Source: an uncultured Oscillospiraceae bacterium | GTDB taxonomy: Bacteria; Bacillota; Clostridia; Oscillospirales; Oscillospiraceae | Length of the DNA stretch: 34,255 bases | Direction: 5' to 3' | Assembly (NCBI GenBank): GCA_947632175.1 | Contig: CANROC010000026.1 | Span: 1-34,255, forward strand | In this document: positions 1 through 34,255 of the stretch, in pieces | Numbering within the stretch: position 1 is the stretch's first letter | Layout of the letters: each line of letters opens with the position of its first letter | Position numbers and translations under genes: made by a program | The notes under the pieces: generated by a model | What the model was told of the DNA's origin: nothing | The model's database searches: none | The model's input: only the letters and a program-made list of their open reading frames with translations

Positions 1-28
1 TTTTGGGCGGTACTTCCACCGCCCAAAA
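1..28. repeat. Palindrome TTTTGGGCGGT / ACCGCCCAAAA
   Basis: A perfect 11-bp inverted repeat (1-11 with 18-28) around a 6-nt loop. The T run is on the 5' side and the A run on the 3' side, so it is not a normal rho-independent terminator on either strand. A very similar palindrome lies at 6082-6119, and a GGGCAGT/ACTGCCC stem lies at 13181-13225. It sits directly upstream of the point where the helicase reading frame begins and may mark an insertion edge. Confidence 0.7.
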
Positions 29-39
29 ATTTAATTTAG

Positions 40-1794
40 ACAATCTCGCAAAAACCTCTTGACAAACCGTTCCCCGAGGGCACCGGCTACCGAGCGAGGA
101 CACGCTTTGCCAAGTTTTTTAACTTGCCGGAGCTTATGAAAATGTTCAAGGAGGTCGCGGACATCAAGACCGCTGACCAGCTCCACCTCCCCACGCCGGA
201 GGTGGAGTACCACACCATAGCGGCCAAGCCCACGCAGCACCAGCAGGAGATGGTCAAGACCCTCTCAAAACGGGCCGAGCGTGTCCACGACGGCATCGAC
301 CCGCGCATCGACAATATGTTGAAGATAACCAGCGACGGTCGGAAGCTGGGGCTGGACCAGCGTATCATCAACCCGCTTTTGCCTGACGAACCGGGCACAA
401 AGGTCAACCGCTGTGTTGAGAACGTCCTGCGATTCTGGCGGGACGGTGAAGCTGACCGGCTCACACAGCTTGTCTTTTGTGACATCTCTACCCCGCAAAG
501 CTCGTCGGCCCCAAGAATCGCCGCGAAGGCCCCCGGAGGCGGTCTTTTCGCCGAGGTGGAGGAAGGGGCGGCCAAATCCGGCTTTACGATCTATGAGGAC
601 ATCCGCCAAAAGCTCATCGCCGGAGGTATGCCAAAAGAACAGATAGCCTTCATCCACGACGCCAACACGGATGTAAAGAAAAAGGAGCTTTTCGCAAAAG
701 TCCGCTCCGGCCAAGTCCGGGTCCTCATTGGGAGTACACAGAAGATGGGTGCCGGGACTAATGTTCAGGACCGGCTCATAGCGCTCCACGATTTGGATTG
801 TCCCTGGCGTCCCCGTGACCTTACCCAGCGCAAGGGACGTATTGAGCGTCAAGGCAACCAAAATGAGCTTGTCCATGTCTGCCGGTATGTGACAGAGGGG
901 ACATTTGACGCCTATCTCTGGCAGACAGTGGAGAACAAGCAGAAATTCATCTCCCAAATCATGACCAGCAAATCCCCTGTCCGCTCCTGCGAGGACGTAG
1001 ACGAGACGGCGCTTTCTTTCGCGGAGATAAAGGCTCTCTGCGCCGGAGATCCACGCATCAAGGAACGCATGGAGCTGGACGTTGAGGTGGCAAAGCTGAA
1101 GGTGATGAAGGCCGACCACCAGAGCAAGCATTTCAGTATGGAGGACCGCATCCTTAAATATTTCCCGGAAACCATTGAAAAATCGAAGGGGTACATTACG
1201 GGCTTCAAGAAGGATATGGAGACACTTGCGGCAAATCCTATGCCGGAAACGGGCTTCGTGGGTATGACCGTGCGGGGCGACCACCTCACCGATCTCGACA
1301 ATGCCTACGCAGCCATATCTGACGCCTGCAAAGAGGTCACGACCACAGAGCCGGTAGAGATAGGTCTATACCGGGGGTTTACTATGTCCCTGCAATTTGA
1401 TGGCTTTGAGCATCGTCTGACCCTCAAAGGCACCATGAGCTGTGATATAAAGTTGGGCGCGTCAGCCCACACCATGATTTCTCACATCGAGAAAGCCCTT
1501 GCGGAGCTGCCGGAACGTCTTGCTTCCGCCGAAGCGAGGCTTCAGGACCTTCACAACCAGCTTGAAGCTGCCAAGGTTGAGGTCAAAAAGCCTTTCCCCC
1601 TGGAAGCTGAGCTGAGCGAAAAGTCCATGCGTCTGGCACAGCTTGATATGGAACTCAACATCGACCGCCCACCTTCTATGGAAAATGAAGTTGCCCAAGC
1701 TCCCCGCGCCTCAGTTCTGAGCAAGCTCAAGGGCTACACCGCCCAAGAGAGCCCGGATCGTAAAATCGCCAAACCATCAAAGGAGGAAAGGTAA
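40..1794 (+). pseudogene. 5'-truncated SNF2-type helicase of a conjugative element (C-terminal part)
   Basis: The frame is open from just after a TAG at 37-39 and reads into the C-terminal part of the very large helicase/methylase protein carried by Firmicutes conjugative elements. Recognisable segments are GTGYRARTRFAKFFNLPELM near the start, the helicase motif V region (IGSTQKMGAGTNVQDR), motif VI (TQRKGRIERQGNQ), and the conserved SKSPVRSCEDVDETALS and ALCAGDPRIKE blocks. A coiled, charged tail follows. Family members usually exceed 2000 residues; only about 580 codons remain, and the ATP-binding lobe and methylase part are missing. No convincing ribosome site precedes the fragment; the first usable start would be a TTG at 124 inside a conserved domain. 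Probably a non-functional remnant, but it lies upstream of intact genes in the same direction, so the transcript may still matter. Confidence 0.8.
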
Positions 1795-2127
1795 ATGGAC
1801 AAAGACAGCAAAATGACAGTCATCGTTGTGGAGCCGGGTTTGAGGCCGTATCTGAAAGACATACCGCCGGGGCTCAAATCCCTCCAGCGCGAGGTAGGCG
1901 GGAGAATTGAGGCCACCTTCCTTGAAAACGGCGTCTACGCAATCTCTGACGAATTTGCAAAGCTGACGGGCAAGCCCCTCAACCGCTCCCTACGGAATGG
2001 GACCGGCGAGGTCTATGACATCATCGCCGGGACCTTTCTTTTGGTGGGCGTGGAGGGAGAACACTATGCCTCTCTCCCCAACAATTTGATGAAAAAATAT
2101 ATATCTCTTTTTGAAACGGAGGAATGA
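1795..2127 (+). CDS. DUF3846 domain protein
   Basis: A 110-residue protein matching the DUF3846 pattern: a start like MTVIVVEPGLRPYLKDI, then LQREVGGRIEA, PLNRSLR, and DIIAGTFLLVG. The function of the family is not known; members are common next to the helicase in Firmicutes conjugative elements. The start at 1795 follows AAAGGAGG (1780-1787) at a good distance. Its stop overlaps the next gene (ATGATGA), indicating translational coupling in one operon with the helicase remnant and the DUF3848/3849 gene. Confidence 0.85.
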   Translation: MDKDSKMTVIVVEPGLRPYLKDIPPGLKSLQREVGGRIEATFLENGVYAISDEFAKLTGKPLNRSLRNGTGEVYDIIAGTFLLVGVEGEHYASLPNNLMKKYISLFETEE

Positions 2128-3206
2128 TGAACATGACAAATAAAGAACTCAATACAAAGCTCTACGAAAAGATGTCCGCCCAGCAGGACGAATACCGCAA
2201 CTGGCTACTCCAGCAGCCCCCGGAGGAAATACTGAACCATACCTACGAGTACACCATCCGGGAGGACATTGTAATGGCTATGTCGTATTTGGATCTCCCC
2301 GACGATCAGGCCCAGGCGTTACTGGCCTCTCCCTCCCCGCTGGAGGACGTGTTTAAGGTCTACGACAATTTTGAGACGACCCACATGGATGCCATCCGTG
2401 AGAGCATCGAGGACCGGGCGCACACCCTCATCGAACAGCAGAAAGAGGAAATTCGTCAGACCCCCGTGTACCTCCACTCCGGCCCCTATGCCCGTGAGCA
2501 CGGGGAGCTGGATGCCTACCGCAAATCCAATCATGTCAACGAAATGTGCCGGGACGCCATAGACAAATCCATCGGCGAACACTACGACGGCAGCTACCTG
2601 GGCGTCGATGCTGTCCGGGACGTGGTGGACACATTCGGCTTTGACCGTACTCTCTACATTCTGGCCAACACTGTCCATCACAAGGATTGGGATATGCGTT
2701 TCTCTCGCGGTAATCAGGAGTGGGCGGCGTCCCACCCGGCCTTCTCTGCCCCGGACGGGCCGGACCCCAACAAGGCCGCTTCCTATGTCTGCAACGCCCA
2801 CTCCGGCCTTGTGGACCTCTTTCTCTCTGAGGTCCGGAGGGAGTATCTTCTGACCCAACCCCTCACGCCCACGGACATTGAGGCGGAGGCCAAGCGGCTT
2901 CTCTCCCAGCTCCAGTCCCTCCCGGAGCTTAACAGCCCCAGCGGGACGCACTTCATGGCGGAGGTGTCCCCCGGCTTCATGGCGCGGGCGAGCAGCCAAG
3001 ACGTGGACGCCCTCTCCAAGTTCCTGCCCTTCAAGTCGTTGACACTCTCCCAGCTCAATGACCGCAAGGGCATCTTCGCTATGATTGCCGCCGACGAGGA
3101 CCGTAACAAGCCCCTGCGCCGTCCCTCCGTCCGCTCCAAGCTGGACAAGTCCGATACGCCGCCCAAACCCAAAGCGCCGAAAAAGAAAAAGGAAATGGAG
3201 TTGTGA
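2127..3206 (+). CDS. DUF3848-DUF3849 two-domain protein
   Basis: About 359 residues. The N-terminal 100 residues fit DUF3848 (NKELNTKLYEKM, QPPEEILNHTYEYTIREDI, DDQAQALLASPSPLEDVF). Residues about 110-245 fit DUF3849 (PVYLHSGPYAREHGELDAYR, the YILANTVHHKDWDMRFSR block). The last third is unassigned and ends in a Lys/Pro-rich tail. Both domains are of unknown function and typical of Clostridia mobile-element operons. Possible starts are 2124, 2127 and 2133; the GGAGG at 2118-2122 favours 2127 or 2133. It lies 1 nt before mobC. Confidence 0.8.
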   Translation: MNMTNKELNTKLYEKMSAQQDEYRNWLLQQPPEEILNHTYEYTIREDIVMAMSYLDLPDDQAQALLASPSPLEDVFKVYDNFETTHMDAIRESIEDRAHTLIEQQKEEIRQTPVYLHSGPYAREHGELDAYRKSNHVNEMCRDAIDKSIGEHYDGSYLGVDAVRDVVDTFGFDRTLYILANTVHHKDWDMRFSRGNQEWAASHPAFSAPDGPDPNKAASYVCNAHSGLVDLFLSEVRREYLLTQPLTPTDIEAEAKRLLSQLQSLPELNSPSGTHFMAEVSPGFMARASSQDVDALSKFLPFKSLTLSQLNDRKGIFAMIAADEDRNKPLRRPSVRSKLDKSDTPPKPKAPKKKKEMEL

Positions 3207-3207
3207 T

Positions 3208-3546
3208 ATGGCCCAAAAGCGACGACCTATTGAGCTGAAATTTCACGTCACCGAGGGAGAACGGGAGATCATCGCGCGGAAGATGGAGCTTGTCGGGACG
3301 AAATGCACGGCGGCCTATCTCCGCAAGATGGCCTTGGACGGATACACGCTGAAAATGGAGCTGCCGGAGCTTCAGGAGCTTGTGTCGCTCCTGCGTCGGT
3401 CCAGCGGCAATCTCAATCAGATAGCCAAGCGTGTCAACTCCACGGGCCGCATTTACGATACGGATATGGAAGAATTGCTCCAATCCCAGGAGCGGCTGTG
3501 GGCGGCGGCGAATGACTTGCTGGCCCGCCTCACACCGCTTAAATAA
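3208..3546 (+). CDS. mobC: MobC-like relaxosome accessory protein
   Basis: A 112-residue protein starting MAQKRRPIELKFHVTEGER. The N-terminal part resembles a ribbon-helix-helix DNA-binding unit and is followed by the conserved MobC signature SSGNLNQIAKRVNSTG (about residues 68-83). In known systems MobC binds near oriT and helps the relaxase open the DNA. An in-frame GTG/ATG further upstream would lengthen it into the preceding gene; 3208 is chosen because it directly follows the upstream stop, as expected for an operon. The relaxase that would normally follow immediately is displaced by about 1 kb of AT-rich DNA. Confidence 0.85.
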   Translation: MAQKRRPIELKFHVTEGEREIIARKMELVGTKCTAAYLRKMALDGYTLKMELPELQELVSLLRRSSGNLNQIAKRVNSTGRIYDTDMEELLQSQERLWAAANDLLARLTPLK

Positions 3547-3554
3547 TATTCTCC

Positions 3555-3588
3555 AAAAAAGCAGATGCCGTTCAAGTACGGCATCTGC
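3555..3588 (-). terminator. Rho-independent terminator for the - strand gene
   Basis: A perfect 10-bp stem (3561-3570 with 3579-3588) and an 8-nt loop. On the - strand it is followed by six T (AAAAAA at 3555-3560 on +), so it best ends transcription of the - strand gene at 3698-4498. On the + strand only a weak ATATATTTTA follows, so it may partly end the mobC transcript too. Confidence 0.7.
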
Positions 3589-3607
3589 TGATATATTTTA
3601 CCCTGAT

Positions 3608-3648
3608 TAGTACCTGAACAAATGATTCTCACATCTGTTCAGGTACTA
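3608..3648. repeat. 13-bp perfect inverted repeat
   Basis: TAGTACCTGAACA at 3608-3620 is the exact reverse complement of 3636-3648, with a 15-nt loop. It lies between the terminator and the start of the AT-rich island. There is no T tract on either side. It could be a protein-binding site or the edge of the inserted segment. Confidence 0.6.
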
Positions 3649-3697
3649 AAGCGCCTCGCTCCCCCCGTACTGGTGGAGGGCCAGGGAGTTGCCAAAG

Positions 3698-4498
3698 TTA
3701 ACGATTGGGATTGGGCTGCCGCATTGCGTAAGGGAAACGCTCCATGGTATTGCCATCGCATATTTCAAATTCTTCATTGTACCAGCGCAAGGTATTATAA
3801 TTCTCCATTCCCGTAGCCGGTCCGCCCATAAGATACCGCTGCCCTTGATATACTATACCACATACAAAGCCATTAAATTTACTCTTATAAAGTCCCACCA
3901 ATTGGGGAGCACCGCCGCAACTACGGATTTTGCTATTCATCAACGAATCGCAAAAACACTGATATATATTTCTGCTTGTCCCGCCTAAATCATTGTTCTG
4001 ATATTTTTCAAGTAGGCTTTGGAATTCCTTTGCTCCGCTTCCATCCGCAAAAATAAGCGAAGACTTGGAATGATCATAATCAAGTTCTTCCCATGTGCAT
4101 ATATCAGAAGACTTCTTTAACTTATAGCGGTAGGCATGAAAAGTTTTATCCAAATCTCTGCTGATATGGTAGATTGAACCGTCACATTGTTCTGGATAAG
4201 CAGTGAAGTAGTTCTTAATTAGCTCAAAAGTATGTTGTACTCTTGTAAGACTGCTACTGTCAGTTTCAAATAGCAAAGCTAACTTATCTGAAGTTGAAAG
4301 CTGAGAGAAAATTTGAGTTGCAAAAACCACATCCCCGCAATAGCCAAAAATATCCGGGCTATTTTCTAAAGCAAGAAGTTTAGTTCCATAGTCAAAATGC
4401 CTTGGCATTGCACCCCAAGTAAATCTACTGTCACTCATCAAATAAGCAGAACTTGGGCCCTGGTGCTCTACTCCAATCCATCCTATAAGTACAGTCAT
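3698..4498 (-). CDS. Proteasome/HslV-like Ntn-hydrolase family protein (putative)
   Basis: A 266-residue protein beginning MTVLIGWIGVEHQGP. The beginning has the layout of proteasome beta/HslV-type Ntn hydrolases: Thr2 could become the N-terminal nucleophile after Met removal, SDSR at 22-25 fits the position of the catalytic Asp, and YGTKLLAL places Lys40 near the family's catalytic Lys. IFGYCGDVVFATQIF resembles the glycine-rich strand and helix that follow. There is no signal peptide from this start. The frame continues upstream to 4627, but the longer version overlaps the relaxase and would hide Thr2; GGTGG just upstream of 4498 is a modest ribosome site. The gene is much more AT-rich than its neighbours and points against them, so it looks like a separately acquired cargo gene. 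The fold call is inferred from motif order only. Confidence 0.6.
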   Translation of the reverse strand: MTVLIGWIGVEHQGPSSAYLMSDSRFTWGAMPRHFDYGTKLLALENSPDIFGYCGDVVFATQIFSQLSTSDKLALLFETDSSSLTRVQHTFELIKNYFTAYPEQCDGSIYHISRDLDKTFHAYRYKLKKSSDICTWEELDYDHSKSSLIFADGSGAKEFQSLLEKYQNNDLGGTSRNIYQCFCDSLMNSKIRSCGGAPQLVGLYKSKFNGFVCGIVYQGQRYLMGGPATGMENYNTLRWYNEEFEICDGNTMERFPYAMRQPNPNR

Positions 4499-4568
4499 TA
4501 AAACCACCATTAACATATTAACATAAAAGGGAGAAAAATGTAAGAGGAAAATTAAACATATAGTTTTT

Positions 4569-5984
4569 TTGAAAAAAGGATGTGATACCACGGCCACCAC
4601 CCGTATCATCCCCATGCACATAGGCAAAGGCCGGACCGCCGCTCAGAGTTTTGCCGGCAGAATCGGCTACGGCGAAAACCCGGACAAGACAAATGGCGGA
4701 GAACTTATCTCCGCCTACGCCTGCGACCCCCACACGGCAGCGGCGGAGTTCGCCTTTGCCCGGAGCCAGTATGAGCGCGTCACCGGGCGGCAGGAGCAGA
4801 GCGACGTGATCGCCTACCAGGTGCGCCAGTCCTTCAAGCCCGGAGAGGTCACGCCGGAGGAGGCCAACAAAATTGGCTATGAGTTTGCCACCCGTTTTCT
4901 CAAAGGGCGTCATGTCTTCCTCGTCTGTACCCATGTGGACAAGGCCCACATCCACAACCACATCTATTGGAACGCCGTGGACCTGGACGGGAGCCGAAAG
5001 TTCCGGGATTTCCACCGTTCCGCCATGGCGGTCAGGAGGCTCAACGATCTCATTTGTACGGAGCATGAGCTGTCCGTCATAGAAAATCCCCAACGTCGCG
5101 GTAGGAGCTACAATAAGTGGCTCGGCTCAAATGCCAAGCCCTCCCACCGGGAGCTGCTCCGTGCCGCCGTTGACGCGGCTCTTGCCAAGAAGCCCCGTGA
5201 CTTCGACGCGCTCCTAGCCCTCCTGCAAGCAGAGGGGTACACCGTCAAGAGGGGAAAAGAGCTGTCCTTCGGTCACAGAGATTTCAAGCGGAACATCCGC
5301 CTCGACACTCTGGGCGACGGCTACACCGAGGCGGAGCTGCGGGCCGTTATCTGCGGTCAAAGGGAACACCGGCCCCGACGCCGGACCGCCGTTCAGTTCC
5401 CCCGTCCCCAGGGCATCATCGACATCCAGCAAAAGCTCATGGAGGGCAAGGGCGAGGCTTACCGCCGCTGGGCCACGGTGGAGAATTTGAAGCGGATGGC
5501 GAAAACGAAGCTCTACCTGGACGAGCACGGTCTGACCTACGAGGATCTTTCGCGCCGCGCCTCCGAGCTGAAGGAAAAGGTGAAGGAGCTGTCCGAGAGG
5601 GCCAAGGCCACGCAGTCCCGGCTTGCGGAAATCAACGTCCTCAAAACCCACATTGTCAACTACTCCAAGACCCGCGACGTGTACGCCACCTATAAGAAAT
5701 CCGGCTGGTCCAGGGCTTTCCTCGCCGAGCATGAGCCGGATATACTCATCCACCGGGCCGCAAAAAAAGCCTTTGACGACATGGGCGTCGGCAAGCTCCC
5801 CACGGTGAAATCTCTGCAAGCCGAGTTTGCCGCGCTCCTGACAGAGAAGCAGTCCTCCTACGCCCAGCTCACCGCTGTCCGAAAGGAGCTTCGGGAGTTG
5901 ACTGTCCACAAGGCAAACTATGAGGAGCTCTTAAATCTCGCCGAGCGTGACGACGCAAAAAATCTCGCTCCGGCCCGGTCCTGA
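4569..5984 (+). CDS. Relaxase / mobilisation nuclease
   Basis: About 471 residues from a TTG at 4569, or about 464 if translation starts at codon 4590. The N-terminal part matches Firmicutes relaxases that start MATTRIIPMHI. The metal-binding three-His motif is seen as THVDKAHIHNH (His127, 129 and 131), followed by IYWNAVDLDGSRKFRDF. Residues about 330-470 form a charged coiled-coil tail. The enzyme should nick oriT and stay covalently attached to the transferred strand. The usual ATG before ATTRII is ACG here (4590-4592), with a ribosome-like AAAGGA at 4575-4580, so the start is uncertain. MobC, its partner, lies 1 kb upstream across the inserted gene. Confidence 0.85.
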   Translation: MKKGCDTTATTRIIPMHIGKGRTAAQSFAGRIGYGENPDKTNGGELISAYACDPHTAAAEFAFARSQYERVTGRQEQSDVIAYQVRQSFKPGEVTPEEANKIGYEFATRFLKGRHVFLVCTHVDKAHIHNHIYWNAVDLDGSRKFRDFHRSAMAVRRLNDLICTEHELSVIENPQRRGRSYNKWLGSNAKPSHRELLRAAVDAALAKKPRDFDALLALLQAEGYTVKRGKELSFGHRDFKRNIRLDTLGDGYTEAELRAVICGQREHRPRRRTAVQFPRPQGIIDIQQKLMEGKGEAYRRWATVENLKRMAKTKLYLDEHGLTYEDLSRRASELKEKVKELSERAKATQSRLAEINVLKTHIVNYSKTRDVYATYKKSGWSRAFLAEHEPDILIHRAAKKAFDDMGVGKLPTVKSLQAEFAALLTEKQSSYAQLTAVRKELRELTVHKANYEELLNLAERDDAKNLAPARS

Positions 5985-5990
5985 CGGGCA

Positions 5991-6025
5991 GAAAAAAGCC
6001 CCTCCCCACGAAGGGGGAGAGGGGC
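5991..6025 (-). terminator. Terminator of the surface-protein block
   Basis: A GC-rich imperfect stem (GCCCCTCCCC against GGGGGAGAGGGGC). On the - strand it is followed by TTTTTTC, so it is oriented to end transcripts from the S8 protease gene that stops at 6189. Confidence 0.6.
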
Positions 6026-6081
6026 GCAGCCGTGGGTGAAACCCACGTTAAAGGGGTTTGGGGATGGTGCCCCAACAAGCG

Positions 6082-6119
6082 TTTTGGGCAGTCTCCGCGA
6101 GAGCGGAAACTGCCCAAAA
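6082..6119. repeat. Palindrome TTTTGGGCAGT / ACTGCCCAAAA
   Basis: An 11-bp perfect outer stem (6082-6092 with 6109-6119), one mismatch, then an inner TCCGC/GCGGA stem closed by a GAGA loop. The outer arms match those at 1-28 except for one compensated base pair. A and T runs face the wrong way for a terminator. Confidence 0.7.
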
Positions 6120-6122
6120 TTT

Positions 6123-6142
6123 GCATCAAGGACCCTTGATGC
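6123..6142. repeat. Short inverted repeat GCATCAAGG / CCTTGATGC
   Basis: A 9-bp perfect inverted repeat with almost no loop, 3 nt after the 6082-6119 palindrome and 46 nt from the protease stop codon. No T tract. Role unknown. Confidence 0.5.
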
Positions 6143-6188
6143 CCCGCTTGCCAGAACTGAAAGGGGAATATTTCTTAAACTCTTGCGC

Positions 6189-9100
6189 TCACTTGACTAT
6201 GTACTCGACAAGCCGCTCCATGATGGTCGCTACCTCGGCCCTGGTCGCCGTAGCTTCGGGGACGAGGGCATTGTTGCCCTTGCCCTGAACGATACCATTG
6301 GCGACGGCCCACTCCATGGCGTCCTCAGCCCAGCTTGCCACATCGCCTGAATCGTTGAAATCAGCAAGGCTTGTGGTATCGCCGGTATCCATGCCGAGGG
6401 CTTGGACATACCGATAGATCATCGTGACCATCTCCTGACGGGTCACGTTGTTGACCGGGGCGAAGATGCCGGGGGCCGTGCCCTCAATGACGTGGTTGAC
6501 GCTGGCCCACTCCACAGCGTTGGTGTAGTAGACATTGTTGGGTACGTCGGTGAAGTCTGTGCCGCCGTCTGCCTCAACGCTGCTTTCAAGCCGCCAGAGA
6601 ACGGTGGCAAGGTCGGCGCGGGTCATGTTGGCATTGGGTGAAAACTCCGTGGCGCTGGTCCCGACAAACAGCTCATGGCTGGAAACGAAGCTCACGGAGG
6701 AAGCAAACCATTCACCGTGAACGTCCTCGAAATTCTTGCTGTTGTTGACGACCTTGACCGTTGCGCAGCCGTCCAACACCACATAGGTCTTGCCGTTCTC
6801 AACGGTGGATTTGGGGATGATCGTCTCGGTGCCGTCAGCGTTCACCGCAACAGCGACCTCGCCGAATTTGAGGTCGAGCGCCGCCTTGATGCCCGCACCG
6901 TTCACCTTTTTGCCGTCCACAGCGACATCTACGGAAACAGCACCGCTTTTCTTTTCAGTAGTGACGGTGAGGTCGCCTTCGCCTATCTCCGCAAGCACCG
7001 CATTGGGAATAGTCACATCGGCGGCGGAGGTTTCCACACGGAGTGCCGCGTCTGTTTTCTCCACAATGTCGTTGACGGTCCCACCGGGGATAGTGACCTC
7101 CGACACGGAGGCGCTTTCGCTCACCTTCGGCGCGACTACCACGGTGTCGCTGTTATGCTCCACGGCCTGCTTGACGATCTCATCGCCAACCTCATCGGTG
7201 ATCGTGGTACTGGCCTTGCCATCCGCCAGCGTAGCCTCCGGCCTTGCGGTGGTTTGCGTGGTGATCTCACTCTCGACCGTTACATTGTCTGTTGAGACAA
7301 CGGGGTCTGTGGGCGTGCTGGGCTGTGCGCTGCCTCCGCCGCCTCCGCTGCTTATGACGGAGTATCTGGCAAATACGTTCATACTTGCGTTCACGACGGT
7401 GTTCGCGTTGACAGTATTACCGCTGCCGTCCTCCCAACGGGTAAATCTGTATCCCGGATGCTCGGGAGGTGTGGGCATCGTGCCGATGGACGCGCCCTTG
7501 TCCACAGTCCGGCGCTCAATAATTGTGCTGGATTCGTTGCCGTCTCTAAAGGTAACTGTATAGCTGACCTGGGGCTCCGGCTCCTGCTCGTTGGGGTCTT
7601 TAACATGAATGACGAAATAGGTTTCCAGAGGATTCCCCGAATCCGCGTCACGGTTCTTCAGCATCACGCCGATGTAGGCGTAGCCGGAAGCCAGGGCGGT
7701 GACATTGCCGTCCTTGTCCACTGTCGCCACTTCGGGGTTGTAGGAGGTCCAGACGAGCTCTTTGTCCTTATCCTGTGAGGGTATCGGGTCAAGGGCAACT
7801 TTGAGTGTGTCTGAATCGTCCTTTTCCATCTCGATCATGTGCCCTTCACGGCCGCCCTCGCTTGTACCCACATCAATGGTCCTCGCGGTGGTGGGAAGTG
7901 TTATAACGGCAAATCTGAGTGAGCCGTAAGGGTTGCCCTGCATGGCGTTTGCCGTGGCCGTGATGTACGCCACACCGGGTTCTTTGGCCGTGAAGGTTGC
8001 GCCGGTTTCCGTATATTTCAGCTCGCCCTCAACGCCGCTTTCGTGAGCCCAGATGAAGGGTCCGTACAATCCATCGGGGCGGGTGTACTCATGTACCTCG
8101 CGGTCACTGCCCGGATTATCCTCATCCACCACGCCGTCAGCGCGGATGATCATCTCGCTGGCGCTGCCGGAGGGACTGTACGGTATCGAGATATGACCGG
8201 TCGTAGGATCGTACTCAAACGCCTTCGTCCATGTGTTGAACTGCTCGATCTCGTTGCCATCGCCGGTGTAGCGGGTAAAGAGACGAATATGGTCGGGAAG
8301 AGCATACCCTTCTTCATTGATGAGATAGCCCTCCCATTTGCTGTCCACTCCGACAAAGGTCGGCCCGTCCAGCTTGAGGCCCGTGGCCTCCGTTGTGGGG
8401 TTTTTCGTGCTGGGGCTGGTAGCTCCTTCAGCCGTATAGAGGTGCACGGGGATGGTGTTATGGGCGTTGCTGTCGCGGTATCTGGCGACAAGCGTGGCCG
8501 TCTCGCCCTCTTGCACATATATCGTCTGCTCGCCGTCAAGGGACGTGCTGGAGAGGAGGCCGTCTACACTGTTATCCTCGTACAGGTCCTTCCAGTCAAA
8601 CTCCATCGTTCTCTGGCAGCCGCCAGAGACAGAGCCATCGAGGTTCCTTGTGCCGCCCAGAGTGACTGTCAGGATACCGCCGCCGCTCAGATCCCCGGAC
8701 ACGATATGATTGCCGAGGGAATCGACCTTTATGGAGGCGTAGAGGTAGATCATACCCGTCATGGCGTCCGTGGTGTACTGGGCCACGTCGATGAGGGCCG
8801 TTTCACCGTATGTGTCGGCAGTACCGTCGTTTTCTTTTACCGACCAACTCACCAGGAGCCCGTCCGTACCTCCAAGGAGGACATTGGCCGGGGCCACATT
8901 CTGAATTTTGACGATAAGAGCTCCATCAGGACTCAGTCCGTTAAAGGTTCCCAGAGAGAGGTCGAAGCTCTCGACCTGAGTGGGCCGCTCACGAACAGCT
9001 ATGACCACCTTCTCCATCGCGCCGTTGCCGTTTTTGACGGTAATGACCGTCTGGCCCTCGGCGATCGCCTCTACATGGCCGCTTTTCTGGGTGACGGTGG

Positions 9101-12100
9101 CCACGCCGGGATCTTCACTCGTAAATTCAAGCTCGCCTGTTGCGGAGTTGTCGATCACGCTGAAATCGAAGGTGTCACCCACATACATAAGGCCGGAGCT
9201 GGGAGTCACGGTCATGCCGGACTCAGGCTCGGTGCCGTCGGTGCTGACGCGGGTAACGAAGTCGCCCTCGTTTCCGGCGTAGTCCATGGCCTGAATGAGC
9301 AGGCCGCCGGTCCACTCGAACTCAAATTCCCATCCCGTCCCCTCGTAGGGGTTGTTGATCGTGACATCGGTCACATCCGCCACAAAGGTCCACTCCTGAA
9401 CGGCGGCGTCATAGATCATCTGAGAGAATATGGCGCTGTTGTACGCGAAGTCAACGTCCTGTTCGCCGCTGTTCACATCCGTTCGGGTGGCCTGGGGAAT
9501 GACCTCCACGCCGGCCAGCGCCGCATTGTCGGTGACGGTTCCGGTGATATACCGTCTGCCGTTGTCCGTGAAGCTGGATATAACGCCGTCCTTCAGGGTC
9601 GGGCGGCTCTTGTCGATGAGGATGTTAAACTCGATGATGTCCCCATCCATATTCATCTCATGGTCATTGAAGGTCGGCCACGTTTCAGGCTTTTCAAGGT
9701 CAATGTCCCAATAGTTTGTTACCTCCCGCCCGCTGAAGGTGGTGGTGCCCAGCGCCGAGTAGTCGCCCTCGCCGAAGCCGGCGATCTTAAAGGTGACGTT
9801 CGTCCCGTTGGGGATGGGGTCGCCTCTGCCGGTAAAGGTCCCGTTGGGACGGGCCGCGCCCATATTGGTTCCGTCCCAACTCTCCGTCATATACATGGCG
9901 GACATGGGCACCGGCGTACCGTAGTCGCCGGAGTACAGCGTCTTGGGCAGGAAGGGCTCCACATCGCGATAGTAGAGCTCACCTGTCACGGCGTTCCGAG
10001 CCTCCAGCACGATCACGCGAGTGTCTCTTAACTGATAGAGAAGGAAGTCGTTGACGCCCGACACAAGGCCATTGGGCGAGATAGCGATGTTCTCCTCGTG
10101 GTAGATCTCCTGGTCAGTCTCGGAGTGCTCATCGTAGGGGTTCTGGCCCAGGTTGATGAAGCCGTAGCCGTTGTAGAAGCCCACGACAGAGTTGGCCCAT
10201 GTGTTTTCATTGTTCCAAAGGCTGCCGTCCGTGGTTTCGAGCCAGGTGTGCGCGTCAAAGATGGCGGGAGCCGTCCAGTCGCCAAGGTATCCCAGGAAGG
10301 GGAGGCCGATGTTGGGGTGGCCCTCGCTTTCAAGAATGACGAAGCCCTCGACGTAAATGCCGTTGGGGAACATATCTCTAAGCTCAGCGATCTCCTGTTC
10401 CGTGAGCTTGATGTCCACATGGACGCTCTGCGTACCGTTCTCACTGACTGTGACGGGGCCGATAGGAATTTCTCTCAAGATGCGGTCGGAGTCCAGCATC
10501 ACATCGCGCTCTTTGCTGCCCTCAACGGCGGAGTTTGCCGCCTTGCCGGTTTCCGGGACCATGACAACGATGTTGCCTGAGTAGGTCACAGGACTGTTCG
10601 TGATGTTGTGGATAATGAAGTCGCCTTCAAACTCACCGGTCCATTCATAGTCGTCGCTGAACTCCAGCTTGCCCACAAGCTGGTCGTCTACGGTGATGTA
10701 GGCCGGAGTGGTCACGGCGTTGCCCACATTCGCCAGACCAGCGCCCTGATAACGGGGGGAGTAATAGGCTTTGCCCTCAGTCTGAGGAACAGCGGTGCTG
10801 ACAAGGAGGGCGTTGGTGATCTCGTCCTCCATATTGAACTTTTCGTCTATCTCACCGTTGAGAATACTGTTTCGCACATACTGGCGCACCAGCGCGGCCA
10901 TACCTGTCATATGGGGCGCGGCCATGGACGTACCGCTCATCATGGAGTAGCCGCCCACGTAGTCCGTGTAGGTGCCCACCTTGCTGTCATAGGGGTATGT
11001 ATAATCGAATACGGAGGACCAGATGTTGCCGCCAGGGGCGGTGATGTCAGGCTTGAGCTCCAAACCGGGGCCGGCGCCCCAGGAGCTGAAGGAGCTCATC
11101 TTGCCGCCTTCGGCCTCATCGTCCACAAGTTTGTCCTCCTGCTCCACCTCAGTGAGGAACGCGCCGCCGTTTTCCGCAGCCTTCCGCATGGCCTCGCCGG
11201 TCTTGCCGGAGACGAACGCGGAGGTCAGCGCCGTGCCCTCAACGCTCATGGCTATGAGGCTGTCGCTGTTGGGGTCGGAGTCGTAGATGAACACGGCCAG
11301 AACGCCGCCGTCGTGACGATTGCCGTCCTCGTCGGTGTAGCTCCATGCGTACTGCATAGCGTTGTTGATCTTGTCCACAAAGGACAAAAGCTCGCCGTTC
11401 TTCTCGTTATCGCCGCCGCGCTTGACAAGGGCGATACCTGTCTTGCCCTCATTTCCCTGCGAGCCCTGCTGGAGGAATCCGGCGTTTTCAAAATCTGATG
11501 TGTTGCCGATGCCGGCGGGGATGATGGGCACACCGCCTTCCTCTTCAAATCGCGCGATCATCTCAGGGGAGAACAGATACCGCACGGACTCATAGAATGG
11601 GTCGTTGAAGCCCGCGCCATAGGTCGTTCCCTTGCTGTCCGCCCAATCCAGATAGCTCAGAGCCGTGACGTGGTTGTTGATGGAGGCCACAGCCATATTG
11701 GAGCTGTAAATGGCCGGGGAGCTCATCATGGAAGTCTCCGGATCGGTAGTCAGGTTGTGGCTGTCGTAGTTGGTGTTGGTGGTGGAGTTGCCGCTGTTGC
11801 CGGCGGAGGTCATAAGAATGACACCGGCCGCCTCCAGGTCATGGTAATACTCCATGGTGCCGCTCTCATCTTCCTCGAAGCCGTTATCTGAGCCGTAGCT
11901 CATGTTGATAACGTCCGCGCCCAAAATAAGAGCGTCCTCCAGCGCGTAGGCGAAGCTCAGCTCGGAGGCGCCGGAGCCGGAGTCGTCGAACACCTTCATC
12001 ATCAAAAGCTGCGCGTCCGGGGCGATGCCGGAGAATTTGACCTCGCCCTCCTCCGTCTTTGCATAGCCGAGAATCGTGCCGGAGACGTGTGTGCCGTGGT

Positions 12101-13151
12101 CGCTGCCGTTATTGCCGGGGTACACGTTCAGGTCGCCGTAGGCCAGCTCGTAGGTTTCCGGGTCGATGGTCCCCGCGTAGTCGAAAGCATAGGGAACCTT
12201 CAAATTCTTATAGAAGCCGGTGGTGGGGATCTGTCCTTTGATAAGTTTCTTTGTCGTTACGTCGAGATGCTCGATTGCGGCTTTGATCTCATCCTCGCTC
12301 CACTCGACAAAGCCGCTCGGATCGGTGCTCTTAAAGGAATTTTCGGTAAACGCCTCATGGGTGTGACGGATCTTTGTAATGTTCGTGCCGAGCTGGCCTT
12401 TATGGGGGTTGGGCTCCATTTTGCCCGTAGAAGCGTCATAACGCTCATCGCTCGTGTCGATCTCATTCGGATCCCAGTAAGTGCTGTACTGGAGGTCAAG
12501 TCCCGTATCCAGCACGGCCACGACCATGCCCTTGCCGGTCCAGCCCTCGTTCCATGCCTCTTGTAGGCCAATCATATCGTAGCTGTGGCTCTCGTACTCT
12601 CCGGTGCCGAGGCTGGTCCCCACGGCCACGGGGTCAGGGGCGGCAAAAACATGGGACTCATACGCCTGGTCTACACCTTCAAGCATACGGATATCGTCCA
12701 GGTCGCCGTATCTCACCTTGACAAAGAAGCCGTTGAACAGTGTGACCATCTGTGCCACGGGAGTAAGTCCCGCGTCGCCGGTGATGCCCCGGATTGCCTC
12801 CAGAACCGGCTCCTGCGCCGCCATAAGCTCCGCGTCCCGGCCTTCATCAAAGGCGTCCTGGAAGAACTTCGCTCTGGAAGCTCCGTCGCCGCTACCCTGG
12901 GCCTCAATAAAGAGGTCGATAAGGGAGGGCGCGGTCAGAGTAACGACCGCCAGTATATCCTCATTTTCATCGTGTCTCGCTGTACCGCGTGTCTCGCCGG
13001 TACTCTCAACGGTTTCAGGAGGGTCAATTTCCTCCGCTGGAAGCTGGGTGTAATCTTTCCCAGTCTCCGATGAGGCTCCGGCAGCCAGCGCAGTCGGCAT
13101 AAGTCCAATGACCATGCACAACGCCAGCATCAGTGCCAGGATTTTCTTCAT
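6189..13151 (-). CDS. Giant SLH-anchored S8 subtilisin-like protease
   Basis: A 2320-residue secreted protease. The signal peptide is MKKILALMLALCMVIGLMPT with cleavage near residue 23. A propeptide-like region (about 60-170) precedes the S8 domain: Asp215 in VAVLDTGLD, His352 in SDHGTHVSG, oxyanion Asn452 in TSAGNSG, and Ser742 in SGTSMAAPHM. A PA-like insert lies between about 520 and 680, as in lactocepin/C5a-peptidase types. The long C-terminal stalk has Ig-like (BIG2) modules near 1360-1430 and 1800-1900, an InlB-type repeat around 1930-2000, and a Gly-rich linker. The last 190 or so residues form three SLH domains that should bind secondary wall polymers. The catalytic triad is complete, so an active cell-wall protease is likely; the substrate is unknown. 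The start follows AAAGGAAG. It lies 99 nt downstream of the other SLH gene on the same strand. Confidence 0.9.
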   Translation of the reverse strand: MKKILALMLALCMVIGLMPTALAAGASSETGKDYTQLPAEEIDPPETVESTGETRGTARHDENEDILAVVTLTAPSLIDLFIEAQGSGDGASRAKFFQDAFDEGRDAELMAAQEPVLEAIRGITGDAGLTPVAQMVTLFNGFFVKVRYGDLDDIRMLEGVDQAYESHVFAAPDPVAVGTSLGTGEYESHSYDMIGLQEAWNEGWTGKGMVVAVLDTGLDLQYSTYWDPNEIDTSDERYDASTGKMEPNPHKGQLGTNITKIRHTHEAFTENSFKSTDPSGFVEWSEDEIKAAIEHLDVTTKKLIKGQIPTTGFYKNLKVPYAFDYAGTIDPETYELAYGDLNVYPGNNGSDHGTHVSGTILGYAKTEEGEVKFSGIAPDAQLLMMKVFDDSGSGASELSFAYALEDALILGADVINMSYGSDNGFEEDESGTMEYYHDLEAAGVILMTSAGNSGNSTTNTNYDSHNLTTDPETSMMSSPAIYSSNMAVASINNHVTALSYLDWADSKGTTYGAGFNDPFYESVRYLFSPEMIARFEEEGGVPIIPAGIGNTSDFENAGFLQQGSQGNEGKTGIALVKRGGDNEKNGELLSFVDKINNAMQYAWSYTDEDGNRHDGGVLAVFIYDSDPNSDSLIAMSVEGTALTSAFVSGKTGEAMRKAAENGGAFLTEVEQEDKLVDDEAEGGKMSSFSSWGAGPGLELKPDITAPGGNIWSSVFDYTYPYDSKVGTYTDYVGGYSMMSGTSMAAPHMTGMAALVRQYVRNSILNGEIDEKFNMEDEITNALLVSTAVPQTEGKAYYSPRYQGAGLANVGNAVTTPAYITVDDQLVGKLEFSDDYEWTGEFEGDFIIHNITNSPVTYSGNIVVMVPETGKAANSAVEGSKERDVMLDSDRILREIPIGPVTVSENGTQSVHVDIKLTEQEIAELRDMFPNGIYVEGFVILESEGHPNIGLPFLGYLGDWTAPAIFDAHTWLETTDGSLWNNENTWANSVVGFYNGYGFINLGQNPYDEHSETDQEIYHEENIAISPNGLVSGVNDFLLYQLRDTRVIVLEARNAVTGELYYRDVEPFLPKTLYSGDYGTPVPMSAMYMTESWDGTNMGAARPNGTFTGRGDPIPNGTNVTFKIAGFGEGDYSALGTTTFSGREVTNYWDIDLEKPETWPTFNDHEMNMDGDIIEFNILIDKSRPTLKDGVISSFTDNGRRYITGTVTDNAALAGVEVIPQATRTDVNSGEQDVDFAYNSAIFSQMIYDAAVQEWTFVADVTDVTINNPYEGTGWEFEFEWTGGLLIQAMDYAGNEGDFVTRVSTDGTEPESGMTVTPSSGLMYVGDTFDFSVIDNSATGELEFTSEDPGVATVTQKSGHVEAIAEGQTVITVKNGNGAMEKVVIAVRERPTQVESFDLSLGTFNGLSPDGALIVKIQNVAPANVLLGGTDGLLVSWSVKENDGTADTYGETALIDVAQYTTDAMTGMIYLYASIKVDSLGNHIVSGDLSGGGILTVTLGGTRNLDGSVSGGCQRTMEFDWKDLYEDNSVDGLLSSTSLDGEQTIYVQEGETATLVARYRDSNAHNTIPVHLYTAEGATSPSTKNPTTEATGLKLDGPTFVGVDSKWEGYLINEEGYALPDHIRLFTRYTGDGNEIEQFNTWTKAFEYDPTTGHISIPYSPSGSASEMIIRADGVVDEDNPGSDREVHEYTRPDGLYGPFIWAHESGVEGELKYTETGATFTAKEPGVAYITATANAMQGNPYGSLRFAVITLPTTARTIDVGTSEGGREGHMIEMEKDDSDTLKVALDPIPSQDKDKELVWTSYNPEVATVDKDGNVTALASGYAYIGVMLKNRDADSGNPLETYFVIHVKDPNEQEPEPQVSYTVTFRDGNESSTIIERRTVDKGASIGTMPTPPEHPGYRFTRWEDGSGNTVNANTVVNASMNVFARYSVISSGGGGGSAQPSTPTDPVVSTDNVTVESEITTQTTARPEATLADGKASTTITDEVGDEIVKQAVEHNSDTVVVAPKVSESASVSEVTIPGGTVNDIVEKTDAALRVETSAADVTIPNAVLAEIGEGDLTVTTEKKSGAVSVDVAVDGKKVNGAGIKAALDLKFGEVAVAVNADGTETIIPKSTVENGKTYVVLDGCATVKVVNNSKNFEDVHGEWFASSVSFVSSHELFVGTSATEFSPNANMTRADLATVLWRLESSVEADGGTDFTDVPNNVYYTNAVEWASVNHVIEGTAPGIFAPVNNVTRQEMVTMIYRYVQALGMDTGDTTSLADFNDSGDVASWAEDAMEWAVANGIVQGKGNNALVPEATATRAEVATIMERLVEYIVK

Positions 13152-13250
13152 TACTTTATCTTCCTTTCATAATCGCGCACAGGGCAGTACGCTACGGGCG
13201 ATTGCCGTCCGTGGCGCACTGCCCTTAGGTTTACGCAAACAGGATCATAT
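13152..13250. other. Intergenic hairpin between the two SLH genes
   Basis: Contains an 8-bp stem, AGGGCAGT at 13181-13188 with ACTGCCCT at 13218-13225, and an inner ACGGGCGATTGCCGT hairpin. The GGGCAGT/ACTGCCC arms equal those of the 6082 palindrome. No T tract follows, so read-through into the protease gene is possible. The protease ribosome site lies at its 5' edge. Confidence 0.55.
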
Positions 13251-16200
13251 TCAGAATTCCTCTACTCGTTCCATTATGCGTGTGAGGATGGTCGCCAGCT
13301 CCGCACGGGTCGCGGTCGCCCTGGGAGCGAGTTTGTCATCTCCTCTGCCCACCATGATGCCAGTCTCGACAGCCCATTCGATGGCGTCCACGGCCCAACT
13401 GTCAACTTCATTCGCGTCGGCAAATGCCGCTGTTTGATTACCGCTGACCTTGGGGGAGCCCACAAACCGATAGAGCATAGTGACGATTTCCTCACGGGTT
13501 AGGGCCTCGAAGGGCCTCGTCCCATCGGACACGCCCTCTCTGACGGCCCACTCCATGCCGGGGACATACCATGCCTTACCGGGCTCATCCAGACCGGGCG
13601 CATGGTTGCGGCGGGCCAGAATGGTCATGAGCATCGCACGGGTTGCAGTCTCGTCAGGGGAGAAGGTGCGCTCACCTGTGCCGTTCATCATGCCGAAGTT
13701 GGAGACAACAGCCACGTTATCGTGATACCATGCCTTATCCGCAACGTCAATGTACCAATCGGAGGCGTCCATAAACTCCGCCGTGACGTTGACGCCGCCG
13801 GCGGGCATCTCAAAGCTGAATGTTCCGTCGCCGTTGTTCTTGACTTCAATGGCATTGCCATTCTTGTCGGTGACAACGACCTTGCTCGTGATGTAGCCGC
13901 TGTCAGGATTGGGCAGGACCGTGACGGTATCGCCGGAGGCCGCCTTGTCCACATCGGTGTCCACACCGCCGTGGGCGGGACGCTGCGCGGGAGTCGGGGC
14001 ATCAACCGGGTTCGTGGCGCTGACGGTGCCAGTGCCGGAGCCGGTGCCGGTTCCGCTGCCAGAGCCGGGGTTGCTGGGGATGTAACCGCCGCCGCCCGTG
14101 CCGGAGTTCCTGGGTTTCCACTGAGCGACCAGCTCAATGGAGATGATCGTCTCGTTAGCCGTGGCCTGATTGACCGTGATCTGATAGCCCGGCTGATAGA
14201 TCTCATCGTGTGGATCGCTGAACGTCTTGCCGTCACGCACACCCTTCACGGTGTACTTCCAACCGGCAAAGGTGGGATTGACGCTGGTGCCGACGTAATC
14301 ACAAGACGGGAAGGTGTATGTCTTGCTCGTCTCGTTCCACGCGATCTTCACCTCATCGGAGCTCATGGAGCCCGTTCCGCCGCCGCCACGGAAGTAAACC
14401 TTGACTACGGTGTCGGGGATGTTCTTCCACACGGCCTTGACGGTGATCTTGCCGTCCCTGATGTCGCTCTGCTTTATCGTGTAGATCGAGTTGGGGGACA
14501 CCTGCTTGCCGTTGATGGTCCAATAGCTGAACTGCATCCCCTCCGGAGCCTCAAAGTTGCACTCACCGACCTCCACGGTCCATTCGGCGTTTTCGTTGTC
14601 CTTTTCGACCCTGTGGATCAGCGTTGGCATATCGTTTTCGCCCGCCTCGTCTCCGCCGTTGGCATCAAACTCAAGCTGCCATGTCTCCACCTTGTCCTTG
14701 GTGGTCCATGTCGCCGTGATGGTCATGCTCTCGGTGGGCCGGAAGGCTTCGGTCTGTCCGGCATCGGCCTCCTCGTTCACGATGAAGTCCGTGCCGAAGG
14801 TCCAGTTGAGGAACTCCACGTTTTCGGGTATGTTCCAACCAAACGTACTGGCTATCTCAGCCTTGGTTGTGGGCAGGGTAACTGTACGCACCTGAGAGTC
14901 CTTGGACAGGACTTGCGCGGAGTCGCTCCCGGTCACTTCGTTGCCGGGGCCAGGGCTGACGGTGTAGTGGATGTCCACCAGCGGGATAGCCTCCCACTGG
15001 GCAATGAAGGTAACGTCGTTGGGATACTCGGCAACAAATTCGGACGTAGTAACATTCGTGTTATAAAGTTTCCCGGAGTTGTCGCCCTCAATCTTCCACC
15101 CGGTAAACTTCCAGCCCTCATCGGGCTCAATGCCGCACTCATTGGCATCGGGGAGCATCAGGAGAGCCGGGTTATAATTCCCGCTCACATCCTGATTGTA
15201 ATACAGGCTATGGGTATATGGTCCGCCGGTGCCGTGATCACCCGGCATAAAGACTGCGGTTATCTCGTAGTCCGTTGAATCCTGCACCCAATCGGCGTAG
15301 ATGACCATTTCCAGTTCTTTGTCGCCCGTTTCGGAGTCATACCTGACCGTGATAGCGCCGTCCTCGCCCATCTCGATGGGATTACCCAACTCGTCTACCC
15401 ATCTGCTGAAGTGGTAGTTATCCCTCACATAATAGGTCTTGGGGATGTAGAGACTGAGCTCCTCATTTAACACCGCCTTGGCGGTGACGGTCATGGGGTG
15501 GTTAATGACAGGCGTATGCCAAAGGTCCGCCGGGGGAGGATCGTCCACTGGCCCATCGTAAACGACATCTTCCGCGCCGGGCATGAGAGTGACGGTCAGA
15601 GAATATGTATCCGCCACCTTCCAACGCGCCTCGATAATGGGTTCGGGGTTGTTCTTATTGGGTGTGAAGGGGTATGTTCCGTCAGTATGCTTGTTCAGCT
15701 TGGTGTAGGAGTTCGTATCCTCCACATGATTTCCGCTGGCGTCCTGATTCACATACCATCCATCGAAGGTGAGCCACTTGGGGATGGTCCAGCCGAAGGG
15801 GTTGCCCTCGGAGCCGTCGAAGCCGTGGCCATTGCCCTCTTCGCCGTCACCGGGGTCGGTACTCTCGACCTGCTGACTGTCCGTGGGGACCATCTTTGCA
15901 TCTGCGGGGAGGTTGTAGGTCGCAATAGCATTGTCGCTGCTGCCGGTCCTTGGCAGGGCCGTGTTGTAATCAGGATTGTTTGTCTGTGTGTTCTCCTGCT
16001 TCACGAAATCGTAACCGACAACATATATATCCCCGTTGTTGGACTTTATCGTCACAGGGACGGTGCCGTAGACGGTCCGCACCGTGACTTCCACATCGCC
16101 GGTGATCTTTTGTCCCGGAATCGTCAGCTTGCCGGTGATCTTGTTGTAGCTGTACTCGGACGATTTCAGGATAACTTTCCTGACGGACACGGTGATGTTG

Positions 16201-19200
16201 TCCGGCAGCGCGTATCCGAAGCCGGGGATCAGCTCCAGATTCAGCGTTTCTTTCTCCGAAATCGTCTCGATCCCGTTGGTAGTAAGGCCGTTATCGGCAT
16301 TCACTGTCACCGTGAAGGTCCGCTGTTCCGCGATGGTGACTTTTACGGTGTAGTCATTCTCGCCGATCTTGAATTTATAGGTCTTTGTGCCCTCGCCGGT
16401 GGCCTCCTGGAATGTGGCTGTCGCGCCGTTCTTAGTGGTGATGGTGATGCCGTTGCCGTCCGTCTCGCCGGGGAGCACGGAGCCGTAGGGAAGCGTAATG
16501 CTCCACTCCCTCTCTCCCGTGTGGGAGGCCGTGTAGCCGGTAACTCTCACGCTCGTCACCACATCATCGGCCTCGGTGCACTTGGCGCTTACGGTCACGT
16601 TATCCGTCACCGCGAAGGAATATTCCCCGTTGTTCATCAGCGCGGAAACATCTTCGCCGCCCACCGTCAGGCTCGATACATCGCAGCCCGAATTGGGCTT
16701 CACCGTCACGGTGACAGTCTCTCCGGCGTTGTATTCGTTTGCAGCCTTTTGCGGAGAGAGCGTGATCGTTCCGTTTGTGCACTCACCAACTGTCACGGTG
16801 AACGTCGGGATTTCCTCGATCACCAGTTGGAAATCGTGGTCATAGAAGGAGATAAGCTGCCCGTAGTTATCGCCGAAATCGGTGTTTGTCAGATCCGCGA
16901 GGCTCTGCCCCGGCTCGATCTTTGTTTCACCGTCCATCAACCAATACCATTTCCACGAGGTGGGGATCGTCCAGCCGAGGGCATCGGGCGAGGCTACGTT
17001 CACAAATCCGACCTGAGCGCTGCCATCTTCCGTTTTTTCCACAACGCCCGTACCGTAGGAAGTCATGGAAATATTCTCGCCCACAAAGCCGCCGTTCTCA
17101 CCTGTCGGCACCTTGAAATTATGGGTGATCGGAACGCCGCCGCCATCAAGCACGATGCAGAATTTTTCCGTTTTCTTCCGGCCGACTGAGCTGCTGTTCC
17201 CCCATGTCACCTCAAACCAATACTCGCGGTTCGGCTTGGTGGGGTCTACCGCAAAATAAAACGTGTTGTTGGCGTCTTTATATGCGGATTTGTCCATATA
17301 GTTATAATTGGTATTGAGCCCGATACAGCTCGAAGTCACCATCACGCCGTCCCCATCCGAAACCTTGAGCGTGACCATGCGCGTATTGTACCAAATTATA
17401 TCTGCGGGCTCCATAACGAGGCCGAGATAATACCCAAAGGTCGGTGAGGTGGGGTTTTGTTCGGATTCTGACGGCTTGACACTGGCAAACATATGGAGAT
17501 TTTGCGCCGTAAATGTGTACTTGACATATTCGTCCTCCGTGCCCTTGTTGATGATCTCCGGCTCCGAGAGGGAATAATTTTCGACCATGCGGTGCTGGGA
17601 ATCTGCGTCGGAATTGTCGTACTTGTACTTCCCGGTATAAGCATAAGCGTTCACCGAAGGGGCATCATAAAGCGTGCCCACACGCAGATTCGTGATAAAG
17701 TCCGCCTGTTCAAATGTGGCGTTGACCGTCACGTTTGACGCCGGCATGATAAAGGTGATCAGAGAAATGCCGCTCCTGTCAAAGTTGACCGCGCTTCTCT
17801 CATTACCTGTCACGTAGATATAGATTGATTTCAGCTCATACCCTCGATTAGGGGATATGGTCAGTGTGACAGTATCTCCCTCGTAGGCTTCCTTTGGGTT
17901 AGGAATTATACTTCCGTTTGTTATTGAGGAAGAAATGTTTACAGTATATTTTTGCCGCTGCTTAAATTTTACTGTTACGGTGACGTTGCCTGCGGGCATG
18001 ACAAAGGAACGGGTATCTCCGTCACCACTGACATCGACACTCGTATTATCGTTGTATGTAGCTGTTACACTCTCAATAACATATCCGTCTGCGGGGGATA
18101 TCTTTAATTGGACTTCAGCGCCCTCTCGAACATCTTTATTCGGAGTTGCCGTTACGCTTCCGCCCACATTCCCATCTATAATTATAGTAACCGCATACGC
18201 CTGTTCATAAGTTATAGTAATAGTGACCTCATCATCTGGCATAATGAAGGTCCACTCATTCTCAGCACCGGCGACCGGCGTGAGATCAAGACTTTCTCCA
18301 CCGTTGTGAGTTGCCACGACCGATTTCACTGCATATCCATCATTAGGTGTGACTTTTACGGTTACTTCAACACCGGAAGCCTCATTAGAGGGAACTTCTA
18401 CGCTTCCATTATTGGGTTCGTTTATGACAACAATATTAGCCCCGGAGGCTTTGGAAAATTTAGGGGTTAAACTATAACTACCCGCCGTAGAAGGACCCGT
18501 AAAGACGTTCGTATCATTGTTAAATACACTTGAATTGGAAGATTCGTATCCATCAAAATTCTGTCCAGATTGATTTGCTTGGATAAAATCTTTAGGGGTG
18601 ATTTCAGAGCCGTTCGCCACATAAAGGAACGGTGCTCCATTAGTTGCTTTTGGGAAATTATCACTTTTTGAGCTTGAATAAGTCCATGCATCGCCTAATT
18701 CAAATTTCACCAGCGAGCATTGCAAGACACTACTTGCATCAATATTTCCCCCATTGTGAGTTATTCTTGCTGCAACAGGTCTAGTTGTTCCGCCGGTAAA
18801 AACCGTACTCTTTGCTTGGAATACACTTGGGGTATTACTCCCAATCACGCCGGCAATCCAAAAAACGTGCCCACCGGCGGTATATTGATCATATTTATCA
18901 CCGCAATCACTCTTATACACTGAAACCGCATTATTTGCATAAATTTGTGCCGAAGTTGTAGCAGCTGCGGTCCTCGCAAACTTAATTGTATCTCCATCTG
19001 ATAAGTCGCCATCTACAACCAACCATGTAATATTCCAGCAACCATCAGGTATAGTAATTGATACGTCAGAAAGGCCAGCCTGAGACAAGGCGGCGGTAAT
19101 CGCCGCAATTGCCGAGTCGCTATAAGGGGAAAAGCCAAACCCAGCAATTGTGGGATTACCGTCAGATGTTGTACTTTCAGCGCTTAAGGCGTTCACGCCC

Positions 19201-19265
19201 CAGCGCGGGGCCGAAGCCCCGACTGGCCTTATGCGAAAAAATCTGCTTGCGCGGAGAAGTCCCAA
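13251..19265 (-). CDS. C-terminal part of a giant SLH surface protein (-1 frame continuation)
   Basis: A 2004-codon frame with no signal peptide and no ribosome site at its first usable start (TTG at 19265). It overlaps the end of the upstream InlB-repeat gene in the -1 frame. Order: junction residues 1-30; an Asn/Ser-rich beta-type region to about 245 that I do not recognise; three 'bacterial repeat' modules of the form GGSVTATPN...GYVIESVTATYN to about 530; unassigned beta modules; several InlB/Listeria-Bacteroides repeats (FDANGG, GWKFTGWKI, ITVKAVWK types); a Gly/Ser-rich linker; and three C-terminal SLH domains. It is most easily read as the second half of one wall-anchored protein made with the 19229-21229 frame by -1 frameshifting, or as a gene split by an indel. 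The encoding DNA is AT-rich between about 17830 and 19190, unlike the rest. Confidence 0.75.
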   Translation of the reverse strand: MGLLRASRFFRIRPVGASAPRWGVNALSAESTTSDGNPTIAGFGFSPYSDSAIAAITAALSQAGLSDVSITIPDGCWNITWLVVDGDLSDGDTIKFARTAAATTSAQIYANNAVSVYKSDCGDKYDQYTAGGHVFWIAGVIGSNTPSVFQAKSTVFTGGTTRPVAARITHNGGNIDASSVLQCSLVKFELGDAWTYSSSKSDNFPKATNGAPFLYVANGSEITPKDFIQANQSGQNFDGYESSNSSVFNNDTNVFTGPSTAGSYSLTPKFSKASGANIVVINEPNNGSVEVPSNEASGVEVTVKVTPNDGYAVKSVVATHNGGESLDLTPVAGAENEWTFIMPDDEVTITITYEQAYAVTIIIDGNVGGSVTATPNKDVREGAEVQLKISPADGYVIESVTATYNDNTSVDVSGDGDTRSFVMPAGNVTVTVKFKQRQKYTVNISSSITNGSIIPNPKEAYEGDTVTLTISPNRGYELKSIYIYVTGNERSAVNFDRSGISLITFIMPASNVTVNATFEQADFITNLRVGTLYDAPSVNAYAYTGKYKYDNSDADSQHRMVENYSLSEPEIINKGTEDEYVKYTFTAQNLHMFASVKPSESEQNPTSPTFGYYLGLVMEPADIIWYNTRMVTLKVSDGDGVMVTSSCIGLNTNYNYMDKSAYKDANNTFYFAVDPTKPNREYWFEVTWGNSSSVGRKKTEKFCIVLDGGGVPITHNFKVPTGENGGFVGENISMTSYGTGVVEKTEDGSAQVGFVNVASPDALGWTIPTSWKWYWLMDGETKIEPGQSLADLTNTDFGDNYGQLISFYDHDFQLVIEEIPTFTVTVGECTNGTITLSPQKAANEYNAGETVTVTVKPNSGCDVSSLTVGGEDVSALMNNGEYSFAVTDNVTVSAKCTEADDVVTSVRVTGYTASHTGEREWSITLPYGSVLPGETDGNGITITTKNGATATFQEATGEGTKTYKFKIGENDYTVKVTIAEQRTFTVTVNADNGLTTNGIETISEKETLNLELIPGFGYALPDNITVSVRKVILKSSEYSYNKITGKLTIPGQKITGDVEVTVRTVYGTVPVTIKSNNGDIYVVGYDFVKQENTQTNNPDYNTALPRTGSSDNAIATYNLPADAKMVPTDSQQVESTDPGDGEEGNGHGFDGSEGNPFGWTIPKWLTFDGWYVNQDASGNHVEDTNSYTKLNKHTDGTYPFTPNKNNPEPIIEARWKVADTYSLTVTLMPGAEDVVYDGPVDDPPPADLWHTPVINHPMTVTAKAVLNEELSLYIPKTYYVRDNYHFSRWVDELGNPIEMGEDGAITVRYDSETGDKELEMVIYADWVQDSTDYEITAVFMPGDHGTGGPYTHSLYYNQDVSGNYNPALLMLPDANECGIEPDEGWKFTGWKIEGDNSGKLYNTNVTTSEFVAEYPNDVTFIAQWEAIPLVDIHYTVSPGPGNEVTGSDSAQVLSKDSQVRTVTLPTTKAEIASTFGWNIPENVEFLNWTFGTDFIVNEEADAGQTEAFRPTESMTITATWTTKDKVETWQLEFDANGGDEAGENDMPTLIHRVEKDNENAEWTVEVGECNFEAPEGMQFSYWTINGKQVSPNSIYTIKQSDIRDGKITVKAVWKNIPDTVVKVYFRGGGGTGSMSSDEVKIAWNETSKTYTFPSCDYVGTSVNPTFAGWKYTVKGVRDGKTFSDPHDEIYQPGYQITVNQATANETIISIELVAQWKPRNSGTGGGGYIPSNPGSGSGTGTGSGTGTVSATNPVDAPTPAQRPAHGGVDTDVDKAASGDTVTVLPNPDSGYITSKVVVTDKNGNAIEVKNNGDGTFSFEMPAGGVNVTAEFMDASDWYIDVADKAWYHDNVAVVSNFGMMNGTGERTFSPDETATRAMLMTILARRNHAPGLDEPGKAWYVPGMEWAVREGVSDGTRPFEALTREEIVTMLYRFVGSPKVSGNQTAAFADANEVDSWAVDAIEWAVETGIMVGRGDDKLAPRATATRAELATILTRIMERVEEF
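19200..19241 (-). promoter_or_regulatory. Candidate -1 programmed ribosomal frameshift signal
   Basis: On the - strand the end of the upstream frame reads GAT TTT TTC GCA TAA. T_TTT_TTC (19241-19235) is a perfect X_XXY_YYZ slippery heptamer in the correct phase. Eight nt after it a stem begins: CCAG (19226-19223) pairs with CTGG (19203-19200), and CGGGGC (19221-19216) with GCCCCG (19211-19206), capped by a UUCG tetraloop. Slipping back by one base avoids the TAA and enters the 2004-codon frame exactly. Confidence 0.55.
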
Positions 19266-21229
19266 TTAGCTACAAGTGTTATACTCGCGCTAACATCAAT
19301 CGGGTCACCGGGATAATAATCCACCTCGCCATCGTCAATTGTCCAATAGACAAATTCCATGCCTTCAGGTGCAGTGAAAGTGCACTCAGGAAGTATGTAA
19401 GTCGCGGTGGGAGTGGTGCTCTCAATAACGTCGGGTGCCATTTCGCCGGAGCCGCCATTGGCATCGAAAGACACCATGTAATAATATGTGATGGGCCTCC
19501 AGTGAGCGGTCACAGTGACATCAGAAGAAATGTTCACGACGTCACGCGGCTGATACGTGCCCTCAAACCCGCTGACGGTCCAATAGGCGAACTCCATGCC
19601 CGCAGGAGCGGTAAATTCATTGGAGGGCAGGACATAGGGATAGCTGGTCCTCTCCGTGTAGACGACCACCGGCTCCATCTCTCCGGTTCCTCCGCCCGCG
19701 TCAAAGGAGATCGTGAACTGCGTGGCAGTACCGTAGTCCCACATAGCCACGATAGTCATATCGGTGGCTATCGCAAAAGTATTGCTCAGATACACCGATG
19801 TGTCATTGGCATTGACCCAACCGAGAAGAACGGCATCCTCGGGGATGGTCCAGCCGAGGTCCTCACGAACCGCCGCGGCGCTTGCGGGAAGCGTGACGGT
19901 GGACCCCACAGCATAAGTTTTATAAACCATCCTGTTGTCATCGCTGCTCAGAGTGCCCGCCTCAAAGCCGATGGTGTAGGGACCTGTGCCCTCATCGCGC
20001 CACGTTGCGGTGAATGTCATATCGCTGTTGGCGGTCAGAACTTCTCCGTTGTGATAAACCGTTCCGTCGCTTCCAAGCCATCCGGCAAACTCCTTGCCCT
20101 CGGGCATGGTTTCAAACACGGCGTTGTATCTGATTGTCTCGCCTTCTTCATCTACAACAATGCGTTCATCGGTAACATTGGGGAGGTCAACATTGTACTC
20201 CACGTTGCGGAGCACCGTGGCAACGAGGTTGCCGTTTACAGTCTGATACCCGGTAACGTCGTCGCGGAATGTGGCTCCCTCGCCGGGATAGATCGTTATC
20301 TGCCAATACTCCCTTGCAGGCTCATCCTTTTCCCAGATAACGTAGAGATTCGTGTCCTCGTTCAGCACGATGGGCATGGGAAGGCCCTCTGTGGCGTCCT
20401 CATCGGTATTCCACCCGATGCTGTGATACCCTACCATGGCGAAGGGGTTCTCGCTGGGTCCGTAGTATTCGGAGCCCTTTGTAAACTCACCGCCGCTGAC
20501 AGGCTCGCCGGGAACGGCAACGCCGTCCGCCTTGCCGGGATACAGCGTCACAGTGACGGTTTCAGCGGTTTCGCCGCTCCAAATAGCGGTGTAGGTTTCT
20601 CCGTCATGGGGTTCAAAGGAGATGGTGCGCCCGGTGAGCTCGCCAGTCTCAGGGTCGGTGCCCTCAGGAATAGCGGTGCCATTGTTGTAGGTCCAATGGT
20701 CGAACTCGATACCGCTGGGGATGGTCCAGCCAAACTCGTACTCGATGCCATCATCCGTAGTGGGCAGAGTGATCTCACCGACATACTGCGAAGGGATGGG
20801 GCCCCTGGTGATATCCGGGTTGGTGTCCTCGGTCTTTATGGTCCCGGCAGAAATGATGTATGTCACGGTGGTCTGCTCGATGTAGTTGGCGAGGAACGTC
20901 ACGTCACCGTCAATAATGCGCGAAACGTCATAGCCAATATCATACATGGTATTGCTTTCATCGTCCTTGACGGACCAGCCCTGAAACGCCAAATTCTCAG
21001 GGTCGCTCCTGAAGCCAAGGGTGGCGGGGTCGGGAAGCAGGAAAGCTTCACCCTCGGTATAAACAGCCGTGGGATATCCGCCCTCCCCGGTGTAAACGCA
21101 GTTTTCGCCGGGTTCAAAGGTCACGGTGTAGTCAGCGTTCTCCGCAGCCATGGCGCTCATGGGGAGCAGAGAGCAAACCATCATCAGCGCCAAAACAACG
21201 CTCATGATCTTGTTGAACTTCTTTGACAT
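19229..21229 (-). CDS. Secreted InlB-repeat surface protein, N-terminal part
   Basis: 666 residues from ATG at 21229, chosen because GGAGG lies 8 nt upstream; the frame stays open to 21280 without another good site. The signal peptide MSKKFNKIMSVVLALMMVCS is followed by PMSAMAAE, with cleavage near AMA-A. The rest is a string of InlB/Listeria-Bacteroides type repeats, recognisable by FDAGGGTGEM or FDANGGSGEM, MEFAYWTV and VTAHW-like ends. These usually form extended beta-grasp stalks or adhesins. By itself this product has no wall anchor and would be released; joined in the -1 frame at 19235 it gains three SLH domains (about 2659 residues in total). It is the first gene of the - strand surface block, behind a long leader. 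Confidence 0.8.
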   Translation of the reverse strand: MSKKFNKIMSVVLALMMVCSLLPMSAMAAENADYTVTFEPGENCVYTGEGGYPTAVYTEGEAFLLPDPATLGFRSDPENLAFQGWSVKDDESNTMYDIGYDVSRIIDGDVTFLANYIEQTTVTYIISAGTIKTEDTNPDITRGPIPSQYVGEITLPTTDDGIEYEFGWTIPSGIEFDHWTYNNGTAIPEGTDPETGELTGRTISFEPHDGETYTAIWSGETAETVTVTLYPGKADGVAVPGEPVSGGEFTKGSEYYGPSENPFAMVGYHSIGWNTDEDATEGLPMPIVLNEDTNLYVIWEKDEPAREYWQITIYPGEGATFRDDVTGYQTVNGNLVATVLRNVEYNVDLPNVTDERIVVDEEGETIRYNAVFETMPEGKEFAGWLGSDGTVYHNGEVLTANSDMTFTATWRDEGTGPYTIGFEAGTLSSDDNRMVYKTYAVGSTVTLPASAAAVREDLGWTIPEDAVLLGWVNANDTSVYLSNTFAIATDMTIVAMWDYGTATQFTISFDAGGGTGEMEPVVVYTERTSYPYVLPSNEFTAPAGMEFAYWTVSGFEGTYQPRDVVNISSDVTVTAHWRPITYYYMVSFDANGGSGEMAPDVIESTTPTATYILPECTFTAPEGMEFVYWTIDDGEVDYYPGDPIDVSASITLVANWDFSAQADFFA

Positions 21230-21242
21230 GGTATTTTCCTCC

Positions 21243-21720
21243 TTAATGTAATAAAGTATTTGCCCAAAAAACAGGTTCACGAACAGGTTTTGTCGGGGGG
21301 ATGCACCCCCGGCTTGGCCCTGTCAGGCCATCCGCATTGTGTTTTCATGGACCGCCGAATCGAGACTCCGGCCGCCCGTGAATGTTGAGGGTTCACGGCG
21401 GGAGAGCCCGCTGGTCCTCGCACATAATTCCGCTTTCCATGAACTCACGCCTCCCTTCCAAAATCACGCGGTCACTTTGGTGGGTTTTGTACCTTCTTTC
21501 GCTGGGGATATATTGCTCGGTCCCGATGGGGAGGACCCCTTCGGTCCCGGTCAACACGTAAAAAACAGGCGCTCTACGACTTCCTTTCCGCACCGTCGCA
21601 GAACGTCCTCGTTTATGACAGCTCCGCTTTTCGGGTTGACCGTTCAGCGCGGGAATCAAAACATTAGAGCTTGGCCCGTCCGTTTCCTCCTTTCACAGGC
21701 CAATAATCACATAATTTCGC
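21243..21720 (-). ncRNA. Long hairpin-rich 5' leader (candidate structured RNA)
   Basis: About 480 nt upstream of the surface gene with no convincing gene. Read on the - strand it holds many GC stems: GGACC/GGTCC around 21541 with a competing CGGGACCGA direct repeat, GCGGG-CTCT-CCCGC near 21400-21413, a 10-bp stem with one bulge (CCGCCGTGAA with TTCACGGGCGG, 21371-21401), GGCC/GGCC near 21315-21328 and a G5/C5 stem near 21296-21310. Two CCTGTTTTTT tracts (near 21566 and 21272) could be termination points. The density of stems and a possible 15-codon leader peptide suggest regulation of the downstream giant gene. No known riboswitch class was recognised. Confidence 0.4.
21393..21440 (-). CDS. 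Possible 15-residue leader peptide
   Basis: MESGIMCEDQRALPP, preceded by a strong GGGAGG (21450-21455) at 9-nt spacing. It lies inside the structured leader and its stop overlaps the 21400 hairpin region, about 165 nt before the surface-protein start. Position fits an attenuation leader peptide, but its composition gives no clue to a sensed amino acid. It could also be chance. Confidence 0.25.
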   Translation of the reverse strand: MESGIMCEDQRALPP

Positions 21721-21963
21721 TTATGCCGTAAAACCGTTTTTCGTCCTGCAAATTATTCCAGAAACAGCCCTAAATCTCCGCAAATAAGGCCGCATTGAGC
21801 TAAGACCGCCGAAAGTTTAATTTTCGCGGCCTGCAATTTTGTGTATTTTTTTACATTTTGGCTATTTACTTTTTGGCTTGGCGGTGGTAGAATTACGCAT
21901 ATTGGGAAATCATATCCTGATTGCGCTTAATCGGTATGTACGAGAGTATATGCAGAAGCGAAA
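21721..21963. other. AT-rich region between recombinase and leader
   Basis: No gene seen. It holds an inverted repeat AGGCCGC/GCGGCCT (21787-21793 with 21826-21832) and, on the - strand, two similar direct elements: TTGCAGGCCGCGAAAA near 21819-21836 and TTGCAGGACGAAAAA near 21740-21754. The promoter of the surface gene probably lies here, but I could not place -35 and -10 boxes with confidence. Confidence 0.4.
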
Positions 21964-22791
21964 TTATGTCCTTAATCTCACAAGCCCCAACCCGTCGAGG
22001 ACTCTGGCGTGTTCCGCGCCCGTGGAAATGAGGTATATCCTCGTCGTGTCCACGCTGGAGTGGCCCAGCACATCCGCAAGCATTGCGATGTTCTTCGTGG
22101 CCCGGTAGAACACCCGCGCGAACAGGTGCCGGAGATTGTGAGGGAACACTTTGCGAGGGTCCACCCTCGCTTTTTTGCACACCGCTTTCATCTCCGCCCA
22201 TATCTGCCTCCGGGTGATGGGCTTGCCGCTTCGGGTGAGGAATATCTCGCCCGAGGCGATTTTTTGTTTCTTCGCGTATTTTCTGAGCTTCCGGCACAGC
22301 TTCCCGGGTATGAGGATGGTCCTGATCTTCCCCTTCATCCGTATATCCGCCCTCCCCACGCTGACGGCCTCCGCCGTGATGTAGGAAAGCTCGCTGACCC
22401 GGATGCCCGTGGCGCATATCGTCTCCATGATGAGCCCGATGCGCCGGGGGGCAGCGTCGATGAGCCGCTCATATTCCGCTTGGCTCAGCTCCCGTTCCTC
22501 GTCCCGGAAAACTCTCTGCTGGACCTGGAGGTGCTTGACCTTGCACTCCGGCCGCCCGATGAACTCCAGAAATCGGTTCACTCCCGACACCATGGAATTG
22601 ACGGAGCTGGCCGTCAGCTTCGTGAGCAGCCCGTCCCTCCACGCCGCCACACTCTCCCGCGTAAGCTCCCGCCCCGCGTTCTCATTCAAAAATCTTTGCA
22701 CATCCCTTGCGTATTTCTCAATAGTCGCACCGCTTCTTTCTTCTCTTTCAAGCTCCGCCAAAAAGCTCATAACCGCAGCCTCGTTTTTCAT
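21964..22791 (-). CDS. Tyrosine recombinase (XerC/D-like)
   Basis: A complete 275-residue site-specific recombinase. Residues about 1-85 form a SAM-like core-binding domain (MKNEAAVMSFLAELEREE...). The catalytic domain has Arg131 in CATGIRVSEL, Lys154 in the RMKGK turn, His218-x-x-Arg221 in PHNLRHLFA, His244 in LGHSSVDTT and Tyr253 in TRIYL, so all active residues are present. Small stand-alone recombinases of this type either integrate elements or invert nearby DNA. This one lies upstream of the surface-protein block on the same strand, so control of that block by inversion is possible but not shown. Start after GGAGGAA at 7-nt spacing. Confidence 0.88.
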   Translation of the reverse strand: MKNEAAVMSFLAELEREERSGATIEKYARDVQRFLNENAGRELTRESVAAWRDGLLTKLTASSVNSMVSGVNRFLEFIGRPECKVKHLQVQQRVFRDEERELSQAEYERLIDAAPRRIGLIMETICATGIRVSELSYITAEAVSVGRADIRMKGKIRTILIPGKLCRKLRKYAKKQKIASGEIFLTRSGKPITRRQIWAEMKAVCKKARVDPRKVFPHNLRHLFARVFYRATKNIAMLADVLGHSSVDTTRIYLISTGAEHARVLDGLGLVRLRT

Positions 22792-22824
22792 CGCTGTTCC
22801 TCCAGTTGTTTAAAAGGTACAGTT

Positions 22825-22830
22825 ATTATA
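22825..22830 (-). promoter_or_regulatory. -10 box of the tyrosine recombinase gene
   Basis: A perfect TATAAT on the - strand, about 34 nt upstream of the start codon. A clear -35 box is not seen; CGTAAC 17 nt upstream is a poor match. Confidence 0.5.
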
Positions 22831-23131
22831 CCCGGATAGCGTGAAGTTACGGATCGAGCCGGAGGTCTTGTTTTCCTCCTGATGTGTTACGATTCAACCG
22901 AGTTTTCCATAAAATTCTAATTTTTTCTTATCCTCTCCTTTTGTTCGACAAGTTTTTCAGTTTTCAGGGTCTATACTGGGTCGCATTACACAAACCGGCT
23001 GGATTGGACAAAATAGAATTGCGGTTTGCAAGTGCTTTTCCGACTATTTTTGATAGCTGAGGTGATAGCTTTCCAAGCTCCGTTTAGCTTGGCAGTCCTT
23101 TATCCAGACAGCGCCATTGGGCTTCTGACCA

Positions 23132-23171
23132 GCCGATTTTACCCATGGGTAGGGTAAATTCGGCGCTTTTT
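23132..23171 (+). terminator. Terminator/attenuator 1 upstream of the sigma-like gene
   Basis: A 13-bp stem with one mismatch (23132-23144 with 23152-23164), then GCTTTTTTG. An alternative pairing of AGCGCC (23110-23115) with GGCGCT (23162-23167) would disrupt the base of this stem, as in an anti-terminator arrangement. Confidence 0.6.
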
Positions 23172-23308
23172 TGTTTTTGAACTGAATAGAGACGCCTGAG
23201 TTGCAATAGGGCGAAGGATCGCGCTTTAGCGGTTTTCATGGTTACATGGAAACTGTGACAAAGTAAGTACCCTTTGACCCCTGTGCCCGAAAACGGGCGT
23301 CCCCAACC

Positions 23309-23345
23309 GGTCTGCGTGTGCTTCTTGTCACGCAGACCTTTTTTA
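23309..23345 (+). terminator. Terminator/attenuator 2 upstream of the sigma-like gene
   Basis: A perfect 10-bp stem GGTCTGCGTG/CACGCAGACC (23309-23318 with 23329-23338) followed by TTTTTTAT. It lies 122 nt before the start codon at 23468. Confidence 0.7.
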
Positions 23346-23467
23346 TCCTTCGCTCCGCGTCTCCCGGAGAAAGGATAAAAAATGGTCGCCCAGTGGCAGT
23401 GTTACATAGCGAAGTACCCGTAGTCTCCCTCGTTTTCCCAAAACGAAAACGAAAGGAGATTACATAG

Positions 23468-23920
23468 GTGAAACCGCCAAAACCCCCTGCGGACTTTGAT
23501 TACGACCTTTGGACCACAAAGGACGGGAAACGGATGGTCCGCGTCAAGTCCACCGGCGAGACGTGCGAGGTGGACGCCGACACATTCCGCCTCCTTCGCG
23601 CGGAGGAAAAGGCCCTCCGGCGCTCTGTCGCGGCAAACGACACCGCGCCGCTGTCAACCGACCTGCGCCCCGTCGAGGTCGAGGATGCGGAGAGCGGCTG
23701 GCTCATCGACCCCACGAATTTAGAGGACTCCGTAACGGGCAAGCTCGCGCTGTCCCTGTTCATCGCGGCGCTCACGCCGTACCAGCGTGACATATTCGAG
23801 AAATGTATGCTGGACGGTATGACCCTCACAGATTACAGCAAGCGCCGGGGCGTTGATGTTACCGCCATCCGAAACGCCAAGAGGCTGATACAGAAAAAAG
23901 CGAAAAAATTCCTTGATTGA
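23468..23920 (+). CDS. Small sigma-70-like / HTH regulator
   Basis: A 150-residue protein starting at a GTG after AAAGGAGAT (23452-23460). The N-terminal half (KPPADFDYDLWTTKDGKRM) is typical of sigma-like proteins on Clostridia mobile elements. The C-terminal 60 residues (LTPYQRDIFEKCMLDGMTLT, then RRGVDVTAIRNAKRLIQ) look like sigma region 4, a helix-turn-helix that contacts the -35 element. No region 2 is seen, so it may act as an accessory regulator rather than a complete sigma factor. It lies behind two attenuator-like hairpins, which points to conditional expression. Confidence 0.7.
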   Translation: MKPPKPPADFDYDLWTTKDGKRMVRVKSTGETCEVDADTFRLLRAEEKALRRSVAANDTAPLSTDLRPVEVEDAESGWLIDPTNLEDSVTGKLALSLFIAALTPYQRDIFEKCMLDGMTLTDYSKRRGVDVTAIRNAKRLIQKKAKKFLD

Positions 23921-23925
23921 AAGAC

Positions 23926-23956
23926 CTGATGGGGGCGGTGCCGCCGCCCCCATCAG
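23926..23956. terminator. Hairpin between convergent genes
   Basis: A perfect 13-bp stem, CTGATGGGGGCGG with its complement, and a 5-nt loop. It lies 5 nt after the sigma-like stop and overlaps the stop of the SLOG gene. There is no clear T tract, but position and stability fit a shared terminator. Confidence 0.6.
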
Positions 23957-24396
23957 TGAGTATTGTCCACATCAATAATATGTAACAACAACCTCTTAGC
24001 GTTACTATAAGTTCTTGCCGCTCCGCCCTCGCTGTGCGTCACGTAGCACACAGCGTGGGCGGAGTTTGCTACGAGATACTTGTTACGCTCCACGATAGCC
24101 CGTCTGAAGCTGAACGCCCCCAGCTCCTGGGGGTAGATCACATCGTCAAACAACTCCCGCCCTTTGATGTTGAAGGAAGGATACGGAATGACAAGATGGA
24201 GGGATATTGCCGGATATGTCTTTTTCAATTCGTGTGCCTCCTGGGCGCACATCATATCGAACTGGCCCATTCCGCCGTCAAGGAAGTCTGTGACGCCCCA
24301 TTTCTCTATAAGCTCGACGAGCCGCTCCCGGACGGCCCTTGGGTCAGCGTCACAAACCCTGTGGCCTATAAAGGTCGCTGTGGTTTCTCTGTTCAT
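23953..24396 (-). CDS. SLOG-superfamily (DUF1273/YpsA-like) protein
   Basis: A 147-residue cytoplasmic protein. It starts with ATFIGHR, the first strand and GHR motif of this Rossmann-like family, and has DGGMGQFDMMCAQEA in the position of the glycine-rich ligand-binding loop (GGxxGxD). SLOG proteins are thought to bind nucleotide-derived ligands, and many occur in mobile-element or conflict systems. The catalytic role of this one is unknown. Start after AAGGAGG with its own promoter at 24429-24456. It is transcribed toward the sigma-like gene and away from the XRE regulator. Confidence 0.75.
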   Translation of the reverse strand: MNRETTATFIGHRVCDADPRAVRERLVELIEKWGVTDFLDGGMGQFDMMCAQEAHELKKTYPAISLHLVIPYPSFNIKGRELFDDVIYPQELGAFSFRRAIVERNKYLVANSAHAVCYVTHSEGGAARTYSNAKRLLLHIIDVDNTH

Positions 24397-24428
24397 GCTG
24401 GTTCCTCCTTCAAAAAGTTATAGATGGT

Positions 24429-24456
24429 ATTATAACAGAAAAGCCGAGAAAAGCAA
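24429..24456 (-). promoter_or_regulatory. Promoter of the SLOG gene
   Basis: On the - strand TTGCTT (24456-24451), a 16-nt spacer and a perfect TATAAT (24434-24429). It lies about 30 nt upstream of the start codon. Confidence 0.6.
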
Positions 24457-24554
24457 CGCTATTTGTATTTTTATCTCCTGAATAGTGTGTGTATTTGAGG
24501 GGCCATATCAGATATACTATCCGTATCACAATGCTACAAGCAGGAGGTGTTGGC

Positions 24555-24887
24555 ATGGAATTTGAGTCTGTCGGACGGAACATCCGCAAATTTCGGAAGG
24601 AGCGGCATCTGCGTCTGGAACAGCTTGCGGAAATGACGGGCCTGAGTACAAATTACGTCGGCTCCATAGAGCGCGGTGAGAAAGTGCCGTCCTTTGAATC
24701 GTTCATCACCATCATCAACGCCCTGGACGTATCGGCGGATATGGTTCTGACCGATGTGGTAAAGGCCGACTACAAGGTCAATACGTCCCTGCTCGTGGAC
24801 AGGATAGATGGGCTGCCAAACGCCAAAAAGCTGATGGTGTGTGATGTTATTGACACCCTCCTTCGGCACATTTCAGAATGTAACTAA
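24555..24887 (+). CDS. XRE-family transcriptional regulator
   Basis: A 110-residue protein. An HTH_3 domain covers residues about 5-62: IGRNIRKFR-type helix 1 (here VGRNIRKFRKE), then LEQLAEMTGLSTNYVGSIER for helices 2-3 and the turn, and GEKVPSFESFITIINAL. The C-terminal 45 residues may mediate dimerisation. Start after AGGAGG at 7-nt spacing; an in-frame upstream start at 24489 lacks such a site. Upstream, GATATACTATC (24510-24520) holds small GATA/TATC arms over a possible TATACT -10 box, so self-repression is plausible. Divergent from the SLOG gene; a terminator separates it from the tryptophanase gene. Confidence 0.85.
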   Translation: MEFESVGRNIRKFRKERHLRLEQLAEMTGLSTNYVGSIERGEKVPSFESFITIINALDVSADMVLTDVVKADYKVNTSLLVDRIDGLPNAKKLMVCDVIDTLLRHISECN

Positions 24888-24932
24888 AACGGGAGACTTC
24901 CAAAAAAGCGGAAGTCTCCCGTTGTTTTTTTG
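24888..24932 (+). terminator. Terminator of the XRE gene
   Basis: A perfect 14-bp stem (24888-24901 with 24910-24923), an AAAAAAGC loop and a GTTTTTTT tail, directly after the XRE stop codon. Confidence 0.9.
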
Positions 24933-24975
24933 CCGATTTAACACGCTATCTCGCTGCCAGTTTTTGGGCCGTGTG

Positions 24976-25005
24976 TTGACATGACGGCCGGAGCTTTGTT
25001 AAGAT
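24976..25005 (+). promoter_or_regulatory. Promoter of the tryptophanase-family gene
   Basis: TTGACA at 24976-24981, an 18-nt spacer and TAAGAT at 25000-25005. Transcription would start near 25012, about 40 nt before the start codon. Confidence 0.65.
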
Positions 25006-25033
25006 GGGGGAAAAAGAGTCCCCCACATGGGGG
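25006..25033 (+). promoter_or_regulatory. G5-C5-G5 leader switch candidate
   Basis: GGGGG (25006-25010), CCCCC (25020-25024) and GGGGG (25029-25033) allow two mutually exclusive small stems just before the ribosome site (25036-25042). The first G block overlaps the promoter end and may not be in the transcript. Confidence 0.25.
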
Positions 25034-25051
25034 CGAAGGGAGATACGTGAG

Positions 25052-26686
25052 ATGGAATTTACGCTGAACGTGCCAACGCCGGGAGCCATGACATATGTGT
25101 CGAGAAGCATCCCGTCTGTGACGGTGGAACAGCGGGAGAGGGCTTTGAAGGCCACCCACTACAACGAGTTTGCCTTCCCCGCCGGGATGCTGACGGTGGA
25201 TATGCTGTCCGACTCCGGCACCACGGCCATGACGGACCTGCAGTGGGCGTCCATGTTCCTGGGCGACGAGTCCTACGGGCGCAACAAGGGGTACTATGTC
25301 CTGTTAGAGGCGTTCCGGGACATCTTCGAGCGCGGCGGGGAGCGAAATTGGAAAAAGTCCATCGACCTCATCCGCACGGGCTGCACGGACATTGACAAAA
25401 TGATGGACGAGCTCTATCTGTGCGAATACGAGGGCGGGCTTTTCAACGGCGGGGCAAAACAGCTTGAGCGGCCCAACGCCTTCATCATCCAGCAGGGGCG
25501 GGCGGCGGAGTCGGTGCTCTTTGAGCTGGTGCGCTCCATCATGGGCAAGCGCCACCCCGGTCACGTCTTTACCATCCCCTCCAACGGGCATTTTGACACC
25601 ACCGAGGGCAACATCAAGCAGATGGGGTCCATCCCGCGAAACCTCTACAACAAGGAGCTGCTCTACGAGGTCCCGGAGGGCGGCAAGTACGCGCGCAACC
25701 CCTTCAAGGGGGACATGGACGTGGTGAAGCTGCGTCAGCTCATCGAGGCCGTGGGCCCGGAGAACGTGCCCCTCATCTACACCACCATCACCAACAACAC
25801 CGTCTGCGGTCAGCCCGTCTCCATGCGGTCCATCCGGGAGACGGCGAAAATCGCGGCAGAGTACGACATCCCCTTCATGTTCGACGCCGCCCGCTGGGCG
25901 GAGAACGCCTGCTTCATAAAGCTCAACGAGCCGGGGTATGAGGACAAGTCCATCGCCGAGATTGCCACGGAGATGTTTTCCTATTGCGACGGCTTCACCA
26001 TGAGCGCAAAAAAGAACGGCCACGCCAACATGGGCGGTATGCTGGCCTTTAGGGACCGGGGCCGCTTCTGGCGCAAATTCTCCGACTTCAACCCGGACGG
26101 CAGCGTGAAAACCGATGTGGGTGTTCTGTTGAAGGTCAAGCAGATCTCCAGCTACGGCAATGACTCCTACGGCGGGATGTCTGGCCGGGACATCATGGCT
26201 CTGGCGGCGGGATTATATGAGGAATGTGATTTCAATTACCAAAAGGCCCGCATCGACCAGTGTGAGTATCTGGCCCAGGGCTTCTATAAGGCCGGGGTCA
26301 AAGGCGTAGTCCTCCCCGCCGGTGGCCACGGGGTCTACATCAACATGACGGAGTTTTTCGACGGCAAGCGCAGCCATGAGAGCTTCGCCGGTCAGGGCTT
26401 CTCCGTGGAGCTCATCCGGCGCTACGGCATCCGGGTCAGCGAGCTGGGCGACTACTCGATGGAATACGACCTCAAGACCCCGGAGCAGCAGGAGGAGCTT
26501 TGCAACGTGGTCCGCTTCGCCGTAAACCGCAGCCAACTCAGCCGGGAGCATCTCGACTATGTGGTCGCGGCGGTAAGGGCGCTATATGAGGACCGGGAGA
26601 GCATACCGAATATGCGTATCACCTGGGGTCACGACCTCCCCATGCGCCACTTTCACGCCTTTTTGGAGCCGTACCCCAACGAGTAA
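25052..26686 (+). CDS. Tryptophanase-family beta-eliminating lyase
   Basis: A 544-residue PLP enzyme of the tryptophanase/tyrosine phenol-lyase family. TLTDSG-like MLSDSGTTAMTD is at 51-62, NNTVCGQPVSM at 248-258, the cofactor-binding Asp278 and Arg281 in MFDAARWAENA, and the Schiff-base lysine in TMSAKKNGHANMGG (Lys321 by analogy with E. coli TnaA Lys270). The reaction would be cleavage of tryptophan to indole, pyruvate and ammonia; tyrosine or a related substrate cannot be excluded. It is about 70 residues longer than E. coli TnaA, mainly through an extra segment around residues 95-140. Start chosen by AAGGGAG at 9-nt spacing. No permease gene and no TnaC-type leader were seen beside it. 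Flanked by terminators on both sides, so it is a single-gene unit. Confidence 0.85.
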   Translation: MEFTLNVPTPGAMTYVSRSIPSVTVEQRERALKATHYNEFAFPAGMLTVDMLSDSGTTAMTDLQWASMFLGDESYGRNKGYYVLLEAFRDIFERGGERNWKKSIDLIRTGCTDIDKMMDELYLCEYEGGLFNGGAKQLERPNAFIIQQGRAAESVLFELVRSIMGKRHPGHVFTIPSNGHFDTTEGNIKQMGSIPRNLYNKELLYEVPEGGKYARNPFKGDMDVVKLRQLIEAVGPENVPLIYTTITNNTVCGQPVSMRSIRETAKIAAEYDIPFMFDAARWAENACFIKLNEPGYEDKSIAEIATEMFSYCDGFTMSAKKNGHANMGGMLAFRDRGRFWRKFSDFNPDGSVKTDVGVLLKVKQISSYGNDSYGGMSGRDIMALAAGLYEECDFNYQKARIDQCEYLAQGFYKAGVKGVVLPAGGHGVYINMTEFFDGKRSHESFAGQGFSVELIRRYGIRVSELGDYSMEYDLKTPEQQEELCNVVRFAVNRSQLSREHLDYVVAAVRALYEDRESIPNMRITWGHDLPMRHFHAFLEPYPNE

Positions 26687-26707
26687 CTGTATTTGTTTTT
26701 CCACATG

Positions 26708-26747
26708 AAAAAACGGAGGCTTCCCGTGTCGGGGGCCTCCATTTTTT
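26708..26747. terminator. Bidirectional terminator after the lyase gene
   Basis: Stem GGAGGC...GCCTCC with an inner CCCG/CGGG (26715-26740), then ATTTTTTC on + and a matching A6 run on the other side. Confidence 0.8.
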
Positions 26748-27156
26748 CAAAAAAATTTTTTACCATGGTCCATAAACGAGTGAAAACTGTCCGTTGTAAG
26801 GTGGAGGCATATAAAGAGCTCTTTTGCCCTACAACTGAATAAGTCACTCATCAGATACGTTCCTGCACAAGCAAGCCAAGGCGGGCGGAGCGCCGTGACC
26901 TCGAAAGAGAGAGCGATACATCCGTACCCGCATGAGCCGGATTGCAACCGGCTCGGCCAGGACCTTTGCAGGGATAATGATACTTCCGTAATTCGCGGCC
27001 CGGCCATGATGAAGGCGGGGAGGTTAGAACCCTATGGAGCGGTCAGCAAGCCGCCGTCTGATGTTTCCCCACCGGGGGTGCCGAGGGCAAATACGGTAAA
27101 AAAGTTATGAAGCCGGACCGTGGGATACCCGGTCCGGCTTACATAGGAGCAAGAGC
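26748..27156. ncRNA. Structured non-coding stretch upstream of the toxin gene (candidate RNA)
   Basis: About 400 nt without a gene that has a ribosome site. It holds GAGCCGG/CCGGCTC (26934-26953), GCGG/CCGC near 27037-27054, CCCC-ACC-GGGG near 27067-27077 and an 11-bp stem at 27110-27140. GC content is high from about 26880 on. It may be the 5' leader of the mazF-recombinase operon or a separate RNA. Not a group II intron as far as I can see. Confidence 0.35.
27110..27140 (+). promoter_or_regulatory. Stable hairpin just upstream of the toxin ribosome site
   Basis: AAGCCGGACCG pairs with CGGTCCGGCTT (11 bp, 9-nt loop). No T tract. It ends 5 nt before AGGAGC and leaves that site free, so it may protect or position the transcript. 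Confidence 0.5.
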
Positions 27157-27579
27157 ATGAACAATGGAATTAAACCTGAGTTTGAAAGCAAAATCTCTCC
27201 CCTGACGGAGTGGGAGTACCGGCGTGGCGAGGTCTACCTCGCTGACCTGAACCCATATAGAGGCTCTGAGCAGGGCGGCACACGCCCTGTTCTTCTTTTG
27301 CAGAACAACGTGGGCAATATCTACTGTCCCACCCTGATCGTCGCCCCCATCACCTCCCGCCAGGGCAAGAAGCCGCACCAGCCCACCCATTGCGGCCTCG
27401 GGCACACCGTCGGCCTCCCGGAGCGGTCCATGGTGATGCTGGAGCAGCTCAGGACCATCGACAAGAGCCGCGTCATCCGCTTCATGGGAAAGCTCAAAGC
27501 CGAAAAAATGCGTGAGATCGACGCCGCTCTCGAAGTAAGCCTCGGCCTCCACATCCCGGAGGAGATGGAGGCACCGTGA
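27157..27579 (+). CDS. MazF/PemK-family toxin (mRNA interferase)
   Basis: A 140-residue protein. Family motifs: YRRGEVYLADLNPYRGSEQG near residues 21-40, GTRPVLLLQNNVGN, the PTLIVAPIT strand, and VMLEQLRTIDKSRV near 94-107. These match the SH3-like fold of MazF endoribonucleases, which cut mRNA at short sequences. No antitoxin gene is visible upstream; the only close partner is the small gene that follows at 12 nt. It heads the operon that continues into the serine recombinases. It could act in element maintenance or have become a regulator of its operon. Confidence 0.85.
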   Translation: MNNGIKPEFESKISPLTEWEYRRGEVYLADLNPYRGSEQGGTRPVLLLQNNVGNIYCPTLIVAPITSRQGKKPHQPTHCGLGHTVGLPERSMVMLEQLRTIDKSRVIRFMGKLKAEKMREIDAALEVSLGLHIPEEMEAP

Positions 27580-27590
27580 AGGAGGATGAA

Positions 27591-27797
27591 ATGAACAGCA
27601 CCGGCCCTCAGACTGAATTGGTGGACATCCGCGATGTCCGTGTAGATAAAGCTCTCCCCCGGCAGGAGCGTATCGCGTCCTTCATCCGGCAGATCAAGGA
27701 CCCGTACCATTTCCGATGCGGGGAGTATATCATCCATGTGAAATTCGCCAACAACGGGGCGACTCTGGAAAACCGGCTCCACGGCATTCTGCGGTAG
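27591..27797 (+). CDS. Small DUF6870-like protein
   Basis: A 68-residue protein: VDIRDVRVDKALPRQERIAS, then FIRQIKDPYHFRCGEYIIHV and LENRLHGIL at the end. This pattern is common in a small gene found just upstream of serine recombinases in Clostridia; the function is unknown. ATG 27591 is preferred over the GTG at 27576 because GGAGG lies at 27581-27585. Its position directly after mazF makes an antitoxin role worth testing, though nothing in the sequence shows it. Confidence 0.65.
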   Translation: MNSTGPQTELVDIRDVRVDKALPRQERIASFIRQIKDPYHFRCGEYIIHVKFANNGATLENRLHGILR

Positions 27798-27863
27798 CGG
27801 GAACCTTGCGGGCTTGTTTCCCCCGTGGCACAATGGGGACGGAAAAGGAAGAAGGCCGAAATT

Positions 27864-27893
27864 CCCTCCAGTCCTAAGACACTGAAAGGAGGG
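27864..27893 (+). promoter_or_regulatory. Possible ribosome-site sequestering stem
   Basis: CCCTCC (27864-27869) is complementary to GGAGGG (27888-27893), the ribosome site of the first recombinase. An inner CAGT/ACTG pairing competes with it. Pairing would hide the site and lower translation. Confidence 0.35.
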
Positions 27894-27899
27894 TATCTC

Positions 27900-29529
27900 A
27901 TGCCGAAATATAAAGCTGCCGCGTATATCCGGCTGTCCTATGCGGCGGACCACTCCAATGAGAGCGACAGCGTGGCGAACCAGCGGAAACTCATTGAAAA
28001 CTTCGTCTCCCGGAACCCGGACATTCAGCTCGTCTGCGAGAAGGTGGACGATGGGTACAGCGGCATCCTCTTTGACCGTCCCGCCTTCGTGGAAATGATG
28101 CGGGATGTGACTGACGGGAAGATCAACTGCGTCATTGTCAAGGACCTCTCACGCCTGGGGCGTGAGTACATCGAGACGGGCCGCTACCTCCGGCGCATCT
28201 TCCCCACCTACGGGGTCCGCTTTATCTCCATCAACGACGGAGTGGACACCGCTCTGGAGGACGACAACGGCAACAGTGAGCTGACCGTCACCATGAAAAA
28301 CGTCATAAACGATGCGTACTGCCGGGACATCTCCATTAAGACCCGGAGCGCCTTGGACGTAAAGCGCAGGAGCGGAGACTTCACGGGGGCTTTCCCCGTG
28401 TACGGCTATTTTAAATCCGGGGAGGACAAAAACAGGCTCGTCCCCGACCCATACGCCTCCAATATCGTGAAAGACATTTTTCGGATGCGTCTGGAGGGGC
28501 GAAGCGCCGCCAGGATCGCCGCCGAGCTGAACCGTCTCTGCGTCCTCTCTCCGTTGGCTTACAAGAAGAACAACGGACTGCCCTACGGGAAGAACGGTTA
28601 CGCGGACCGGGCTGACTGCAAATGGTCTGCCACCACGGTCATACGCATTTTGCAGGACGAGACATACACCGGCACTCTCGTCCAAGGGCGGCGCGGGTCA
28701 CGGGACTACAAAAACAAGGCCGTTCAAAATCTTCCCGCCTCCCAATGGATACGGGTTGAGAACGCCCATGAAGCCCTGGTGTCGCAGATCGACTTCCGTC
28801 TGGTGCAGCAGCTCCGGGGCCAGGACACCCGCACGTCCCCCAAGGAGGATAAGGTCTATCTGTTCTCCGGCGTCCTCATCTGCGGATGCTGCGGCGGTCG
28901 CATGGTGAGAAAGACGAACCGCTCCGGGGATAGGGTCTACCACTATTACCACTGTCCCACCGGGAGGGAAGAAAAAAGGCTGTCACAGCCCTGTGACAGT
29001 GAAAGAGAGCGAGCTAATCCGCTGTGTCAGCGATCTTGTCCGGGGGTACATCGGGAACATCGCCACCCTCAGTGAGATGATGGCCGGGACGGAGCTTGCG
29101 CGTATCTGCCAGGAGAAGGCCATGAGATTCGCCGCCCAAATCCAGGACAACGAGCGCCAGCTTGAACAGACGATGGAGTTCAGGTCCCGGCTCTATGAAA
29201 ACCTCATCAGCGGCAATATCACCAAGCAGGAGTACACCTACCACAAGCAGAAGTACACCTGCCGTGCCGACGAGCTCCAGACCAGCATCGCCGAGCTCCG
29301 GGAGAAGGCGGAGAACGCCCAGGCGGGGCTGGAGGGCCAAAGCGAGTGGATGGAGCGTTTTCTGCAATTTGAGGGCATGGAGGAGCTGACCCGCACCGCT
29401 GTTGTCCAGCTCATCCACAGCATCCGCGTTGTGAGCAAGAAGGAGCTCGAAATCAAATACAACTTTGACGATGAGTACCGGGAGCTCATGGAGCTTCTGG
29501 CCTCCGCGCCGTCAAGAAAGGCGGGATAA
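27900..29529 (+). pseudogene. Large serine recombinase 1, frameshifted in an A6 run
   Basis: Resolvase catalytic domain with Ser13 in AAYIRLS, VKDLSRLGREYIETG for the conserved arginines, then a recombinase domain and zinc-ribbon start CGCCGGRMV. After GREEK the frame shifts: the product would end at 29075 with unrelated residues, while the expected continuation KGCHSPVTVKESEL lies in the +1 frame and runs to 29529. Removing one A from the A6 at 28972-28977 gives an intact protein of about 542 residues, and restores the zinc-ribbon Cys in KGC and the coiled-coil tail. So this is a recent indel, a sequence error, or a slippage site. ATG 27900 follows AAAGGAGGG. Confidence 0.8.
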
Positions 29530-29531
29530 TC

Positions 29532-31187
29532 ATGGCAAGAAAAAGTAGAAAATCCCCTGTGGAGGTTACACCTTCTGTTGAGGATCAGTCCATCCGCGCC
29601 GCCATATATATTCGGCTCTCCGTGGAGGATAAGTACACCGGCAGCAACTCCATCGAGACGCAGGGGATGATCATAGATAACTATATTCGGCGAAACCCGG
29701 AGATCACCGTCTATGACACCTACATCGACAACGGCCAAACGGGTATGACCTTTGACCGTCCCGCTTTTCAAAGGATGCTGTCGGACATAGAGGCCGGTCA
29801 CGTCAACTGCGTCATTGTCAAGGACCTGTCTCGCTTGGGCAGGAACACCATCGACACCGGCTACTACATCGAGCAGTATTTCAAGGTCCACCATGTCCGT
29901 TTCATCGCCGTCAACGACCAATTTGACACCGCCGACCCAGATGGCAGCGCCAACATCTTCCTCCCCCTGCGGAACATGGTAAACGAGGCTTACGCCTTGG
30001 ACATCAGCCGGAAGGTCAAGGCCCAGCAGCGTCAGGCGATGCGGGACGGGAAGTATGTGGGGGGCCGTGCCCCCTACGGATATTTGAAGGACCCGGAGGA
30101 CTGCCACCGGCTCATTGTTGACCCCGTGGCCGCCCCCGTGGTCCGGCAGATATTCCAATGGGCCAGTGAGGGCGCGGGACTGAACACCATCGTCCGCCGA
30201 CTGAACGAGGCCGGGTATCAGGCCCCCAGCCATTACAAGCGGGATATTGGGGAGCTGACCCATGAAGCCCTCATCGGCAGCGGCCAATGGCAGACCAGGA
30301 CAGTGGGGAAGATACTCCGCTCCGGGGTCTACACCGGGGATATGGTCCAGGGATGCACAAAGACCATCGACCATAGACAGGTCCCGGCCCCGCCGGAGGA
30401 ATGGACCGTCGTACCCGGCACTCACGAGGCCATTGTCAGCCGGGAGCTTTTCGATAGGGTCCAGGGGATGCTTGAAGCCACGGCGCGAGAACACGCCGGG
30501 AAGCCTGTTGACGCCTATTCGGACAATCCGTTGAAGGGCATCGTATTCTGCGCCGACTGCGGCAGGCCCCTCCACCGCCAGCGTTGCCGCCGCAAGAAAA
30601 CTGCGGATAAATACATCTACTATTGTCTCACAAATTCCCGTATATCAGAAGGCGGCTGCTCCGGCGTGTTCATTTATGAGGACGACCTTCTCGCCTCCTT
30701 AATGACTGTCTTGGTGGAGACGATGGGCACCATCCTTGGGCAGTACAAGCTCTCCCTCGCCAATGAGCAGGGAAGCGCGGAGAGGATCGACACTCTCAAA
30801 GAGCGGGCGGCCTCCCTCAATCGGGAGCTCAACAAAATGTGGGTGTTCTCTGGAAGTCTCTATGAGAACCTCGTTCAAGGTGTGTTGGACACCACGGAAT
30901 ATCTCCGGCTGAAGGAAGCCTACGCGCAGAAGGCCGACGCCCTGACAGCCGAGCTGGAAACGGTGTCCTCCGAGCTTCAGGTCATAAAGGAGAAGTCCGA
31001 GAAAATAATGAGCCTCGCCCGTGACGCGCGAGAGATACGCAAAAACCGGCGCTTGACATCGGAGCTCATCCACCGGCTCATTGAGCGGGTGGAGGTTTCC
31101 CACGACAAACAGATCACCGTCACCTATACCTTTGTCACCGACTATGAACACTACAAGGAGGCGCTGGAACGGTGCGCGAATATGTGA
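29532..31187 (+). CDS. Large serine recombinase 2
   Basis: 551 residues, apparently intact. A 20-residue N-terminal extension precedes the resolvase domain with nucleophile Ser30 in AAIYIRLSVED. VKDLSRLGRNTIDTGYY carries conserved active-site residues. A recombinase DNA-binding domain (about 165-290) is followed by a zinc ribbon (FCADCGRPLHRQRC, then YYCL...GGC) and a long coiled coil (about 400-500) that in this class controls integration against excision. It starts 3 nt after the stop of recombinase 1 and its end overlaps recombinase 3, so the three are co-translated. Confidence 0.92.
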   Translation: MARKSRKSPVEVTPSVEDQSIRAAIYIRLSVEDKYTGSNSIETQGMIIDNYIRRNPEITVYDTYIDNGQTGMTFDRPAFQRMLSDIEAGHVNCVIVKDLSRLGRNTIDTGYYIEQYFKVHHVRFIAVNDQFDTADPDGSANIFLPLRNMVNEAYALDISRKVKAQQRQAMRDGKYVGGRAPYGYLKDPEDCHRLIVDPVAAPVVRQIFQWASEGAGLNTIVRRLNEAGYQAPSHYKRDIGELTHEALIGSGQWQTRTVGKILRSGVYTGDMVQGCTKTIDHRQVPAPPEEWTVVPGTHEAIVSRELFDRVQGMLEATAREHAGKPVDAYSDNPLKGIVFCADCGRPLHRQRCRRKKTADKYIYYCLTNSRISEGGCSGVFIYEDDLLASLMTVLVETMGTILGQYKLSLANEQGSAERIDTLKERAASLNRELNKMWVFSGSLYENLVQGVLDTTEYLRLKEAYAQKADALTAELETVSSELQVIKEKSEKIMSLARDAREIRKNRRLTSELIHRLIERVEVSHDKQITVTYTFVTDYEHYKEALERCANM

Positions 31188-32692
31188 TTGCCCTTTACAT
31201 CCGGCTGTCCGTTGAGGATTACAAGTACGAGAGCTTGAGTATCGAGACACAGCGCCGCATCCTCAACGAGTATGCCAACTCGCTCCCGGAGGCTGACGGA
31301 GCGGAAATCTTGGAGTTTGTGGACAATGGATACAGCGGAGCCAACTTTGAGCGGCCTCAGATACAGACCCTCATCGAACGTGTGCGAGCCAATGAGATCG
31401 ACTGCATCATCGTCAAGGACTTCTCCCGCCTTGGCCGAAATTGCATCGAGACGGGATACTTCATGGAGAGGGTATTTCCTCTCTACAACACCCGGTTTAT
31501 CTCCGTCAGCGATGATTTTGACAGCGACCGCCTCCGCTGGGATACTGGCGGAACAGACGTGGTGATGAAGCACATGATAAATGAGGCTTACAGCCGGGAC
31601 CTGTCCGTAAAGACCAGGACCGCTAAATACACCAAGATGCAAAGGGGCGAGTACCAAAGTGCGATCTGCCCCTACGGGTACAGAAAGGGCGGCGACGGGC
31701 GCATGGAGCCGGACCCTGAAAGCGCCGGTGTGGTGAAGGAGATATTTCACCTCGCCGCCTCCGGCGTCTCCGTCTCCGAGATACTGCGGAAACTCTACGA
31801 GAACGGCATCCCCACCCCCGGCGAGTACAAGGCCGCCAAGGGGCAGGTGCTCCATGATGTCTCCCGGACCCACGGGGTATGGTGCAGATCCACCGTCCTG
31901 CGGATATTGGAGGACGAGCGGTACATCGGCACCTACGTCATAGGCAAGCGGAGGGTCACGGAGGTAGGCGGGAAAACCAGCCGGATGCGTGACCGGGGAA
32001 AGTGGTTCACCATCTCCGACTTCCATACCCCCATCGTGGATAAGGACACGTTTCAGAAGGCCCAGGACGCCATCACCCGATACAAGCTCCCGTTCAAGAG
32101 ACGGCACGAATACCCCCTCCGGGGGAAGGTGTTCTGCGGGGTCTGCGGTCACGCTATGAACAGGAGCGTAAACAAGAACGCCTATTATTACTGCTCCCAC
32201 TCCATGTCGATACCTGACCTCTCCTGCCACGGGCTTCGGATGCCGGTCGATGATTTAGAAAGGGCCGTGTTCGATACCATGAGGGCGCAGATGGAGGCCG
32301 TGGCCGGCGAGCTTGAAAGCATCCCGGACGTGAAGGCCCTGACCTCCCAGCGGGACAGCTATGCGGCTCAAGCCGACGCTCTGATGGACGGCAAGTGTGC
32401 GCTCTACGAACGGCTGATGCTTGGGGAGATAGACCAGGACGCCTATAAACGAGAAAAAGCCGAGCTTGACGCCCGACTGACCCAGCTTGAAAACTCCCTG
32501 ACACTTATGAAGGCCCAACTCAAGCGTGAACAGGAGCAAGCGGCTCTGACCGCCGCCCGCCACACCGCCCGCGATGCCCTGACCGCCGCCGACCACCTGA
32601 CCGATTCCCTCGATGACCTCCTAATAGAGAAGGTCCTTATATATCCCGGTAACAGACTTGAAATACAATTAAGTGAACAATTCTTAAAATAG
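31172..32692 (+). CDS. Large serine recombinase 3
   Basis: 506 residues from a GTG, overlapping the end of recombinase 2 by 16 nt; AAGGAGG lies 9 nt upstream. Nucleophile Ser13 in ALYIRLSVEDY, VKDFSRLGRNCIETGYF, a recombinase domain, and a zinc ribbon FCGVCGHAMNRS with YYCSHSMSIPDLSCHG. The coiled-coil tail covers about 370-480. All expected residues are present. Sets of three such enzymes are seen in some Clostridia elements; whether each has its own site or they work as a mixed complex is not known to me. Confidence 0.92.
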   Translation: MREYVIALYIRLSVEDYKYESLSIETQRRILNEYANSLPEADGAEILEFVDNGYSGANFERPQIQTLIERVRANEIDCIIVKDFSRLGRNCIETGYFMERVFPLYNTRFISVSDDFDSDRLRWDTGGTDVVMKHMINEAYSRDLSVKTRTAKYTKMQRGEYQSAICPYGYRKGGDGRMEPDPESAGVVKEIFHLAASGVSVSEILRKLYENGIPTPGEYKAAKGQVLHDVSRTHGVWCRSTVLRILEDERYIGTYVIGKRRVTEVGGKTSRMRDRGKWFTISDFHTPIVDKDTFQKAQDAITRYKLPFKRRHEYPLRGKVFCGVCGHAMNRSVNKNAYYYCSHSMSIPDLSCHGLRMPVDDLERAVFDTMRAQMEAVAGELESIPDVKALTSQRDSYAAQADALMDGKCALYERLMLGEIDQDAYKREKAELDARLTQLENSLTLMKAQLKREQEQAALTAARHTARDALTAADHLTDSLDDLLIEKVLIYPGNRLEIQLSEQFLK

Positions 32693-32714
32693 ACAAGATA
32701 AAGACTCACAAACA

Positions 32715-32764
32715 CGAAAAGTCATGTGAAATTGGGAGTTGAACAATCTCACATGACTTTTTCG
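32715..32764. terminator. Bidirectional terminator between convergent genes
   Basis: CGAAAAGTCATGTGA pairs with TCACATGACTTTTTCG, about 15 bp with a 19-nt loop. T runs appear on both strands, serving the recombinase operon on + and the small genes on -. Confidence 0.85.
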
Positions 32765-32768
32765 TAAG

Positions 32769-32819
32769 CTATTCCTCTGAGTTATAGAAAGCCTTTTTCA
32801 TGGCCTCGAAATAAATCAT
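32769..32819 (-). CDS. Possible 16-residue coupled peptide
   Basis: MIYFEAMKKAFYNSEE begins inside the stop of the 91-residue gene (ATGA overlap), a usual sign of translational coupling. It may be a real tiny protein, or the last part of a longer ancestral reading frame. Confidence 0.25.
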   Translation of the reverse strand: MIYFEAMKKAFYNSEE

Positions 32820-33091
32820 CCTGCACCATTTTCCTGGTTGTATAGATACGCATCCGTTATATCGCTTCTATACTGACGAGTAAGGTCTTCCGCCTCTTCT
32901 CTGATGGATTTACTTACACCGGGGTCGCTTTCCCATGTGATGCTTGAAATCCAAATTTGTCCTATTCTGCTAGATCCTTTGACAAGATGCCAATGTATTG
33001 GTTCCCGTTTGCAGTCATCCTTTTTCACGTCAACTTCCATGTGATACCCATATTCCTTAAGGTCTTTTTCAAAACGTCTAGGAAATCCCAT
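32816..33091 (-). CDS. Small AT-rich hypothetical protein
   Basis: A 91-residue soluble, charged protein (MGFPRRFEKDLKEYGYHMEV..., IHWHLVKGSSRIGQIWIS in the middle). I do not recognise the family. Support for a real gene: AAAGGAG 12 nt upstream, a good promoter at 33137-33165, and a terminator downstream. Base composition is lower in GC than the recombinases on one side and the integrase on the other, so it probably arrived with the segment that broke the integrase gene. Confidence 0.65.
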   Translation of the reverse strand: MGFPRRFEKDLKEYGYHMEVDVKKDDCKREPIHWHLVKGSSRIGQIWISSITWESDPGVSKSIREEAEDLTRQYRSDITDAYLYNQENGAG

Positions 33092-33136
33092 ACTCTTAAA
33101 CGGCTCCTTTCAGTAAAGTGATAACCCAACATTTTT

Positions 33137-33165
33137 ATCAAACTATGTAGCAACTTTTATGTCAA
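33137..33165 (-). promoter_or_regulatory. Promoter of the small hypothetical gene
   Basis: On the - strand TTGACA (33165-33160), a 17-nt spacer and TTTGAT (33142-33137). About 46 nt upstream of the start codon. Confidence 0.7.
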
Positions 33166-34181
33166 TACATTTTTAACAGCAATTTTGTCTTTTGCTTGAC
33201 ACAAGGGTGGCGGAGGTCATGGAAACGGATGTCCGGAAGCCCCGCGCTCTTGAGGATGACCTTCAGCCGGTGGTAGGCGGAGCTTGGGACCACTGGCTCG
33301 GCGGGATTTCGGAGGCTTGGAAATATCCATTCGCTGACGGCGGACTTCCGCCGCTCTTTGAGAACCTCCAGAGTGCTCGACGGCAGGAGGATCGTCCGCA
33401 TCCCCTTCTCCGTCTTTGTCTCTCCGACCTCCAGTTCTCCGCCGGGGCCCTTCTTCACGGTGCGCCGGACGGTCAGCCTGCCGCCTGTCTCGTCCAGGTC
33501 CGACCACTTGAGCCCACAGATTTCGCCCCGGCGGAGGCCCGTGGTCATCTCCGTGTAGAAGAAGTCGTACCAGACAGGTTCCGCCCGGATGGCGTCCATG
33601 AAGCGGTCCAGCTGTTCCTCGTTCAGGATCGCCTTGGGCGCGTAGTTGGCCTTGGGGACCTTCGTGCCGTTCGTGGGATTTCGGGAGATGAGCCGCGCGC
33701 TGACCGCCGCGTCCATGATCTCGTGGAGGAGCAGGTGCGCCTTGCGAACGGTGGAGTCGGCGATGGGCACCACCTCCCCGCCCCGCTCCACCCTCCGGCG
33801 TTTGAGGGCGTTGTAGAACCGCTGCACGTCCTTTTGCCGGATGACCCGGAGCTGCCTGTCGCCCAGGGCAGGGGCGATGTAGCTTTTGATAAGGCTCCGA
33901 TACCTCCGCACGGTGCTGGGCCTCAGTGTCGGCTCGGCGTACTCGGCGAGCCACCTCTCCGCCCATTCCTCCAGCGTCATGTCGCAGTCCGTGACCTCCA
34001 CGCCACGGTACTCGTCGATGAGTGTGTGGAGCTTTGGCATCAGCTCCTTCTGCGTTTTTGCGAATGCGGATTTGTAGATTGGCGTCCCGTCCGCCTTGTG
34101 CCCGATGACGATACGTCCTTCCCAACGACTATCCGTTCTCTTGCGCACGGTGCCGTCACCGTCTGGGCGCTTGTTGGCCAT
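33162..34181 (-). pseudogene. Tn916-type tyrosine integrase, C-terminally truncated
   Basis: 339 residues from MANKRPDGDGTV. The arm-binding N-terminal part (VRKRTDSRWEGRIVIG), the SAM-like domain (LEEWAERWLAEY), and the first half of the catalytic domain are present, with the first Arg in MTTGLRRGEICGLKWSDL and HDLRH near the end. After HDLRH (CAC at 33207-33209) the sequence changes to PCVKQKTKLLLKMY and stops. The normal continuation, with the LGH motif and the nucleophile Tyr, is missing. So the enzyme cannot be active. The break coincides with a sharp fall in GC at about 33206, marking a junction with foreign DNA. ATG 34181 is chosen over 34193 and 34214 from family starts. Confidence 0.85.
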
Positions 34182-34193
34182 AGTAATCACCAT

Positions 34194-34210
34194 GCCGGTG
34201 CGGCACCGGC
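34194..34210. repeat. GCCGGTG / CACCGGC hairpin at the integrase start
   Basis: A 7-bp perfect stem with a CGG loop, directly upstream of the integrase start codons. It could limit access to the start. Confidence 0.5.
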
Positions 34211-34221
34211 ACAAATAGGGA

Positions 34222-34254
34222 TGAAAACAGATGCCGCAAAATTATCTGTTTTCA
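34222..34254. repeat. 11-bp inverted repeat TGAAAACAGAT / ATCTGTTTTCA
   Basis: Perfect stem with an 11-nt loop, upstream of the integrase, at the window end. Could be a recombinase-binding site or terminator of a gene outside the window. Confidence 0.5.
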
Positions 34255-34255
34255 G

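Follow-up and report, generated by a model that had tools for sequence, protein, structure and literature searches.

A surface-protein operon of an uncultured Oscillospiraceae bacterium, behind a candidate invertible promoter switch and with a frame break at a lineage-specific gene fusion

The window analysed here is the whole stretch of 34,255 nucleotides of contig CANROC010000026.1 (assembly GCA_947632175.1), from an uncultured Oscillospiraceae bacterium of the gut. It holds a presumed operon of surface genes, all on the minus strand, together with a recombinase gene and a short segment bracketed by inverted repeats. In the direction of transcription, the features are as follows.

21964–22791, minus strand: tyrosine recombinase, 275 amino acids, XerA/XerC/XerD-like, reading toward the switch
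21952–21974, unstranded: inverted repeat arm, recombinase side
21865–21893, plus strand: promoter-like site (TTTACT, 17 nucleotides, TAGAAT, with TG before the second hexamer), inside the segment and directed away from the surface genes (OFF orientation)
21704–21726, unstranded: inverted repeat arm, gene side
21230–21703, minus strand: leader of 474 nucleotides, from the switch to P0001
19229–21229, minus strand: P0001, signal peptide and InlB-repeat protein, 666 amino acids, with ATG at 21229 and a good Shine-Dalgarno sequence, AAGGAGG
13251–19265, minus strand: P0002, SLH surface protein lacking a start signal and a signal peptide, open reading frame of 2004 amino acids
6189–13151, minus strand: P0003, 2320 amino acids, a protease of the subtilisin type that carries three SLH domains, second gene of the presumed operon

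The signal peptide of P0001 was recognised by eye, and its repeats match the profile Flg_new in one stretch at E≤0.001 and in four at E≤5. The P0002 reading frame opens at a TTG directly after a stop codon, and its SLH domains are found within the last 199 residues (one stretch at E≤0.001, three at E≤5). Two internal starts near the junction, TTG at 19265 and GTG at 19187, were considered for P0002 and rejected, as neither has a Shine-Dalgarno sequence or a signal peptide by eye; an earlier, sequence-only reading of this DNA had also described the downstream frame as devoid of both, and inspection by eye agrees. P0001 is similar to the region of P0002 that immediately precedes the SLH domains (594 aligned columns with 24% identity, E 3e-16), as would be expected of a truncated paralogue. 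Relatives of P0001 at E 1e-12 are present in 21 of 399 other genomes of the family, and among the matches listed these cover residues 386–663 only. Of 11 P0001-like loci translated, about half were readable; one of these (L099) ends with SLH-like domains, which are missing from the examined stretch of each of the others, and the set says little about the origin of P0001.

The recombinase matches the Pfam family Phage_integrase (E 4.9e-23), and the Xer-type models of NCBIfam match it below their curated cut-offs. The repeat arms are 23 nucleotides long, 87% complementary and 225 nucleotides apart, a pair that is one of 54 in 12.5 kb. They are conserved in G032, a genome of the same genus (20 of 20 nucleotides identical on the gene side, 17 of 18 on the recombinase side), while the DNA around them otherwise differs. 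Paired arms were found in only two of the 34 genomes of the genus, this one and G032; two more of the 34, G023 and G030, carry lone arms with one mismatch, and have no partner repeat of at least 14 nucleotides nearby. One viral contig has a lone exact arm match, within a presumed terminase gene, and the N-terminal domain of P0002 was found in no viral contig. Inverted repeats bracket a short segment upstream of the surface genes, and a site-specific recombinase is at hand, adjacent in both genomes.

A promoter scan of the segment returned two sites, against 0.7 expected from shuffles. The second (21972–21945, minus strand) lies partly in an arm and points toward P0001. G032 has a promoter-like counterpart of the first, in the matching place and direction, with shuffles giving about one such site per region. 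In both assemblies the best promoter-like site faces away from the operon, and weaker sites face the genes. Positions 21704–21974 are probably an invertible promoter switch, judging from the sequence, which the sequence-only reading had not reported, and this candidate switch is a firmer finding than a frameshift at the P0001–P0002 junction. Two short words, TTTCGC and GCATAAG, are common by eye to the junction and an arm; there is no full site, and the idea of a recombinase crossover at the junction was dropped, the likeness being taken as chance. I also considered the leader as a mobile piece, and rejected this: it has no match in phages or plasmids, and only weak matches in three of 399 other genomes of the family, one of these (L047) within a gene, presumably for a sugar kinase, and the other two to the leader end with the ribosome site.

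G032 is the only relative found with the same locus order, namely tyrosine recombinase, inverted repeats, SLH protein and subtilisin-SLH protein. Identity to the window is 79% for the recombinase, at the same position, 46% for the SLH protein and 73% for the subtilisin-SLH protein (P0003). The leader is absent from G032, where the SLH gene is complete and starts 100 nucleotides past the switch arm, with its own Shine-Dalgarno sequence (GAGGAGG) and an apparent signal peptide, and with no gene for InlB repeats ahead of it; an anchored protein there therefore needs no frameshift. Homology of P0002 to this protein runs from about 19190 on, within the last residues of the signal peptide. The window has lost the G032-type signal peptide save its tail, and a signal peptide with an InlB module stands in its place, which makes the junction a lineage-specific fusion; as a single relative is known, G032 may instead have lost the InlB part. 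No second genome carrying the junction was found in the genomes searched. The sequence-only reading had named a conserved slippery site and stem in homologues as a test of frameshifting, and as far as the sole relative allows, the outcome goes against it, G032 having no fusion.

At the junction itself, the following elements were identified.

19235–19241, minus strand: slippery heptamer T_TTT_TTC, in phase with the P0001 frame
19200–19226, minus strand: hairpin 1, 11 base pairs, one bulged base, cUUCGg loop
19180–19206, minus strand: hairpin 2, 27 nucleotides, shaped as hairpin 1

The P0001 frame ends at a TAA (19231–19229), three nucleotides past the heptamer, and the spacer from the heptamer to hairpin 1 is 8 nucleotides. 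The sequence-only reading had described the in-phase heptamer, this spacer, a UUCG-capped stem and a -1 frame open for 1994 residues to the SLH domains; the computed fold reproduces the stem, and the 1994 residues that remain after the presumed slip contain no stop before the end. As in known frameshift genes, an in-phase X_XXZ_ZZN heptamer lies in the overlap of two frames, and a structure, hairpin 1, stands at about 5–8 nucleotides downstream, with hairpin 2 and the longer folds as caveats. Hairpin 1 folds at -19.7 kcal/mol (z -4.2, with 0 of 200 shuffles equally low) and hairpin 2, which the sequence-only reading had not noted, at -15.7; the two overlap by 7 nucleotides and are therefore mutually exclusive. 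Folding is weaker for longer junction stretches, with z -1.6 (12 of 200 shuffles equally low) and z -2.1 (4 of 200). An upstream Shine-Dalgarno-like stimulator, which is optional for frameshifting, was sought in the 30 nucleotides before the heptamer, and none of five motif types was present. PMC4066793 counts U_UU.U_UU.C with the more efficient motifs of IS elements and gives 5–8 nucleotides downstream as the usual starting point of stimulatory structures.

No Rfam family matches positions 19000–23500 up to E 5; over the whole window, the pemK RNA alone reaches its threshold. The hairpin was also considered as a repeated element and rejected, the exact 15-mer of hairpin 1 occurring once in its own genome, where longer junction DNA is unique. 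With one mismatch, a 14-mer core of hairpin 1 is found in three further places in 20 stretches of this genome and in one of the relative's, and a 14-mer of hairpin 2 in two places in each; two longer words that tie the parts together were found by the same search at the junction only.

The chance background was estimated from 20 stretches of this genome, which hold 309 open reading frames (113,442 codons). In them, in-phase X_XXY_YYZ heptamers occur 0.047 times per 12 codons, the length of the -1 overlap, and those of the T6/A6 type 0.0056 times; T_TTT_TTC is in phase eight times in total. An equally stable structure starting 5–9 nucleotides downstream follows 8 of 447 X_XXY_YYZ heptamers and 1 of 53 of the T6/A6 type; for codon positions picked at random the figure is 5 of 400. 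The joint chance per frame break is about 8e-4 for any motif and 1e-4 for T6/A6, so that the heptamer and hairpin together exceed chance, by an estimate on the order of 1e-3 to 1e-4. The excess is weaker on a looser measure, which folds the 60 nucleotides beginning 5 nucleotides past the motif: structures as good are formed by 157 of 3000 coding windows taken at random and by 24 of 308 placed at stop codons.

The reading I favour, with a probability of about 0.6, is that of an operon behind a probable invertible promoter, whose first anchored gene has been re-headed, the frame break being a consequence of that rearrangement. The starting state would have been of the G032 type, with recombinase, switch, secreted SLH protein and secreted subtilisin-SLH protein. 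In the lineage of the window, a signal peptide and InlB module (P0001), preceded by a long leader of its own, lies between the switch and the SLH gene, from which the start, the ribosome site and the core of the signal peptide have gone. The coding parts meet out of frame at the T6 run, followed by palindromic DNA, and the break most likely stems from the rearrangement, either at once or through a later T-run indel, whether genuine or an artefact. With the sequence as it is, the products of ON cells would be the InlB protein of 666 residues and the subtilisin-SLH protein, and inversion of the segment, which I infer to drive the operon, would turn the whole of it ON or OFF. As the motif and hairpin are competent, some P0001–P0002 fusion may arise by adventitious -1 slippage. 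P0002 stays open for about 2000 codons with recognisable SLH domains, which argues against long decay. An out-of-frame fusion or T-run indel is likelier than evolved frameshifting, and the authors of GeneTack (PMC3711429) see indels or errors behind most unclustered frame breaks, which supports this reading. Against it stand the weaker promoter sites, which aim at the genes, a motif and well-placed hairpin improbable by chance, the long open frame of P0002, the low indel background given below and the chance that G032 has instead lost the InlB part.

That improbability, the stop right behind an in-phase heptamer, the 11-bp cUUCGg hairpin at 8 nucleotides and the efficiency of the motif in E. 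coli (PMC4066793, in part) favour what the sequence-only reading had proposed, a programmed -1 frameshift on U_UUU_UUC, aided by the hairpin, in which a fixed share of ribosomes would make the anchored form, about 2659 residues long, and the others a free 666-residue form. The motif and hairpin are real and competent, but G032 is unfused and lacks any such arrangement, the Shine-Dalgarno-like stimulator is absent, hairpin 2 competes, homopolymers are prone to indels as well, and the looser folding controls are weak. I therefore consider programmed frameshifting doubtful. Slightly more doubtful is a two-layer control, in which inversion would gate the operon, a newly formed -1 frameshift at the fusion would split the product into free InlB protein and an SLH-anchored giant, and the exclusive hairpins would tune the ratio. 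An indel in the T run from sequencing or assembly, the true gene being one continuous fused frame, is unlikely as well, though less so than either. The break does fall in a homopolymer, and the second break that the sequence-only reading had placed at 28972 is indeed seen near there, where this contig again contains a homopolymer. This genome also has fewer A/T runs of seven (58 in 432 kb) than G032 has (100 in 420 kb), those of six being equal (301 against 307). Yet a run of six is short for short-read errors, and none of 36 comparable genes (47 kb) has a frame break, leaving out one spurious break antisense to two adjacent similar genes, which puts the indel rate below about one per 16 kb (95%).

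The two remaining accounts are more remote. In a chimeric contig, P0001 and P0002 would not be neighbours in the real genome; the draft is in 82 contigs and the junction is in no other genome searched, but P0001 sits between the recombinase-switch and P0002–P0003 blocks, which are linked in G032, and the assembly has no other copy of the junction that might prompt a wrong join. This makes a chimera very unlikely. Slipped-strand phase variation of the T run would suit a surface protein in a probably phase-variable operon, and such switching is described, in the part of PMC9187656 available, for a G10–G11 tract in bifidobacterial pilus genes. The T6 run falls short both of those tracts and of the poly-AT minimum of seven given in PMC3711429, so no tract long enough to slip often lies at the junction, and I give this account the least credence. 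Transcriptional slippage was also rejected, six being below nine, the length at which selection against runs shows in many genomes (PMC1088944, in part).

If frameshifting were true, a surface gene rather than a mobile element would here carry a bacterial site of -1 recoding, seen near its birth at a fusion. If not, the locus shows a giant surface protein gaining a new front half at a probable invertible-promoter locus, where recombinase and second gene are kept at 79% and 73% identity and the first surface gene, at 46%, has a new N-terminal part. The candidate switch is itself a testable prediction of phase variation in uncultured Oscillospiraceae.

The cwpV switch of Clostridioides difficile has its promoter outside the segment that inverts, and its OFF state is marked by a terminator; recV lies away from the switch, and the CwpV anchor is of another domain type. 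Here, unlike cwpV, the promoter-like site is inside the segment, the recombinase gene adjoins it and SLH domains serve as anchor. The two are alike in a large cell-wall protein and an Xer-type tyrosine recombinase (RecV), with inverted repeats before the start of 21 bp, 195 bp apart, for cwpV, and of 23 nucleotides, 225 apart, here (PMC2784873, excerpt). The same source describes fim of Escherichia coli, where, as here, the promoter lies between inverted repeats and a tyrosine recombinase gene is close by; the present locus, known from sequence alone, differs in its single adjacent recombinase and giant SLH protein operon. The -1 frameshift genes of the IS1 and IS3 families resemble the junction in having X_XXZ_ZZN in the overlap, with U_UU.U_UU.C listed, and a hairpin at 5–8 nucleotides (PMC4066793, in part); unlike them, P0001–P0002 is not a transposase, and its junction was made by a recent fusion. 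The pilus switch of Bifidobacterium breve (PMC9187656, in part) likewise has a homopolymer-split surface gene in a gut bacterium, with a tract of G10–G11 where the present junction has T6.

The frame break between the InlB-repeat protein gene (P0001) and the SLH surface protein frame after it (P0002) lies in a window that is the entire contig G000:C26 of a draft genome of 82 contigs. The sequence-only reading proposed it as a candidate -1 frameshift site, and its coordinates, reading frames, in-phase heptamer and hairpin were all recovered:

21229 (ATG) to 19231-19229 (TAA), - strand, P0001, 666 residues with InlB-type repeats and, judged by eye, a signal peptide
19241-19235, - strand, heptamer T_TTT_TTC, in phase
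8 nt past the heptamer, - strand, hairpin of 11 bp with a cUUCGg loop

P0002 lies in the -1 frame relative to P0001, and runs for 1994 residues past the presumed slip, uninterrupted by stops and including SLH domains. A Shine-Dalgarno-like stimulator was looked for upstream of the heptamer and is absent. A second hairpin has the same shape as the first, and since 7 nt are common to both, the two are mutually exclusive. Together these 27-nt hairpins, with identical dot-bracket shape, occupy 19180-19226 (- strand), and could be a relic of the formation of the fusion.

As a background for the junction, I used 20 stretches of this genome, with 309 ORFs and 113,442 codons. In these ORFs, in-phase slippery heptamers of any kind occur at 0.047 per 12 codons, and those of the T6/A6 type at 0.0056. 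An equally stable structure lies 5-9 nt downstream of 8/447 heptamers, 1/53 T6/A6 heptamers and 5/400 random codon positions. By a looser measure, over 60 nt, the fold is equalled in 157 of 3000 coding windows taken at random and in 24 of 308 placed at stop codons; longer stretches at the junction give folding z-scores of -1.6 and -2.1. By the strict measure, the probability that heptamer and hairpin coincide by chance comes to about 1e-3 to 1e-4 for each frame break, this for a junction that was chosen for its frameshift-like look. Because of this preselection, and because indels favour homopolymers, the T run by itself carries little weight.

The front of P0002 (266 residues) is present in 2 of the 34 genus genomes, namely its own and a relative, G032. 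A two-row alignment search matched 117 of 400 family genomes at E 0.001, and among the matches listed all but the own genome are restricted to the repeat-like columns 187-346. With the front domain as sole query, 1 of 394 order genomes matches, again the own genome; G032, having no match row in either sample, was evidently outside both. A search of genome contigs returned one locus, taken as that of G032. The front domain proper (18450-19199, - strand, 250 residues), whose matches among the 34 genus and 394 order genomes are confined to its own genome and G032, matches nothing in Pfam up to E 5, and nothing in NCBIfam.

The G032 locus has, in this order, a recombinase (79% identity to the window), inverted repeats, an SLH protein of 1998 aa (46%) and a subtilisin-SLH protein of 2311 aa (73%). 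The window copy of the last (6189-13151, - strand) scores 221 of 1400 bits, far under the cut-off, against the SGO_0316/SGO_0317 family model of LPXTG-anchored serine peptidases. In G032 the SLH gene starts 100 nt past the switch arm, with a GAGGAGG motif and an apparent signal peptide. In the window, just the final residues preceding the mature part remain, and a 474 nt leader and P0001 lie between the switch and P0002. As the SLH gene start is intact in G032 and reduced to those final residues in the window, the junction appears to be a lineage-specific replacement of the N-terminus, and from this one genome I infer that G032 has the ancestral state. None of the 33 other genus genomes matches P0001 at E 1e-20. 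Within the window P0001 resembles the P0002 region immediately preceding the SLH domains, as would a truncated paralogue.

The best explanation, at a probability of roughly 0.6, is that the gene behind the switch was re-headed and that its junction carries no signal evolved for recoding. The in-phase heptamer and the hairpin at 8 nt stand, but the comparison with G032 shifts the explanation toward an N-terminus replacement, and evolved -1 frameshifting at the junction is quite improbable. Some slippage is nevertheless expected if the sequence is right, since U_UU.U_UU.C ranks with the more efficient slippery motifs in E. coli, as described in PMC4066793, and the hairpin is well placed.

An artefactual indel at the junction is a rather unlikely alternative, and was addressed by comparing the ORFs of 21 G032 stretches with 21 stretches of the own genome, the window among them. 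Over 36 comparable genes (47 kb) there was one apparent frame break, rejected as its position is antisense to two neighbouring similar genes; the reverse comparison gave 0 breaks in 37 genes (45 kb). The upper limit this sets for indels is about one per 16 kb (95%). The two genomes have similar numbers of A/T runs of 6 (301 in the own genome, 307 in G032), whereas the own genome, with 58 runs of 7 in 432 kb, has fewer of these than G032, with 100 in 420 kb, a deficit that could reflect shortened runs or be meaningless. Most of the remaining probability goes to a fusion that joined the two parts out of frame, or to a true indel; the likelihoods given to the re-headed gene, evolved frameshifting and artefact overlap, and are not meant to sum to one. 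The second break noted earlier, near 28972, is real in the sequence: the C-terminal part of recombinase 1 aligns, in a different frame, to the recombinase that follows. This gene, broken beside an A6 run, is the first of three large serine recombinase genes in tandem (27825-32692, + strand).

The switch itself lies in the gap between recombinase and P0001:

21704-21726 and 21952-21974, inverted repeat pair, 225 nt between
21865-21893, + strand, promoter-like site in the window, 17-nt spacing, TG preceding the second hexamer
1281-1253, - strand, promoter-like site in G032, 17-nt spacing, TG preceding the second hexamer

The repeat pair ranks third longest of 54 inverted pairs in 12.5 kb searched. 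Its core is found on both arms in G032 (20/20 nt identical on the gene side, 17/18 on the recombinase side), in contrast to the DNA enclosed by the arms, which mostly differs, and the paired core occurs in 2/34 genus genomes only, the own genome and G032. The promoter scan gave 2 sites in the window (0.7 by chance) and 4 in G032 (1.0 by chance). One in each is directed toward the genes, partly within an arm in the window and inside the segment in G032. The two tabulated sites lie in the part of the segment nearer the recombinase and are directed away from the surface genes, and the main argument for them is that place and direction agree between the two genomes. My reading of the switch is a probable invertible promoter, set to OFF in each of the two assemblies. 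The operon would probably be turned ON and OFF by DNA inversion, ON cells producing P0001 and the subtilisin-SLH protein (P0003), with production of P0002 hinging on the junction. The leader holds a partial third copy of the core (21421-21436, - strand; by eye 14/15 nt of AAGCGAAATTATGTG), which may be chance or an additional recombination site.

Elsewhere on the contig, a pemK RNA (RF02913, 66.9 bits; 26974-27037, + strand) lies immediately upstream of a PemK/MazF-like toxin gene (27157-27579, + strand). Genes with a helicase C-terminal domain, DUF3848/DUF3849 and a MobA/VirD2-type relaxase are found at 124-5984 (+ strand), and because of these the contig may be a portion of an integrated conjugative or mobilisable element.

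Searches of the available literature found no paper joining SLH domain, DNA inversion and phase variation, none joining S-layer homology, invertible, phase variation and recombinase, and none joining frameshifting, SLH domain and surface; for invertible promoters with Oscillospiraceae, the matches were two resistome papers. A term search of a gut inverton survey (PMC11892184) gave no mention of SLH, S-layer, Oscillospir, InlB or surface protein, and the first 300,000 of 475,107 characters of a recoding review (PMC5009743) contain no adhesin, surface protein, S-layer or phase variation. Among known systems, the switch resembles the fim-type invertible promoters and the cwpV-RecV switch, as these are described in PMC2784873, but unlike cwpV it has a promoter-like site inside the segment and a recombinase adjoining it.
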